From the NCBI RefSeq assembly GCF_003697345.1, contig NZ_RFLY01000014.1, positions 1 through 64,000 on the forward strand: DNA of 64,000 bases, in the 5' to 3' direction. Made by a program: the position numbers and the translations under genes. This DNA is from Solilutibacter pythonis. GTDB taxonomy: Bacteria; Pseudomonadota; Gammaproteobacteria; Xanthomonadales; Xanthomonadaceae. Positions 1-64,000 of the stretch are shown one piece after another. Each line of letters starts with the position of its first letter. The first letter of the stretch is position 1. A model generated the notes under the pieces. That model saw only the letters and a program-made list of their open reading frames with translations. It ran no database searches and was not told where the DNA came from.

Positions 1-145
1 GAGGCGCCTTGAACTTGGATAGCTGATCGGAGGCTTGGTCGAAGCTGCGTAGATGTTCAGGCGTTGCCTCGTAGTGCGAGACATCGTCCATGGGTAAGCC
101 ATCCTGGCCCAGCATGAGGGAAACTTTATTACGGTGCTCGGTCAT
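1..145 (-). CDS. Unknown small protein, N-terminal part (cut by window edge)
   Basis: The first 48 codons of a gene that runs off the left edge. It starts at ATG 145 with a good Shine-Dalgarno (AGGGGAG, 8 nt upstream), just after the immunity-like gene at 151-687. The reading is a polar, non-hydrophobic protein with no signal peptide or recognisable motif. A second copy of the same N-terminus lies at 684-872 inside a tandem duplication. The copies match for about 46 codons and then diverge at the repeat boundary (about position 10). This copy, which continues outside the repeat, is therefore probably the original full-length gene and the other a truncated by-product. I do not recognise the family. 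Confidence 0.55.
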   Translation of the reverse strand, partial: MTEHRNKVSLMLGQDGLPMDDVSHYEATPEHLRSFDQASDQLSKFKAP

Positions 146-150
146 GTCGC

Positions 151-687
151 TCACTCCCCTTGGTAGGTTCTTGTCCAGGCCAGCAGTAGATCACTCCGGC
201 TTTCTTTTAATTCGGGATCGCCCGGCTGTTCATGTCTGGTCAAAATCCATGCTTTTATATAAATATTGATGATGCGATCATTGATTTCCAAATAAATTCG
301 TGCATGATGTTTCATGTAAGTGGCCCAGTACTCATGGACACTTTCGCGTGGCACGTTATGCAGGATTTCATGCCCCGGAAATACCGTCTCCAGGTCTATC
401 TCCGTTTCGCGTTCGATGCCATCCAATGCCGTCCATTTGATGTCGACAGGCGAAGGGAATCCGTGAGTCTCGAACGCTTCCGTACTGCCAAACGAAGCGC
501 TCCAGTTTTCCTTGGGGAGAGGTTTCCCAGAAGGTTCGTCGAGATATAAAGAGAGCTGGCGGCGATTGAAGATGATTCTGCACTTGAGTGTATTGAAGCA
601 ATATGCACCCAATGAATAACTATCGAACCGAAGTGGCCACGGCTCTTTCGGTTCTTTTCGTCTGAAAAGGTTGTCGATGATCTTCAT
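151..687 (-). CDS. Immunity-like hypothetical protein, copy 1
   Basis: A 178-residue protein, probably cytosolic: no signal peptide or membrane segment, many charged and aromatic residues. It is nearly identical to the product of 878-1414. By eye the two proteins differ at only six positions, all between residues 130 and 148 (R130W, Y132F, I135V, I139T, K145E, I148V). Its start codon overlaps the stop of the preceding truncated small gene (ATGA). The context suggests an immunity protein of a polymorphic toxin or secretion effector system: a small, GC-poor, duplicated gene downstream of a large-protein remnant. This is inference, because no named immunity domain is recognised. A structural accessory protein of unknown role is equally possible. 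Confidence 0.6.
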   Translation of the reverse strand: MKIIDNLFRRKEPKEPWPLRFDSYSLGAYCFNTLKCRIIFNRRQLSLYLDEPSGKPLPKENWSASFGSTEAFETHGFPSPVDIKWTALDGIERETEIDLETVFPGHEILHNVPRESVHEYWATYMKHHARIYLEINDRIINIYIKAWILTRHEQPGDPELKESRSDLLLAWTRTYQGE

Positions 688-872
688 GGTCTGGCTTCCT
701 GGGTGGAGGTGTTTTCACAGGGATAGCTGAGGGGTTTGAACTTGGATAGCTGATCGGAGGCTTGGTCGAAGCTGCGTAGATGTTCAGGCGTTGCCTCGTA
801 GTGCGAGACATCGTCCATGGGTAAGCCATCCTGGCCCAGCATGAGGGAAACTTTATTACGGTGCTCGGTCAT
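684..872 (-). CDS. Truncated copy of the small unknown protein
   Basis: ATG 872 (GTG 881 is also possible and would overlap the preceding stop) gives 62 residues. The first 46 match the gene starting at 145. The remaining codons are read from the duplicated leader of the downstream immunity-like gene, and the frame closes exactly over that gene's ATG (ATGA, 684-687). The C-terminus is therefore a product of the tandem duplication junction, and the protein is probably a non-functional fragment, although it keeps translational coupling through the array. The Shine-Dalgarno before ATG 872 (AGGGGAG) is intact. Confidence 0.5.
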   Translation of the reverse strand: MTEHRNKVSLMLGQDGLPMDDVSHYEATPEHLRSFDQASDQLSKFKPLSYPCENTSTQEARP

Positions 873-877
873 GTCGC

Positions 878-1414
878 TCACTCCCCTTGGTAGGTTCTTG
901 TCCAGGCCAGCAGTAGATCACTCCGGCTTTCTTTTAATTCGGGATCGCCCGGCTGTTCATGTCTGGTCAAAACCCATGCTTCAATATAAATATTGATGGT
1001 GCGATCATTGACTTCGAGAAAGATCCAGGCGTGGTGCTTCATGTAAGTGGCCCAGTACTCATGGACACTTTCGCGTGGCACGTTATGCAGGATTTCATGT
1101 CCCGGGAAGACCGTCTCCAGGTCTATCTCCGTTTCGCGTTCGATGCCATCCAATGCCGTCCATTTGATGTCGACAGGCGAAGGGAATCCGTGAGTCTCGA
1201 ACGCTTCCGTACTGCCAAACGAAGCGCTCCAGTTTTCCTTGGGGAGAGGTTTCCCAGAAGGTTCGTCGAGATATAAAGAGAGCTGGCGGCGATTGAAGAT
1301 GATTCTGCACTTGAGTGTATTGAAGCAATATGCACCCAATGAATAACTATCGAACCGAAGTGGCCACGGCTCTTTCGGTTCTTTTCGCCTGAAAAGGTTG
1401 TCGATGATCTTCAT
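878..1414 (-). CDS. Immunity-like hypothetical protein, copy 2
   Basis: The second 178-residue copy. ATG 1414 was chosen because it matches the start of copy 1; a longer frame extends upstream to 1759, but only as a shadow of the 1441-2241 remnant in another phase. The sequence is the same as copy 1 except for six substitutions clustered in residues 130-148, plus nearby synonymous changes around codons 101-106. It is the first intact gene downstream of the large-protein remnant at 1441-2241, the usual position for an immunity gene behind its toxin. The function is unassigned; the immunity role is an inference from context and from the focal divergence. Confidence 0.6.
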   Translation of the reverse strand: MKIIDNLFRRKEPKEPWPLRFDSYSLGAYCFNTLKCRIIFNRRQLSLYLDEPSGKPLPKENWSASFGSTEAFETHGFPSPVDIKWTALDGIERETEIDLETVFPGHEILHNVPRESVHEYWATYMKHHAWIFLEVNDRTINIYIEAWVLTRHEQPGDPELKESRSDLLLAWTRTYQGE

Positions 1415-1440
1415 GGTCTGGCTTCCTGGGTGGGGTGTTT

Positions 1441-2241
1441 TCACAGAGACGGCCGGTCTGGCGCTGTCCCCGCACGGATCGATGTTTGCCGTTCGCCACG
1501 GATGTTTGCGGCTGCTGCTCGTTTCCCTCGCGGCCAGCATAACCGGCGTGGTCTGTGGGTGTGGATGCCGTATTTGCCGGTGGCGTTCGGATCGAGCGCG
1601 AGGGCGGTGTTGGCCGGGTCGAGGCCGGCCCGGACGCGGGTGGTGTTCACCGCCAGATGGACGGCGGCCAGTGTTTCGGTATGGGGAGCCACGCCGTGGC
1701 TGGCATAGGTATTGGCCAGCTGGGCGAGGTCGCGTTGCTCCTGGGTCGGGGCCTGCCAAGTGGGCAGGGCGGCCATCGTCCGGGCGTGCTGGGCCAGTTG
1801 AGGTTGCAGGGCGGCGCGGGTGGCCGCGAGTTCGGCGGCGATAGGGCCAGTCGCTACTTCATCGCCGTGCCGCCACAGGCCATCGTCGCCGCGTTGGTAG
1901 GGGCGGGCGTTGGAGGCTTGCAGGTGGTCGGGGTCGCGGGCGGTGTGGATGGCGGCCGGGATGGAAACGGTCTCGATGTTCGCCCAACCATTGAGCCGGT
2001 GGGCCACGTCGTAGCGGGCGGCGAGGGCGGCGGGGCCGTGGGCGATATTGGCCTGGATGACGTCGGCGGCCTGGCGGTCGAGTTGGGCGGCGCGTTCGGG
2101 GGAGGCCACTTCCGGCTGATAGTGATAGCCGCCGTTGGGCCGCGCGTCGGTGGCGCGATTGCGCTGCCATTGCTGGGTATCGGGGTCGTGCAGCCAGGGG
2201 GCCGGGGTAAGGCTGGGGCGATCCTGGTCGTTGACGTCCAG
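1441..2241 (-). pseudogene. Start-less remnant of a large protein fused behind potI
   Basis: An open frame of 267 codons that begins directly after the TAA of potI, in the same phase, with no credible start codon or ribosome site. The first in-frame alternative start is a GTG near 2109. The reading is rich in Ala, Gln, His and Pro, with long helices and no membrane segment. It looks to me like an internal or C-terminal piece of the large modular secreted proteins (lipase- or toxin-like effectors) common in Xanthomonadaceae, but no catalytic motif is present and I cannot name it. The end of the frame coincides with the border of the tandem duplication, so its C-terminus has probably been replaced. 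It is best read as a rearrangement scar left when an effector/immunity cassette landed next to potI. Confidence 0.5.
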
Positions 2242-3054
2242 TTAGCGGGTATTTTCGGCCTTCGCTTCGCGGCGGTGCATGACGATGCCGGCAATCGCCA
2301 CGCCAGCGGCCACCACGGTGACGATTAGGGTCGCCAGTGCGTTGATTTCCGGTGTCACGCCGAGTTTGACTTTTGAATAGATCACCATCGGCAGGGTGCT
2401 GGCGCCGGGGCCGGAGGTGAAGCTGGCGATTACCAGGTCGTCCAGCGAGAGGGTGAAGGCCAGCAGCCAGCCGGCCACCAGCGCCGGGGCGATCAGCGGC
2501 AGGGTGATGAGGAAGAAGACCCGCCAGGGGCGGGCGCCGAGATCCATCGCGGCTTCTTCCAGGCTTTCGTCCAGGGCCACCATGCGCGAGCGCACCACCA
2601 CGGTGACGTAGCAGGCGGTGAGCGTGATGTGGGCGAGGGTGATGGTCAGCATGCCGCGCTCGGGCCAGCCCAACAGTTGTTGCAGGGCGACGAACAGCAG
2701 CAGCGAGGACAGACCGAGCATCACGTCCGGCATCACCATCGGCGAGGAGTTCATCAGGCTCAGCGTGCCGCGCCCGGGAAACTTGCCGAAGCGCGAGAGC
2801 GCCAGCCCGCTGGCGGTACCGATGCACACCGCGGCACTCGCCGAGATCGCGGCGATGGTCAGGCTGCGGCCGAGCGCGGTCATCAATTGCTCGTTCTGGA
2901 ACAGCGCCGTGTACCAGTGGATGGAGAAGCCGCCCCAGACCGTGGCGAGGCGGGAGGCGTTGAACGAATACACGATCATCGAGACGATCGGGATATAGAG
3001 AAAGGCGTAGCCCGCCAGCATCACCGCGCCCAGGCCCCAGTTGCGTCGTTTCAT
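2242..3054 (-). CDS. potI: Putrescine/polyamine ABC transporter permease PotI
   Basis: A 270-residue inner-membrane permease of the BPD_transp_1 family with about six hydrophobic segments and the EAA cytoplasmic loop (EEAAMDLGARPWRVF) that docks on the ATPase. It pairs with PotH to form the translocation channel of a polyamine importer. E. coli PotI has 281 residues, so the length is complete. Its ATG overlaps the potH stop codon (ATGA at 3051-3054), which indicates translational coupling. It is the last gene of potFGHI, and an unrelated remnant begins immediately after its TAA. The order SBP-ATPase-permease-permease favours the potFGHI (putrescine) rather than the potABCD arrangement; substrate specificity is inferred. 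Confidence 0.9.
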   Translation of the reverse strand: MKRRNWGLGAVMLAGYAFLYIPIVSMIVYSFNASRLATVWGGFSIHWYTALFQNEQLMTALGRSLTIAAISASAAVCIGTASGLALSRFGKFPGRGTLSLMNSSPMVMPDVMLGLSSLLLFVALQQLLGWPERGMLTITLAHITLTACYVTVVVRSRMVALDESLEEAAMDLGARPWRVFFLITLPLIAPALVAGWLLAFTLSLDDLVIASFTSGPGASTLPMVIYSKVKLGVTPEINALATLIVTVVAAGVAIAGIVMHRREAKAENTR

Positions 3055-4046
3055 GCGTGGGCCTCGCGCTCGGCGCGGCGGTTTTCGAAGTATTCGAACA
3101 GCAGGGTGGGGATGACGATCAACAGCAGCATCGCGATGGCGACCGCGGAGGCCACCGGCCAGTCGCGGTTGGTGAAGAACTCGGTCCAGAGCACGCGGCC
3201 GATGGTCAGCGCATCGGGGCCGCCGAGGATGTCGGGGATGACGAACTCGCCCACCGCCGGGATGAATACCAGGAGCGCGCCGGCGATGATGCCCGGCATC
3301 GACAGCGGCAGAGTGATGCGCAGGAACGATTGCCACGGACGAGCGCCGAGATCGGCGGCGGCTTCCAGCAGCGTGAAGTCCAGGCGCATCAGGGTGGCGG
3401 TGAGCGGCAGGATCATGAACGGTAGGTAGTTGTAGACGATGCCGATGTAGACCGCGAGATCGGTATGCAGGATGGCGCCGCCCGGATCGATGAGGCCAAG
3501 CGCCGCCAGCGCCTGCGAGGCCAGGCCATTGGCCTTGAGGATGCCGATCATGGCGTAGGTGCGCAGCAGCGAGCTGGTCCAGAACGGCAGGATCACCAGC
3601 ACCAGCAGCAAGAGCCGGAGTACCGGCCTGGCGCGTGCGATGCCGTAGGCGATGGGGTAGCCGAGCAATAGGCAGAGCAGGGTGGAGACGCTGGCGAACA
3701 GCAGCGATTTCAGATAAGCGGCGACGTAGAGCGGGTCCTGCAACAGCAGTGCGTAGGCCGAGGTGTGCAGGCGCAGGCTGGTGGCGCCCTCGGCCGTGGT
3801 TTCGAGCAGCGGCGTGTAGGGGGGCGATTGCCCGAACACCGCTTCGGCGAAGCTGATCTTCAGCACGATGAGGAATGGCACCGCGAAGAACAGCAGCAGC
3901 CACAGCACCGGCAGCATGGTGACGAGGAAACGGCCGCGCCGGGTGCGGAACTCCGTGCCCACCGCGCGGAACCAGCCGAACAGGTTGCGCACCACCTCGT
4001 CCCAGAACGACCATGCTCCTTGCGCGCGCGGGTCGTGCGCGTTCAT
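3051..4046 (-). CDS. potH: Putrescine/polyamine ABC transporter permease PotH
   Basis: A 331-residue inner-membrane permease. A cytoplasmic N-terminus of about 40 residues precedes the first membrane helix. A periplasmic loop follows, then five further helices with the EAA loop (LEAAADLGARPWQSF) near residue 225. It is the heterodimer partner of PotI. Its start overlaps the stop of potG (ATGA, 4043-4046) and its stop overlaps the start of potI, so potG, potH and potI are translationally chained. E. coli PotH (317 residues) is similar in length. It could equally carry spermidine, since sequence reading alone does not settle the substrate. Confidence 0.9.
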   Translation of the reverse strand: MNAHDPRAQGAWSFWDEVVRNLFGWFRAVGTEFRTRRGRFLVTMLPVLWLLLFFAVPFLIVLKISFAEAVFGQSPPYTPLLETTAEGATSLRLHTSAYALLLQDPLYVAAYLKSLLFASVSTLLCLLLGYPIAYGIARARPVLRLLLLVLVILPFWTSSLLRTYAMIGILKANGLASQALAALGLIDPGGAILHTDLAVYIGIVYNYLPFMILPLTATLMRLDFTLLEAAADLGARPWQSFLRITLPLSMPGIIAGALLVFIPAVGEFVIPDILGGPDALTIGRVLWTEFFTNRDWPVASAVAIAMLLLIVIPTLLFEYFENRRAEREAHA

Positions 4047-5185
4047 GCCGTGAGCACCACGGCGCTGGCCGCGCTCCAGGTCAGCCACAGGGTTTCCTCC
4101 CACTCGTAATGTGGCTCGGAGCTGCGTTCGATGTGGGTTTCCTGCACGCGGATCACCGTGCCGGATTCGGTTTCGACGTGGTAGATCGAGACATCGCCCA
4201 GATAGGCCACGTCGCGCACCTTGCCGACGGCGACGTTCTCGTCGCGTACTTCGGCCTCGTGGACGTCGATCTTCTCCGGCCGCACCGCCACGCTGACCGC
4301 CGTGCCCTCCGGCAGCGGGTCGGCCTGGCGGGCGAGGATGACGCCCCCGGCCACCGCTTCGCACTGGATGCGGGCGATGCCGCTCGTGGCGTCGTGCGCG
4401 AGCACCCGGCCCTCGAACACGTTGATACCGCCGATGAACTCGGCGACGAAACGGGTGGCCGGGTATTCGTACAGCGCCGCCGGTGTGGAAACCTGGACGA
4501 TGCGGCCGGCATCCATCACCGCGATGCGGGTGGACATGGTCATCGCCTCCTCCTGGTCGTGCGTCACCATCACGAAGGTGGTGCCGACCCGCTCCTGGAT
4601 GTTGACCAGTTCGAACTGGGTGCGTTCGCGCAGGCGCTTGTCGAGCGCGCCCAGCGGCTCGTCGAGCAGCAGCAGCTTGGGTTGTTTGGCCAATGCGCGG
4701 GCCAGCGCCACGCGCTGGCGCTGGCCGCCGGAAAGCTGGTCGGGTTTGCGGCCGCCCAGTTGCGGCATCTGCACCAGCTCCAGCATCTGCCGCACGCGGT
4801 CCTTGATCTCGCCGCCGGCCATGCCGTCCTGCTTCAGGCCGAAGGCGATGTTCTGCGCCACCGTCATGTGCGGGAACAGCGCGTAGCTCTGGAACATCAT
4901 GTTGACCGGCCGCTTGTACGGCGGCAGTGCGGTGACGTCGATGCCGTCGATCAGCACCCGGCCACTGTCCGGGGTTTCGAAGCCGGCCAGGACGCGCAGC
5001 AGCGTGCTCTTGCCGGAGCCGGAGCCGCCGAGCAGGGCGAAAAATTCGCCACGGTAGACGTCCAGCGAAATGTCGTCGCAGGCGTGCAGTTTGCCGTAGG
5101 TCTTGGTCACGGCCTCGATGCGGACGAAGGGTTTGGCGTCGGCGTCGCGCCAAGGCTCGACCGGGAGGGGGCGGGGCGAGCTCAT
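4043..5185 (-). CDS. potG: Putrescine/polyamine ABC transporter ATPase PotG
   Basis: A 380-residue ATP-binding subunit. It shows Walker A (GGSGSGKST, residues 53-61), a Q-loop, the ABC signature LSGGQ, Walker B (LLLLDEP) followed by the D-loop, and the H-loop His (VTHDQEEA). A C-terminal TOBE-type regulatory domain contains VRPEKIDV. The length matches E. coli PotG (377). It energises import through PotH-PotI. It starts 4 nt after the potF stop and overlaps potH, so the four genes form one transcript. Confidence 0.93.
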   Translation of the reverse strand: MSSPRPLPVEPWRDADAKPFVRIEAVTKTYGKLHACDDISLDVYRGEFFALLGGSGSGKSTLLRVLAGFETPDSGRVLIDGIDVTALPPYKRPVNMMFQSYALFPHMTVAQNIAFGLKQDGMAGGEIKDRVRQMLELVQMPQLGGRKPDQLSGGQRQRVALARALAKQPKLLLLDEPLGALDKRLRERTQFELVNIQERVGTTFVMVTHDQEEAMTMSTRIAVMDAGRIVQVSTPAALYEYPATRFVAEFIGGINVFEGRVLAHDATSGIARIQCEAVAGGVILARQADPLPEGTAVSVAVRPEKIDVHEAEVRDENVAVGKVRDVAYLGDVSIYHVETESGTVIRVQETHIERSSEPHYEWEETLWLTWSAASAVVLTA

Positions 5186-5189
5186 GCGC

Positions 5190-6335
5190 TCAGCGCCCGC
5201 TCTTGATCGCGGTCCAGGCGCGCACGCGCTGGCGTTGCATGCTTTCGGGCAGCGATTTCGGGTCGACCAGTTTGGCGCGCACCGCTTCCGGCGGATATAC
5301 GCCGGGATCGTTGGCGATGCCGGGATCGACCAGCGCGGTGGCGTCCTTGTTCGGGTTGGCGTAGGCCACTTCGTTGCTGACCGCCGCGATCACTTTCGGG
5401 TCGAGCAGGTAGTCGATGAAGGCCATCGCGTTGCTCGGGTGCCGGGCGTCCTTCGGCACCGCGATGACGTCGATCCAGCGGATCGCGCCTTCCTTCGGAA
5501 TCACGTAGCGGATGTCCGGCACCGACCGGCCGGCGGCTTTGGCGGCCTCCACCGCGACGTCGCGGGCCTGACCCACGTCGCCGGAATAGCCCATCGCCAC
5601 GCAGACGTCGCCATTGGCCAGGGCGTCCTTGTACTCGGCGTTGTTGAAATTGCGGATGTGGGGACGGATCGCGCCGTACACCCGCTTGACCCGCTCGATT
5701 TCGTCGGCGCTGCCGGCATTGGGGTCGCGGCCTTGCCAGATCAACGCGGCGCCGAAGGCTTCCTGGTCGTCGTCGAGCACGCTGATGCCGCATTGGGCGA
5801 GCTTGGCGGCATTGGCCGGGTCGAACAGCAGCGACCAGGAATCGATGGGCGCGTCCTCGCCCAGGATTTCCTTCACTTTGCCGACGTTGATGCCCAGGCC
5901 GGTCGTGCCCCACATGTAGGGCGCGACGTGGGCGTTGCCCGGATCGATGTCCTCCAGGCCCTTCAGGATCGCCGGGTCGAGGTGTCGCCAGTTCGGCAGT
6001 TTGGTCTTGTCCAGCGCGGCGTACATCCCGCCCTTGACCTGGCGCTGGGCGAACGGTCGCGCCGAGGGGAAGACCACGTCGTAGCCGGAATTGCCGGCGG
6101 AGAGCTTGGTTTCCAGCGTCTCGTTTTCGGAATAGACATCGTAGTTGACCTTGATGCCGGTCTGTTTCTCGAAATTGGCGATGGTGTCCGGGGCGACGTA
6201 ATCCGACCAGTTGTAGACGTTCAGCACCTTCTTCTCCGGGCCCGGAGGGGCGGCGGCGGTGTCGCCGGCGGGCTTGCCGCCACAGGCGGCAACGAGCAGG
6301 ACAACGCAGGCGAGCGGGGCAAGGCGCAGGGTCAC
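5190..6335 (-). CDS. potF: Polyamine-binding lipoprotein PotF
   Basis: A periplasmic solute-binding protein of the PotD/PotF family, 381 residues. The start is read as GTG 6335, preceded by GGAG at 6 nt; no in-frame ATG lies nearby. A short lipoprotein signal ends in LLVAAC with Cys18, so the protein should be membrane-anchored rather than free as in E. coli. The mature part opens with the family hallmark NVYNWSDYV and runs through two alpha/beta lobes. It captures putrescine or a related polyamine for PotGHI. It heads the operon and is divergent from the porin gene at 6468 across 132 bases. Confidence 0.88.
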   Translation of the reverse strand: MTLRLAPLACVVLLVAACGGKPAGDTAAAPPGPEKKVLNVYNWSDYVAPDTIANFEKQTGIKVNYDVYSENETLETKLSAGNSGYDVVFPSARPFAQRQVKGGMYAALDKTKLPNWRHLDPAILKGLEDIDPGNAHVAPYMWGTTGLGINVGKVKEILGEDAPIDSWSLLFDPANAAKLAQCGISVLDDDQEAFGAALIWQGRDPNAGSADEIERVKRVYGAIRPHIRNFNNAEYKDALANGDVCVAMGYSGDVGQARDVAVEAAKAAGRSVPDIRYVIPKEGAIRWIDVIAVPKDARHPSNAMAFIDYLLDPKVIAAVSNEVAYANPNKDATALVDPGIANDPGVYPPEAVRAKLVDPKSLPESMQRQRVRAWTAIKSGR

Positions 6336-6467
6336 GGGTGGCTCCGGGGTGAGATGTTCGATGCGAATTCTACGTGCTGAGCGCAGCCTTGCCGCGCAAT
6401 TCGGCGCGACGAAGGCGATGTCTGGCGCTATCGTATGCGCCTCTCGATTTCCGCCGTGGAGGCGATC

Positions 6468-7223
6468 ATGCGTGTTTCTTCTCTGGGCCTGGCCTTGAGC
6501 CTGTCGCTGCTGGCCGCGCCGGCTTTGGCGCAGGAGGTCGGGCCGGAGGTTGGGCGGGAGGCCGCCTGGACGCTTGGCGGCGGTGTCACCGGCGTCAGCG
6601 ATTACGTCTGGCGCGGGATTTCCCAGACCCGCGGCAAGCCGGCTTTGCAATTCGATCTCAACCTGAGCCATCGCAGCGGCTTCCATGCCGGGGTCTGGGC
6701 CTCGAACGTCGATTTCACCGCGACCGGCGACGAGAACGACGGCATCCGCTACGAGCTTGATCCCTACATCGGCTGGTCGGGCGAGGTGTTCGGCAACGGC
6801 AGCGAGCTGGAGCTGTCGCTGAGCCGCGTCACCTATCCACGCGCCAAACCGGGCTTCAACGTGAATTACACCGAGATAGAAGGCAAGCTGACCTTCCCGC
6901 AACACGTCTATGTCGGCCTCGCCTATTCGCCGGACATCTTCAAGCTGGGCGCGCGCGGCATTTATTACAACGCCGGTGTCGATCTGCCGTTGGGCGAATC
7001 CGGCTGGGGCCTGAAGGCGCAGGCCGGCCACTACGATCTGAAGAAGGCCGCTGGCGACAGTTACGACGATCTCCTGCTTGGCGTGAACCGGCAGTTCGGC
7101 CCGGTCAAGGCCGAACTGGCCTGGACGGATACGACGAGCTATGGCGAGGCGTTATCAGAAAACCTCGACGAAGCCAGTCAGGCCGGCGCGCGATGGGTGT
7201 TGAGCCTGGGCTGGGAGTTCTGA
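6468..7223 (+). CDS. TorF-family putative porin
   Basis: A 251-residue outer-membrane beta-barrel. ATG 6468 was chosen over the upstream frame start (6435) because GGAGG sits 6 nt before it and a clean signal peptide follows (cleavage after ALA, about residue 21). The mature N-terminus carries the family signature GVTGVSDYVWRGISQT, and alternating amphipathic strands lead to a C-terminal Phe (LGWEF), the usual signal for barrel assembly. The length is typical of the family (about 230-260). The substrate is unknown. It is divergent from potF and convergent with the MFS gene. Confidence 0.85.
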   Translation: MRVSSLGLALSLSLLAAPALAQEVGPEVGREAAWTLGGGVTGVSDYVWRGISQTRGKPALQFDLNLSHRSGFHAGVWASNVDFTATGDENDGIRYELDPYIGWSGEVFGNGSELELSLSRVTYPRAKPGFNVNYTEIEGKLTFPQHVYVGLAYSPDIFKLGARGIYYNAGVDLPLGESGWGLKAQAGHYDLKKAAGDSYDDLLLGVNRQFGPVKAELAWTDTTSYGEALSENLDEASQAGARWVLSLGWEF

Positions 7224-7342
7224 TCCGCCTTGCGCCGCTGCCGGTTATTGGTTACCCGAGGCTGAGGCCCATGTCCGGCCTGGGGTGACGATCGGTCTCC
7301 GGGCGGTGGTTTTATCCTGCCCGGCCTGACATTCATCCTGGG

Positions 7343-7380
7343 TGGCCCGGGCATCCGGTAACGGCCGGACGCCCGGGCCA
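7343..7380. terminator. Inverted repeat between convergent genes
   Basis: A perfect 10-bp GC stem (7343-7352 with 7371-7380), continued by a further 4-bp CCGG/CCGG pairing, lies between the ends of the porin gene and the MFS gene. There is no long T-run, so it is a probable bidirectional stop or an RNA-stabilising hairpin rather than a textbook intrinsic terminator. Confidence 0.5.
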
Positions 7381-7402
7381 TGTTTCCGGCGCGGCGGTGC
7401 GG

Positions 7403-8629
7403 TTATCGTCGATCCGTATGGGCGGGCAGGGATGGCGGTGCTCTTCCCAGCGACACCGCGACAAGCACGAGGGCGATCAGGGCGAACGGCGCCCATTCGC
7501 GCCACTGGTACACGAGCGTGCCGATGACCGGCGCGACCACCATCGATAGTCCCTGCGCCACCGATATCGCCCCGGCGCAGGCGCCCTGTTCGTGCGCCTC
7601 GACCGCGTTGGCGGCCAGCGCCGAGGTGGCGGGAAACGCCATGCCCAGGCCGAAACCGGCGATGAAATAGCCCAGGCAGATCGATAGCGGATGGGCGAAG
7701 AGCAGCACGGAGCCGAAACCGGCCGCACCGAGCAGCGTGCCCCAGCGCAGCCATCGCGCGGGCGTGACATCGGGCCGGCGCGAGACCAGCGTCTGCGCCA
7801 CGATCAGGGCCAGTCCGGCGCAGCCCAGCGCCGCGCCGACCCAGGCGGCGGAGTCCCGCGCCTCCACGCGCAGCCGGTCGATCAGAAAGAACCCCAGGCA
7901 GATGTTGGCGATGATCACGCTGCCGTACATGGCGAAGGTGGCGAGCCAAGCTCGACGGATGCGGCGGTCGCCAGGGTTCATCCGGGCCATTTGTGTGGCG
8001 GCGGCGGGCTGACGGGATTCTTTCAGGCGCGAGAGCAGGGGGAGCGCGAATAACGGGAGAAGCGCGAAAACCGCCAGCGAAAGCGCGATGTCGTGACGGC
8101 CCACCCAGCCGGCCAGCGGAGGCGAAAGCACCATGCCGATGGCCCCGGCCGCGCCCAGACGGGCCATTGCCGGGGCGCGCTCGGTGTGGGCGGTCCGGTC
8201 CGCCACCCAGGCCATCGCCGCCACCGGGATACCGGCGTAGAAGCCGCCCATCACGCCGCGCGTCAGCAGCATTACCGCCAAGCTCAATGTCGCGGCGGGC
8301 GTGGCGTGCGGCGTCTGTCGCAGCGCCCACCAGGCATAGGCGGCCAGCGCCAGATAGGCCAGGGTGAAGCCGATCATCGAGATGCGCAGTGTCGTTACCC
8401 TGCCGCGCCTGTCGGCCACCTGGCCCCAGGCGCCGGCCAGTCCTATCCATATCAATCCCACCACGCCGAAGAGCATGCCGATGTGCCATGCCTTTAGGTT
8501 CAGGAGATGCGCCAGTGGGCTGGCCAATGCCACGAAGGCATAGATGGCGGCCATGCAGATCAGGTTGACCAGCAGCAGCGGCCGCATGTCGTTCATGGGA
8601 TTTCCCAGTGCGGATGCTTCCGGATTCAT
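7403..8629 (-). CDS. MFS transporter, last gene of the heme locus
   Basis: A 12-helix major facilitator of about 408 residues with the loop 2-3 signature GQVADRRGR and a long central loop. ATG 8629 is taken as the start because it overlaps the stop of the decayed ABC gene (ATGA, 8626-8629), a relic of translational coupling. ATG 8596 would also keep the whole first helix. Both termini appear cytoplasmic. Position after tonB and an ABC remnant, in a Fur-associated locus, suggests transport of a siderophore, heme breakdown product or other iron ligand, in the manner of MFS genes beside ABC pairs in siderophore loci. That role is inferred; a drug-efflux role cannot be excluded. Confidence 0.75.
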   Translation of the reverse strand: MNPEASALGNPMNDMRPLLLVNLICMAAIYAFVALASPLAHLLNLKAWHIGMLFGVVGLIWIGLAGAWGQVADRRGRVTTLRISMIGFTLAYLALAAYAWWALRQTPHATPAATLSLAVMLLTRGVMGGFYAGIPVAAMAWVADRTAHTERAPAMARLGAAGAIGMVLSPPLAGWVGRHDIALSLAVFALLPLFALPLLSRLKESRQPAAATQMARMNPGDRRIRRAWLATFAMYGSVIIANICLGFFLIDRLRVEARDSAAWVGAALGCAGLALIVAQTLVSRRPDVTPARWLRWGTLLGAAGFGSVLLFAHPLSICLGYFIAGFGLGMAFPATSALAANAVEAHEQGACAGAISVAQGLSMVVAPVIGTLVYQWREWAPFALIALVLVAVSLGRAPPSLPAHTDRR

Positions 8630-8883
8630 GCCGCGGCCCGCCATTGCTTGACACTTTGCCGTACCCGCCACGGTGCGGCATGGCGGCCGTCTCTCGCCGG
8701 TAATTCGGCAGGGGGGCCGGCTTCGGGTAACTGGTCGTCGTCGATGACCAGGATCTGCCGCGCTCCGGTCGTGGTCGAAAGCCGGTGTGCGATCACGATG
8801 ACGGCGTGTTCTCTCCCCGGTGCTGAGCTTGCGTGTTGCACGGCGCGTTTTTCGTCGGTCTCGAACGCTTGGCTCGCCTCGCG
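8626..8883 (-). pseudogene. Decayed ABC transporter, C-terminal nucleotide-binding piece
   Basis: An 85-codon tail that still aligns by eye with the end of an exporter-type ABC protein. It keeps the H-loop (IVIAHRLST), the following ILVIDD strand, an EAG turn and the typical closing helix around ARDG. Upstream, the place of Walker B plus D-loop (normally DEATSALD) has become REASQAFE, and nothing recognisable as Walker A, signature or membrane domain remains before tonB ends at 9138. Its stop overlaps the MFS start, so it was once the preceding gene of the same operon. The 8884-9137 stretch holds no gene and is probably further debris. Confidence 0.7.
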
Positions 8884-9137
8884 GTGGCCTTCGCGCATGT
8901 ATGTCGTGGACGGGGGTGGAGCTTGCCGCGACGGATGCCACGCGTGGTGCGGCGGTTCGTCGAAGGACCGGGAAGCCTCACGGCGGTGATGGGACGGCGG
9001 GAGTGCGGAGGGGGACGTTTGCTTGGGCATGCCAGTTTCCGTATCGGGATGGAATGGCTGGGTCATGCCGGCGGATGCCCTGGGGCGCTTGCCGCAACCT
9101 GGCTGCGAGGGTCGAGTATGGGGGTGTCTTGTCGCCA

Positions 9138-9884
9138 TCACCATTTCCGCCGAATGGAGAAATCCACCGGAATCATCACTTCCACAGGCATCGGGGTGAT
9201 GTCGGGCGGCGGCGGCGGTACCGGATTGGCGCGTTGCACGGTGGCGAGTGCGGCTTCGTCGAGCAGGTCGTGGCCGCTGCCGCGCGTGATGCGCCAACCA
9301 AGCAGATTGCCCTGCCGGTCTACCGAGATGCGCACGTAGACGGTGCCTTGCAACCCGGCGCGCTCGGCTTCGCGCGGATAGCGGCGGTGGCGTTCCAGGT
9401 GCGCTAGCAGCGCGCCCTGCCAGTTGGACACACGGGTTTTTCCAATGCCCGAGAGCGCCTGCCGGCCCGCCGCCTGCTCGGCGCTCGGCAAGGCGGCACT
9501 GGGGGGCGCGCTGGCGAGGGAGGCTTCGCTTTCGTGGGCATTGTCGGCTTCGGGTGTTTCCGCGGGCGCGGGGTCGGGTACCGGTGCGGGCAGTGGCTCC
9601 ACGTCGGGGTGCGGCGGCTTCGGCTGCTCGGGTTTGGGCTTGGGGCGCGGCTTGGGGCGTGCCGCGTCCTGTGCCGGTTGTGGCGGCCCGGGCGGCAAGT
9701 CCGTGGGCGGCGCGGCGGTTTTCGGTTCCGGCGTCATGTCCACCAGCAGCGCCGGCATCGGCGTGGTGGGGGTATCGGGCAGGCGCGCCCAATATAGCGA
9801 GGCGCCGATGGCGGCGGTGTGTAGTGCCAGCGCGGCGGCGAACCCGCCCGCCCATCGCACCCAGCCCCGATGGCATCCGTTCAT
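9138..9884 (-). CDS. tonB: TonB energy-transduction protein
   Basis: 248 residues: a short cytoplasmic N-terminus and one membrane anchor (residues about 12-32), a Pro/Lys/Glu-rich periplasmic spacer, and a C-terminal TonB domain (about 165-248) with YPREAERAGLQGTVYVR. It links the ExbB-ExbD proton motor to outer-membrane receptors, here most likely the HphR-like receptor of the same locus. Its start overlaps the exbD stop (ATGA, 9881-9884). A dedicated TonB within a heme cluster is common when the receptor needs its own transducer. Confidence 0.92.
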   Translation of the reverse strand: MNGCHRGWVRWAGGFAAALALHTAAIGASLYWARLPDTPTTPMPALLVDMTPEPKTAAPPTDLPPGPPQPAQDAARPKPRPKPKPEQPKPPHPDVEPLPAPVPDPAPAETPEADNAHESEASLASAPPSAALPSAEQAAGRQALSGIGKTRVSNWQGALLAHLERHRRYPREAERAGLQGTVYVRISVDRQGNLLGWRITRGSGHDLLDEAALATVQRANPVPPPPPDITPMPVEVMIPVDFSIRRKW

Positions 9885-10306
9885 GGCGCCGACCCCTCCA
9901 GCCCGACCAGCGCGACTTTCAGATAACCGATGCGGCGCAGGCTGTTCATCACCTCGACCAGCTCGCCGTAGGGCACTTGCTTGTCGGCGCGCAGGTGGAT
10001 GCGCTCGTCATGGTTGCCGTCGGTCAGCGCATCCAGCGCCGCGCCCAGTTTCTCGGGTTCGACGTGTCTGTCGTTCACGTGCAGGGTGTCGTCGGCCCGC
10101 ACGGTCAGGAATACCGGGGGCTTGTCCGCCGGGCGGGGCGGGGCGTTGCTTTCGGGCAATTCCACCGGCACGTTCACCGTCGCCAGCGGCGCGGCCACCA
10201 TGAAGATGATCAGCAGCACCAGCATCACGTCGATGAAGGGGGTGACGTTGATCTCGTGGTTTTCCTCGGGCAGGTCGTCGCCCGCGTCGCGCATTCCGAT
10301 CGCCAT
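9881..10306 (-). CDS. exbD: ExbD biopolymer transport protein
   Basis: 141 residues. One N-terminal membrane helix carries the family motif NVTPFIDVMLVLLIIF, including the essential intramembrane Asp (FIDV), and a periplasmic domain follows. With ExbB it forms the proton-driven stator for TonB. It lies 10 nt after exbB and overlaps tonB, so exbB-exbD-tonB are one translational unit. Confidence 0.95.
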   Translation of the reverse strand: MAIGMRDAGDDLPEENHEINVTPFIDVMLVLLIIFMVAAPLATVNVPVELPESNAPPRPADKPPVFLTVRADDTLHVNDRHVEPEKLGAALDALTDGNHDERIHLRADKQVPYGELVEVMNSLRRIGYLKVALVGLEGSAP

Positions 10307-10316
10307 GACGTCCTCC

Positions 10317-11027
10317 TCAATCCGCGTTGCCGGTCGCGCCGCGATCCAGCTCGCGCGAGACGGTCTGCTCGATCAGCGCCGAGACATCGCCCAGTTCCCC
10401 GCGTAGGCTGCCCAGCGAGCGGGTGAAATGGTTGTAGATGACCACCGCCGGAATCGCCGCCACCAGTCCCAGCGCCGTGGCCAGCAGGGCTTCGGCGATC
10501 CCCGGCGCGACCACCGCCAGGTTGGTGGTATTGGCCTGGGCGATGCCGATGAAGCTGTTCATGATCCCCCACACCGTGCCGAACAGGCCGACGAACGGCG
10601 CGACCGCGCCGATGCTGGCCAGGATGCCGATCCCCTGGCGCGCCTCGCGCAGCCAGCCAAGCTCGATGCGCGAAAACCGCGAGGCCACCCGCTCCTTTAC
10701 CCCGGCCGGGGCATCCAGCGTGCTGGAGAGCGCCAGCTCCGCCCGGGCCGCTTCCAGCAGTTGGCGGGCGGTGTCGTCGCCATCGGCGGGGAACTCTCCG
10801 GGGTCGGGTAATTGCCGGCTTCCGGCCAACAGGTTCCGCGCCGCGCGCAGGCGGCGGCGGCGGCGGGCGAGTTCCCGCTGCTTGACGATCAGCACCGTCC
10901 AGGTCACGAGCGAGGCCAGCACCAGGCCGATCATCACCGCCTTCACCACCCAGTCGGCGGAAAGATACATGCCCCAGGGGGTGAGGTTGGCCGCGTGTTC
11001 GGGCGAAAAAGTCGGAGTGTTCTGCAT
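10317..11027 (-). CDS. exbB: ExbB/MotA-TolQ family proton channel
   Basis: 236 residues with three membrane helices (about 22-42, 130-150 and 170-195) and the MotA/TolQ/ExbB signature region around GLFGTVWGIMNSF and EALLATALGLVAAIPAVV. ATG 11027 was chosen because the longer frame upstream reads through the ybaN region in the wrong phase. It builds the pentameric channel that houses ExbD and drives TonB. It sits 56 nt after ybaN. Confidence 0.93.
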   Translation of the reverse strand: MQNTPTFSPEHAANLTPWGMYLSADWVVKAVMIGLVLASLVTWTVLIVKQRELARRRRRLRAARNLLAGSRQLPDPGEFPADGDDTARQLLEAARAELALSSTLDAPAGVKERVASRFSRIELGWLREARQGIGILASIGAVAPFVGLFGTVWGIMNSFIGIAQANTTNLAVVAPGIAEALLATALGLVAAIPAVVIYNHFTRSLGSLRGELGDVSALIEQTVSRELDRGATGNAD

Positions 11028-11083
11028 GGGGTTCGGCTCGTATGGAAAAGGATGGATGACGATGAGGCGGCGTCCCTTGCCGC

Positions 11084-11464
11084 TCATGCGTCGGGGGGGC
11101 GGGCGCGTTGCGGCAGCGGCCGTGTCGCGACGAACACGGCCCCGGCCAGCAGCAGCGCCAGCGCGGCGAACGCCGGCAACGCCGGCGGGCGGGTCAGCCC
11201 GATGAAGAGGGCGAACCCGAGCGCCATCCCGGCCAGCGCGTAGCGCTTGCCCCGGCGGGAAATCGCGCCTTCCTCGTGCCAGTCGCGCAGGGTCTGCCCA
11301 TAGCGGGGATGCGCCAGCAGGCGTGCCTGCAAGCGCGGCGAGGAGCGGGTGAAACAGGCCAGCGCCAGGAGCAGGAAGATGGTGGTCGGCATCACCGGCA
11401 GCAGCGCGCCAATGAAGCCGAGCGCCACCATCAACCAGCCCAGGGCCAGCCACAACGTCCGCAT
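11084..11464 (-). CDS. DUF454/YbaN-type inner-membrane protein
   Basis: A 126-residue membrane protein with hydrophobic segments at about 3-40 and 78-115, separated by the conserved cytoplasmic stretch around FTRSSPRLQARLLAHPRYG. This pattern is characteristic of the YbaN/DUF454 family, whose biochemical role is not established. It begins 13 nt after the hemO stop and precedes exbB, so it is co-transcribed with heme utilisation genes. As I recall, DUF454 genes are often neighbours of heme oxygenases and heme receptors, hinting at a role in handling heme or its breakdown products at the inner membrane. That role is inference. Confidence 0.8.
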   Translation of the reverse strand: MRTLWLALGWLMVALGFIGALLPVMPTTIFLLLALACFTRSSPRLQARLLAHPRYGQTLRDWHEEGAISRRGKRYALAGMALGFALFIGLTRPPALPAFAALALLLAGAVFVATRPLPQRARPPDA

Positions 11465-11477
11465 GCCGGCCGGGCGC

Positions 11478-12059
11478 TCAGGCGAAGCAATGGGCGGCAT
11501 GGGCATGTACCCGTCGGAACGCCGTGCGCGCGGCCTCGGTGGCCTCGGCGCGCGCCGCCTCGTCCAGCGGCTCGCTGTCGAGCACCTGGGTGAAGGCGCG
11601 CCAATGCGGCGCGCGGCCATCGGGATGCGCGGCCAGGTGGCGCGCGCCGAAGTTCGCGCCCAGGCCCAGCCGAGCGGCCTGCTTGAACAGGATCGCCGCG
11701 CCCAGGTTGGAGCCTTCGGCCACGTAGAACCAGCCCAGCGCGGCCGGCAGCGGCATATCGGCATCGATCACCGCGGCGGTGTCCTCGGGCACGGGGATGT
11801 CGAGATCCCGCATGTCCTGGCGCAGGGCCTCCAGCCGCTGGCGCTCGGTCAGGTCGGCCACGCGCGCGCGCAGGCCGGCGTGGGCGAACAGCGGCGCGAT
11901 GTCGCGGTGGAACAGGTACTGCATGCGCAGGAAGCGGCCGTAGTGCGCGCGGCTGGCGAACGGCTCGCTTCGCATGATCGTCTGGTCCAGCGCGTCATGG
12001 GTTTCGCGGGTGGCTTCCTTGAGCTGCTTGCTGAAAGGAGAGGGCATCGGGTCGGTCAT
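11478..12059 (-). CDS. hemO: Biliverdin-producing heme oxygenase
   Basis: A 193-residue cytosolic enzyme that opens heme to biliverdin, CO and Fe2+. It shows the proximal heme ligand His21 in the ETHDALD context and the glycine-containing distal helix GSNLG at residues 116-120. The length fits bacterial HemO/PigA proteins (about 190-200). It lies 33 nt after the Slam gene. No strong Shine-Dalgarno precedes ATG 12059, so coupling to upstream translation is likely. It is the intracellular end of the pathway encoded by this locus, releasing iron from imported heme. Confidence 0.9.
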   Translation of the reverse strand: MTDPMPSPFSKQLKEATRETHDALDQTIMRSEPFASRAHYGRFLRMQYLFHRDIAPLFAHAGLRARVADLTERQRLEALRQDMRDLDIPVPEDTAAVIDADMPLPAALGWFYVAEGSNLGAAILFKQAARLGLGANFGARHLAAHPDGRAPHWRAFTQVLDSEPLDEAARAEATEAARTAFRRVHAHAAHCFA

Positions 12060-12092
12060 GATTTCGTGTCGGTTGGGGTGGAGAAATTCGGA

Positions 12093-13601
12093 TCAGAAGC
12101 GGCGTTCGAGCCGCAGGCTCGCGCTGTTTCGTTCGTGGCCGTAGAGCCAGTCCACGCTGCTGCGGGTGCGCCCATGCCGCAGCAACAGGCCGGGCGTCAG
12201 CCCGAAAACGTCGAATGCGGGCGCGCGCAGCAGCAGCGTCCAATGCTGCTCCAGGTCTTCGCGGCGGGCGCCGAGCAAGGGGTTGAAGGCGGCATGGCGG
12301 CGTTGCCGCAAGGTGGCCATCAGCATGGCGTCGAAGCGCTCGCCGAAGGCTTTGTGCGCGCCCAGCCGAAGCCCGTACGAGTGCCAGCTTTCCACCTCCA
12401 CGCGGGCGCGGCGGCGGGTGATGTCCGGGCCGCCGAAGAGCGTCCAGCGCCCGGGTAGGCTCTGCCAGAGGGTGGCGAAAACCGCGCTCTGCGTGCCGTC
12501 CAGACGGTCGTAGCCCTGCCGCAAGTGCCGTAGATAACGGTGGCTGCCTTCCACTTTCAAGAAGCGCTGGGGGGAAAGCGAATGCGACCACTCCGCCTGC
12601 ACCCCGTACCCGCGATACAGCGTGCGGTTGCCCAGCAGGGCATGTTCGTAGAGCGGGGCGAGGGTGAATTGATGGCGGGCGTTCTCGAAACTCCAGCCGG
12701 CCTGGAGGCTGGCATTGCCATCGTTGAAGGCGCTATGTCCGCGCCATGCCTGCCCGTAGGCCAGTCCGCGCACGTACAGGCCGTGGTGGCCCGAAAGTGG
12801 GAAGCGCCGGGCGATGGCGGCCTCGTAATCCAGCCCCGGCGCGGCGATGGCTTCGGGCGCGATGCGCTCGACCAGGCATTTGCCACTGCCCGTATCCAGC
12901 CACAGGCAGGTGCGGTCGCGCGAGGATTGGTTGAGGTTGCTGCTCCAGAGCGCGCCGACGGCCACCGAGCCTTGCCAGCTCCGGCGCTTTTCGAGCGATT
13001 TGATGAAAGTATCGACGTTGTGCGTCACGCCGCGCGTTCTGATGTCTTCCGTGTCCAGCCCGGCGCGGATGTCGCGGAACATCCGTTCGGCTTCCCCGTC
13101 CTGGTGGTTTTCGAACAGCACCCGCGCCAGCTCCAGTCGGCCCGGCAGGAAATCCGGCTGGATCGCCAGCAGCGCGCGGTATTCCGCCTCGGCCTGGGCG
13201 AGGTGCCCCGCCTGTCGCGCCAGCGCGCCCTGGGCGTGGTGCACCAGCATGTTGTCGTGGCCGGGCAGTTGTAGATAACGGTCGAGAAAGCGCCGCGCGT
13301 CCGCCCATTGGCGGCGGCCGATGGCCAGGTACAGCGCGCGCCCGGTCTGGTCCACGTCGGGGGCGACGGTATAGGTCTGGCCGTCGATGGTCAGGGTGTC
13401 GGCGGCGCTGGCATCCTGACGTGCTTCCTCTTCAAGCAGGGCGCGCTCCTTGGCGCGCGCATCGCGCTCGATGGCGTGGTCCAGCCGCAGCCGGGTATCG
13501 TCGCGCGCCTGCGCAAGCAGGGCCGGCGGAACGACCAGCAGGCAGGCCAGCAAGGCGCGGGCTTGCCGGGCGGCGGGTCTCGGTAATGGGGTTTCGTGCA
13601 T
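12093..13601 (-). CDS. Slam, outer-membrane translocator for the hemophore
   Basis: About 502 residues. A signal peptide lies at residues about 12-34. A periplasmic helical region with TPR-like repeats (about 75-185) contains alternating DARRFLDRYLQLPGHDN and QAEAEYRALLAIQPDF motifs. A C-terminal 14-strand-type barrel follows (DUF560 region, about 215-502), ending in the terminal Phe of LRLERRF. This is the architecture of surface lipoprotein assembly modulators (Slam), which export TbpB-like barrels across the outer membrane. It sits directly downstream of a hemophilin-like gene, its predicted client, as in the hphA-Slam arrangement of Acinetobacter. The start is uncertain: ATG 13601 gives the signal peptide, while ATG 13682 in the same frame lengthens it by 27 residues; neither has a good ribosome site. 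Confidence 0.88.
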   Translation of the reverse strand: MHETPLPRPAARQARALLACLLVVPPALLAQARDDTRLRLDHAIERDARAKERALLEEEARQDASAADTLTIDGQTYTVAPDVDQTGRALYLAIGRRQWADARRFLDRYLQLPGHDNMLVHHAQGALARQAGHLAQAEAEYRALLAIQPDFLPGRLELARVLFENHQDGEAERMFRDIRAGLDTEDIRTRGVTHNVDTFIKSLEKRRSWQGSVAVGALWSSNLNQSSRDRTCLWLDTGSGKCLVERIAPEAIAAPGLDYEAAIARRFPLSGHHGLYVRGLAYGQAWRGHSAFNDGNASLQAGWSFENARHQFTLAPLYEHALLGNRTLYRGYGVQAEWSHSLSPQRFLKVEGSHRYLRHLRQGYDRLDGTQSAVFATLWQSLPGRWTLFGGPDITRRRARVEVESWHSYGLRLGAHKAFGERFDAMLMATLRQRRHAAFNPLLGARREDLEQHWTLLLRAPAFDVFGLTPGLLLRHGRTRSSVDWLYGHERNSASLRLERRF

Positions 13602-13727
13602 ATGAATCGGGTTGTCCGGCGTGTTCCGTGCCGGGGCATGGCTGGCCTCCTGCTGGCTTTGCCCCACCGCTTTTTGAATCATCGCGTGTGCCCGGTTCGT
13701 CCTGAATCGGGCGGGTGTCGGGACGTC

Positions 13728-13760
13728 AATCCCCGAGTAGTGCCTCCGGCACCGGGATTA
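13728..13760 (-). promoter_or_regulatory. Hairpin immediately after the hemophore gene
   Basis: A nested inverted repeat starts at the TAA of the hemophore gene. The inner stem is GTGCC/GGCAC and the outer stem AATCCC/GGGATT. No T-run follows, so it should not terminate fully. A likely role is to protect the hemophore mRNA 3' end or reduce read-through into the translocator gene, giving more hemophore than Slam. Confidence 0.45.
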
Positions 13761-14549
13761 CGGCTGCTTGTTGCCGCCAAAGGCCGTGTCGTACTGGCTG
13801 CCGCCGGCAAAAGTGGCCATGCCGGCCAGCGCGGCCGCCTGGTTGCCGTAGAACTGGCCCTGCGAGCTGCCGCTGGCGCCATTGGGCGTGGACGTGTTGG
13901 TGGACATGGCCGTGGCCGTACCGTTGAAGCCGGAACCGCTGATGTTGGCGTTGATCGTTACCTTCAGGTCGCTGTTGGCAATGCTGCCGCTCAGCGTGTT
14001 GGCACCGAAATCGGCGGTGAAGGTGCCGGACATCAGGTTGGTGCCAAGCGTGTTGTGCTTGTTGATGCCCTTGACCGCGTAAGTGGCGCTGCCGCCGGTG
14101 GGCATGGTGGTGCCGGCCTTGTCGCCCACGTAGTAGACAGTGCGGTCGGTGAAGCCGCCGATGCTGCCGTTGGTGGACCACTCACCGAACCAGACGTCGC
14201 CCGCGCCGACCTTGGCGAAGCTGAACACGCCCATGCCCAGATGCGAACCTGGCAGATTGACGACTGGCAATGCCAGGCTGTAGACGGAGACGCCATCGGA
14301 CGTGCCGTAGGGGATGCTCAGCTTGGCGACGCCTTGCAGGTCGACAATCTTCAGGTTGTATAGGGTGCGGACACCAATACCTGCAAACCCGGGCTTATGT
14401 GGCCCGCCATTCCCTACCGATTTGCCGGTGACGACATTTTTGGTATTGCTGGAACCGCCAACAAACTGATCCTCAGCTTGCGCCGAGCCGATCATACCGA
14501 TCGCCAGCAGCGCCAACGCCAGGGTGGAAAACTTGTATTGCTTTTTCAT
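13758..14549 (-). CDS. Hemophilin/HphA-like secreted hemophore
   Basis: 263 residues. A Sec signal peptide ends at AQA (about residue 25) with no lipobox Cys, so the protein is soluble rather than lipidated. The rest is Gly/Ser/Thr/Asn-rich beta sequence. The C-terminal third reads like the eight-stranded TbpB-type barrel recognised by Slam: the run GQFYGNQAAALAGMATF followed by DTAFGGNKQ parallels the closing FFGxxAxxVGG and FGGKK motifs of that fold. The N-terminal half would hold heme. It lies between a HasR/HphR-type receptor and a Slam gene, beside heme oxygenase, so the assignment rests on fold-level motifs plus context. AGGA lies 8 nt before ATG 14549. Heme binding itself is predicted, not shown. 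Confidence 0.8.
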   Translation of the reverse strand: MKKQYKFSTLALALLAIGMIGSAQAEDQFVGGSSNTKNVVTGKSVGNGGPHKPGFAGIGVRTLYNLKIVDLQGVAKLSIPYGTSDGVSVYSLALPVVNLPGSHLGMGVFSFAKVGAGDVWFGEWSTNGSIGGFTDRTVYYVGDKAGTTMPTGGSATYAVKGINKHNTLGTNLMSGTFTADFGANTLSGSIANSDLKVTINANISGSGFNGTATAMSTNTSTPNGASGSSQGQFYGNQAAALAGMATFAGGSQYDTAFGGNKQP

Positions 14550-14629
14550 GAGATATTCCTATTCAAGTTGAAGTTAAAGATGCCGGGCATCCCGCCCGCC
14601 TGCCACAGCTCCATGCATGGCCGCACGGT

Positions 14630-17404
14630 TCAGAACCGCGCGGTCAAACCCAGTTTCATGGTGCGCCCGGGCGAGGGCATCAGGCCCAGCGTCAGCGCGT
14701 CCATGTAGTAACGGTCGGTGAGGTTGTCGATGGTGAAATCCAGCGCCACCCGCTTGTTGAACCGGTAATTGGCGTAGAGGTCGGCCAAGGTATAGGGCGT
14801 CCACACCACGGTGGTGGAGCTGCTGCCCGGGGCGATCACCAGTGAATCCGCGCGTTGGCCGACATAGGTCACGCGCCCGCCCAGGCTCAAGCGCTGGTCG
14901 AACAACCTGACCCCGGCCTCCAGCGTGCCGGAGGTCTTGGGCGGGATATGGTTGACCGCATAGCCCAGCCCGGCGGCGGCATACCGCCTGTCCGCGATGC
15001 AGGGCTCCAACTGCGCACCAGGCTCAAAACTGAAATTGCAGAATTCGATCTTGCTGTAGCGGTTTCCAGAAATGGCGGCATGCCAGCGCGGTGTTTCGTA
15101 TTCCAGGCTGGCCTCGTAGCCACGGAAGTCGGCATAATCGATATTGATCAGGCCACTGCCCTTGAGGTCGTTGGCGTAGGTGATGTAATCCTTGACGTGG
15201 TTGCGGAACGCCGCCAGCTTGAAGCGCAGCCGGTCGTCCTCGCCCAACACATCGCTTTTCAGCAGGTTGAAGCCGATCTCGCGGTTACGCGCGTGTTCCG
15301 GGCGTACGGGGTTGGCCGGGTTGGGGTCGGCCGAGCCGCCTCTGGATACTTCGAACAAAGCCGGCATGCGTAAGGCCTCGGCATGGCGGAGGTAGATTTG
15401 CATGCCTTCCAGTGGCATGAAGGTGACTGCGATGATCGGGGCGGTGCCGCTGGCGCTTCCTTCGTAGTTTCCCTTTTCACAAAGCTGTTTCGTGAGTTTG
15501 CAATTGCTGTTGCGGTCGTAAGAGCTGAATCGGCTGTGGCGCAGGGTGCCGTTGAATTTTAGCCAGTCCAGTGGTGTCCATTCGGCTGACACATAGGCGC
15601 TGCTTTCCTTGCGTTTGGCATCCCGGTCGCCTGAGAACAGGGCGAATCCCGCGTTGGCGTTGCGGTCGCCCTCGTCGGTGGATTGTCCGGGTAATGGCTG
15701 CAAGTTCTCCTTTTGCAGGCTTGCGCCGTAATCGAGCATAAGCATTCCCATGCCGGTATCGATCTCGGACTGGTTGCTGATATTCAGCCCGCGTCGCACG
15801 GACTGGAAGTGCATAGTCGTTGTGTGCTTGAAAAGGCCAAAGGCCGGAAATGAATAAGCCAGCCGCATGATGTTGTTCACCCGTGTCTGCCACAGGTTGA
15901 GCTTGAGGGAAATCAGCGGATTCCGGGGGTCGAGCTTGTAGCGCACGGTATGGGTATTGGCATCCACCGTGCTGATGCCGGATTGGATCGGGCCTTCGCC
16001 ACGAATCACCATGGAGGGCATCAGTTCACCGTATTCGCTCTTGTAATTCATCAGGCCGATTTCCAGCGCCTGGTCGGGCGAGGGGTTCCATTTCCCTTTC
16101 AGCAGCCACGAGGTGTTGTCGGTTGACGTGTTGAGGATTTCCTCACCGCCGCGGAATTGGTTGAGGTTGGTTTGCGCCACGGGCTTGACATAGGTCATCC
16201 AGAAGTCGGGCAGGCTTGGGTCAAGAATGACGTTTTCTTTTTGGTAGCCCATGAACCTGGGAATGGCTGGCCCGTTTTTACCGGAAAAATAATTGCCGCT
16301 TTTGCGCCGTGCGTAGGCCGTGACCAGCTCGAAATTCGTCCATTGCTTGGCAAAGGCCAAGCTGCCGTAGCCGCCGGTTGGCTGACCAAAGCCAGGGCGT
16401 GCCAATCGTTCTGAATGGGGTTGATTGGCGGATGGCGCGGCGCTTATTTTGGCGCAAGGCGCGTAGCCCATTTGTAGTAGTGCTGGTGAGCAATCAACGA
16501 GATAAATGGTGTTGGGCAGGCCACCGCTGGTAAACGCCGGCGGCGGGCTGCGGCTGTTGTCGCTGTAGCCCAGCCGTACCCGCAGGCCCCAGTCCTTGTC
16601 GTCGGTAATGATGTCGCGCGCCTCCAGGGTGCGCATGCTCACCACGCCGCCGGTCGCGCCCTGGCCTTCCGCGCCGCCACTGGGGCCTTTGCTGACGGTG
16701 ATGCCGCCAATCAGATCCGGGTCCACGTAGGTGCGCCCGGCCACGCCGGAATAGCCGCGATACACGGTGTTCTGCTGTTGGCTGCCATCGATCACCACCG
16801 GCACCCGGCCCACGCCCTGCATGCCGCGGATGTTCACGTCCAGCGCGTTGCCGCCCATGCGGTTGTCGCCGTTCAAGACGCCGGGGATGCCCTTGAGCAC
16901 GTCGCCGGCCTGGGTGCCGCGGAAGCGCTCGATGCGTTGCTGCGAGATGTGCGCACCGGATTGCGGCGCTTCATAGAACGTATCGGCCGGTGTGCCCTCA
17001 CTCGTGCCGCGCCCTTCCACCGAGAGCACGTCGGTGACCATCACGTCATCCGTATCGGCCGGGGCGGGGAGGCGTTGGAGGGTCAGCGCGCCGGGCCGTG
17101 GCTGGCGCCAGGTCAGGCCGCTGCCGGCCAGTAGCTGGCGCATGGCCGTCTCCAGGGTGTAGTCGCCCCGCAGCGGCGGGCCTTGCAGGCCGTGGGTCAT
17201 GGCCGGGTCGAAGCTGATGGAGACGCCGGTGGCGGCGGCCAGCCGGTTCAGGCTGGTGGCGAGCGGCGCGGCGGGCAGGTCGAGGGCATGCGCGCGCGCC
17301 TGCGCCTGGGCGGGCACGGGGCTGGCGAGTAGCACGGGCGAGGCCAAGGCCAGCGCGCAGGCGAGCGCCAGCGGCAAGGGGCGGGGAGAGGGGCGTGATG
17401 GCAC
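14630..17404 (-). CDS. TonB-dependent heme/hemophore receptor with signalling domain (HphR/HasR-like)
   Basis: A 924-residue outer-membrane receptor. The signal peptide ends around residue 33. A periplasmic STN domain (about 36-110; ALDLPAAPLATSLNRLAAATG) precedes a TonB-box-like segment (DDVMVTDVLSVEG, about 119-131), the plug with the GMQGVGRVPVVIDGSQQ strand (about 215-235), and a 22-strand barrel ending in Phe (LGLTARF). The plug style matches HasR- and hemoglobin-type receptors. The STN domain marks it as a transducer that should signal occupancy to FecR and FecI just upstream. The barrel portion has locally lower GC than the plug. A Fur-box-like site precedes it at 17420-17434. The preferred ligand (free heme or holo-hemophore) is inferred. 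Confidence 0.87.
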   Translation of the reverse strand: MPSRPSPRPLPLALACALALASPVLLASPVPAQAQARAHALDLPAAPLATSLNRLAAATGVSISFDPAMTHGLQGPPLRGDYTLETAMRQLLAGSGLTWRQPRPGALTLQRLPAPADTDDVMVTDVLSVEGRGTSEGTPADTFYEAPQSGAHISQQRIERFRGTQAGDVLKGIPGVLNGDNRMGGNALDVNIRGMQGVGRVPVVIDGSQQQNTVYRGYSGVAGRTYVDPDLIGGITVSKGPSGGAEGQGATGGVVSMRTLEARDIITDDKDWGLRVRLGYSDNSRSPPPAFTSGGLPNTIYLVDCSPALLQMGYAPCAKISAAPSANQPHSERLARPGFGQPTGGYGSLAFAKQWTNFELVTAYARRKSGNYFSGKNGPAIPRFMGYQKENVILDPSLPDFWMTYVKPVAQTNLNQFRGGEEILNTSTDNTSWLLKGKWNPSPDQALEIGLMNYKSEYGELMPSMVIRGEGPIQSGISTVDANTHTVRYKLDPRNPLISLKLNLWQTRVNNIMRLAYSFPAFGLFKHTTTMHFQSVRRGLNISNQSEIDTGMGMLMLDYGASLQKENLQPLPGQSTDEGDRNANAGFALFSGDRDAKRKESSAYVSAEWTPLDWLKFNGTLRHSRFSSYDRNSNCKLTKQLCEKGNYEGSASGTAPIIAVTFMPLEGMQIYLRHAEALRMPALFEVSRGGSADPNPANPVRPEHARNREIGFNLLKSDVLGEDDRLRFKLAAFRNHVKDYITYANDLKGSGLINIDYADFRGYEASLEYETPRWHAAISGNRYSKIEFCNFSFEPGAQLEPCIADRRYAAAGLGYAVNHIPPKTSGTLEAGVRLFDQRLSLGGRVTYVGQRADSLVIAPGSSSTTVVWTPYTLADLYANYRFNKRVALDFTIDNLTDRYYMDALTLGLMPSPGRTMKLGLTARF

Positions 17405-17419
17405 GGTGCTGATTCCTAT

Positions 17420-17434
17420 TGAAAGTCATTATCG
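17420..17434 (-). promoter_or_regulatory. Fur-box-like site before the receptor gene
   Basis: The 15-mer TGAAAGTCATTATCG lies 16 bases before the receptor ATG. Against the 7-1-7 Fur consensus TGATAATnATTATCA it matches 11 of 14 informative positions. It lies in the 175-base gap between fecR and the receptor, where a FecI-dependent promoter is also expected, so iron and heme signals could be integrated here. Confidence 0.6.
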
Positions 17435-17579
17435 TTTTCATTGCCCGTCGAGTCAGGCAAAGGGGCCAAGCCGTTCCATCCCGGTGGGTTTTCTGGGCGC
17501 TGGGGACGCTTGCCGCGTGGTACCGGTGCGCTGTCGGTTTCCGGGGTGTCCCAGAGGGTTTTCCGGGAGCTGGAAGCGC

Positions 17580-18557
17580 TTACTGGGCCAAGGGGAGCGC
17601 CGGGCGCAGCCGTACCCACCAGCGGGTGCGGTGCTCGATGCGGATGGGGAAGGCGTCGGCAAGCAGGGCCAGCGCGGCATCGATATCGGCTAGTTGGAAC
17701 ATGCCCGAAACCAGGATGCCGGCGATGGCGGGGTCGCAATCCAGCCAGCCACGGCGGTAGCGGGCCAGCTCCGCCGTGAGCTGCTCAAGCGGCATGGCGT
17801 GCGCGGCGAGGCGGCCATGCAGCCAGTCGAAGGCGGTTTCCGCAAGGGCGAGGCTGGCGCCCGCGCCATCGGCGCCGAAACGCATTTCCTGGCCGGCCTG
17901 GACGATACGTGCGCGTTGCGGTGCGCGCGCGGGGATGGCTTTCACTTCACCGCGTTCCACGGCGAGGCGGGTGGCGGTATCTTCCAGGCGCACGCCGAAG
18001 CGGGTGCCGAGGGGGTGCAGCATGCCGTGTGGCGTGTGTAGCCGCCACGGGCGCGCGGGGCGCATGGGGTCGGCGGCGGTCTCGATCATGACCTCGCCAC
18101 GGATCAGCCGCAACAGCCGCTGCTGGTCGTCGTAGGCCACTTCGATGTGGGTACCGGTGTTGAGCCGGAGGTGTACGCCATCGGGCAGGCGCACGTCGCG
18201 TTGCTCGCCGATGGCGGTGTGAATGACTTCGCCGGCGGGCAGGGCGCCGGTTTCGCGTAGCGTCAGCCAGCCCAGGGGCGCGGCGACGGTCAGTGCGGCC
18301 GCCGTTCCCAGCCATTGCCGGCGCTGTCGGTCGATCTTGGCGGGGGGGAGGGCCGTGCTGCCAAGCGAGGGCGGCAATGTGTCGAACAGCGAGCGGAGCG
18401 CGCCGGCCCGCCGCCAAGCCGCCGCGTTGGCGGGGGCGGCGGCCAGCCAGTGGCGATGCGCTTCCAGCTCGTCCGGGCCAGTGCTGTCATCCTCCAGGCG
18501 CACCAGCCAGTCGGCGGCTTCGCGCAGGGCTTGTGGGAGGTCGGTGGCGCTGTCCAT
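17580..18557 (-). CDS. FecR-family anti-sigma/transducer
   Basis: A 325-residue inner-membrane regulator. An N-terminal cytoplasmic DUF4880-type domain (about 8-50; REAADWLVRLEDDSTG and HRHWLAAAPANAAAWRRA) binds the sigma factor. A single membrane helix follows (about 85-105), then the periplasmic FecR domain (about 110-210) with HTAIGEQRDVRLPDGVHLRL and a C-terminal STN-contacting region. It relays the receptor signal and controls the adjacent FecI-like sigma factor. It follows fecI after 2 bases. Confidence 0.9.
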   Translation of the reverse strand: MDSATDLPQALREAADWLVRLEDDSTGPDELEAHRHWLAAAPANAAAWRRAGALRSLFDTLPPSLGSTALPPAKIDRQRRQWLGTAAALTVAAPLGWLTLRETGALPAGEVIHTAIGEQRDVRLPDGVHLRLNTGTHIEVAYDDQQRLLRLIRGEVMIETAADPMRPARPWRLHTPHGMLHPLGTRFGVRLEDTATRLAVERGEVKAIPARAPQRARIVQAGQEMRFGADGAGASLALAETAFDWLHGRLAAHAMPLEQLTAELARYRRGWLDCDPAIAGILVSGMFQLADIDAALALLADAFPIRIEHRTRWWVRLRPALPLAQ

Positions 18558-18559
18558 GC

Positions 18560-19054
18560 CTATTCCATCGCTTGCAGGCAGTCCAGCCAGGCGGCGGCCA
18601 TGTCGCGCTTGACGGTGCGCACGGATATGCCGAGGCGCTGGGCGATTTCCGCGTAGCCCAGCCCATCGAGCCGGGAGAGCAGGAAAACCTCGCGGGTGCG
18701 GGCGGGCAGGTTACCCAGCATCCGGTCCAGCCGGAGCAGGGCGTCCAGCGCGGCCTGCCGCTCCTCCGCTGGGGGGCACCAGGGCAGGGACAGCGTGGCG
18801 AGGTGCTCCAGATACGCGCGCTCGATGTCGCGGCGTCGCCAGAAATTGATGAGCAACCCTTCCGCCACGCAGGTGAGATAGGCGCGTGGCGTGCGCAGGT
18901 CGGGGGCTTCCTGCTTGTTCATCAGGCGCAGAAAGGTGTCCTGGGCCAGGTCGCGCGCGGACTCTTCCCCGCCCATGCGCTTTCTCAACCATCCCAGCAG
19001 CCAGTGGTGATGTTGAAGGTAGAGCGTGTTCAGTTCCGCGTGCGGGAGGGACAA
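18560..19054 (-). CDS. FecI-type ECF sigma factor
   Basis: An extracytoplasmic-function sigma-70 factor of about 164 residues. Region 2 opens with LYLQHHHWLLGWLRKRM and includes ARDLAQDTFLRL; region 4 has the helix-turn-helix GYAEIAQRLGISVRTVKRD. The open frame reaches back to 19159, but the Fur box and presumed promoter lie within that extension. TTG 19054, about 9 nt after GGAAGA, is therefore preferred and gives the usual family length. It should direct RNA polymerase to the receptor operon when FecR signals hemophore/heme binding. The start choice is uncertain; the family call is not. Confidence 0.85.
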   Translation of the reverse strand: MSLPHAELNTLYLQHHHWLLGWLRKRMGGEESARDLAQDTFLRLMNKQEAPDLRTPRAYLTCVAEGLLINFWRRRDIERAYLEHLATLSLPWCPPAEERQAALDALLRLDRMLGNLPARTREVFLLSRLDGLGYAEIAQRLGISVRTVKRDMAAAWLDCLQAME

Positions 19055-19073
19055 GGCAGGAATGTCTTCCAGT

Positions 19074-19088
19074 TGAGAATCATTATCA
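19074..19088 (-). promoter_or_regulatory. Fur box before fecI
   Basis: TGAGAATCATTATCA matches the 7-1-7 Fur consensus TGATAATnATTATCA at 13 of 14 positions. It ends 19 bases before the proposed TTG start of the sigma gene, so iron-loaded Fur would block the whole signalling cascade. This is the clearest regulatory site in the window. Confidence 0.8.
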
Positions 19089-19385
19089 TACAGGCCGGTG
19101 GCCGTTTTGGCTTCCCGCGCTTCATGGATCGGCCGGGCTGGGAGCAATCGGGCTTGCAAGCGCGTGGGGGCGTCGGCGTCGTTCGCCCGTCATCGCGTCT
19201 GGCGTATGACGCATGGTCAACGACGCGCGCGCTTCATTGGCGTGCCGCGATTTGCCGATGGTTCGAGGATTGCGCGCGGTGTCACTCCAGGCCAGGGGGC
19301 GTCGATGTTTCGCTGGCGGCGGGTTGGCTGGCCGGTACCGCTCGGTTGCCGGCCGGCGCCCTTCGTCGGGTAATGCGCATTTCGC

Positions 19386-19414
19386 TTGCATGCGCGCGGC
19401 ATCGCGGCTAGGCT
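19386..19414 (+). promoter_or_regulatory. Candidate sigma-70 promoter of a small transcript
   Basis: TTGCAT, a 17-base spacer, then TAGGCT. The -10 box is weak (3 of 6). It is taken seriously only because an intrinsic terminator lies about 240 bases downstream on the same strand and no larger gene lies between. Confidence 0.35.
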
Positions 19415-19420
19415 GCGCTG

Positions 19421-19666
19421 CCGTTGCGAATCCGCGCAACGTGTTTTCTTCGAGTCGAGCACGCTTTCGATCATGCCGAATCCCCACTACATCGCCAACC
19501 GCCCGATGCCATCGCCGCTCAAGCGCGTTGCGGGCCTGCGTGCGTGGTTTGCATACGAAGGCAAGCGCCCCACACCCTGATCGACTCCTGCCCGGGAGAT
19601 CGGTCACCCCGATCTCCCGAGGAACCGCGAATGCCCTCGGACACCAACCCGGGGGCATTTTCGTTT
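19421..19666 (+). ncRNA. Candidate small RNA or small-ORF transcript
   Basis: A stretch of about 240 bases bounded by a plausible promoter (19386-19414) and a strong intrinsic terminator (19630-19666). Inside lies a perfect 10-bp hairpin, GGGAGATCGG (19594-19603) with CCGATCTCCC (19609-19618) and a 5-base loop. A 35-codon frame (ATG 19474 to TGA 19580; basic, no known motif, no clear ribosome site) could be a small protein or chance. The structured 3' half and terminator fit a trans-acting sRNA or a stable leader RNA. I do not recognise the family. Confidence 0.4.
19630..19666 (+). terminator. Intrinsic terminator of the small transcript
   Basis: An 11-bp stem (AATGCCCTCGG with CCGGGGGCATT, one G-T wobble), an 8-base loop and the T-rich tail TTCGTTT. 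No annotated gene ends here, so it implies an unannotated transcript. Confidence 0.65.
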
Positions 19667-19970
19667 GAGCATTCGCAAAGGAAGTTCTGGACAAGCGTGC
19701 ATCGCGCGATCCCGAGGCACACGGGCATGCTGGCCGGTGGTATGGGGCGCGCAGGACGCGACGAGCGGGCCTCGCCCGTATCGGCGCGGCGCCTTGGGTG
19801 CCTTCGGTGCGGGCCGTGGCGCGATGCGACGCAACGAATTGCCGCTTCGAAGGAGGCGGCAATGCGCAGTCGAAATCTTGGGCGGCAACAGCGGTACGGG
19901 CTTTCGTTCCCGTCCGGTGCGCACGGCGTTGCCGCAAGCGTATGCCGATGCCGCTTCGAGACGGCTGCGA

Positions 19971-20044
19971 CGACGTTGGCTCAACTGGGAGAGCAACAGC
20001 TTCGGATGCTGTCGGTTGCGGGTTCGAGTCCCGCACGTTGACCA
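19971..20044 (+). tRNA. Degenerate tRNA-like element, anticodon CGG (Pro-like)
   Basis: It folds as a cloverleaf. D-stem GCTC/GAGC (19979-19982, 19991-19994). Perfect anticodon stem ACAGC/GCTGT with loop TTCGGAT, anticodon CGG. Perfect T-arm GCGGG-TTCGAGT-CCCGC (20018-20034). The acceptor is only 6 bp (CGACGT/ACGTTG, one wobble) followed by A and an encoded CCA. A normal tRNA-Pro(CGG) exists at 34672-34748, so this may be a specialised or decaying tRNA. It abuts and overlaps the next element and lies upstream of the slipin-rtcB genes. Confidence 0.5.
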
Positions 20045-20116
20045 CTGGATAGCTCAGTCGGGTAGAGCAGTGGACTGTTAATCCACCTGTCGCGGGTTCG
20101 AGTCCCGCTCCAACGA
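20043..20116 (+). tRNA. tRNA-Asn-like element, anticodon GTT, defective acceptor stem
   Basis: D-stem GCTC/GAGC, perfect anticodon stem GTGGA/TCCAC with loop CTGTTAA (anticodon GTT) and perfect T-arm GCGGG-TTCGAGT-CCCGC. The acceptor stem pairs only partly (two mismatches in seven), no CCA is encoded, and its 5' end overlaps the CCA of the preceding tRNA-like element by two bases. The 3' strand TCCAACG would pair perfectly with CGTTGGA, but that 5' sequence is interrupted. A functional aminoacylated tRNA-Asn is doubtful; a regulatory tRNA mimic or decoy is possible. Confidence 0.55.
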
Positions 20117-20470
20117 TGGCTGGTTTCAAATCAGCACGTCGGGCGCAAGCCCAAACCGGAACCGCCCCGCGCGTGTTTCGCCAGGCGCGGCAGTGGATCG
20201 CGGCGCGCAACGAATCACGCGGCGGGTGCCTGGCCGGCACCGCGTCCTGGCGGTGGCAGACAACGTGGCGAAACAGCGGCGCGTCGGCATGGGCGCAACC
20301 GTGGAACCACGATAGATGCCAACGCCAGCACCGGCCGCCCACCAGGCGCGCGTCAGGGGCGTTTCCACTTTTTCCGCCGAACGCATCGCGCGCGCGGCAC
20401 GAACGCGGCAACCGGCTCCCCGCGCCTCAGCGAGCCGGATCACCAGAGCCAAACCACAAGGAGAAAACCC
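20117..20470. other. No gene: leader between tRNA-like elements and slipin
   Basis: 354 bases without a convincing reading frame or terminator. The last bases carry AAGGAG, 7 nt before the slipin ATG. With no terminator after the tRNA-like elements, slipin and rtcB may be transcribed together with them. I looked for a -24/-12 sigma-54 promoter, as used by many rtcB operons, and found no good match. Confidence 0.5.
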
Positions 20471-21595
20471 ATGATGTTCTGGACCCAACGGGTCGTGATC
20501 GGTGATGCTGAGCGCGGCCTGGTGTATCGCAATCGTCGTTTCGAGCGCATCCTCGCGCCCGGCGTGCATCGCCTGTTTGCATGGCGTGGCCGGCCGGAAG
20601 TCGTCGTACACGACATTCGCAAGCCGGAATACGTCGGCAACGATACCGACGCGCTGGTCGCCGCGCTGGGCGACAAGCTCGGTGAAACCTTCGTGCTGGC
20701 CGACGTGGGCATGGACGAGGTTGGCCTGGTGTCGAAGAACGGCAGGCTTGAGGACGTGCTGCCGCCGGGTTCGCGCAAGCTGTACTGGCGCGGCTTGGTA
20801 CGGGTCGGGCTGGAAAAGCCGTCGCTTGCCGAGAGCCTGCGCGTCGTGCCAGCGGTGACGCGTCGCCTACGCCAGTTGGGCGTGCTGGCGCGCGTTGCCG
20901 TGGTGCTTGATGTTCCGGTGGAATCGGCGGGCCTGGTGTTTGTCGACAACGTGCTGGCGGAGGTGGTCGGTGCCGGTAGCTACGCCTTCTGGAACTTTCA
21001 GAAGAATGTGGCGGCGGAAACCGTCGAGCTGCGAGTGCAGAGCATGGAAGTCTCGGGCCAGGAACTGTTGACCCGGGACAAGGTGAGCCTGCGCGTGAAC
21101 CTGGCCGCTTCGTTGCGAGTGAGCGACCCGGTCGCCGCGCGTACCCGGGTGGCGAAGTATGGCGATTACCTCTACCGCGAGTTGCAGTACGGTCTGCGCA
21201 AGGCGGTGGCGGTGAAGACGCTCGACGAGTTGCTCGGCGACAAGGCCACGCTGGATGCGGAAATCCTTGCCTACGCGCGTGCTCGCGTGGAGACGCTCGG
21301 CATCGATGTGATCGGTGTCGGCGTCAAGGACGTGATCCTGCCGGGCGAGATGCGCGAGATCCTCAATGGCGTCGTGCAGGCGGAGAAGCAGGCGCAGGCC
21401 AACGTGATCCGCCGCCGCGAGGAGGCGAACGCCACGCGTTCCCTGCTCAACACCGCCAGGCTGATCGAGGACAGCCCGGTCTTGATGCGCCTGAAGGAGC
21501 TGGAGGCTCTGGAGAAGGTGACGGAAAAGATCGACAAGCTGACCGTGTTCGGCGGCCTGGATGGCGTCATCAAGCAACTCGTGACGCTGAAATAA
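20471..21595 (+). CDS. Slipin (SPFH/band-7 protein)
   Basis: 374 residues. The SPFH domain occupies about 155-300 with MEVSGQELLTRDKVSLRVN and DPVAARTRVAKYGDYLYRELQ. A helical C-terminus (about 310-374) contains a coiled-coil stretch, VQAEKQAQANVIRRREEANA. The N-terminal 150 residues lack an obvious membrane helix, so the protein probably associates with membranes or partners through oligomerisation. Slipins form ring or cage assemblies; their substrates are unknown. AAGGAG lies 7 nt before ATG 20471. The gene is followed 63 nt later by rtcB, and I recall slipin genes accompanying RtcB ligases in other proteobacteria, suggesting a role in RNA repair. That role is inferred. Confidence 0.85.
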   Translation: MMFWTQRVVIGDAERGLVYRNRRFERILAPGVHRLFAWRGRPEVVVHDIRKPEYVGNDTDALVAALGDKLGETFVLADVGMDEVGLVSKNGRLEDVLPPGSRKLYWRGLVRVGLEKPSLAESLRVVPAVTRRLRQLGVLARVAVVLDVPVESAGLVFVDNVLAEVVGAGSYAFWNFQKNVAAETVELRVQSMEVSGQELLTRDKVSLRVNLAASLRVSDPVAARTRVAKYGDYLYRELQYGLRKAVAVKTLDELLGDKATLDAEILAYARARVETLGIDVIGVGVKDVILPGEMREILNGVVQAEKQAQANVIRRREEANATRSLLNTARLIEDSPVLMRLKELEALEKVTEKIDKLTVFGGLDGVIKQLVTLK

Positions 21596-21658
21596 GCCAA
21601 CGACATCCCGCGCGCCGGTAAGGATTCGGCGCGCGGGTTCTTCAAGGAAAGGAAACAT

Positions 21659-22876
21659 ATGAACGCTTCAAACTTCGAATGGCTGCATATGGAGGGCCGG
21701 ACCCCGATCAAGGGCTGGGTGCGTGGCGTGCAACTGGAGGCGCGGGCGCGCGAGCAGTTGCGGAATATCGCAAGCCTGCCCTTCGTCGGCCCTTGGGTGG
21801 CGGTGATGCCGGATGTCCATCTGGGTATCGGGGCCACGGTGGGGTCGGTGGTGCCGACGCAGGGGGCCATCATTCCCGCCGCGGTGGGCGTGGACATCGG
21901 TTGTGGCATGGCCGCGGTGCGCACCACGCTCAATGCGCGGGATTTGCCCGATTCCCTGGCAAGGCTGCGTTCGGCCATCGAGCGGGCGATCCCGGTCGGC
22001 AATGGCCCGGGCGGCGATCATCGCAAGATGCCCGACAGCATCGAAACGGCTCTGGCCAACTCTGGTCTATGGCAGCGGCTTGAGCGCATCAAGGCCAAGC
22101 ACCCTCGGGTCCGGATCGACAAGGTGGACAGGCAACTGGGCACGCTTGGCGGCGGCAACCACTTCATCGAGGTCTGTCTGGACGAGAGCGAAGCCGTATG
22201 GGTGATGCTGCATTCCGGCTCCCGGGGGACTGGCAATCTGATCGGCAGCTATTTCATCCAGCGCGCCCGCGCAGAGCTGGGCAAGCGGGTGCTTGGCTAT
22301 CACGTTCCCGACGAGGATCTCGCCTTCTTCATGGAGGGCGAGGCATTGTTCGACGATTATGTGGAAGCCGTTAGCTGGGCGCAGGACTACGCCCGGGCCA
22401 ACCGCGAAGCGATGATGCGGCGGACGCTTCACGCCATGCGCGGCGAACTGCCGAAGTTCAAGCTGCAAGCCGTGGCCGTCGATTGTCATCACAACTACGT
22501 GCGGAAGGAAACGCACGGTGGGCGGGAGATGTTCGTGACCCGGAAGGGCGCGGTGCGGGCGGGCAAGGACGAACTCGGCATCATTCCCGGCAGCATGGGT
22601 GCGAAGAGTTTCATCGTTCGTGGCCTGGGCAATGACGACAGCTTCCACAGTTGCAGCCATGGCGCGGGCCGGGTGATGAGCCGGCGCGCGGCGCGAGAAA
22701 GCATCACGCTGAAGCAGCACCGCGAGGCGACCGCGCACGTCGAATGCCGGAAGGACAACGGCGTGATCGATGAATCGCCCGCCGCCTACAAGGACATCGA
22801 TGCGGTGATGGCGGCGCAGGCCGACCTGGTCGAAGTCGTCCATACCTTGCGTCAGGTCGTATGCGTCAAGGGTTAG
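21659..22876 (+). CDS. rtcB: RtcB RNA-splicing ligase
   Basis: A 405-residue GTP-dependent ligase that joins 2',3'-cyclic or 3'-phosphate RNA ends to 5'-OH ends, repairing broken tRNA and rRNA. Visible motifs: DIGCGM (79-84, Mn-binding Asp and Cys), GGGNHFIE, HSGSRG, the CHHNYV His cluster, GSMG, and SHGAGR, whose region carries the His that is guanylylated, ending with the C-terminal VKG. The length matches the short bacterial RtcB class. GGAAAG lies a few bases before ATG 21659. There is no RtcA or RtcR gene here, so regulation may differ from the sigma-54 operon of Salmonella. Tandem tRNA-like elements upstream are potential substrates or sensors. Confidence 0.93.
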   Translation: MNASNFEWLHMEGRTPIKGWVRGVQLEARAREQLRNIASLPFVGPWVAVMPDVHLGIGATVGSVVPTQGAIIPAAVGVDIGCGMAAVRTTLNARDLPDSLARLRSAIERAIPVGNGPGGDHRKMPDSIETALANSGLWQRLERIKAKHPRVRIDKVDRQLGTLGGGNHFIEVCLDESEAVWVMLHSGSRGTGNLIGSYFIQRARAELGKRVLGYHVPDEDLAFFMEGEALFDDYVEAVSWAQDYARANREAMMRRTLHAMRGELPKFKLQAVAVDCHHNYVRKETHGGREMFVTRKGAVRAGKDELGIIPGSMGAKSFIVRGLGNDDSFHSCSHGAGRVMSRRAARESITLKQHREATAHVECRKDNGVIDESPAAYKDIDAVMAAQADLVEVVHTLRQVVCVKG

Positions 22877-22908
22877 ACGATGGCCCCGTGGATTGGGGCC
22901 GTCTTTCG
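22875..22908 (+). terminator. Terminator after rtcB
   Basis: A GC stem (GGCCCC with GGGGCC, extended by ACG/CGT with a small bulge) starts at the rtcB stop codon and is followed by CTTTCG. It is moderate because the T-run is short. Confidence 0.5.
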
Positions 22909-23061
22909 ATATGACGCCATCGTTCGGGGGGGGGTGGCCGAATCGCTCGGTGTCGTCGTCGTGGTGGAGGGTATCGGCTTCACCGTACAGGCGAAACAGG
23001 GCCGGTAAGAAGCGCTGTGTGTGCCCGCTTGAGCTTGGGCCAGCCGAGCGACCCCAAAGAA

Positions 23062-23095
23062 AAAGGGCCGGCAACCGATACGTTGCTGGCCCTTT
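23062..23095. terminator. Terminator downstream of tRNA-Arg
   Basis: A long hairpin (14 positions per arm, one mismatch, 23062-23075 with 23082-23095) with a T-rich tail on the minus strand. It is placed to end the tRNA-Arg transcript and may also stop read-through from rtcB. Confidence 0.7.
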
Positions 23096-23107
23096 GTTCT
23101 TTGTAGA

Positions 23108-23184
23108 TGGCGCGCCCGGAAGGATTCGAACCTCCGACCCCCAAGTTCGTAGCCTGGTGCTCTATCCAACTGAGCTACGGGCGC
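23108..23184 (-). tRNA. tRNA-Arg (anticodon ACG)
   Basis: A full cloverleaf of 77 nt with perfect 7-bp acceptor GCGCCCG/CGGGCGC, anticodon loop CTACGAA (anticodon ACG), TTCGAAT T-loop and an encoded CCA. It reads CGU-type Arg codons after A34 deamination. Confidence 0.93.
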
Positions 23185-23526
23185 GTGGCAGGAGCGAGAT
23201 TATGGGGAAGCATGCTTGGCGCGTCAACCCCATTCATCGAAATTGATGAAACCAGTTCGTGGGTCATGGCGTTGCCGGGCGCGATGGGCATGTTTCTTGG
23301 GGGGATTGGCGGTGATGGTGGCTGCTGGCGGTGCTGCTCGGAACAGGCGAGCGGGGTGTCCATGGGCGTAGTGGCGCGATGACATCGCACCGACCTCACC
23401 CTTCGAAACGATGGCGCGCGGCGCCGAAGTTGGGAGAGGCGATACCGGGCATTGGCGATGTGGCTCCCGTCGGCCGGGACTTGTCGCGCATGGTGTGTTT
23501 CCCACGCCGGGTAAAGGGCCGGATAC
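23185..23526. other. No gene between tRNA-Arg and the tRNA-Ser terminator
   Basis: About 340 bases on which every open frame is a low-quality antisense or chance reading. The only expected content is the promoter of tRNA-Arg on the minus strand; no clear -35/-10 pair was picked out. Confidence 0.5.
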
Positions 23527-23551
23527 GCAAAACGCCCCGGGTAGGGGCGCT
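23527..23551 (-). terminator. Terminator of tRNA-Ser
   Basis: On the minus strand AGCGCCCC and GGGGCGTT form an 8-bp stem with a 5-base loop and TTTTGCG following. It lies 10 bases beyond the CCA end of tRNA-Ser. Confidence 0.75.
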
Positions 23552-23560
23552 TTACGTATC

Positions 23561-23653
23561 TGGCGGAGACTGAGGGATTCGAACCCTCGATGGAGCTTTT
23601 GACCCCATACTCCCTTAGCAGGGGAGCCCCTTCGGCCTCTCGGGCAAGTCTCC
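23561..23653 (-). tRNA. tRNA-Ser (anticodon GCT)
   Basis: A class II tRNA of 93 nt with acceptor GGAGACT/AGTCTCC, anticodon stem CTCCC/GGGAG with loop CTGCTAA (anticodon GCT), a long variable arm, TTCGAAT T-loop and encoded CCA. It follows csrA on the same strand, the usual gammaproteobacterial neighbour. Confidence 0.95.
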
Positions 23654-23695
23654 GGGATGGTTTCGCGGCTTGCGAAGGCCGACAAGGATAACGGT

Positions 23696-23899
23696 TCAAC
23701 CGTTCGTGGGCAAACCCTCGTTGGTTGTGTGCCCGTCGCTGTCCTGGATGCGCTTGTAGATCTCCTCCCGATGGACGGCTACGTCCTTCGGCGCGGTGAT
23801 ACCGACGCGAACCTGATTCCCCTTCACTCCAAGTACCGTCACGGTCACCGAGTCGCCGATCATCAGCGTTTCGCCGACCCGGCGCGTCAAGATCAACAT
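23696..23899 (-). CDS. csrA: Carbon storage regulator CsrA/RsmA
   Basis: A 67-residue global RNA-binding regulator. It opens with the invariant [16 protein letters not shown], keeps the core [19 protein letters not shown] with the RNA-contacting Arg44-type residue (HREE), and has a short variable tail. It binds GGA motifs in mRNA leaders to repress or stabilise them. Its own leader contains ACAGGAG as the ribosome site, which is compatible with autoregulation. It lies between alaS and tRNA-Ser, a conserved order in gammaproteobacteria. Confidence 0.97.
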
Positions 23900-24020
23900 T
23901 GTCGTCTAGCTCCTGTGTGGCTTGATCCACACTTTAATTTAATGATGTTGTTGAGTATTCCACCATCACATTATGAATGAAAGCGGTTGAGCTGATCCAC
24001 CTGGCGGGTTCACCCGGGGA

Positions 24021-26654
24021 TCAGGCGCGTGCGCCGACCCAGTCCGCCACGCCGGACAGTGCGGATTTCAGGGCCGCTCCATCCTCGCCGCCGCCCTGTG
24101 CCATATCAGGCCGCCCACCGCCTTTGCCGTTGATTTGACGGGCGACATCGCCCAGTAGTTCCCCAGCCTTGAGTTTGCCTTGCGCGGCGCCGCTGACGCC
24201 GGCCACCAGCGCCACCTTGCCCTTGCCATCCGCGCCGGCCAGGACGATCACGGCGTCGCCCAGTTTCTGTTTGAGCTGATCCATGGCGTCACGCAACGCC
24301 TTGGCGTCGAAGCCTTCCACGCGGGCGGCCAGCACCTTCAGGCCGGCCACTTCCCGCGCCAGTTCGGCCAGCTCGCCGGCGGTCGAGCTGGCCGCCTTGG
24401 CCTTCAGCATTTCCAGCTCGCGTTCCAGCTTCTTCTGGCGATCGATGAGCATGCGCAGCTTGTCACCGATCTCGGCCGGGTTGCCGCCGACGAGCGCGGC
24501 GGCTTCGGCAAGGCGGCTCTCCTCGTGCGCCACGTGGTCGAGCGCGGCCTGTCCGGTCAGCGCTTCGATGCGGCGAACGCCGGCGGACACGCCGCCTTCG
24601 GATGCGATCTTGAACAGGCCGATGTCGCCGGTACGGCGCGCATGGGTGCCGCCGCACAGCTCGATGCTGTTCTCGCCGAATTTCAATACCCGTACCCGTT
24701 CGCCGTACTTTTCGCCGAACAACGCTATCGCACCGAGGTCCAGCGCTTCCTGCATCGTCATCTGGCGGATTTCGCCCTTGTGGTTGGCGCGGATCTCGGC
24801 ATTGACCCGGCGCTCGATCTCGCCCAGCTCGTCGTGGCCGAGGGGCTGGAAGTGCGAAAAATCGAAGCGCAGGCGATCCGGCGCCACCAGCGACCCTTTC
24901 TGCTGCACGTGCGTGCCGAGCACTTGACGCAGGGCGGCGTGCAGCAGATGCGTGGCGGTGTGGTTGAGAAGGGTGGCGGCGCGGCGAGTGGCGTCGATGG
25001 CGCCGTGGACGTGGTCGCCGATGCGCAGCACGCCGAATTGCAGGCGGCCGGCGTGGCCGTGGAACTGGCCGGCCAGCTTGAGCGTGTTGGTGACGGTGAA
25101 ACGGCTCTCCACGCCGTCCAGCCCGCCGGTATCGCCGACCTGTCCGCCGGATTCGGCATAGAAGGGCGTGCGGTCGAGGATGACCACGATGTCCTCGCCC
25201 GGTTCTGCGGTTTCGACCGGCTTGCCCGCCTGCATCAGCGCGACGATCTTCAGGCTGCCGCTTTCGGTTTCGTCGTAACCGAGGAATTGGGTCGGCGCGA
25301 GCTGGGCCACCAGTTCGGCCGGCAGCGCCAGACCGCCGCCGAACTTGCCGGCCGCGCGCGCGGTGTCCTTCTGCTGCTGCATGGCGGCGTCGAAGCCGGC
25401 CACGTCCACCTCCATGCCGCGTTCGCGCGCCATGTCCTGGGTGAGGTCGAGTGGGAAACCGTAGGTGTCGTAGAGGCGGAAGGCATCGGCGCCGGGGATG
25501 TGACCCTCGGATTTTTCCGCCACTTCGTTGAAGATGCGCATGCCGGCATCGAGCGTTTCAGCGAAGCGTTCTTCTTCCGCCTTCAACGCACGCTCGATGG
25601 TGGCGCGCTGCTCGCGCAGGATGGGGTAAGCCTCGCCCATCAGTTCGTCGAGCGTGGCGACCAGGCGGTGAAAGAACGGTTGGCGCACGCCCAGCATCCA
25701 GCCGTGGCGCAATGCACGGCGGATGATCCGGCGCAGCACGTAGCCGCGTCCTTCGTTCGAGGGCAGCACGCCATCGGCGATCAGGAAACTGGCGGCGCGG
25801 ATGTGATCGGCGATGACGCGCAGCGACTTGTTGCCCAGATCGGATGTGGCGGTGAGTTCGGCGACCTTGCCGATCAATGTCTGGAACAGATCGATTTCGT
25901 AGTTGGAATGCACCCCTTGCAGCACCGCCGCTAGCCGCTCCAGGCCCATGCCGGTGTCCACGCAGGGGGCGGGCAGCGGCGTCAGGTGGCCATCGGAATG
26001 GCGGTCGAACTGCATGAACACGAGGTTCCAGATTTCGATGAAGCGGTCGCCGTCCTCGTCCGGCGAGCCGGGTGGGCCGCCCGCGTACTGCTCGCCATGG
26101 TCGTAGAAAATTTCGGTACAGGGGCCGCAAGGGCCGGTGTCGGCCATCTGCCAGAAGTTGTCGGAGGCGAACGGTGCGCCCTTGTTGTCGCCGATGCGGA
26201 CGATCCGGGCTTCCGGCAGGCCGATCACGTCGCGCCAGATGCCGAAGGATTCGTCGTCGGTGTGGTAGACGGTGGCGAGCAGGCGTTCGGCCGGCAGCTT
26301 CCAGACGTCGGTCAACAGCTCCCACGCCCAGACGATGGCGTCGCGCTTGAAATAGTCGCCGAACGACCAGTTGCCGAGCATTTCGAAGAAGGTGTGGTGG
26401 CGCGCGGTGTAGCCGACCGAGTCGAGATCGTTGTGCTTGCCGCCGGCGCGCAGGCAGCGCTGAACGTCGGCCGCGCGCACGTAGCTGCGTTTCTCCGCGC
26501 CGAGGAACACGTCCTTGAATTGCACCATGCCGGAATTGGTGAACAGAAGCGTCGGGTCGTTGCCCGGTACCAGCGGTGCGGAGGGAACGATGGCGTGGCC
26601 GCGTGTGGCGAAGAAATCGAGGAAGTCGCGGCGGATGTCGGCGGTGGTTTTCAT
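24021..26654 (-). CDS. alaS: Alanyl-tRNA synthetase
   Basis: An 877-residue class II synthetase charging tRNA-Ala. ATG 26654 was chosen because it begins the conserved [19 protein letters not shown]; the open frame runs further only by chance. The N-terminal catalytic core carries [16 protein letters not shown] and [13 protein letters not shown]. The editing domain has the HTATHLLHA zinc motif and [13 protein letters not shown]. The oligomerisation C-Ala domain follows to about 877. It is complete compared with E. coli AlaS (876). It is encoded upstream of csrA with 121 bases between. Confidence 0.97.
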
Positions 26655-26998
26655 GCGTGTTTCGTGTCCGGATGTCTGGCGTGGCGGACACGGGATCGCC
26701 CGCGTTCCCTGCAAATGAGGGGGCGGGCGGCGTCCGGCAAGCTGGGCCGGCTAGTTTACAGGCGCAATCGGCTCGCGCTTGCGCAAAACAGTATCGTGCG
26801 CAGGGCCGGGCGCGGCCCGTGGCGAGCATCGTTTTCTCCCTGGCGCGGGTCTTCGCCGGCGGGGTACGGCTGGCGCCGGGCGGCGAAATCCGCCAAACTT
26901 GATCGTTCGTTCGCCCGCTTGATGAGGGGGCGGGCATGTCTTGATCCGGTCATTTCACGTTCAACCCGCCGCGGCATTTGGCGGGCAGGAGTCATCCC
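26655..26998. other. Divergent intergenic region alaS/tig
   Basis: 344 bases between divergent genes. No convincing frame is present; it should contain the promoters of alaS (minus) and tig (plus). The trigger-factor ribosome site AGGAG lies 8 nt before ATG 26999. No clear palindrome or riboswitch-like structure was recognised. Confidence 0.5.
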
Positions 26999-28297
26999 AT
27001 GCAAGTTTCGATCGAATCCACCAGCGACCTCGGCCGTCGCGTGGTGTTCCGTGTTCCATCCGCCGATATCGAAAACAAGGTCAACGTCCGCCTGCGCGAG
27101 ATCGCGCGCGATGCCCGCATCAAGGGCTTCCGTCCTGGCAAGGTGCCGATCAGCGTCATCGCCAAGCGCTTCGGCGAACAGGTGCGCGCGGAGATTCTCG
27201 ACGGCCTGCTGCGCGAGGGCTTTGGCAATGCGCTGAAGGAGGAAACCTTCCAGATCGCCGGCAATCCGCGCATCGAGCAAGACACCGACGCCAGCGGCGA
27301 AGGCGAGCTGACCTATGTCGCCGATTTCGAAGTGGTGCCGGAGTTCGGCGAGATCGATCTCGCTCAGCTCGACGTGATTCGCAACATCGCCGCAGTGGAG
27401 GACGCCGACATCGATCGGATGATCGAAAACCTGCGTGAGCAGCGTCGCAGCTGGTCGCCGGTCGAGCGCGCCGCGGCCGAGGGCGATCTGGCCGATGTCG
27501 AAATGTTCTCCGTGGCCGAGGGCGTGCGCTTGCCGGCCGAGGGCGGCGAGCGCGGCTCGGCGGTACTGGGCAGCGGTATGCTGTTCGCGCCGATCGAGGC
27601 GGAGATCGTGGGCCTCAAGGCGGGCGAGGAAAAGACCGCGAAGATCGAGTTCCCGGCCGAGTGGCCGGTGCCGGCGCTGGCCGGCAAGACAGCCGAGGTC
27701 ACCCTGAAGGCGGTACAAGTGGCCGAGCCGGTGTTGCCGGAGGTCGATCACGGCTTCATCCGCAGCTTCGGGGTGAAGAGCGGCGAACTGGCGCAATTCC
27801 GCGACGAGATTCGCAGCAACCTTGAGCGTGAGTTGAAGGGCGCGTTGATGTACCGTCTGCGTCGCGCGGTGGGCGAGCAGATCATCGAAAAGTACGGCGA
27901 TATCGCGATGCCCCCGAAGCTGGTCGAACAAGAAGCCCGCAACATGGCCGAGACCGCCGCGCAGCAGGCGCGCGAACAGGGGCAGCAAGTGCAGCTCGAC
28001 CACGCGCAGTTCATGGAGGCCGCCGGCAAGCGCGTGTTGATCGGCCTGTTCACCGGCGAGGTGGCCCGCCGCAACAAGCTGATGCTGGACCGTGGCCGGC
28101 TGATGGAGACCATGCGCCTGATCGCCTCGACCTACGAAGAGCCGGATCAGGTCATTGAACTCTATCGCAACGATCCCCAACTTCTGGCTGGTTTGCAAAA
28201 CCGTGTGATGGAAGAGCAGGTGACCGACTGGATCGCCGAGCAGGCCCAGCACACGGAACAGCCGCTGTCCTTCCAGGACGCCATCCGCGCCGAGTGA
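26999..28297 (+). CDS. tig: Trigger factor
   Basis: A 432-residue ribosome-bound chaperone and prolyl isomerase. The ribosome-binding domain carries the signature around [10 protein letters not shown] (residues about 40-49). The FKBP-type PPIase domain spans about 155-235 but is atypical: the region reads [26 protein letters not shown] rather than the usual GD-F-G-F core, so isomerase activity may be low. The C-terminal helical arms end at 432. It heads tig-clpP-clpX-lon-hupB, a conserved protein-quality block. The PPIase observation is from reading only. Confidence 0.95.
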
Positions 28298-28330
28298 TCG
28301 GCGCCCTGGCGGCCGCAACCGGAGTAGCCC

Positions 28331-28957
28331 ATGAGTCTTGAGACGAAAGCCCTGAACCTGGTGCCGATGGTGGTCGAGCAGACCAGCCGCGGCGAGCGTG
28401 CCTACGACATCTACTCGCGCCTGTTGAAGGAGCGGGTGATCTTCCTCGTCGGCGGTATCGACGACCACATGGCCAATGTCATCGTGGCTCAGTTGTTGTT
28501 CCTGGAAGCGGAAAACCCGGAAAAGGACATCAGCATCTACATCAACTCCCCGGGCGGCATCGTCACCGCGGGTCTGGCGATCTACGACACGATGCAGTTC
28601 ATCAAGCCGGATGTCTCCACCATCTGCATCGGTCAGGCCGCTTCGATGGGCGCGCTGTTGTTGGCCGCGGGCGCGGCGGGCAAGCGCCATGCCTTGCCGA
28701 ATTCGCGGGTGATGATCCACCAGCCGCTGGGGGGCTTCCAGGGCCAGGCCACGGATATCGATATCCATGCCCGCGAAATCCTGACCCTGCGCCAGCGCCT
28801 GAACGAGATTCTGGCCCGCCACACCGGTCAGTCACTGGAAACCATTGCCCGCGACACCGAGCGCGACAACTTCAAATCCGCTGAGGCCGCCCGCGATTAC
28901 GGGCTGGTCGACCAGGTGCTGGAGCGTCGCCCGGAAGACTCGATCCAGCCGAATTGA
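28331..28957 (+). CDS. clpP: ATP-dependent Clp protease proteolytic subunit
   Basis: A 208-residue serine peptidase forming the tetradecameric chamber used by ClpX and ClpA. Catalytic triad visible as Ser105 (GQAASMGA), His130 (MIHQPLGG) and Asp179 (ERDNF). The length equals that of E. coli ClpP (207 with propeptide). It lies 33 nt after tig and ahead of clpX. Confidence 0.97.
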
Positions 28958-29078
28958 TCGGCCGTTTCGCTGTCCGGAAATGCAGGCCCGGTAGCCCGCC
29001 GGGCCTGTGCTATTCTCGGCCGGAACCCGTTTTTCACGGGGTTTCCAGCCGCATCCACGCATCACGGAAACACCACGC

Positions 29079-30371
29079 ATGACCGAAGACCGCCAGAGCC
29101 GTTCCGGCGACAACACCAAGATCCTCTACTGCTCCTTCTGCGGCAAGAGCCAGCACGAGGTGCGCAAGCTGATCGCCGGTCCGAGCGTGTTCATCTGCGA
29201 TGAATGCGTCGATCTCTGCAACGACATCATCCGCGAGGAACTGGCCGAGAAGTCGCAGACGGCACGCAGCGCGTTGCCGAAGCCGAAGGAGATCCTCGAA
29301 GTTCTCGATCAGTACGTGATTGGCCAGGCGCGCGCCAAGAAGACTCTGGCCGTCGCCGTCTACAACCATTACAAACGCATCGAAAGCCGGCAGAAATCGG
29401 ATGACGTGGAGTTGGCCAAGTCCAACATCCTGCTGGTCGGCCCGACCGGCTCGGGCAAGACGCTGCTTGCGGAAACGCTGGCGCGCATGCTGAACGTACC
29501 CTTCACCATGGCCGACGCCACCACGCTGACCGAGGCCGGCTACGTCGGCGAGGACGTGGAAAACATCATCCAGAAACTCCTGCAAAAATGTGATTACGAT
29601 GTCGAGAAGGCACAGGCCGGCATCGTCTACATCGACGAGATCGACAAGATCAGCCGCAAGAGCGAGAACCCTTCGATCACCCGCGACGTTTCCGGCGAGG
29701 GCGTGCAGCAGGCGCTGCTGAAGCTGATAGAAGGCACCGTTGCCAGCGTGCCGCCGCAGGGCGGGCGCAAGCACCCGCAGCAGGAGTTCTTGCAGGTCGA
29801 TACCCGCAATATTCTGTTCATCGTCGGCGGTGCTTTCGCCGGGTTGGAGAAGGTGATCCAGCAGCGCAGCACCGAGGCGGGTGGCATCGGCTTCAATGCC
29901 AAGGTGAAATCGAGCGAACGCAAGGCCGAGGTCGGCAAGGTGCTGGCCGAGGTCGAGCCGGAGGACCTGATCAAGTTCGGCCTGATCCCCGAGTTCGTCG
30001 GCCGCCTGCCGGTGGTCGCCACGCTGGAGGAACTGGACGAAGCGGCTCTGGTCAAGATACTCACCGAGCCGAGGAACGCCATCACCAAGCAGTTCCGCAA
30101 GCTGTTCGAGATGGAAGGGGTGGAGTTGGAGTTTCGTCCCGACGCCCTGGCGGCCATCGCCCGCAAGGCGCTCAAACGCAAGACCGGCGCCCGTGGCCTG
30201 CGCACCATCGTCGAATCGACCCTGCTCGACACCATGTACGACCTGCCCTCGATGGACAACGTCGGCAAGGTGGTGGTGGACGAGTCGGTCATCGAGCACA
30301 AGACCGAGCCATTCGTCATCTACGAGAATCCGCCCGCGGAGGCGGCGATGCCCAAGGCATCGGGTGAATGA
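29079..30371 (+). CDS. clpX: ClpX unfoldase
   Basis: A 430-residue AAA+ ATPase. The N-terminal zinc-binding domain has Cys18, Cys21, Cys40 and Cys43. Walker A is GPTGSGKT (about 120-127) and Walker B is VYIDEIDK. The IGF-type loop that docks on ClpP is present as GIGFNAKV, followed by sensor 2. It unfolds tagged substrates and feeds them to ClpP. ATG 29079 was selected; the upstream extension of the frame has no start context. Confidence 0.97.
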
Positions 30372-30382
30372 AGTCGAATGAG

Positions 30383-30407
30383 ACCCCGGCCAGCGCCGGG
30401 GTTTTCG
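30383..30407 (+). terminator. Terminator after clpX
   Basis: An 8-bp GC-rich stem (ACCCCGGC with GCCGGGGT), a 4-base loop and TTTTCG following. It separates clpP-clpX from lon, which has its own promoter. Confidence 0.85.
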
Positions 30408-30416
30408 TTTGTGGCG

Positions 30417-30445
30417 CTTGCGTCGTCGTATCGTGAGCCCCATAA
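30417..30445 (+). promoter_or_regulatory. Heat-shock (RpoH, sigma-32) promoter of lon
   Basis: CTTGCGT, about 14 bases, then CCCCATAA: a close match to the sigma-32 pattern CTTGAAA-N11-16-CCCCATnT. It lies 45 bases before the lon start and just after the clpX terminator. Lon is a classic heat-shock gene, which supports the reading. Confidence 0.75.
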
Positions 30446-30489
30446 AGGGAGCCATGGGCTTGGCCCACGAGATTCGGAGCGAATGAGAA

Positions 30490-32949
<2,460 letters not shown>

Positions 32950-32969
32950 GGGCGCAGCCTCCATGGATG

Positions 32970-32995
32970 AAAAACGCCTGATTTCCGGCGTTTTT
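32970..32995 (+). terminator. Terminator after lon
   Basis: A 9-bp stem (AAAAACGCC with GGCGTTTTT) and an 8-base loop, with a T-rich right arm acting as the tail. It sits 21 bases after the lon stop. Confidence 0.85.
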
Positions 32996-32996
32996 C

Positions 32997-33025
32997 TTGC
33001 CCGGGCTTGCCTGGCACTGTATAAA
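32997..33025 (+). promoter_or_regulatory. Candidate sigma-70 promoter of hupB
   Basis: TTGCCC, an exact 17-base spacer, then TATAAA. It begins right after the lon terminator and leaves an untranslated leader of about 100 bases before the HU gene, in keeping with strong expression of HU. Confidence 0.6.
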
Positions 33026-33130
33026 AGGCGGGTTGCGGCCATGCCGCCGAACACCGCCACACCGCAGGCCGTCGAGCCATCGCGGATCACAATAAAGACG
33101 GCTGATGCCGTCGATTGCAAGGAGATAAAA

Positions 33131-33403
33131 ATGAACAAGGCAGAACTGATCGATGCCGTTGCCGCTTCTTCCAACCTGTCCAAGGCCGATGCGGGCCGTG
33201 CCGTGGATGCTTTCGTTCAGGCTGTCAGCAGCGCGCTGAAATCGGGTGAGAGCGTTGCCATCGCCGGTTTCGGCAGCTTCGAAGTGCGCGAGCGCGCCGC
33301 CCGTACCGGTCGCAACCCGAAGACTGGCGAAGCGTTGCAGATCGCCGCTTCCAAAGCCCCGGCGTTCAAGGCCGGCAAGGCGCTGAAGGATGCGGTGAAC
33401 TGA
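33131..33403 (+). CDS. hupB: DNA-binding protein HU (beta type)
   Basis: A 90-residue nucleoid protein. The helical body begins [18 protein letters not shown]; the DNA-binding arm carries the family signature [21 protein letters not shown] with the intercalating Pro (NPKTG). GGAG lies a few bases before ATG 33131. HU bends and compacts DNA as a dimer. Its place after lon is the conserved position of hupB. Confidence 0.97.
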
Positions 33404-33426
33404 TCCCCGCGATCTCGTTCGATGCG

Positions 33427-33452
33427 AAAGCCCGGTCTTGTGCCGGGCTTTT
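33427..33452 (+). terminator. Terminator after hupB
   Basis: AAAGCCCGG pairs with CCGGGCTTT over a 7-base loop, with TTCC following. It lies 24 bases after the HU stop. Confidence 0.85.
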
Positions 33453-33527
33453 CCGTTTTGTCGCGGCGGTTTGCGGCCAAGCGCCTGTGCGGGTATCATG
33501 CCGACCCTTCGCGGTTCGCGCCGCGAG

Positions 33528-33602
33528 GGGAGCTTAGCTCAGCGGTAGAGCGTCTCCCTTACAAGGAGAGGGTCGGGGGTTCGATCCCCTCAGCTCCCAC
33601 CA
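33528..33602 (+). tRNA. tRNA-Val (anticodon TAC)
   Basis: 75 nt with acceptor GGGAGCT/AGCTCCC, anticodon stem TCTCC/GGAGA and loop CTTACAA (anticodon TAC), TTCGATC T-loop and encoded CCA. Confidence 0.96.
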
Positions 33603-33689
33603 TCTTTCCGGTCGCGTTATCGCGTGGTGCGGAAAAACAAAAAAGTGTTGTCAGATTGGAAAGGTCGATGTAGACTTTCTCTTCTTCGC

Positions 33690-33766
33690 GGAGCGGTAGT
33701 TCAGCTGGTTAGAATGCTGGCCTGTCACGCCGGAGGTCGCGGGTTCGAGTCCCGTCCGCTCCGCCA
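33690..33766 (+). tRNA. tRNA-Asp (anticodon GTC)
   Basis: 77 nt with acceptor GGAGCGG/CCGCTCC, anticodon loop CTGTCAC (anticodon GTC), TTCGAGT T-loop and encoded CCA. It probably shares a transcript with tRNA-Val, because no terminator lies between them. Confidence 0.96.
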
Positions 33767-33777
33767 TTTAAAATGGC

Positions 33778-33814
33778 AAAGCCCCTGAGTTTCTTTTGAA
33801 ACTCAGGGGCTTTT
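33778..33814 (+). terminator. Strong terminator after tRNA-Asp
   Basis: A perfect 16-bp inverted repeat around a TTTT loop, ending in GGGGCTTTTC and more T bases. It is one of the strongest hairpins in the window. Confidence 0.9.
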
Positions 33815-34618
33815 CTTTTGGTGCATGAGCGCGTCTTGTCATGATGGGGGTGTTGCCGTTGCGATGCCTGTTCGCGTGCTCCCCACCTGCCACGCTCTAA
33901 AGTTCGAATCCTTGCCATGTCCGAATTAAAGGCGGAAAGAAATGGCTGTCAGTTCGGACCCTGGCGGGTCGGGTAGTGTATTGCTCTCTTTCCCAGCCGT
34001 TGGCGGATTTGGCTATGCGGTACCGCAGCGGAAAAAAACGTAGCAGTCAAACATGGGGCGTGTTGCCGAGACGCCTGGCTTTGCTGATAACCCCAGCGTG
34101 CGTTATGCGCGCCGGGGCTATTGGTTGCTTTTTATTGATGCCCGATGGCTTTCAGCTTCTTTGCTTGCGGCCTCGCTGAAATAATTCCGGCATTCAAGAA
34201 AGCGCGATAAAGTGACCGAGAGGGAACCGAATGATCTTGGAGCCGTTTTCGATGGCGAATTCTACGAGTCCCGGCTCGCCTTTGATTGTGATGTGACCGG
34301 GGTGCCGGCATGGTGGATCGTGGGCTTGCCGCTGCTGTGGAAGTGTAAAACTGCTTATGCGGTCACTCGAACTTTATATGTCCCGTACTCATGTTGCCAA
34401 TTTCGCTGATTGGCCTGCTTGTGGCTCTTTGGGGTTCCGTCCTCCTCTTCGAGGATGGCAGGTTGGGCGCCAGGTAGCCGCAGAGACACGCCATCCACAG
34501 TCAAGCGGTAGGTATTCGTGATGCCAGTGGCTGAGGGATTTGATGGATGGGTTCCTCCGCGACGCGAAACGGGAGGACGCGACTTGACGGCTGTCCGTAC
34601 CGGCATATTGCCGGCACG
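33815..34618. other. Gene-poor, lower-GC stretch between tRNA-Asp and tRNA-Pro
   Basis: About 800 bases with no convincing gene. The short frames (for example 33976-34179 and 34212-34409 plus, 34355-34663 minus) lack ribosome sites and known motifs. Base composition is more even than in flanking genes, which suggests degraded foreign or leftover DNA. In relatives I would expect a SurA/PpiD-type isomerase gene after the tRNA pair, and none is present. A T-arm-like scrap (AGTTCGAATCC near 33901) may be a tRNA fragment. Confidence 0.5.
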
Positions 34619-34642
34619 AAAAAACCGGCGCTTGGCCGGTTT
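34619..34642 (-). terminator. Terminator of tRNA-Pro
   Basis: On the minus strand AAACCGGC pairs with GCCGGTTT over a 5-base loop and is followed by TTTTTT-type residues. It lies about 30 bases beyond the CCA end of tRNA-Pro. Confidence 0.85.
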
Positions 34643-34671
34643 CTCGAAAATGCCTTGTTTCAAGGCTTTTT

Positions 34672-34748
<77 letters not shown>

Positions 34749-34857
34749 ATTGCGAGCTGGGCATTCTATAGCCTCGGCGGTTGGCGGCGCAAGCCCCCGC
34801 GATCGATCAGGTGCGGCTCGTTACACTAGACGGCTTTCCAGAGTCCCCGAGGTTGCC

Positions 34858-36222
34858 TTGATCAAGCCCCGTACTCCGCCCGGCGTGATGGAGCTTCTGC
34901 CGCGCGAACAGATCGCGTTCCAGCGCATGCTCGACACCATCCGCGAGACTTACGAGTCTTTCGGCTTCCTGCCGGTCGAGACGCCGGTGTTCGAACTATC
35001 GGACGTGCTGCTGACCAAGAGCGGTGGGGAGACCGAGCGCCAGGTCTACTTCGTGCAATCGACCGGCGCCTTGGAGAAGAAGGGCGAGGGGTTGCCGGAA
35101 CTGGCGTTGCGTTTCGACTTGACCGTGCCGCTGGCGCGTTATGTGGCCGAGCACGAGCATGCGCTGGCTTTTCCGTTCCGCCGCTACCAGATGCAGCGAG
35201 TCTACCGTGGCGAGCGCGCCCAGCGCGGGCGCTTCCGCGAGTTCTACCAGTGCGACATCGACGTGATCGGCAAGGATGTGCTCAATCCGCGTCACGATGC
35301 GGAGATTCCGGCGGTGATCCATGCCGTGTTCGAGCGGCTCGCCATCGGCGATTTCACCATCCAGTTCAACCATCGCAAGTTGCTGCGCGGTTTCTTCGAA
35401 GGGCTGGGCATCGTCGACGAGCGGCAGGACCGGGTGTTGCGCGAGCTGGACAAGCTCGACAAGCGCGGTGAGGCGGCGGTGCGCGAAACCTTGACCGGCG
35501 ATGGCTTCACGCTTGCCGGCGAGGTTGCCGATAAGTTGCTGTCGTTCTCCCGCGTCCGCTCGGCCGGCCATGCCGACGCGCTGGAGAAGCTCGCGGCGCT
35601 GGGCGAGGGCACGACGCAATTCAACGAAGGCCGCGATGCGCTCGTCGCCACGCTGGAGCAGTTGAAGGCGATGGGCATCCCGGAGTCGCGCTATGCGATC
35701 AACCTGTCGATTGCCCGTGGGCTGGATTACTACACCGGCATCGTCTACGAGACCACGCTGGATGCGCATCCGGAGATCGGGTCGATCTGCTCGGGCGGCC
35801 GTTACGACAACCTCGCCAGCCATTACAGCAAGTCCCGGCTGCCGGGCGTCGGCATTTCCATCGGCCTGACCCGGCTGTTCTGGCAACTGTGCGAGGCCGG
35901 CATCATCGATGTCGCCGCCAGTTCGGTGGATGTGCTGGTGGGGCTGCTTTCCGAGGACGACTTCGCCGAGGCGCTGGCGCTCTCGCAGCGGTTGCGCGGC
36001 GGTGGGCTGAAGGTGGAAACGCAGATGGCGCCGAAGAAGGTCGCCCGGCAATTCCAGTACGCCGACCGGGCGGGCATCCGTTTCGTCGCGTTGCGTGGCG
36101 AGGGCGAGCGAGCCGCCGGCACGGTCACGCTGAAGGATCTGTCCAGTGGCGAGCAACAGGTTGTGGCGTTGGATGAGGCCACCGCGTGGATCGATACCCG
36201 CATCAAGGGAGAAGCTTCGTGA
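34858..36222 (+). CDS. hisS: Histidyl-tRNA synthetase
   Basis: A 454-residue class II synthetase. Motif 2 region is [27 protein letters not shown]. The histidine-binding loops are [12 protein letters not shown] (HisA motif) and SGGRYDNL, followed by the C-terminal anticodon-binding domain (about 360-454). No ATG opens the conserved N-terminus [18 protein letters not shown] 34858, preceded by GAGG at 5 nt, is the best start. It charges tRNA-His. Its stop overlaps the GTG start of the ammonia-lyase-like gene (GTGA), so the two are co-translated. Confidence 0.92.
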
Positions 36223-38129
36223 GCGCGGGCAAGCGGGAGGTCATCCGCCTCGATGGCCATTCGTTGACGCGCGTGGAGCTCGTGTCCATCGCGCATGGGG
36301 CGCGGGTCGAGCTGGATGCCGGGGCGTTGCGGCACGTGGAGCGCGCCGCCGCGTTCCTGGCCGAGCAAGTTGCCCGTGAAGAGCCGATCTACGGTGTTTC
36401 CACGGGTTTCGGCAGCAATGCCGACAAGCTGCTCGGCGCGCATCACCTGCGCGATGCACTGGATGTCGACGAACCTCGCGAGGTTTCCCTGCACGAGGAA
36501 TTGCAGCAGAACCTGATCGTCACTCACGCGGTCTGCGTGGGCGAGCCGTTCGCGCCTGAGGTCGTCCGGGCGATGATGGGGATTCGGATCAATACGCTGC
36601 TGCGCGGGCATTCCGGTATTCGCGTACAGACCTTGCAGGCAATGGCGGCGATGCTGAATGCCGGCATCGTGCCGGTTGTGCCGCAGTTGGGTTCGGTCGG
36701 GGCCTCGGGCGATCTGGCGCCGCTCTCGCATCTGGCCATTGTCTTGCTGGGTGGCGGCGAAGTTTTCTTCCAAGACCAGCGCATGAAGGGGAGGGAGGCG
36801 CTGGCGCGGGCCGGTCTCGCGCCGGTCAGGCTGAGCTACAAGGAGGGATTGGCGCTCAACAACGGCACCGCGCAGATGTTGGCGACCGGCGTGCTTGCCG
36901 TCGCCCGGCTGGAAAACCTGCTCGATACCGCCGATCTCGCGGCGGCGATGACCATCGACGCCTTCGCCGGCCGTCTCGGGGCTTTCGCGTCCGAGGTGCA
37001 TGCGTTGCGTCCGCATCCGGGGCAGGTGCGCGTGGCGGAAAACCTGCGCCGTCTGCTCGATGGCTCGACACTTGCCGACATCCCTTATCACCTGGTGCCG
37101 CGTTTCCGCCAGTGGCAGCCGCGCAGTTGGGATACGCCGGAGGCGCGGGCGCTGACCTTCGACATCGGCTGGGACTGGGTGCCGGATGATCAGCGGCATG
37201 GTCGCGAGAAGTTCTACCGGCGTTTCAAGCCGTTTCGCGGCGGCAAGAAGCACCAGCCTCAGGACAGCTACAGCCTGCGCTGCATCCCGCAGGTGCATGG
37301 CGCTGTGCGCGATGCGGTGGCGCAAGCCGCGCGTGTGCTCGACATCGAGCTGAACGCCGTCACCGACAACCCGCTGGTTTTCCCGGATGCCGAGGCCGAA
37401 CACGTCGAACAGCAGGTGATTTCCGCCGGGCATTTCCACGGCATGCCGTTGGCGCTGGCGATGAGCTACGTCAAGGCGGCGATCCCGGTGCTGGCCTCGA
37501 TCAGCGAGCGGCGCCTCAACAAACTGGTCGACCCGGCCACCAACGATGGGTTGCCGGCGTTCCTGATCGGCAACGAGGACGGTACCGATTCCGGCTACAT
37601 GATCGTGCAGTACACGGCCGCGGCCATCGTCAACGATCTTGCTTCCCGGGCGATGCCGGCTTCGGTCTATTCGGTGCCGACCAGCGCCAATGCCGAGGAC
37701 CATGTTTCCATGGGCGCCAACGAGGCGCGTCATGTGTTGGCGATGGCCGATGACCTTGCCAAGGTGCTGGGATTGGAACTGGCCACCGCCGCGCAGGCGC
37801 TCGATTTCCGCCGCGACATGATCAACGCCGCGCGCGATCTGGCCCGCCGGGTCGATGCCGGGGCATTCGCGGCCAAGGTGCTGGGCGGGCCGCTGGCCGA
37901 CGCGCCGAACCGGGCGTCGTTCCTCGCCGAGGTCGATGCCTTGCGTCGTGAGCTGGCCGAGGCCGACAGCTTTCACCCCGGGCATGCGGTGGCCGCCGCG
38001 TACGAGGAAGTGCGGCGGCATCTTGGCTTCATGCGGCGCGATCGCGCACTGGATGGCGATGTGGCCGCCGCCGTGGCGATGGTCGTCAGTGGCGCGGTTC
38101 TGGCGGCGGCGAAGCGGGCCGAAGCCTAG
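36219..38129 (+). CDS. Histidine ammonia-lyase-like (HAL/PAL family) protein with insertion
   Basis: A 636-residue member of the MIO-dependent aromatic amino-acid lyase family. The Ala-Ser-Gly triad that cyclises to the cofactor is intact in [13 protein letters not shown]. The active-site Tyr precedes GVSTGFG, and a TH pair at the selectivity position resembles HutH (SH) rather than PAL/TAL. HutH proteins have about 510 residues; here about 50 extra residues lie before [13 protein letters not shown] (charged and aromatic, [19 protein letters not shown]), and the C-terminus is also extended. GTG 36219 overlaps the hisS stop, with AAGGGAG 7 nt upstream. It is not beside other hut genes, so histidine degradation is uncertain; an aminomutase or biosynthetic lyase role is possible. 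Confidence 0.8.
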
Positions 38130-38222
38130 CGGATACCGGCTGGATAGCCGGTTTCGAGGCGCCCCCGGTCCGGCTGGGGGCGGCCTGGTTCAGTGGACTG
38201 ATGAATCCGGCCCGGCAGGGGC

Positions 38223-38251
38223 TTGACATCCGTTCGCTCTTCTGGACTAAT
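38223..38251 (+). promoter_or_regulatory. Sigma-70 promoter of the yerC-his operon
   Basis: TTGACA (perfect -35), a 17-base spacer, then ACTAAT (4 of 6 for the -10 box). It lies in the 161-base gap after the lyase gene and about 40 bases before the regulator start. It is the obvious promoter for regulator plus histidine genes. Confidence 0.7.
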
Positions 38252-38265
38252 GCGCTAGCGCGTTA
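38248..38265 (+). promoter_or_regulatory. Palindromic operator overlapping the -10 box
   Basis: An 18-base near-perfect palindrome, TAATGCGCTAGCGCGTTA (perfect 10-bp core GCGCTAGCGC), covering the end of the -10 box and the expected start of transcription. The central CTAG recalls TrpR operators. The adjacent TrpR-family product is the natural candidate to bind it and repress its own operon; that is inference. Confidence 0.6.
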
Positions 38266-38290
38266 ATACATTAAATTATTGGAACAAGCG

Positions 38291-38608
38291 ATGAAGCAGC
38301 GCCCGCAATCGGCTTCCCAATCCGAAGCCAGCACCGATCTCGATGCGCTGGCCATGGCGATGGCGGTATTGAAAAGCCCGGAGGAAGTGCGTGGATTCCT
38401 TGAAGACCTATGCACGCCGGCCGAGCTGGAGGCAATGAGCGACCGCTGGAAGACCGTGCCTTTGCTGCTGTTGGGCGTGCCGTACCGCGATATTCACGAA
38501 CGCACCGCGGTCAGCGTGACCACGGTGGGGCGGGTGGCGAGAACGATCGAACACGGCAGCGGCGGCTACAGGCAGGTGGCGCACAGGTTGCGTTTGCCCG
38601 GCGCCTGA
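38291..38608 (+). CDS. YerC/TrpR-family regulator of the histidine operon
   Basis: A 105-residue all-helical DNA-binding protein of the TrpR/YerC superfamily. The core runs from [27 protein letters not shown] through the helix-turn-helix [28 protein letters not shown] 38291 follows GGA at about 8 nt; a TTG at 38279 would add four residues. As first gene before hisG, behind a promoter with an overlapping palindrome, it is likely an autoregulator of histidine biosynthesis. The effector could be histidine or another metabolite. It is not expected to be the tryptophan repressor, because no trp gene is nearby. Confidence 0.82.
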
Positions 38609-38643
38609 GCGTCATGCGGTTCCCATCCATTCCGAGACATACG

Positions 38644-39561
38644 ATGAATCCTCCTTCCGCCAACACCGCCATGCGTGACCGTCTGCGCATCGCGATACAG
38701 AAAAACGGCCGCCTGGCCGAGCCGGCGCGCGCGCTGCTTGGCAGCTGCGGACTGTCCTGGCGCGAGAGCCCGGACAGGCTGTTCTGCTACGGCGAGTCCG
38801 CGCCGATCGACTTGCTGCTGGTGCGCGACGACGACATTCCCGGGCTGATCGCCGATGGCCTGTGCGATCTCGGCGTGGTCGGTCGCAATCTGTTGCTGGA
38901 GCAGGCCGCCGGGCGCGAGGCCGATGGCAAGCCGGCGGCCTTCCGCGAATGGCGCGCGCTCGGTTTCGGCGCCTGCCGGTTGTCGCTCGCGGTGCCGCAG
39001 GCATGGGAGTGGCAAGGGCCGGAGCAGCTTGCCGGCCTGCGCATCGCCACCAGTTACCCGGCGATACTCGGCAATTGGCTGCGCGAGCAGGGCATAGCGG
39101 CGCAGTCGGTCGAGCTGTCCGGTTCGGTCGAGATCGCGCCGCGTCTGGGCCAGGCCGATGCGATCTGCGACCTGGTGTCGAGCGGCGCCACATTGGCCGC
39201 CAACCAGTTGAAAGCGGTCGAGGACATCTTGCACAGCGAGGCCGTGCTGGCCGGCCCCACGGGGGCGCTGACACCGGTGTTGGCCGGCCTTGCCGACATG
39301 TTGCTGCGGCGGATGGATGGCGTGATCCGCATCCGCGACAGCAAACTTCTGATGTTCCAGGCGCCGTGTGAGATGGTCGAATCGCTGATCCGCCTGTTGC
39401 CGGATGCCGAGCCACCGATACGCTACCCGCTCGACGGTGGCGAATTGGTGGCCCTGCAAGCGCTTTGTCACGGCGTGGTCAGTTGGCAACGGCTGGAAGA
39501 GCTGAAGCGGGCCGGTGCGCGCGGCCTGATGGTGCTACCGGTGGAAAGGATGTTGGCATGA
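38644..39561 (+). CDS. hisG: ATP phosphoribosyltransferase HisG (long form)
   Basis: 305 residues. It catalyses the first, feedback-controlled step of histidine synthesis (ATP + PRPP). The N-terminus [12 protein letters not shown] and the PRPP-binding stretch [18 protein letters not shown] (about 175-192) are clear. The C-terminal 80 residues form the ACT-like regulatory domain, so no HisZ partner is needed. ATG 38644 is preferred; ATG 38671 is an alternative nearer the conserved core. Its stop overlaps hisD (ATGA). Confidence 0.95.
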
Positions 39562-40856
39562 AACGAGTCGATTGGAACGCGCTGGACGAAAACGCCCGCG
39601 AGCGCCTGTTGCAGCGTCCGACGCGTGCATTGTCGGTGGAAGTGCGGGCATCGGTGCGGGCGATTCTGGAAGACGTGTCATTGCGTGGCGATACCGCCTT
39701 GCGGGTGCTCACCGAATATCACGATGGTGTTCGTCTCGATGCGCTGGAAGTCGAGGCCGATGAATTCGCCACGGCCGAGGAGACGGTGCCCGCCGAATTG
39801 CGCGCGGCAATCGCCGAAGCCGCGGCGCGAATCGAGGCTTTCCACCGCGCCGGCATGCCGAAGCCGTACTTGCTCGATACCGCGCCCGGCATGCGGTGCG
39901 AGCGTGTGTTGCGGCCGATCAGCCCGGTTGGCCTGTACGTGCCGGCCGGCAGCGCGCCGCTACCTTCCACCGCCTTGATGCTGGTCATTCCGGCGATGCT
40001 GGCCGGGTGTCCGGAAATCGTTCTGTGCACGCCGCCGCGCAAGGATGGCAGCGCGGACCCGGCGGTGCTGGTGGCCGCGCGCATCGCGCCCAACATCCGT
40101 GTATTCAAGCTCGGCGGTGCGCAGGCGATTGCCGCGATGAGCTTCGGCAGCGAAAGCGTGCCCCGATGCGACAAATTGTTCGGCCCCGGCAATGCCTGGG
40201 TCGATGAGGCCAAGCGCCAGGCATCGCAACGCAGCGATGGTCCGGCCATCGACATGCCGGCGGGGCCTTCCGAGGTGCTGGTGATCGCCGATGCCGGAGC
40301 CGATCCGGCCTTCGTCGCCGCCGATTTGCTCTCGCAGGCTGAGCACGGACCGGATTCGCAGGTGTTTCTGCTGTCGGATTCGGAGGAACTGCTCGATAGC
40401 GTCGCCCGGCGCGTTGATGTGCAACTCGCCGACCTGCCGCGCCGGGAAATTGCCGCCAGAGCCTTGGAGTCCTCGCGCCTGATCCGCGTGCGCGACATTG
40501 CCGAAGCCATCGCCATCGGCAACCGCTACGCGCCCGAGCATCTCATCCTGGCGGTGCGCGAGCCGCGGGCCTGGCTCGATGCCGTCACCAGCGCGGGCAC
40601 CGTGTTCATGGGCGACTGGACGCCGGAATCGCTGGGCGACTATTGCTCCGGCAGCAACCATGTGTTGCCGACCGGCGGCGCGGCGAGGGCCTGGAGCGGG
40701 CTGTCGGTGTCCAGTTTCACGAAATCGCTGACGGTACAGACCGCGAGCGAGGCGGGGATCCGCCGCATCGGCCCATGCGCGGTCACGCTGGCCGATGCCG
40801 AAGGCTTGCAGGCGCATGCACTGGCCGTCCGCCTGCGTCTGGCGGCGCTGGCATGA
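39558..40856 (+). CDS. hisD: Histidinol dehydrogenase HisD
   Basis: 432 residues. A zinc- and NAD-dependent enzyme for the last two oxidations from histidinol to histidine. Conserved blocks seen: [46 protein letters not shown], the zinc-binding QAEHGPDSQ, and [16 protein letters not shown] near the end. Overlaps of 4 nt at both ends (ATGA) link it to hisG and hisC. Confidence 0.97.
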
Positions 40857-41932
40857 GCGGCGCGGAGGCTTTGCTGCGCGAGGACCTGCGCGGCTTCACC
40901 GGCTATCGTTCCGCGCGCAGTGACGATCTTCGCGGCGCCATCTGGCTCAACGCCAACGAATCGGCCCATGCCAACGCCGCCGACGCCTCGGGCCGCTGCC
41001 GTCGTTATCCCGACCCGCAGCCGTGGGCGCTGCGCGCGCGCTTGGCCGAACTCTACGGCGTGGCGGAAGCGCAAGTGCTCGTTGGCCGCGGCAGCGACGA
41101 AGGCATCGACCTGCTGCTGCGCGCGTTCTGCATGCCGGGCCGGGGGCGCATCGTCATCGCCCCGCCGGTGTTCGGCATGTATGCGGTCTGTGCCCGTCTG
41201 CACGGCGCCGAAGTGATCGAGATACCGCTGGCCGAGAACGCCGCTGGTTTCGCCCCCGACTTTTCCGCTCTGGCCGATGCCGCCCTGGCCCACGACGCGC
41301 GCCTGCTCTTCCTGTGCAACCCCGGCAACCCGACCGGCGAATTGCTACCGCTGAATGCCATTGAACGCTTGGCCGAACGGCTGTCCGGGCGCTGCCTGCT
41401 GGTGGTGGATGAAGCCTATGGCGAATACGCGATGCAGGCGTCCGCCGCCAGCTTGATCGCGCGGCACGCCAATCTGGTGGTGTTGCGCACGCTATCGAAG
41501 GCGCATGCGCTGGCGGCGGCGCGGATCGGCAGTGTGCTGGCCGATGCCGGAGTCATCGCCTGCCTGCGCCGAGCACAGGCGCCGTACCCGTTGCCCACGC
41601 CCTGTGTCGAACTGGCATTGAGCGCCCTGGACACCGCCGCACTGGCCGATACCGATACCCACGTGCGGGAGGCGCGAATCGAACGCGCGCGCCTGGTCGG
41701 CCTGCTGGGGGCGTTGGCGGGCGTGCGCCGGGTGTATCCATCGCAGGCCAATTTCCTGCTGGTGCGTTTCGAGGATGCCCAATCCGCACTGGCCCGGCTG
41801 CTTGAAGCGGGCATCGTGGTGCGTGATATGCGCACGATGCCGCAACTGGGCGACGCCTTGCGCATCAGCCTGGGCACGCCGGCGCATAACGATGCGGTGC
41901 TCGCCGCACTGGCTAGCCTGGAGGCGGCATGA
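40853..41932 (+). CDS. hisC: Histidinol-phosphate aminotransferase HisC
   Basis: A 359-residue PLP enzyme of fold type I converting imidazole acetol-phosphate to histidinol-phosphate. [10 protein letters not shown] lies near the N-terminus, CNPGNPTGE in the cofactor site, and [10 protein letters not shown] carries the cofactor-binding Asp and Tyr. The PLP lysine is in [15 protein letters not shown]. It is complete and overlaps hisD and hisB by 4 nt each. Confidence 0.96.
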
Positions 41933-43011
41933 GCGCCTTGCAGCCGATTTTATTCGTTGACCGCGACGGCACGCTCGTCGAGGAACCGGAAGATTTCCAG
42001 ATCGACAGGCTGGACAAGTTGCGTTTCGTCGAAGGCGTGATCCCGGCCTTGCTGCGCTTCGTCGATGCCGGCTGGCAACTGGTGATGGTGAGTAACCAAG
42101 ATGGACTGGGCGGCCCGGGCTTTCCACAGGCGGATTTCGATGCGCCGCATGCGCTGATGATGCAGGTGTTCGAGAGTCAGGGCATCCGCTTCCGCGATGT
42201 GCTCATCGACCGCAGCCTGCCGGCCGACAACGCGCCGACCCGCAAGCCCGGCATTGGGCTGGCACTGCCGTATCTGCGGGATCGCGGTGTCGACTGGCGG
42301 CGCTCGGCAATGGTGGGCGACCGCGACAGCGACCTGCAATTCGCCGCCAATCTGGGCATCCGCGGTTTCAAGCTGGCTTCCCCATCGTTCGGCGAAGGCG
42401 CGCGTTGGGCCGACGTTGCCCACGCATTGCTCGATGCGCCGCGCACCGCGCGCGTTGAACGCCGCACGAAGGAAACCCGCATCGAGGTGTTCGTCGATCT
42501 CGACCGTGTCGCCGAACCGAAGATAAGTACCGGCCTTGGTTTCTTCGACCACATGCTGGAGCAGTTCGGCAAACATGGCGGCTTTGCGTTGGAACTGCGG
42601 TGCGCGGGCGATCTGCGGGTCGACGAGCACCACACGGTCGAGGATTGCGCGCTCGCGCTGGGCCAGTCCCTGCGCGAGGCGATTGGCGATAAGCGCGGCA
42701 TCGCCCGCTACGGTTTCGTGTTGCCGATGGACGAAGCGCTGGCCAGCGCGGCACTGGATTTCTCCGGCCGCCCGTGGCTGCAATTCTCGGGCGCTTTCCG
42801 TCGCGAGAAGGTCGGTGAGCTGCCCACCGAACTGGTAGAGCATTTCTTCCGCTCGCTGTGCGAATCGGCGGGCCTGACGCTCAATGTGAAGCTCGAAGGC
42901 GACAACGATCACCATCGGATCGAAGCCTGTTTCAAAGCGGTGGCGCGCGCGCTGCGGCAGGCGATACGCCGTGAAGGCCACGAGTTGCCCAGCACCAAGG
43001 GGGCATTGTGA
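41929..43011 (+). CDS. hisB: Bifunctional HisB: histidinol-phosphatase / imidazoleglycerol-phosphate dehydratase
   Basis: 360 residues, two fused enzymes as in enterics. Residues 1-165 are a HAD phosphatase with the nucleophile motif DRDGT, a Cys-free zinc region, and [11 protein letters not shown]. Residues about 172-360 are the dehydratase with the manganese-binding motifs [31 protein letters not shown] and [14 protein letters not shown]. The stop TGA shares its last base with the hisH ATG. Confidence 0.97.
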
Positions 43012-43616
43012 TGAGCGCCCTGAACGTCGCCTTGATCGACGCCGGTGGCGCCAACCTCGGCTCGGTGCGTTATGCGTTGGAGCGGTTTGGCATCGAGGCG
43101 CGGCTCGTGCGCGATGGCGACGAATTCGGGACGCCGGATCGCGTGGTGCTGCCCGGCGTCGGCGCCGCTGCCACCGCCATGGGCTTGCTCGGCGAGCGTG
43201 GCCTGATTCCGCCCTTGCGCCGGCGGGTGGCGCCGCTGCTCGGCATCTGTCTGGGCATGCAGTTGCTCTTCGAACATTCGGAGGAGGGGGGCGTGGACTG
43301 TCTCGGGCTTCTGGCCGGCCGTGTGCGCGGGCTTACCCCGGCGCCAGGCATCCGCGTTCCGCACATGGGCTGGAATCGTTTGTCGCCCCGGCGCCCGTCG
43401 ATGCTGCTGGAAGGCGTCGAGGCCGATGCGCAAGCGTATTTCGTGCATGGCTATGCAGCCCCGGTGACGGCCGATTGCATCGCCACCACCACCCACGGTG
43501 ATACCTTCGCGGCGGTCGTCGAGGCCGGCAACGTCTGTGGCATGCAGTTCCACCCGGAGCGTTCGGCCGCGGTCGGGGCGCGCATGCTCGCCAATTTCAT
43601 CGGGAGGCGGTCATGA
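43011..43616 (+). CDS. hisH: Imidazole glycerol phosphate synthase, glutaminase subunit HisH
   Basis: A 201-residue class I glutamine amidotransferase that supplies ammonia to HisF. The catalytic Cys sits in [13 protein letters not shown], and the His/Glu pair in [11 protein letters not shown] 43011 is preferred over GTG 43008. It overlaps hisB (1 nt) and hisA (4 nt). Confidence 0.96.
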
Positions 43617-44347
43617 GCTTCATCCTCTATCCCGCCATCGATGTGCGTGCGGGCCGCGTGGTGCGGCTCAAGCAGGGCGATTACGCGCGGGAAACCCGCT
43701 ATGGCGATGCGCCGGCCGATGTCGCCCGCCGTTATGCCGAGGCGGGTGCGGCCTGGCTGCACCTGGTCGATCTGGACGCCGCATATGCGGGCGGTTACAC
43801 CCTTTACGAGTTGCTGCGCGCGATTGTCGGTGAGACGGATTTGCAGGTGCAGACCGGCGGCGGCGTACGCGGCGAGGCCGATGTCGAAAGGATGCTGGAG
43901 GCGGGGGCGGCCCGGGTGGTGGTCGGTTCGCTGGCGGTGCGGGAGCCGCGGCGCGTATTGGGCTGGTTGCATCGCTTCGGCGCTGAACGGATTGCCATCG
44001 CGCTCGACACCCGGCAGGGGGACGATGGCGAATGGCGGCTGCCCTCGCACGGCTGGACCGAGGACTCGCCGCACCAGTTGCACGAATTGGCGGCGAGCTA
44101 CGCCGATGCCGGTCTGCGGCATCTGCTTTGTACCGATATCGCCCGCGACGGCATGCTGGCCGGGCCAAACATCGATTTGTATCGCCACTTGCGCGCGGCC
44201 TTGCCCTCGCTGCGGATCCAGGCCAGCGGCGGTATCCGCGATATCGGCGACATCCGCGCCGCGCGTGATGCCGGGTGCGCCGGCGCGGTGCTCGGCAAGG
44301 CGCTTCTCGAAGGTCGCTTCACGCTGGCGGAGGCGTTGCGATGCTGA
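43613..44347 (+). CDS. hisA: ProFAR isomerase HisA
   Basis: A 244-residue (beta-alpha)8 barrel. The catalytic Asp of strand 1 is in [15 protein letters not shown]. The phosphate sites are seen in QTGGGVRG and ASGGIRD, and the second catalytic Asp in [10 protein letters not shown]. It lies between hisH and hisF, overlapping hisF by 7 nt. Confidence 0.96.
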
Positions 44348-45114
44348 GCCGTCGCATCATTCCCTGCCTCGACGTGCGTGGTGGCCGCGTGGTCAAGGGC
44401 GTGCGCTTCCGCGATCACGTCGATATGGGCGATATCGTCGAACTCGCCCGGCGTTACCGCGAGGCCGGCGCCGACGAGCTGGTGTTTTACGACATCACCG
44501 CCAGCCCGGAGGGGCGTGCGTTGGATCGCGACTGGGTGGAACGGGTTGCGCGCGCGATCGATCTCCCGTTCTGCGTGGCGGGCGGCATTCGCAGCGTGGC
44601 CGACGCGCGCGCGGTGCTGAATGCCGGCGCGGACAAGGTGTCGATCAACACGCCGGCACTGGAGCGCCCGGCGCTGATTAGTGAGCTGGCCGATGCGTTC
44701 GGCATGCAGTGCGTCGTTGTCGGTATCGACTCCGAGCGCGAGGCCGATGGCGAGTGGCGGGTGCGTAGCCACACCGGCGATGTCGCGCGCACGCGGCGGC
44801 TGGCGCGGCGCACGCTGGAATGGCTGGAGGAGGCGCAGGCGCTGGGCGCCGGTGAAATCGTACTGAACTGCATGGGCAGCGACGGCGTGCGCGCCGGCTA
44901 CGACATCGCGCAGCTACAGGCGGCGCGTTCGCGTTGCGCGGTGCCGCTGGTGGCGTCCGGCGGCGCCGGCGCGGTCGAGCACTTCGCCGAAGTGTTCCGT
45001 CAGGCCGATGTCGATGGCGCGCTGGCGGCCAGCGTGTTCCATGCCGAGACCATTGCCATCCCCCGACTCAAACGTGAATTGCAGGTGCAAGGCATACCGG
45101 TGAGGCTGACATGA
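44341..45114 (+). CDS. hisF: Imidazole glycerol phosphate synthase, cyclase subunit HisF
   Basis: A 257-residue barrel that couples with HisH. The catalytic Asp is in [17 protein letters not shown], and the second Asp in [13 protein letters not shown]. Phosphate loops are VAGGIRS and ASGGAGA. ATG 44341 overlaps the end of hisA. The overlap with hisIE is ATGA. Confidence 0.97.
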
Positions 45115-45704
45115 TCGAGATCGAATCGTTGGACTGGGAGAAGCAGACGGGCTTGCTGCCGGCGATCGTGCAGGATGCCGCCAGCCTGCGTGTGTTGATG
45201 TTGGGCTGGATGTCGCGCGAATCTCTGGCGCATACGCTGGAAAGCGGCCGAGTGACTTTTTTCAGCCGCAGCCGCGGAGCGCTGTGGACCAAGGGCGAAA
45301 GCTCGGGCAATTTTCTCGATCTGGTCGCGGTCGAGACCGATTGCGACCGGGATGCGCTGTTGCTGCGGGCGCATCCGCATGGCCCGACTTGCCATCTGCA
45401 ACGCGAGAGTTGTTTCCCCGGGGCGCCAGGAGACGTGATCGGCGCGCTTGACCGGCTGGTGGCGCAACGCGAACGCGAACGGCCGCCGGGCAGCTATACC
45501 GGCGTGCTGTTCGAAAGCGGTGTCCGCCGCATCGCTCAGAAAGTGGGCGAAGAGGGGGTGGAAACCGCGCTGGCGGCGGTGGCGCAGGGTGATGACGAAC
45601 TGCTGGACGAAGCCGCCGACCTGGTCTTCCACCTGCTGGTATTGATGCGTGCGCGCGGACTTGGCTTGGACGACCTGCGCGCACGCCTGCAAGCGCGACG
45701 CTAG
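45111..45704 (+). CDS. hisI: Bifunctional HisIE: phosphoribosyl-AMP cyclohydrolase / phosphoribosyl-ATP pyrophosphatase
   Basis: 197 residues. The cyclohydrolase half (1-110) shows [29 protein letters not shown] and the zinc/Mg motif [19 protein letters not shown]. The pyrophosphatase half (about 115-197) is an all-helical MazG-like domain with [14 protein letters not shown] and [14 protein letters not shown]. It is the last gene of the histidine operon and completes the pathway with hisG, D, C, B, H, A and F. Confidence 0.96.
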
Positions 45705-45851
45705 AAATGGGGAGGCGCATCAGCGCCTTGCCGCATCGTGAAGCGGTACCGATGCCGGGGCGGATGGATCTGTTGGCCGCCCACCGGCCATGTTTCCGAA
45801 GGCCTTTCCGGAGCCGTTTCCATCCCGCGGGGCCAGGGCGATAATCGCCGG

Positions 45852-47381
45852 ATGAAGAGAATACGCTTGGCTTCCTGCCTGCTGATCCTTGCCAGCCTGT
45901 CCGTTCATGCGGGTGAGCGTGGATGCCATGTCGGTTCGGTCTACGAGGATCGCGATGGCGATGGCCGCCGTGGCGGCGATGAACCGGGCCTGCCGGGGAT
46001 TGCCGTTTCCAATGGCCGCGACATCGTGCGCAGCGATGCCCGTGGCGATTACCGGCTGCCGGCGCGCCCGGGCGCGGAGGTCTTCGTCATCAAGCCGGCC
46101 GGCTCGACGGTGGCCCGGCGCGAAGACGGCCTGCCCGATCATTGGCGCGCCGGCGCCGATTGCCGGCCGTTCGGGGTGCGTCGCGCGCCGGCATCCTCCG
46201 GCGACCTGCAAGTACTGCTGTTCGGCGACCCGCAACCGAAATCGCCGCGGGACATCGATTACTACCGCCGCGACATCGTCGAGCCGCTGATCGGCAAGAC
46301 CCGCGCCAGGCTGGGCATGTCGATGGGCGATATCGTCGATGACGACCTCTCGTTGTACCCGGCGCTCAATGCGGCTACCGCCCGCCTGGGGCTGCCCTGG
46401 CTGCATGCGCCCGGCAACCACGATCTCGACGTCGGTGCCGACGATGCCGGCTCGCTGGCTACTTTCCGTTCGCACTTCGGGCCGGATACCTTCGCCTGGG
46501 AGGAGGCGGAAGCGAATTTCATCGTGCTCGACGATGTCGTCTGGCAACCTGCCTCCACCCCGAAATACATCGGCGGGTTCCGCGAGGATCAGTTCGTTTT
46601 CCTCGAAAACTACCTGCGTCAGGCACCGAGAAATCGTTTGCTGGTGCTGGCGCTGCACATTCCGCTGTTCGAAGCGCCGGGGCGCGACACCTTCCGCGAC
46701 GAAGACCGCGCACGGCTGTTCGCCTTGCTGCGCGATTTCCCCCGTGTGCTGATCGTCAGCGCCCATACCCACACCCAGCGGCATGTCTTCCACGGCATGG
46801 ATACTGGTTGGCACGGCGTCATGCCGCTGCACGAATACAACATCGGCGCGGTTTGCGGTGCGTTCTGGTCGGGCGTCGAGGATGCGGCCGGCATCCCGGC
46901 GGCGACGATGGCCGATGGCACGCCAAACGGTTGGGCGATGCTGACGGTCGAGCTTGGCGGTGAGTACACCCTGGCCTGGCACCCGGCGCGCGATGCTGCC
47001 GATACCGGAATCGGTCTCTACGCGCCGAGGGTGCTGCGTCGTGGCGCTTATCCGGCCTGGGCCGTCTACGCCAACGTATGGATGGGGATGGATGACACGC
47101 GGGTGGAATACCGTATCGATGGCGGCGCGTGGAAGCCGATGCGCAAAGTGTCGCAACCGGACCCGGCCATGCTGGCGGAAAACGTCCGCGACGACGAAGC
47201 CGCCGCACTCCGCGGCTACGATCGCTCGCCGGAGGCGACGCCATCGCCGCATCTCTGGCGCGGCGCGTTGCCGACCGACCTGGCGACCGGTGAGCATGAT
47301 GTGGAAGTGCGTGCGCTGGATCGCTGGCACGGCTGGCGGCAAGCCAGGACGCGCTACCGGCTGCGGGATGCCGAACCTTGA
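45852..47381 (+). CDS. Exported calcineurin-like metallophosphoesterase
   Basis: 509 residues. The signal peptide is at 1-20 (cleavage near VHA). An N-terminal SdrD-B/MetallophosN beta domain (about 24-105) contains GSVYEDRDGDGRRGGDEPGLPG. The catalytic domain (about 115-330) has metal-binding blocks FGDPQ, MGDIVDDD, GNHD, ALHIPLFE and SAHTHTQRH. A C-terminal beta domain follows (about 345-509). It should hydrolyse phosphomono- or diesters in the periplasm; the substrate is unknown. It is separate from the his operon, with its own 147-base upstream gap. Confidence 0.85.
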   Translation: MKRIRLASCLLILASLSVHAGERGCHVGSVYEDRDGDGRRGGDEPGLPGIAVSNGRDIVRSDARGDYRLPARPGAEVFVIKPAGSTVARREDGLPDHWRAGADCRPFGVRRAPASSGDLQVLLFGDPQPKSPRDIDYYRRDIVEPLIGKTRARLGMSMGDIVDDDLSLYPALNAATARLGLPWLHAPGNHDLDVGADDAGSLATFRSHFGPDTFAWEEAEANFIVLDDVVWQPASTPKYIGGFREDQFVFLENYLRQAPRNRLLVLALHIPLFEAPGRDTFRDEDRARLFALLRDFPRVLIVSAHTHTQRHVFHGMDTGWHGVMPLHEYNIGAVCGAFWSGVEDAAGIPAATMADGTPNGWAMLTVELGGEYTLAWHPARDAADTGIGLYAPRVLRRGAYPAWAVYANVWMGMDDTRVEYRIDGGAWKPMRKVSQPDPAMLAENVRDDEAAALRGYDRSPEATPSPHLWRGALPTDLATGEHDVEVRALDRWHGWRQARTRYRLRDAEP

Positions 47382-47388
47382 AGCCTCG

Positions 47389-47476
47389 ATGCCACGCGCG
47401 GGCGTGGCGGCGGCGGTCCGTCGAATGGGCCGGGGACGGTGTGCGCCTTAACTCGACGCCACGCGCGGGCGTGGCG
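47389..47476. repeat. Two copies of a GC hairpin between convergent genes
   Basis: The 18-base inverted repeat GCCACGCGCGGGCGTGGC (7-bp stem) occurs twice, beginning near 47391 and 47458, each followed by GGCGG or GGTGG. It lies in the 107-base gap between the convergent metallophosphoesterase and mtnC genes. It could be a REP-like element or paired bidirectional terminators; neither copy has a T-run. Confidence 0.6.
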
Positions 47477-47488
47477 GTGGCGGATACC

Positions 47489-48181
47489 TCAAGGGATGAT
47501 CGCGGCGAATGACTCTACCCGCGCGTGGCCGTGGGTGGCCTCGCCGATACGCGGCTCGGGATAATCCTCACGGCGGTCCAGCAGCACGGTGCGCATGCCG
47601 GCCTCGCGCGCGGCATCCAGCTCTTCGACCACATCGGAGAGGAACAGGATTTCGCCCGGCGCGCGGCCGAGGCGCGCGGCGATGGCGCGGTAGCTGGCCG
47701 CCTCGCGTTTGTGCCCCATTTCGGTATCGAAGAAGGCATCGAACAGCGGCAGCAGGTCGCCGGCATCGGAATGGCCGAAGAACAGTTTCTGCGCCGGCAC
47801 CGAACCGGAGGAATACACGGCCAGCGGCAAGCCGTCGGCGTGCCATTCGCGCAGTTTCCGCACGGCATCGGGATAGACGTGCGCGGTGAAATCGCGGTTC
47901 TGGTAGCCCGCGCGCCAGATCATGCCTTGCAGCGCCTTCAGCGCTGTGTGCTTGCGGTCCTGGTCGATCCAGCCTTGCAGGGTCTCGACGATCGTCGCGT
48001 CGTCGCACATCGCGCCGTGCCCGGTGGCGACGTCGTCCAGCCAGCGTCGCACGTCGGGCTCATCGCCATGCTCGCGCACGAAGCGGGGCAGGGCGCGACG
48101 GGCATGGGGGAACAGCACGTCCTTGACGAAGGAGATCGAGCTGGTCGTGCCTTCGATGTCGGTGAGGATGAGGGGGGGCAT
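47489..48181 (-). CDS. mtnC: Enolase-phosphatase E1 (acireductone synthase) MtnC
   Basis: A 230-residue HAD enzyme that enolises and dephosphorylates 2,3-diketo-5-methylthiopentyl-1-phosphate in methionine salvage. It opens with the nucleophile motif [21 protein letters not shown]. The SSGS phosphate motif and [16 protein letters not shown] are also present. ATG 48181 is taken as the start. It is the last gene of mtnB-mtnD-mtnC. Confidence 0.95.
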
Positions 48182-48292
48182 TTTTCTCTCACTTGCCGGA
48201 GGGTGTGGGCTGGGGTGTTGGCGGGCGGGAAAACGGCGTGCGTCCCGCCCGCCGCCCGCCGGATTGAAGCGCCTCATGGTTGTCGGCGGCGC

Positions 48293-48838
48293 TTATTTCT
48301 CGTAGCGCGGGAAACGCCGGGCGATGTCGCTGCCGGTGAAGTCGCCGACCCAGCCATCGGGGTTGGTGAAGAAGCGGATGGCGACGAACGCCGGTGCCGC
48401 GCCCATGTCGAACCAGTGCGCGGCGCCATCGGGAACGTGGATCAGGTCGCCTTTCTCGCACAGCACTTCGTACACCTTGCCGTCGGCGTGCAGCGAAAAG
48501 AGGCCGCTGCCATCGACGAAGAACCGTACTTCGCCTTCCTTGTGGGTGTGTTCTTCCAGGAATTTGGCGCGCATCGCTTCGCGTTGCGGATGGTCGGGCG
48601 CGATGCTGACCACGTCCACGCTGTTGAAGCCGTTGGCCTCGACCAGCCGGTCGATGTCGTCGCGGTAGGCGGCCATGATCGCCTCGGGCGTGTCGCCGGC
48701 CTTGACAGGCTTTACCGCGAGCCATCGCTCGAACACCACGCCGATATGGTCCAGTTCGCGGGCGATTTCCATGTGCGCGTGGGTCTCCAGCAACACGCTG
48801 CCGGGATCGTTGTCGTCGTAGACGCGCAGGCGGCTCAT
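48293..48838 (-). CDS. mtnD: Acireductone dioxygenase MtnD
   Basis: A 181-residue cupin dioxygenase. The metal site reads [16 protein letters not shown] (two His, Glu), with the third His in [11 protein letters not shown]. It converts acireductone to 2-keto-4-methylthiobutyrate with Fe, or to methylthiopropionate with Ni. Its start overlaps the mtnB stop (ATGA, 48835-48838). Confidence 0.95.
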
Positions 48839-49473
48839 CGCTTCAGCTCCCGTATCTTCAGTTCGCAGGCCAGCAGGAATTCGAAGGCTTCCAGGTGGCG
48901 GCGCGCCTCGGGCATGTCGCGGCCCCAGGCATAGAGGCCGTGGCCTTCGATCAGATAGCCCCACATCGGCCGGGTTTCGAGCGCGGTTTCCACTTTCGGC
49001 ATCAATTCGCGCATGTCCTGGGTATTGGCGAACACCGGCACGTCGATCGCGCCTTGGTGGGTGTGGTTGCCGGCGAAGGCTTTTTGCAGTTCGTAGTCCT
49101 CGAAGCGCACATGGCCCTGTGGCGCGAACAGCCGCGAGGCTACCGTCTGCACCAGCGAATGGGTGTGCAGCACGCAGCCGATTTCCCGGGCGCGGCGGTA
49201 AAGCTGCGTGTGCAGCAAGGTTTCGGCCGATGGGCGCAGTTCGGTGGCGACGGGGCGGCCGTCGAAATCCACCACCATGACGTCGCTCTCACAGAGCTTG
49301 GATTTGTCGCGGCCGGAAACGGTGATGGCCGCGTGGCGTTCGTCCAGGCGCATCGAGAAATTGCTGCTGGTCGCGGGCGTCCAGCCGGCGTGGCCGAGTT
49401 CGCGGACGTGGGTGATCAGTTCACCGGTCAGTTGGCGCAGGTGCTGGCTGTCATAGGGAAGGGGGCTGTGCAT
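48835..49473 (-). CDS. mtnB: Methylthioribulose-1-phosphate dehydratase MtnB
   Basis: A 212-residue class II aldolase-like zinc enzyme. It shows the N-terminal [10 protein letters not shown] loop, [12 protein letters not shown], the zinc-binding HTHS motif and a later His in [11 protein letters not shown]. It dehydrates methylthioribulose-1-phosphate. It is first of three coupled salvage genes; mtnA and mtnK/mtnP are not in this window. Confidence 0.94.
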
Positions 49474-49521
49474 GGCCGCAGTTTACAAACAACCGGCCAT
49501 GCGCGAGTCAACGGTGGCGGT

Positions 49522-50802
49522 TCAGCGACGCTGGCCGAGCAGCCGGTACAGCGCCCAGGCAATGACCACGACGACCGCGCCGCCGGCCAGCATTTTCCAG
49601 TCGGAAGACCACAGCAGCAGCACGCAAGCGACCAGCGCGCCGATGCCGAGCAGCCGGTCGCTGGCGCTGGGGCGCCGGGTGGCGGTGCCCAGCACCAGCG
49701 CCAGACCGGCCGCCGCGTAGGCCAGCACCACCAGCGTGACGACGATTTCGATCAATACCTCGAACTGCCCGGAAACGGTGGGCGAAAGCGTCAGCAGTGC
49801 CAGCAGGGTCATCGCGCAGGCGATGATGAACAGCCCGATCGCGGCGGCGCCATGCTGGTTGAAACGCCCGAATGCTGCCGGCAGAAAGCCACGTTGCGCC
49901 GCGCGCGCGCCGGACTCGCCAGTCACCAGCATCCAGCCGCCGAGCGTGCCGGAGGCTTTCAACGTGGCCGCGATCGCGATCATCGCCGCCGCCCAGGGGC
50001 CGAAGATCGTGGTGGCGACCAGTGCGAACGGCGCACTCGATGCCGCCAGTTCCGAGGCCGGGACGATCCCCATCACCAGTACCGAGGAGGTCATGTAGAC
50101 CAGCCCGGCGATGGCGACGCCGCCCAACGTGGCGATTGGGATGTCGCGGTCGGGATCGCGTACCACGCCGGCGATCATCGCCCCGGTTTCCAGGCCGACG
50201 AAGGCCCAGAAGATGGGGGCCAGCGCGCCGAAGACGACGCTGGCGTCCGCCTTGCCGGTGACGTTCCAGGCCGCATCGTAGATGCCACGGTCGAAGGCGC
50301 CCCAACCGAACAGCAGCACCATCGCCACCGGCATCAGGCCGAACACCACGCAGAAACTCTGGAACTTGGCGACTGGCCGCGGCCCCAGCAGGTTGATGGC
50401 GAACATCAGCCAGATGAGCCCGATCTGCCCGCCGACCTGCACGGCGGGGTTGCCGGCGTCGAGCGGTAGCAGCGTCACCATGTAGCCGAAAGCGGCGACC
50501 GCGATGGCGTTGTTACCGATCCAGGACGATAGCCAGTACGTGGTCGAGGCGATGAAGCTGGCATCGCGCCCCACCGAAGGCCGGATGTAGTCGTCCAGGC
50601 ATTCCAGGTCGGGGTAAGTGCGGGCGAGCCGCGCGAAGGCCGCGCCCAGCATCATCGCCAGCACCGTGCCGAGCAGCCAGCTGAACACCGTCACCGCGCC
50701 GGAGCGCGCCAGCGTGGCGGGCAGGAGGAAAAAACCCGAGCCAATCATGTTGTTGGCGACCACGAAGGTCGCCAACACGGGGCCGATTTTGCGGGCCGTC
50801 AC
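49522..50802 (-). CDS. APC-superfamily amino-acid/polyamine antiporter
   Basis: A 426-residue inner-membrane carrier with 12 hydrophobic helices. Helix 1 carries VVANNMIGSGFFLLPATLA, the unwound GSG segment that binds substrate in AdiC/PotE-type exchangers. Helix 6 includes FWAFVGLETGAM, in the position of the conserved substrate-contacting aromatic/acidic stretch. The substrate is not readable; arginine/agmatine, ornithine/putrescine or similar basic compounds are the family norm. It follows the next permease gene by 4 nt and is probably co-transcribed with it. Confidence 0.82.
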   Translation of the reverse strand: MTARKIGPVLATFVVANNMIGSGFFLLPATLARSGAVTVFSWLLGTVLAMMLGAAFARLARTYPDLECLDDYIRPSVGRDASFIASTTYWLSSWIGNNAIAVAAFGYMVTLLPLDAGNPAVQVGGQIGLIWLMFAINLLGPRPVAKFQSFCVVFGLMPVAMVLLFGWGAFDRGIYDAAWNVTGKADASVVFGALAPIFWAFVGLETGAMIAGVVRDPDRDIPIATLGGVAIAGLVYMTSSVLVMGIVPASELAASSAPFALVATTIFGPWAAAMIAIAATLKASGTLGGWMLVTGESGARAAQRGFLPAAFGRFNQHGAAAIGLFIIACAMTLLALLTLSPTVSGQFEVLIEIVVTLVVLAYAAAGLALVLGTATRRPSASDRLLGIGALVACVLLLWSSDWKMLAGGAVVVVIAWALYRLLGQRR

Positions 50803-50806
50803 CGTA

Positions 50807-52288
50807 TCAGCCCTTGTTCCGCTGGCGTAGTTTGCTGTGGCGATAGCCGTAGACGAAATAGATGACGAAGCCGATCACCGTCCAGCCCAGCATCACTTCC
50901 CAATGGTCGCCGAAGGGTTGCCAGAACAGATACAGGCAGGCGAGCACGCCCAGCGGACAGATCAGCAACGCCAGCGGCACGCGGAACGGGCGCGGCAGGT
51001 CGGGGCGGGTGTAGCGCAGGACCAGCACGCCGGCGCAGACGGTGGCGAAGGCCAGCAGGGTGCCCATCGACACCAGGTCGCCCAGGAAATCCAGGGGCAG
51101 GAATCCGGCCATGCTCGCGGCCAGCACGCCCACGATCACCGTGCCGACGTAGGGGGTGTGGTACTTCGGATGCACCTTGGCGAACAGGCCGGGTATCAGG
51201 CCGTCCTTCGCCATCGAATAGAAGATGCGTGGTTGTCCCATGAGCATCACCAGGATCACCGAGGAAAGCCCGGCGATGGCGCCGATCTCGACGAGGGTCT
51301 TCAGCCAGGCGAGCGCGGGATAGGCCTCGAGGGCGGTCGCCACCGGCTTGGCCGTGCCCAGTTCGGTGTAGGGCAGCAGGCCGGTCAACGTGGCGGCCAC
51401 CGCGATGTAGAACAGCGTGCAGACCACCAGCGAGCCGAGGATGCCGATCGGCATGTCGCGTTGGGGATTCTTGGCCTCGCCGGCGGCGGTCGATACCGCA
51501 TCGAAACCGATGTAGGCGAAGAACACCACCGCCGCGCCGCGCACCACGCCCTGGACGCCGAAACGGTTGTCGCCCTGACTTTCCGGGATGAACGGGTGCC
51601 AGTTGTCGGGGTTGACGTAGCGGGAGGCGAAACCGAGGAAGGCGACGATGACCGTGACCTTGATGGCCACGATCAGCGCATTGACCCAGGCCGATTGGGT
51701 GATGCCGCGGTAACACAGTGCGGAAATCGCCGCAACGATCAGCACGGCCGGGAGATTGAGCAAGGCCCCGGTGCTGACGAACGATTTGAGTTCCGCCGAG
51801 TACGCATAAGGCGCCTGCGCCAGTATTTCGGGAATGCCGAGCCCATAGGACGACAGAAAGCTGTTGAGATACCCCGACCAGCCCACCGCCACCGAGGATG
51901 CCGCGAACATGTATTCCAACACCAGATTCCAGCCGATGAACCAGGCGACGAGCTCGCCCATGGTGCTGTAGGTATACGAATAGGCCGAGCCGGAGACCGG
52001 CATCATCGAGGCGAACTCGGCGTAGCAGAGGCCGGCGAGCGCGCAGGCGAAACCAGCCAGCACGAAACTCAGGATGACCGCGGGGCCGGCGTAGTTGGCC
52101 GCGGCGGTTCCGGTCATCACGAAAATGCCGGCGCCGATGATCGCCCCCACGCCAAGCAGCACCAGGTGTCGGGCGGTCAGGACGCGCTTGAGCGATGCCT
52201 CGCCCTGCAAGCTGCCCTCGACCGGCTCGCCCGCATCAACGTGGCCGGCCGCCTGGATGGGCTTGGTCATCAAGAGGTCTTTCAGCAT
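50807..52288 (-). CDS. Amino-acid permease, APC family (CAT/YfnA type)
   Basis: A 493-residue permease with about 12 helices. Helix 1 shows LVLLGVGAIIGAGIFVMTG, the bacterial CAT-like signature. MPVSGSAYSYTYSTMGELVAW lies in helix 3 and FFAYIGFDAVSTAAGE in helix 6. It likely imports neutral or cationic amino acids with protons. The start may be ATG 52288 or, six codons on, another ATG. It is first gene of a two-permease unit with 49522-50802. Confidence 0.85.
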   Translation of the reverse strand: MLKDLLMTKPIQAAGHVDAGEPVEGSLQGEASLKRVLTARHLVLLGVGAIIGAGIFVMTGTAAANYAGPAVILSFVLAGFACALAGLCYAEFASMMPVSGSAYSYTYSTMGELVAWFIGWNLVLEYMFAASSVAVGWSGYLNSFLSSYGLGIPEILAQAPYAYSAELKSFVSTGALLNLPAVLIVAAISALCYRGITQSAWVNALIVAIKVTVIVAFLGFASRYVNPDNWHPFIPESQGDNRFGVQGVVRGAAVVFFAYIGFDAVSTAAGEAKNPQRDMPIGILGSLVVCTLFYIAVAATLTGLLPYTELGTAKPVATALEAYPALAWLKTLVEIGAIAGLSSVILVMLMGQPRIFYSMAKDGLIPGLFAKVHPKYHTPYVGTVIVGVLAASMAGFLPLDFLGDLVSMGTLLAFATVCAGVLVLRYTRPDLPRPFRVPLALLICPLGVLACLYLFWQPFGDHWEVMLGWTVIGFVIYFVYGYRHSKLRQRNKG

Positions 52289-52475
52289 TCGTGTTTTCCC
52301 GGGAGGCTGTCGAGCACCGAGGCGGTGCCTGAATCGATTGGAGTCCGAACATTACTCCAGTGGCGAAACGCTCGACAAGCACCGTTGCATTTTGCATCGC
52401 AACGTGGATTCGCCTCGGATGCGGAGCGCCGAGCGCGGATAATTGATCCTTTCGTCACGACTGGGCCAGTCCTCG

Positions 52476-53042
52476 ATGCCTGAATTACCGCTTTCGCCCG
52501 CCCGCCAGTCCCTGCTTGGATCGTTCCGGCGTTTCGCCCGGGCGGAACCCGCGGCCGCCGCGACCGCCGCCGATTTCATCCAACTGCTGGGCGATGCCGC
52601 CAACCCTTTTGTGCGCGAACGCCGGGAAGGCCATTTCACCGCTTCCTCGTGGCTGGTCAGTGGCGATGGCCGGCGCGTCCTGCTGACCCATCACCGCAAG
52701 CTTGGGCGCTGGTTACAACTGGGCGGCCACGCCGATGGCGAGGAAGACCTGGCGCAGGTCGCCTTGAAGGAGGCGGAAGAGGAATCCGGCTTGTCCGGCC
52801 TGCGTGTCGAGTCGGCCATCTTCGATCTCGATCGCCACTGGATTCCCGAGTACAAGGGTGTGCCGGGGCATTGGCATCACGATGTGCGCTTCGTCGTCCA
52901 TGCCGAAGGTGGCGAGGCGTTCGTCGTCAGCGAGGAATCGCTGGCGCTCGCCTGGCGCGATATCGATGGGTTGGCCGAGGATGCGCGGGCCGACGAATCG
53001 CTGCGGCGGATGGCGCGGCGCTGGCTGGCCGACGCCGCCTGA
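52476..53042 (+). CDS. Nudix hydrolase
   Basis: 188 residues. The Nudix box is GHADGEEDLAQVALKEAEEESGL (residues about 83-105), here given in two parts: GHADGE followed by the catalytic helix KEAEEESGL, with Lys replacing the usual Arg. It hydrolyses a nucleoside diphosphate linked to another group; the substrate is unknown. ATG 52476 was chosen; a TTG 33 bases upstream would add 11 residues. It is convergent with serA and ends at the base before the serA stop. Confidence 0.85.
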   Translation: MPELPLSPARQSLLGSFRRFARAEPAAAATAADFIQLLGDAANPFVRERREGHFTASSWLVSGDGRRVLLTHHRKLGRWLQLGGHADGEEDLAQVALKEAEEESGLSGLRVESAIFDLDRHWIPEYKGVPGHWHHDVRFVVHAEGGEAFVVSEESLALAWRDIDGLAEDARADESLRRMARRWLADAA

Positions 53043-54278
53043 TCAATACAGCACGCGGGTGCGCAGCGTGCCGTCGATCGAGGCCAGCCGCTCACGCAGC
53101 CGGCCGGCCTGGTCGCGGTCGGAAGCGGCGTCGATCACCACGTAGCCCAGTTCCGGGTCGGTGCGCAGGTACTGGCCGTCGATGTTGATGCCGGTGCTGG
53201 AAAACACCTCGTTGATCTTCATCAGCACGCCCGGCGCGTTGCGGTGGATATGCAGGAAGCGATGGCTGCCCTGATGCCCGGGGAGCGTTACTTCGGGGAA
53301 GTTGACCGCCGAGAGCGTGCTGCCGTTGTCGCTGTAGCGCACCAGCTTGGCCGCGACCTCGGCGCCGATGTTGTCCTGCGCCTCCAGCGTGCTGCCGCCG
53401 ATGTGCGGGGTCAGAATCACGTTGTCCATGCCGCACAGTGGGCTTGCGAACGCCTCGGCGTTGCCTTCGGGTTCGACCGGGAACACGTCCACCGCCGCGC
53501 CGGCGAGGTGCCCGCGCGCGAGTGCGTCGGCCAGCGCATCGATATCCACGACCGTCCCGCGCGAGGCGTTCAACAGATGCGCGCCGGGTTTCATTCTGGC
53601 CAGTTGCGCCTCGCCGATCATGAGTCGCGTCGCCGGCGTTTCTGGCACATGCAGGGTCACGATGTCACTTGCCGCCAGCAGGGCGTCGAGCGAGCCGGCA
53701 TGGCGCGCGTTGCCCAGCGCCAGCTTGGTCTCGATGTCGTGGTAGATGACGTGCATCCCCATCGCCTCGGCCATCACCCCCACTTGGGTGCCGATGTGAC
53801 CGTAGCCGACGATGCCCAGCGTCTTGCCGCGCACCTCGTGGCTGCCGGCGGCCGATTTCGACCAGCCGCCGCGATGGCATTGCGCGGATTTCTGCACGAT
53901 GCCGCGCATCAGCATGATGCTCTCGGCGATCACCAGCTCGGCCACGCTGCGGGTGTTGGAGTAGGGCGCGTTGAACACGGGAATGCCGGCGTGCTTGGCC
54001 GTGGCCAGATCGATCTGGTTGGTGCCGATGCAGAACGCGCCGATGGCGAACAGCTTGCGCGCCTCGGCCATCGCCGCGGCGTCGAGCCGGGTGCGCGAAC
54101 GGATGCCGACGATGTGCGCCTCGCGCAGTTCGCGGTGCAGCTCGGGCACCGGCAGCGCCTTGTCGAAGCGGCGGATGTCGCTGTAGCCGGCATCGGCGAA
54201 GATGCCGGCGGCGGTTTCGCTGATGCCTTCCAGCAGTAGAACGCGGATGTCGGATTTGGGAAAGGAGGTCGGAGACAT
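53043..54278 (-). CDS. serA: D-3-phosphoglycerate dehydrogenase SerA
   Basis: 411 residues, first enzyme of serine synthesis. The Rossmann loop is GIVGYGHIGTQV (about 158-169). The catalytic residues are Arg in LLNASRGTVVDID, Glu in DVFPVEPEGN and His in LTPHIGGSTLEAQ. The C-terminal ACT domain (about 335-411) provides serine feedback. The length equals E. coli SerA (410). E. coli SerA also reduces 2-oxoglutarate to D-2-hydroxyglutarate; the divergent neighbour at 54363 is the enzyme that would recycle it. Confidence 0.96.
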   Translation of the reverse strand: MSPTSFPKSDIRVLLLEGISETAAGIFADAGYSDIRRFDKALPVPELHRELREAHIVGIRSRTRLDAAAMAEARKLFAIGAFCIGTNQIDLATAKHAGIPVFNAPYSNTRSVAELVIAESIMLMRGIVQKSAQCHRGGWSKSAAGSHEVRGKTLGIVGYGHIGTQVGVMAEAMGMHVIYHDIETKLALGNARHAGSLDALLAASDIVTLHVPETPATRLMIGEAQLARMKPGAHLLNASRGTVVDIDALADALARGHLAGAAVDVFPVEPEGNAEAFASPLCGMDNVILTPHIGGSTLEAQDNIGAEVAAKLVRYSDNGSTLSAVNFPEVTLPGHQGSHRFLHIHRNAPGVLMKINEVFSSTGINIDGQYLRTDPELGYVVIDAASDRDQAGRLRERLASIDGTLRTRVLY

Positions 54279-54362
54279 GGCGTGGCGGCGAAACGGGAGA
54301 GTATGGCGTTCCATTCTGCGCTTTTTGCTGCGACGCCGCACGATTGGCGTTAGTCTCCCGGC

Positions 54363-55748
54363 ATGGATGCTCGCCTCGATGCCCTTCGCCAAATTCTGCC
54401 CGGCCCGCGCCTGTTGAACGCACCGGACGACCTGGAACACTATGGCCGCGACTGGACCCGGCGCTGGACGCCCGCGCCGCTGGCCGTCGCGTTGCCGGCC
54501 ACGGTGGAGGAAGTCGTCGGCATCGTGCGCTGGGCGCGCGAGCATCGGGTGGCGTTGGTGCCCTCGGGGGGACGCACCGGCCTGTCTGGTGGCGCGGTGG
54601 CGGCCAACGGCGAGCTGGTGCTCAGCCTGGAGCGGATGAACAAGGTGTTGGCCTTCGACGCCATCGACCGCACGGTTGAAGTGCAGGCCGGCATCGCGCT
54701 GGAGGCGGTGCACAACATCGCGCGCGAACACGGCCTGCAATATCCGGTGGATTTCGCCTCGCGCGGCTCGTGCAGCATCGGCGGCAACATCGCCACCAAT
54801 GCCGGCGGCATCCGCGTACTGCGCTACGGCAACACCCGCGAGTGGATCGCCGGGTTGACCGTGGTGACGGGCGCGGGAGAACTGCTGCGGCTCAACAAGG
54901 GGCTTGTCAAGAATTCCAGCGGCTACGACCTGCGCCAGTTGTTCATCGGCGCCGAGGGCACGCTGGGCGTGGTGGTCGAGGCCACGCTCAGGCTGGCCGC
55001 GCCGCCGCCGCCCACCCGGACGATGCTGCTGGCGCTGGCGGATTTCGACGCGGTGATCCGCGCCTTCATGGCGATGCGCGCCGGGTTGCGGCTGGAGGCG
55101 TTCGAGTTTTTCACTTCGTTGGCTCTGAAGCATGTGGTGGAACACGGCGCGCAGCCGCCTTTCGACGACGATTACCCATTCCACGCGGTGGTCGAGTATG
55201 CGCACGAGGGCGAGGCCGATGAAGCGGCCGCGTTGGCGCTGTTCGAGCGGGGGCTGGTCGAAGGCTGGGCGCTGGATGGCGTGATTGCGGGCAGCCAGGC
55301 GCAGGCGGCGCAACTATGGCGCTTGCGCGAGGGCGTTACCGAGGCGCTGGCCCCGCGTCTGCCGTATAAGAACGACGTCTCGGTGCGGATATCGGCGTTG
55401 CCGGCCTTCCTGCACGAGGCCGAGGCGCTGATCTCGGCCGAATATCCGCATTTCGAGGTGGTCTGGTTCGGCCACATCGGTGACGGCAATCTGCATATCA
55501 ATGTGCTGAAGCCCACGGACATGGCGCAGGCGGATTTCGTCCGCGATTGCGAGCGGGTGACGCGGCTGCTGGCGGAAGTGCTGGCCAGGCATGGGGGCAG
55601 CATCTCCGCCGAGCACGGCATCGGCCTGGTCAAGAAGCCCTATCTGACCGGCACCCGCAGCGAGGAGGAGGTGGCGGCGATGCGAGCGATCAAGCGCGCG
55701 CTCGACCCGGACGGCATCATGAATCCGGGCAAGTTGTTCGACCCATGA
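54363..55748 (+). CDS. FAD-linked D-2-hydroxyglutarate dehydrogenase
   Basis: 461 residues of the GlcD/D2HGDH flavoprotein family. An N-terminal PCMH-type FAD domain (about 35-215) contains VALVPSGGRTGLSGGAV and GSCSIGGNIATNAGG. The C-terminal cap (about 230-461) has the metal-binding pair GHIGDGNLHIN and SAEHGIGLVKKP. It oxidises D-2-hydroxyglutarate (or a close D-2-hydroxyacid), passing electrons to the respiratory chain. Divergence from serA across 84 bases supports this substrate over glycolate or D-lactate; there is no glcE/glcF nearby. Confidence 0.88.
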   Translation: MDARLDALRQILPGPRLLNAPDDLEHYGRDWTRRWTPAPLAVALPATVEEVVGIVRWAREHRVALVPSGGRTGLSGGAVAANGELVLSLERMNKVLAFDAIDRTVEVQAGIALEAVHNIAREHGLQYPVDFASRGSCSIGGNIATNAGGIRVLRYGNTREWIAGLTVVTGAGELLRLNKGLVKNSSGYDLRQLFIGAEGTLGVVVEATLRLAAPPPPTRTMLLALADFDAVIRAFMAMRAGLRLEAFEFFTSLALKHVVEHGAQPPFDDDYPFHAVVEYAHEGEADEAAALALFERGLVEGWALDGVIAGSQAQAAQLWRLREGVTEALAPRLPYKNDVSVRISALPAFLHEAEALISAEYPHFEVVWFGHIGDGNLHINVLKPTDMAQADFVRDCERVTRLLAEVLARHGGSISAEHGIGLVKKPYLTGTRSEEEVAAMRAIKRALDPDGIMNPGKLFDP

Positions 55749-55801
55749 GGGTTTCAGCAGCCGGTCGCGCACCGCCGGCTGCGGGGGCGAGTGGCGCGAC
55801 C

Positions 55802-56266
55802 TCAGCCATCGGCATCCAGCCAGCGGCTCATCAACCGGCGCGGCTGGGCCTGGTAGCCGGCGCGCTCGTAGATACCGCGCGCGTGCGGGTTGTCGTCGCT
55901 GACTTCCAGCCGGAGCGCGCGGCAGCCCTCGGCCAGGGCCAGTTGCTCGGCTTCGCGCAGCAGCCGCTTGCCGAGGCCGAGTCCTTGGAAGGCCGGTAGC
56001 ACGTAAAGCTCGTCGAGCAGGGCGTAGCGGCCATCGAATTCCAGGCTGAAACAGAAGCCGACCACCGCGTAACCGGCCAGTTCGCTGTCGCGCTCGATGA
56101 CCAGCAGCCGGCCGGCGCGCGGGTTGTCGATCAATGCCGCGAGCGCGGCCTGTTGACGCGCTTCGTCCCAGCGCAGTTTTTCCAGTACGTAGAAGTCCTG
56201 CATCGCCGGCAGCAGGGTGACGATGTCGGCATCGCGGGCGGGGCGGAAGTGGAGTGAGGCGTTCAT
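55802..56266 (-). CDS. GNAT-family N-acetyltransferase
   Basis: 154 residues. The acetyl-CoA-binding motif A is LPAFQGLGLGKRLLREAEQ (about 92-110), followed by LEVSDDNPHARGIYERAGYQ. ATG 56266 begins NASLHFRPARDADI; the longer frame lacks a start signal. The acceptor is unknown (amine or protein N-terminus). It is convergent with the D2HGDH gene. Confidence 0.85.
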   Translation of the reverse strand: MNASLHFRPARDADIVTLLPAMQDFYVLEKLRWDEARQQAALAALIDNPRAGRLLVIERDSELAGYAVVGFCFSLEFDGRYALLDELYVLPAFQGLGLGKRLLREAEQLALAEGCRALRLEVSDDNPHARGIYERAGYQAQPRRLMSRWLDADG

Positions 56267-56616
56267 GGTCCGATGGACTCCTGGTAGCGCCCGAGCAGCG
56301 CACTTGGTGACGGATGAGGGCGGCATTTCGCTTCAGCCGGTTCGGTTCGGCATCGATCCCGGTGTGTTTCTCCCGCGCGACCTGGCCGATTTCATGGTCG
56401 TGCGGTGGCCTTCGGGACCGACGTCGGCATCGTAGAGCGTTTCGCCCGGCCGGTGTTGGTGGGGGATGAGGCGCCGGGCGTTGGCGGGCCGGCGGTAGCC
56501 CGAGTCCGGGCGGCCGGGGCGCATGCGGGTGATTTCGATCGCGGTGGGCGGTTGGGCGCGCACGTCAGGCAGCCCGCTTGGGATGCCGGAGACCGATGGT
56601 CTCGCGGCCACGCGGT
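56267..56616. other. No gene between GNAT and lipoprotein genes
   Basis: 350 bases with only low-complexity, mutually overlapping frames on both strands and no ribosome sites. It presumably carries the promoter of the GNAT gene and the 3' end of the lipoprotein transcript. I see no strong hairpin. Confidence 0.5.
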
Positions 56617-56985
56617 TCATTCGGCGTTGCCACCTTCCGGCCGTTCGGCCAGTAGGATACTGCCGATGGTGTCGTCGTCCCGGTATTTGCGCAGCAGGGT
56701 TTTCCAGGCATCGGGGTCGGCTTTGACGCAGATCGCGCGGGCCATCGCCGCGTTGCCGCCCTGATCGGCTGGCCGGCGGAAGTGCCGGCACATGCGCTGG
56801 TTGAGGATGAACGCCTGCACGTCCGGCGGCAGGCTCCGCGGATCGACCTCTGTCGTGGCCGCCGCCGGCGCGGGCGGCGGCGTGTTCGCCTCGGCGCTTG
56901 CCTGGGCACTGGGCGCGGGCGCGGTGCAGGCCGTCAGCAGCAACGCGAGAAGGCCCGCCGTCATCACTTTATTCGGCGCGCCCAC
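56617..56985 (-). CDS. Small lipoprotein of unknown function
   Basis: Up to 122 residues. The signal ends in the lipobox LLTAC (Cys20 if GTG 56985 is used), followed by a Pro/Ala-rich linker and a folded part from about residue 48 with two Cys (MCRHFRRP and AICVKAD) that might pair. GTG 56985 supplies a Lys in the signal's n-region but overlaps efpL by 17 nt; ATG 56964, just past the efpL stop, is also possible by re-initiation. It is probably anchored in the inner or outer membrane. No known domain was recognised. Confidence 0.65.
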
Positions 56986-57535
56986 CGAATTCGCCCGTGG
57001 TGGTGTTGACCCAGACTTTCTCGCCGTTGGCGATGTATTCCGGCACCTGAATCTCGATGCCGGTATCGAGGCGCGCGGGCTTGGGTCGCTTGGTGGCGGT
57101 GCCGCCTTTCAGTTCCGGCGGGGTGTCGATCACCTCCAGCACCACCGAGGTGGGCAACTGGAGCCCGACCGGCTGGTCGTCGATGATCTGCACATGGCAA
57201 CCAGCCAGTCCATCGGTGATGTAGCCGGCGGCATCGCCAATGGCGGCCGCATCCAGCGAGTACTGATTGTAATCCTCGTCGTCCATGAATACGAAGGTCT
57301 CGCCATCCTTGTAGGAGAACGTGGCCTGGCGGCGGAGCAGTTCGACTTCGTTGAGATTGTCGTCGCCGTCGAAGCTCGCATCCAGCTTGTTGCCGCCCGG
57401 TACCGAATACATCACGAAGCGGAAGCGCACATTACCGCCGCGCCCTTGCGGACTGGAGCGTTCGATGTCGCGGACTTGGTACACGCCGCCGTTGTGTTCG
57501 ACGACGTTGCCTTTCTTGATGTCGTAAGCCTTCAT
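56969..57535 (-). CDS. Elongation factor P-like protein EfpL/YeiP
   Basis: 188 residues in three beta domains like EF-P. Domain I opens [16 protein letters not shown]. The tip loop reads SSPQGRGGN instead of the KPGKGQA loop of EF-P, so there is no Lys for lysylation or rhamnosylation at the usual place and an Arg sits near the tip. Domain II has [14 protein letters not shown], and domain [20 protein letters not shown]. These traits match the YeiP/EfpL branch, which relieves ribosome stalling at certain motifs. It is likely a second EF-P beside the canonical one elsewhere. Confidence 0.87.
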
Positions 57536-57583
57536 GGGATGAATTCGCGGTGGATGTTGCGTGAATAGGGAATGCGGGCCGGC

Positions 57584-58354
57584 TTATTTCGGCGCGAGGC
57601 GCACCGCGCCGTCCAGCCGGATGGTTTCGCCGTTGAGGTAGGGGGTGGCCAGGATGAAGGCGACCAGGTCGGCGAACTCCTCGGGTTTGCCGAGGCGCGA
57701 AGGGAAGGGGATCGAGGCCGATAGCGACGCCCGCACGTCGTCCGGCATGCCATCGACCATCGGCGTCCAGAAAATGCCGGGGGCGATGGTGTTGACCCGG
57801 ATACCGAAACGCGCCAGTTCGCGCGCCATCGGTAAGGTCATGCCGATCACGCCGCCTTTCGAGGCCGAGTAGGCGGCCTGCCCGATCTGCCCCTCGTAGG
57901 CGGCCACCGAAGCGGTGTTGACGATCACCCCGCGCTCGCCATCGGCGCAGGCCGTGTTGTGTTGCATCGCCTCGGCGCAGGCTTTCGCCACGTTGAAGCT
58001 GCCGACCAGGTTGACCATCACCGTGGCCTGGAACCGCGACAGCGCCATCGGCCCGTTCCTGCCCAGCACGCGCCCGGCGCCCAGGATGCCGGCGCAGTTG
58101 ACGCAAACGTTCAAGCCGCCGAGGAAACCATTTGCCGTATCCACGTTGGCGGCCACGCCGGCTTCGTCGGTGACGTCGGTCTGGAGGAAGCGGGCGTTAT
58201 CCGCGCCCAGGGCGGCGACGGCCTCGGCGCCTTTGTCGGCGTTGACGTCGAACAGCGCGACCTTGCCGCCCTGGGCGACGATGTGCCGGGCCACACTGAG
58301 GCCAAGGCCGGAAACGCCGCCGGTGACGATGGCGCGGGTGGCGGAAAGCTGCAT
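57584..58354 (-). CDS. SDR 3-hydroxyacyl-CoA dehydrogenase (HSD10-like)
   Basis: A 256-residue short-chain dehydrogenase. The cofactor loop is VTGGVSGLGLSVA with Asp of FDVN selecting NAD. NCAG is present, catalytic Ser lies in NTASVAAYEG, and the YSASKGG Tyr-Lys pair is intact. The close resemblance in layout to human HSD10/type II 3-hydroxyacyl-CoA dehydrogenases and its position beside leucine-catabolism genes suggest branched-chain acyl-CoA oxidation. It starts 109 bases after the GGDEF-EAL gene. Confidence 0.88.
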   Translation of the reverse strand: MQLSATRAIVTGGVSGLGLSVARHIVAQGGKVALFDVNADKGAEAVAALGADNARFLQTDVTDEAGVAANVDTANGFLGGLNVCVNCAGILGAGRVLGRNGPMALSRFQATVMVNLVGSFNVAKACAEAMQHNTACADGERGVIVNTASVAAYEGQIGQAAYSASKGGVIGMTLPMARELARFGIRVNTIAPGIFWTPMVDGMPDDVRASLSASIPFPSRLGKPEEFADLVAFILATPYLNGETIRLDGAVRLAPK

Positions 58355-58463
58355 GCGAACCTCGTGGAGCGGAAAACGCCGATTTTACCCGCGATGCGGC
58401 GGGCGCCGAAGCATCAGCCCGGTTTGCCTGGCTGGCAGCCGGGCGGTGTCGATCGCATCGGCA

Positions 58464-61031
58464 TTATTCAGTGACCGCCCGCAGTACCGAACCACTGGCG
58501 AGGTGACGGGCGAATGCCTCGGGCGCCAGTGGCTTGGAAAACAGGAAGCCCTGGCCGACAGGTATGCCGAGTTCGAGCAGGAAATCGCGTTGCGCCTCGG
58601 TTTCCACCCCCTCGGCGACCAAGCTGAGCCCGAGGCTGCGGGCGATCCCGGCCACCGCTTGGCAGACCGCGACGTCGGAGGTGTTGTCGGGCACGCCTTG
58701 CAGGAACAGTTGCGAGAGCTTGAGGCCGTGAATCGGCAATCGGCGCAGGTAGTTGAGCGCGCTGTAGCCTTCGCCGAAGTCGTCGATCGACAGCACCACG
58801 CCCATTTCGTACAGGCGTGCGAAGGTGCGCAGGGTTTCCGGTTCATCTTCGATCAAGACGCGTTCGGTGAATTCCAGCTCCAGCGCCGGGCCCGGGATGC
58901 CGGCGGCGGCCAGGGCGTCGGCCACGGTCGTGGCCAGGTCGCTGGCCATGAGCTGGCGGTAGGAGACATTGACGGCGATGCGCATCGGGTCGAGTCCCGC
59001 GTCGCGCCACCGCCGCACTTGCTGGCAGGCTTCGCGCAATGTCCAGGCGCCCAGCCGGATGATCTCGCCGCTGCTTTCGGCATGGGCGATGAATTCCTCG
59101 GGCGGCATCCCGCCCAACAGCGGGTTGTTCCAGCGCATTAGCGCTTCGGCGCCGATCATCCTGCCGTCGCGCAGGTCCACCTTGGGCTGGTAGAGCAGAT
59201 ATAGCTCGTGGTTGTCCACGGCATTGCGCATCAGCCCGTCGATCCGCAGTCGGTTGTGCTGCCGGTGGGCGAGGTCGCTGCTGTAGCTCTGCCAGCCGTT
59301 GAAGGCGCGGCGCTTACTGTCGTACATCGCGATATCGGCGTTCTGGATCAGTTCGGTGGCGTTCACGCCGTCTCCGGGCGCATGGGCGATGCCGATGCTG
59401 GCGCCGATGGTGAATTCTTCCCCATCGATCTGGAACGCTCGGGCCAGTGATTCCAAGATGTCCTCGGCGATTTCGCTGGCCGGCTTCGGCTCCTTGCCGA
59501 GGCACAGCACTAGGAATTCGTCGCCGCCGAGCCGGGCGCACAATGCGTCCGGGCCAACCGCGTCGAGCAGGCGCCCGGCCACCGCGACCAGCAGATGGTC
59601 GCCGACGTGGTGGCCGAGCACGTCGTTGATGATCTTGAAGCGGTCGAGGTCGATGTAGAGGAGTGAGAAACGCGACGCCTGCCCGTCCAGTTGCGTCTCG
59701 ATCTCGCAGAGGATGGCGTCGCGGTTGAGCAGGCCGGTGAGCGAGTCGGTACGCGCCTGCTGGCGCAGCCGGTCTTCCACCCGCTTGTGTTCGCTGATGT
59801 CCTCGATGGTGCCGGTGATGCGGTGCGCGGATGGATCGCGTTCGTCCTTCGCGCCCTGGATGAGCACCCAGTCGGGCTGGCCGTCGCGTGCGCTCAGCCG
59901 CAGCTCCAGGTTGAACGGCTGGCCATCGGCGATCACCTGTCTGAGCGCCGCTCGCAGTCGGCGGGCTTCCCCGGCATGTAGGCGGGCGAACAGTTCCGCC
60001 AAACGCTCGGTCCCCTGATCGATGCCGAGTATCCGCCGGGCGCCGCGGGTCAGGTACAGCTCGTCGTTGGCGTGGTTCCATTCCCACGCGCCGATCGTGG
60101 CCAGGGTCTGCACGTGGTCGAACATCGCGCTGTCGCGCTTCAGCGCGGTGATGTCGCCGAACAGCGAGATGGTCTGGGTGACATGATGCGATTCCGCATC
60201 GAACTGGGGGATTGACGTGACCGAAAGCCAGCGGAAAGTCCGATCGTCCTGCCGGTAGAGGCCCAGCACCTGGCTCGCCACCACCTTGCCGTTGCGCCGG
60301 GCGAGAGCCGAGGGCAACTGCTCGGTGCCGATGTCCTTGCCGTTTTCATCCATCACCCGCCACGGTGGCGTGCTCAGCGCGGCGTGCGGTGAGTCGCCGG
60401 GGCGCAGGCCGAGGATGCGCATCGCCGCGCTGTTGACGTGCAGCACCGCGCCCTCGGCATCCTGTACCACGATGCCCTTGTCCACCGATTCCAGCAGGTC
60501 GACGTAGCGACGCTCGCTATCGACGCGATTGCTGAGGTCGCGGGAGATGGCGATGATGTGCTGCCGGCCGTCGAAGTCGATCGCGCCCGAATGCACTTCC
60601 AGCGGGAGGCGGCTGCCATCGGCGCGCATGTTGGTGACTTCGGCCATGTGGCTGCCGCCGCGGCTGAGCGCGTCCTGCACCGGGATCAGGTAGTCGTCGG
60701 GCAGTTCGGGGTTCAGTGTCCCGATGTGCCGGCCGATGACTTCCTCGTGGCTGCGGCCGATCAGGTGCAGGCCGGCGCGGTTGAAGTCGAGCACGGTGCC
60801 GTCCCAGTCGATGATGATGGCGGCATCGGGAATGGCATCGAACAGTCTGCGATAGCGGCTCCGCGCTGTTGCCGCCGCACATTCGGCCAGCTTAATCGCG
60901 CGCAATGCCTCGCGGGCCAATTCGCGTGTTTGTTCAGGACAGACGGCATCTTTCAAAAACCGTTGCAACCTCAGGCAGAGGTTGTCCCAGTCGTCGCCGC
61001 CTCCCCAAGTGCGGGCGTTTTCTTCGGTCAT
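58464..61031 (-). CDS. PAS-PAS-PAS-GGDEF-EAL cyclic-di-GMP protein
   Basis: 855 residues, with no membrane helix. Three PAS sensor domains (about 55-170, 175-300, 310-425) include YRRLFDAIPDAAIIIDWDG and a third PAS fold with a PAC tail (GTIEDISEHKRVEDRL). The GGDEF domain (about 430-590) has an intact RLGGDEF active site; no RxxD inhibitory site was noticed. The EAL domain (about 600-850) keeps GAEALMRW and the downstream metal ligands (ELEFTE, SIDDFGEGYSAL). Either activity could dominate. Its ATG overlaps the stop of HMG-CoA lyase (ATGA, 61028-61031), an unusual link between second-messenger control and leucine breakdown. Confidence 0.93.
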   Translation of the reverse strand: MTEENARTWGGGDDWDNLCLRLQRFLKDAVCPEQTRELAREALRAIKLAECAAATARSRYRRLFDAIPDAAIIIDWDGTVLDFNRAGLHLIGRSHEEVIGRHIGTLNPELPDDYLIPVQDALSRGGSHMAEVTNMRADGSRLPLEVHSGAIDFDGRQHIIAISRDLSNRVDSERRYVDLLESVDKGIVVQDAEGAVLHVNSAAMRILGLRPGDSPHAALSTPPWRVMDENGKDIGTEQLPSALARRNGKVVASQVLGLYRQDDRTFRWLSVTSIPQFDAESHHVTQTISLFGDITALKRDSAMFDHVQTLATIGAWEWNHANDELYLTRGARRILGIDQGTERLAELFARLHAGEARRLRAALRQVIADGQPFNLELRLSARDGQPDWVLIQGAKDERDPSAHRITGTIEDISEHKRVEDRLRQQARTDSLTGLLNRDAILCEIETQLDGQASRFSLLYIDLDRFKIINDVLGHHVGDHLLVAVAGRLLDAVGPDALCARLGGDEFLVLCLGKEPKPASEIAEDILESLARAFQIDGEEFTIGASIGIAHAPGDGVNATELIQNADIAMYDSKRRAFNGWQSYSSDLAHRQHNRLRIDGLMRNAVDNHELYLLYQPKVDLRDGRMIGAEALMRWNNPLLGGMPPEEFIAHAESSGEIIRLGAWTLREACQQVRRWRDAGLDPMRIAVNVSYRQLMASDLATTVADALAAAGIPGPALELEFTERVLIEDEPETLRTFARLYEMGVVLSIDDFGEGYSALNYLRRLPIHGLKLSQLFLQGVPDNTSDVAVCQAVAGIARSLGLSLVAEGVETEAQRDFLLELGIPVGQGFLFSKPLAPEAFARHLASGSVLRAVTE

Positions 61032-61924
61032 CGTGTCGTAGCAAGCGCGGCCTTACTGCCTGATGGACGGCCAAGGTGTTGTGCCAACCATACTCCGGTT
61101 TCAATGAGTTTGGCGAGGTCGATCCCGGTTTCGATCCCCATGCCCTGGAGCATGTAAACCACGTCCTCGCTGGCGACGTTGCCGCTGGCCCCCCGGGCAT
61201 AGGGACAACCGCCGGTGCCGGCGACGGCGGCATCGACCACCGCCACGCCTTCCTCGATGCAGGCCAGGATATTGGCCAGCGCCTGGCCGTAGGTGTCGTG
61301 GAAATGGATCGCCAGCGCGTCCATCGGCACTTCCGCGGCGACCGCTCGCAGCATCGTCCGCGCCTTGGCCGGGGTGCCGACGCCGATGGTGTCGCCCAGC
61401 GAGATTTCGTGGCAGCCCATCGCGTGCAGGGTTCGCGCCACTCGCACTACGTCGGCCAGGGGCACTTCGCCCTGGTAGGGGCATCCGAGCACGGTGGAGA
61501 CGTAGCCGCGCACCTTCACGCTATCGGCGCGAGCGGTCTCGATCACCGGGGCGAAGCGGGCCAGGGATTCCTCGATGCCGGCATTGGTGTTCTTCCGGTT
61601 GAATGCCTCGGAGGCGGCGGTGAACACGGCGACCTCGGTCGCGCCGACCGCGCGGGCGCGCTCGTAGCCGCGCAGATTGGGCACCAGCACCGGATAGGCG
61701 ACTCCGGGCGTTTTCCCGATTCCGGCGTAGACCTCGGCGGCATCGGCCATCTGCGGTACCCATGCCGGGCTGACGAAGCTGGTCGCCTCGATGGTGCCGA
61801 GGCCGGTGGCCGATAGCCGGTCGATCAACTCGATCTTGTCGGCGGTGGCGATGAAGGTCTTCTCGTTTTGCAGGCCGTCGCGCGGGCCGACTTCGACGAT
61901 GCGAATGTGCGAGGGAAGCGCCAC
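61028..61924 (-). CDS. Hydroxymethylglutaryl-CoA lyase
   Basis: A 298-residue TIM-barrel enzyme cleaving HMG-CoA to acetoacetate and acetyl-CoA, the last step of leucine degradation. It shows the N-terminal VEVGPRDGLQNE with the metal-binding Asp, SFVSPAWVPQMAD, HFHDTYGQALAN (metal His pair) and the C-terminal catalytic-Cys loop GTGGCPYARGASGN. GTG 61924, two bases after the mccA stop, gives the normal family length; ATG 61963 would overlap mccA. It is coupled to the GGDEF-EAL gene downstream. Confidence 0.94.
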   Translation of the reverse strand: MALPSHIRIVEVGPRDGLQNEKTFIATADKIELIDRLSATGLGTIEATSFVSPAWVPQMADAAEVYAGIGKTPGVAYPVLVPNLRGYERARAVGATEVAVFTAASEAFNRKNTNAGIEESLARFAPVIETARADSVKVRGYVSTVLGCPYQGEVPLADVVRVARTLHAMGCHEISLGDTIGVGTPAKARTMLRAVAAEVPMDALAIHFHDTYGQALANILACIEEGVAVVDAAVAGTGGCPYARGASGNVASEDVVYMLQGMGIETGIDLAKLIETGVWLAQHLGRPSGSKAALATTR

Positions 61925-61925
61925 C

Positions 61926-63905
<1,980 letters not shown>

Positions 63906-64000
63906 GCTTGTTCCGGTGCGTGGCGGATGGCTTCGATGTCGCGCCCAGCGGGGGCGAGTACGAGAGCGTCGTAATGGTTCGGGGCGGCGGCGTCCTTACC
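63906..64000 (-). other. Upstream end of the leucine operon, cut by window edge
   Basis: 95 bases before the mccA start. One minus-strand frame stays open from the edge and closes inside mccA at about 63887, so a small C-terminal fragment of another gene could lie here. A second frame has a stop at 63996-63998, which could equally be the end of the preceding liu gene. I cannot decide between them. Confidence 0.3.

Follow-up and report, generated by a model that had tools for sequence, protein, structure and literature searches.

The window analysed here, a stretch of 64,000 nucleotides from Solilutibacter pythonis, carries ten heme-acquisition genes on its minus strand between positions 9138 and 19054. 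A first-pass annotation, made from the sequence alone, had listed these genes on one strand, and all ten were found in the order that it gave. The genes and the features associated with them are the following:

19069..19093, no strand assigned: Fur-box-like site, 13 of 19 positions, directly upstream of the sigma gene; two of the window's three 13-of-19 sites overlap here
18560..19054, minus strand: ECF sigma factor, FecI-type, 164 aa; probable start TTG 19054, longer open frame to 19159
17580..18557, minus strand: FecR anti-sigma factor / signal transducer, 325 aa (Pfam FecR 1.9e-20, DUF4880 2e-9)
17415..17439, no strand assigned: Fur-box-like site, 14 of 19 positions, directly upstream of the receptor gene; the window's two best 19-mers overlap here
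14630..17404, minus strand: TonB-dependent heme receptor of 924 aa, STN-bearing, with an L6 that is short by loop length and a place outside the HphR clade by trees (Pfam barrel 1.6e-37, plug 1.1e-16, STN 3.2e-9)
15470..15508, minus strand: receptor loop L6, residues 633-645 of 924, placed by strand count in a low-confidence AF2 model and by alignment; site of the large insertion of HphRs
13758..14549, minus strand: hemophilin (HphA), 263 aa, by family, predicted fold and histidines (Pfam HphA_N 6.5e-26, HphA_C 1.8e-21; PDB phmmer match 8gmm, 2.3e-62)
12093..13682, minus strand: Slam / type 11 secretion outer-membrane protein (TPR and SlipAM), 529 aa (Pfam SlipAM 9.8e-45, TPR_Slam 3.9e-24)
11478..12059, minus strand: heme oxygenase, 193 aa (Pfam 3.5e-22)
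11084..11464, minus strand: DUF454 (YbaN family) membrane protein (Pfam 1.3e-34)
10317..11087, minus strand: ExbB (TIGR02797 5.4e-87, above cut-off)
9881..10306, minus strand: ExbD (TIGR02803 5.3e-52, above cut-off)
9138..9884, minus strand: TonB (TIGR01352 9e-22, above cut-off)

Gene content and layout of the locus

The family E-values range from 3e-9 (STN) to 3e-90 (heme receptor model), so that chance matching is no concern for the gene identities, and nine of the ten named genes pass their Pfam cut-offs. The exception, the sigma gene, lay outside the Pfam scan; in NCBIfam it matches the superfamily model TIGR02937 (69.9 bits, cut-off 42.9), together with PRK12528 (1.7e-52) and FecI (1.4e-45), both under their cut-offs. 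Its start is probably the TTG at 19054, because the longer frame from 19159 crosses the Fur-box-like site 19069-19093. Both Fur-box-like sites were scored against the 19-mer Fur-box consensus. Counted from this TTG, the intergenic gaps from sigma to TonB are 2, 175, 80, 75, 33, 13, -4, 10 and -4 bases. With an ECF sigma factor, FecR and an STN-bearing receptor side by side, the window has the gene content of a FecIRA-type cell-surface signalling set.

The range first assigned to the locus, 7403..19088, holds for the gene set but not at its low end, where it includes an MFS gene lying some 540 bases past TonB. This gene has no counterpart among the frames of 41 related loci; the heme locus ends with TonB at 9138. 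An ABC-like remnant from 8626 to about 8850 was also rejected as a member, having no match in the related loci compared. With regard to an island boundary, the end opposite the tRNA genes showed no att-like repeat; beyond themselves, the two tRNA genes past sigma share a stretch of at most 17 bases with window position 33736, within another tRNA gene. In the synteny comparison, the RtcB neighbour was present in one of three congeners.

The gene order of the window is nearly that of the Acinetobacter hemO cluster. In A. baumannii, an ECF sigma factor, FecR, TonB-dependent receptor, hemophilin, Slam, TonB, heme oxygenase and DUF454 protein likewise lie in one run (record L086 and the gene table of PMC10483418), whereas the window additionally encodes ExbB and ExbD, ends with TonB and carries a receptor outside the HphR clade and without the L6 insertion. 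The S. maltophilia HphA loci have the same sigma-FecR-receptor-hemophilin-Slam order. However, their receptors are HphRs, about 32% identical to the window receptor, and for most of them neither heme oxygenase nor ExbBD-TonB, all present in the window, was seen in the stretch read. Among further loci of similar order, L045 of Stenotrophomonas tumulicola and L047 of Xanthomonas sp. AmX2 share the whole run FecR-receptor-hemophilin-Slam-HemO-DUF454-ExbB-ExbD-TonB, with a sigma gene also present in the former, but their receptors are HphRs with a long L6, which the window receptor lacks.

The hemophilin and its Slam

Judged by its sequence and predicted fold, the secreted protein encoded at 13758..14549 is a hemophilin. 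It scores 91.3 bits with HphA_N (cut-off 22) and 77.1 bits with HphA_C (cut-off 31), and its closest solved structure is S. maltophilia holo-HphA (8gmm), to which it is 50% identical; identity to S. maltophilia L024 is 55%. The first-pass annotation had proposed a structure prediction of this product, and in our AlphaFold2 model (pLDDT 82.1) HphA structures indeed match first: 8gmm is the top Foldseek match (E 1.7e-24), hemophilins fill the first eight places among the PDB matches, and the predicted fold consists of a clamp and an eight-stranded barrel. The candidate axial histidines H51 and H103 align with the heme ligands of A. baumannii (own count, with the numbering offset by one). H51 is present in all 16 aligned hemophilins, and the H103 column holds histidine in 13 of 16, with a histidine one place earlier in two others. 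Read by eye, the N-terminus is a type I signal peptide (...IGSAQA/EDQ) with no lipobox cysteine.

The Slam gene adjoins this cargo gene; its product, with TPR_Slam and SlipAM barrel, is the sole SlipAM match in the genome, and in the tree it lies close to Slams from Xanthomonadales and Novosphingobium (86/90). Taken together, the gene families and the hemophilin model support the original reading of a Slam-dependent hemophilin unit, which would serve heme scavenging, import, degradation and signalling. Two further expectations were not borne out. The lineage is not new to hemophilins, as 8gmm itself is an S. maltophilia HphA, and of the 29 loci from one search 20 are titled Stenotrophomonas, one [Pseudomonas] hibiscicola and one Xanthomonas. 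Nor would routine annotation leave the protein hypothetical, since NCBIfam NF041636 recognizes it with 138 bits (cut-off 80), though under the name of surface lipoprotein, and Pfam holds HphA_N and HphA_C. Hemophilin is already known from this bacterial family, and the heme locus by itself is an ordinary find; within the genus, hemophilin was found in one of 17 genomes. Two papers of 2024 in J Bacteriol, by Shin et al. and by Grossman et al., are reportedly also on hemophilins.

Clade placement of the receptor and loop L6

The receptor, composed of STN, plug and barrel, is encoded directly before hemophilin and Slam. One search gave 29 loci, and at every one of them the receptor beside hemophilin is of HphR type; the same holds for each of the 18 other genomes with hemophilin in the order sample and for each of the nine plasmid-collection loci examined (of 11), these three sets overlapping and the Haemophilus and Neisseria hemophilin loci lying outside the sample. 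The window receptor had likewise been taken for an HphR. However, the HphR rows fall on one side of a branch and the window receptor on the other (100/100 with 18 rows, 100/99 and 100/100 with 23 rows), its own branch being long, about 1.2. It joins a sister clade in the plug-only tree (100/99) and in the late-barrel-only tree (100/100), the latter with a warning of long branches meeting, as Pmir_hph falls with the window's side. In AU tests, whose groups were named only after the tree had been seen, a window receptor inside the Xanthomonadales/Novosphingobium HphR group was rejected (lnL 257 lower, p 2e-68), and so was a single clade of HphRs and window receptor (lnL 26.7 lower, p 0.003). With regard to a mosaic receptor, the STN-only tree places the window STN without resolution, with HphRs as nearest rows; barrel segment 400-520 is also slightly closer to HphRs.

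Hemophilin is lacking at eight of nine loci of receptors that group with the window receptor; the ten sister receptors were collected as matches to it, which biases both how many there are and which genes accompany them. The closest receptors, from the second sigma-FecR-receptor locus of the Pseudoalteromonas plasmid pPsKG3_1 (38%) and from genome G535 (41%), have a short L6 as in the window, but are followed by a PKD-domain protein instead of hemophilin and Slam.

The comparison singles out one loop, L6, as distinguishing HphRs from the sister receptors. The L6 segment comprises 29 residues in the window receptor, for which the AF2 model has low confidence (pLDDT 58), compared with 138-207 in HphRs (23 of 23) and 24-39 in sister receptors (10 of 10). 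Because the window region has FSS.D.N and GTAP in common with KG3, it resembles the loop of a sister receptor more than the remnant of a deletion. The L6 segment corresponds to a loop that HasR requires for HasA binding (PMC6981324); according to the same paper, short L6 deletions in HasR abolish this binding and retain HasA-independent heme uptake. Direct-contact transfer of heme from HphA to HphR is given as likely, and not as demonstrated, in passages of an A. baumannii paper (PMC8560813). We consider it likely that the window holds a hemophilin heme-acquisition locus of known kind with a receptor outside HphR.

Proposed receptor exchange and alternative pairings

In the mechanism that we propose, low iron would take Fur off the two sites before the sigma and receptor genes, and the locus would be expressed. 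Hemophilin would leave the cytoplasm via Sec, cross the outer membrane through the adjoining Slam and bind heme outside the cell between H51 and H103. The upstream receptor would then take in the heme, powered by ExbB-ExbD-TonB of the same locus, and its STN domain would signal loading to FecR and hence to the sigma factor, while heme oxygenase would open the ring of the imported heme. As to origin, a short-L6 receptor of the sister clade, at least in its plug and late barrel, may have replaced an HphR, the cargo half being retained; from the sequences we infer a receptor exchange, in this direction, in a locus with a Slam of Xanthomonadales/Sphingomonadales type.

We lean slightly towards a pairing of the window receptor with the window hemophilin, with heme passing from the latter to the former. 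The chances appear even that this is a natural exchange, in which hemophilin would work with a receptor from a clade found mostly at loci without hemophilin and devoid of the HphR L6 insertion. If this is true, hemophilin and receptor would be separable modules, and heme would change hands through some other contact or with no tight docking; the candidate for the hemophilin-docking loop of HphRs would be their L6 insertion. The window is the exception, with a hemophilin beside a receptor without long L6, and the pair is a natural experiment on the role of L6 and on the exchangeability of hemophore and receptor. In the open literature, a scope outside which the two J Bacteriol papers fall, we found no description of a hemophilin locus with such a receptor variant.

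Alternatively, hemophilin might hand heme in trans to a second receptor (973 aa; contig 15, 8205-11126), the window receptor taking free heme or host hemoproteins. This possibility, which we hold to be rather unlikely, is about pairing and is compatible with a receptor exchange. The second receptor has its own sigma factor and FecR and, like hemophilin, was found in one of 17 genomes of the genus. With 112 residues in the L6 segment taken more widely, it is between the short and HphR classes; a stretch there, WYPDANGDFTR, resembles WLPDADGNYTR in the loop of an S. maltophilia HphR. The second receptor scores 414 bits against S. maltophilia HphR and 282 against the window receptor. However, it likewise lies outside the HphR clade (100/100), no hemophilin was seen among the frames compared in the 20 kb around it, and it is the window receptor that holds the usual place of an HphR, with a Fur-like site before its gene and only 80 bases between it and hemophilin.

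It is improbable that we are dealing with an ordinary hemophilin locus in which a fast-evolving HphR lost its L6 insertion and docks hemophilin like the others. The operon position, an STN domain closest to HphR STNs and a plug tyrosine common to the window receptor and HphRs would suit such a divergent HphR, but plug and late barrel separately join the sister clade, the AU tests speak against a place within HphR, and the motifs shared with KG3 indicate a sister-like loop. In the HasR/HasA system, hemophore and exporter differ from hemophilin and Slam. This system works alike, with a hemophore, STN-bearing receptor, sigma and anti-sigma factor (in part after PMC6981324). That the receptor is a HasR, in a Has system where a hemophilin has taken over from HasA and the type I exporter of HasA, is very unlikely: HasR is its best solved match (2.1e-51, stronger than the 7.9e-25 for an S. 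maltophilia HphR) and shares its side of the tree, but HasR was represented there by just two pieces of sequence and its branch is very long (3.4), the sister rows are far closer by path, and the HasR heme ligands His189 and His603 (PMC6981324) are absent, with Y218 and D693 in their places. A HasA search (PF06438) gave no match in the genome, and equally none in 274 genomes or in any control.

Returning to the receptor exchange, the sigma factor and FecR were considered as evidence for it and give no support for a swap of the whole signalling set; they are uninformative because hemophilin loci have exchanged their regulators on several occasions. Those of the window are closest to the sigma factor and FecR that Stenotrophomonas sp. 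PS02298 has at its second locus (95/94 and 93/91).

Organization, regulation and known relatives of the locus

The ten genes named in the first-pass annotation were all found as described, on the minus strand and closely spaced. If sigma starts at the TTG at 19054, the intergenic distances, in order from sigma to TonB, are 2, 175, 80, 75, 33, 13, -4, 10 and -4 bases.

9138-19054, minus strand: complete locus, from the sigma factor gene to TonB
14630-17404, minus strand: STN-bearing TonB-dependent receptor of 924 residues (window receptor)

The range initially proposed also took in, at its lower boundary, an MFS gene ∼540 bases past TonB; of the 41 related loci compared, none has a counterpart of it. 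Between TonB and this gene, at 8626 to ∼8850 on the minus strand, lies a remnant that resembles the C-terminus of an ABC transporter (IVIAHRLST) and is unmatched in the loci it was compared with. Just past the sigma end, tRNA-Pro and tRNA-Asn genes occupy 19970-20116; no att-like repeat was found around the locus with these flanking tRNAs.

Scored against the Fur consensus, the two best 19-mers of the 64-kb window (14 of 19) overlap at 17415-17439, directly before the receptor gene. A score of 13 of 19 is reached at three sites in the window, of which two overlap at 19069-19093, directly before sigma. In 9 of 13 related loci, a Fur-like site matching at 12-17 of 19 positions is found close to the sigma or receptor start, 12 of 19 being a weak match that occurs at 12 positions in the window. 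The other four (L024, L028, L045 and L047) have no site above 11 of 19 near these starts. In S. maltophilia, HemI-HemR-HemAD has been described as a FecIRA-like operon for heme, preceded or accompanied by a putative Fur box, and the available part of that report names neither Slam nor hemophilin for it (PMC12772443).

As a heme locus, this one is ordinary and already known. According to PMC10483418, the A. baumannii cluster contains an ECF sigma factor, an anti-sigma factor, hphR, hphA, hsmA, TonB and heme oxygenase, and ends in a protein that in the A. baumannii record L086 belongs to the YbaN/DUF454 family. With the window hemophilin as query, the species-genome collection yielded 29 loci, 20 of them titled Stenotrophomonas; the remaining nine comprise one [Pseudomonas] hibiscicola, one Xanthomonas, one metagenome-assembled genome titled Rickettsia endosymbiont and six others that, judging by title, are Gammaproteobacteria. 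The receptor-to-TonB run of Stenotrophomonas tumulicola, Xanthomonas sp. AmX2 and Stenotrophomonas PS02298 is the same as that of the window. HphA_N is present in 19 of the 398 genomes of the order sample, source genome counted, and in 1 of the 17 genomes of the genus. The window organism belongs to the family of Stenotrophomonas and Xanthomonas; because clusters are known in A. baumannii and in these same-family relatives, the suggestion of a new lineage does not hold. Nor would annotation have left the hemophore hypothetical, since HphA_N, HphA_C and NCBIfam models all match it.

The hemophilin

The hemophilin (263 residues) matches HphA_N with 91.3 bits and HphA_C with 77.1 bits (Pfam), and the NCBIfam model of Slam-dependent proteins with 138 bits (cut-off 80). 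Its top solved-structure match is 8gmm (E 2.3e-62), named S. maltophilia holo-HphA in the Foldseek table, and the first eight Foldseek rows for its AlphaFold2 model (mean pLDDT 82.1, 16 sequences) are all hemophilins. H51 and H103 align with both axial ligands of A. baumannii HphA, given as H43 and H106 in PMC8560813 (numbering one lower in the record used). Among the 16 aligned hemophilins, H51 is conserved in all, and the H103 column holds histidine in 13; in S. tumulicola and Xanthomonas AmX2 it stands one place earlier, and an extra copy at L030 9069 lacks it. By eye, the N-terminus looks like a signal peptide of type I, and it has no lipobox cysteine. Together with the HphA domains and fold and the ligand histidines, this suggests that the protein is a soluble hemophilin; an mBio 2021 survey ties cargo of this type to TXISS-1B (PMC8406197). 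The source genome contains one HphA_N match and one Slam match.

Tandem hemophilin genes occur in Stenotrophomonas-group strains (L030 9069-10648, and also L031, L032 and L044); in the L030 pair, the second axial histidine is missing from the first copy.

A receptor outside the HphR clade

What is new is a variant pairing, predicted from sequence, in which the hemophilin stands beside a receptor that falls outside the HphR clade, the receptor clade of hemophilin loci. A comparison set of 18 other receptors, drawn from the neighbourhoods of hemophilin loci (17 stand in the hemophilin run itself), shares 38-90% identity internally; the window receptor shares 29-34% with it. For each hemophilin we then took the nearest receptor, counting matches up to 3.5 kb away, and scored it against a reference set of five HphRs and five sister receptors, the latter from the neighbouring short-L6 clade. 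HphR was best at all 29 loci L024-L052. It was also best in each of the 18 further hemophilin genomes of the order sample, scored as fragments (L002-L019) and, for 12 of them, as longer stretches too, and at all nine plasmid-collection loci examined (11 records had a match, H29 and H30 were left out, and three of the nine were scored over the whole stretch); these sets overlap and are not independent. With their own reference excluded, the five reference-giving loci still scored best with HphR (760-1165 versus 222-254 bits). The window receptor (L020) was the only one nearer the sister side; L001 (window), L023 and L085, stretches without receptor or without hemophilin, were unscored. In the A. 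baumannii record L100 (∼5412-8926), the annotation shows no receptor gene between FecR and hemophilin, and the best HphR match in that stretch is weaker than that of L086 (505 versus 769 bits).

In a tree of 18 HphR-type and nine sister rows, the two groups split at 100/100 with the window receptor on the sister side. A larger tree, of 23 HphR and ten sister rows plus HasR as two printed pieces, gave 100/99 for the split; 22 of these HphRs adjoin a hemophilin, and L050_15815m comes from a neighbouring locus. Support was 100/99 for the plug by itself and 100/100 for the late barrel by itself, but the latter tree drew a warning that long branches were meeting. For the STN domain by itself the tree had no resolution, and its nearest rows were HphRs. 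AU tests, on groups chosen after the tree was seen, rejected placing the window receptor inside the Xanthomonadales-Novosphingobium HphR group (lnL 257 lower, p 2e-68), as well as a single clade of HphR plus window receptor (26.7 lower, p 0.003). Unlike the receptor, the window Slam branches near Xanthomonadales and Novosphingobium Slams (86/90).

At 1e-100, the window receptor matched none of the 398 order-sample genomes besides the window itself, and at 1e-70 one other genome, G535 (class sample 369, phylum sample 398, samples sharing genomes). Among plasmid records, 22 gave a match at 1e-40, the best of them having 38% identity. At a threshold of E 1e-3, neither hemophilin nor Slam was found within ∼20 kb in eight of the nine sister loci read; the exception, on pPsKG3_1, has both, with their own HphR next door.

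Loop L6 and the second receptor

L6, measured between its framing strands, has 29 residues in the window receptor, 138-207 in all 23 HphRs and 24-39 in all ten sister receptors (36, 145-214 and 31-46 in the wider segment). In the receptor model, which is weak (pLDDT 58), 22 barrel strands could be counted, and we read residues 633-645, between strands 11 and 12, as L6, on the long-loop side; HasR His603 (L7) aligns two strands after L6, as expected. HasR with a short deletion in L6, L8 or L9 no longer binds HasA but still takes up heme independently of HasA (PMC6981324). The L6 of HphRs would dock hemophilin, and the receptor variant points to a loop open to testing. At the HasR His189 position in the plug, all 34 other rows, window receptor included, have tyrosine, so the plug-side heme ligand may be tyrosine across the whole group.

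The main rival reading is that hemophilin is served instead by a receptor of 973 residues in a further sigma-FecR-receptor set of the source genome, on contig 15 (6476-11126, L096). Its wider L6 segment is intermediate (112 residues). It branches outside both the HphR and the short-loop clades, on a long branch, and in the tree that included it, with HasR removed, the split that places the window receptor with the sisters was 100/100. At 1e-60 it was found in 1 of the 17 genomes of the genus and not in the other 16.

Hemophilin loci as a set seem to have swapped sigma and FecR several times, and their receptors form one clade. On pPsKG3_1, a plasmid of a cheese-rind Pseudoalteromonas (L084, 1-14282), HphR-hemophilin-Slam, HemO-TonB-ExbBD and a sister-type receptor locus stand side by side, a setting where such parts could be exchanged. 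PKD-domain proteins adjoin heme receptors at L075 (6199-8964, minus strand), L076 (11560-13992) and L089 (5767-8654) and are candidate surface binders of heme proteins; those of G535 and Pseudoalteromonas KG3 are 62% identical, and Vibrio campbellii has two weaker copies between HphR and hemophilin.
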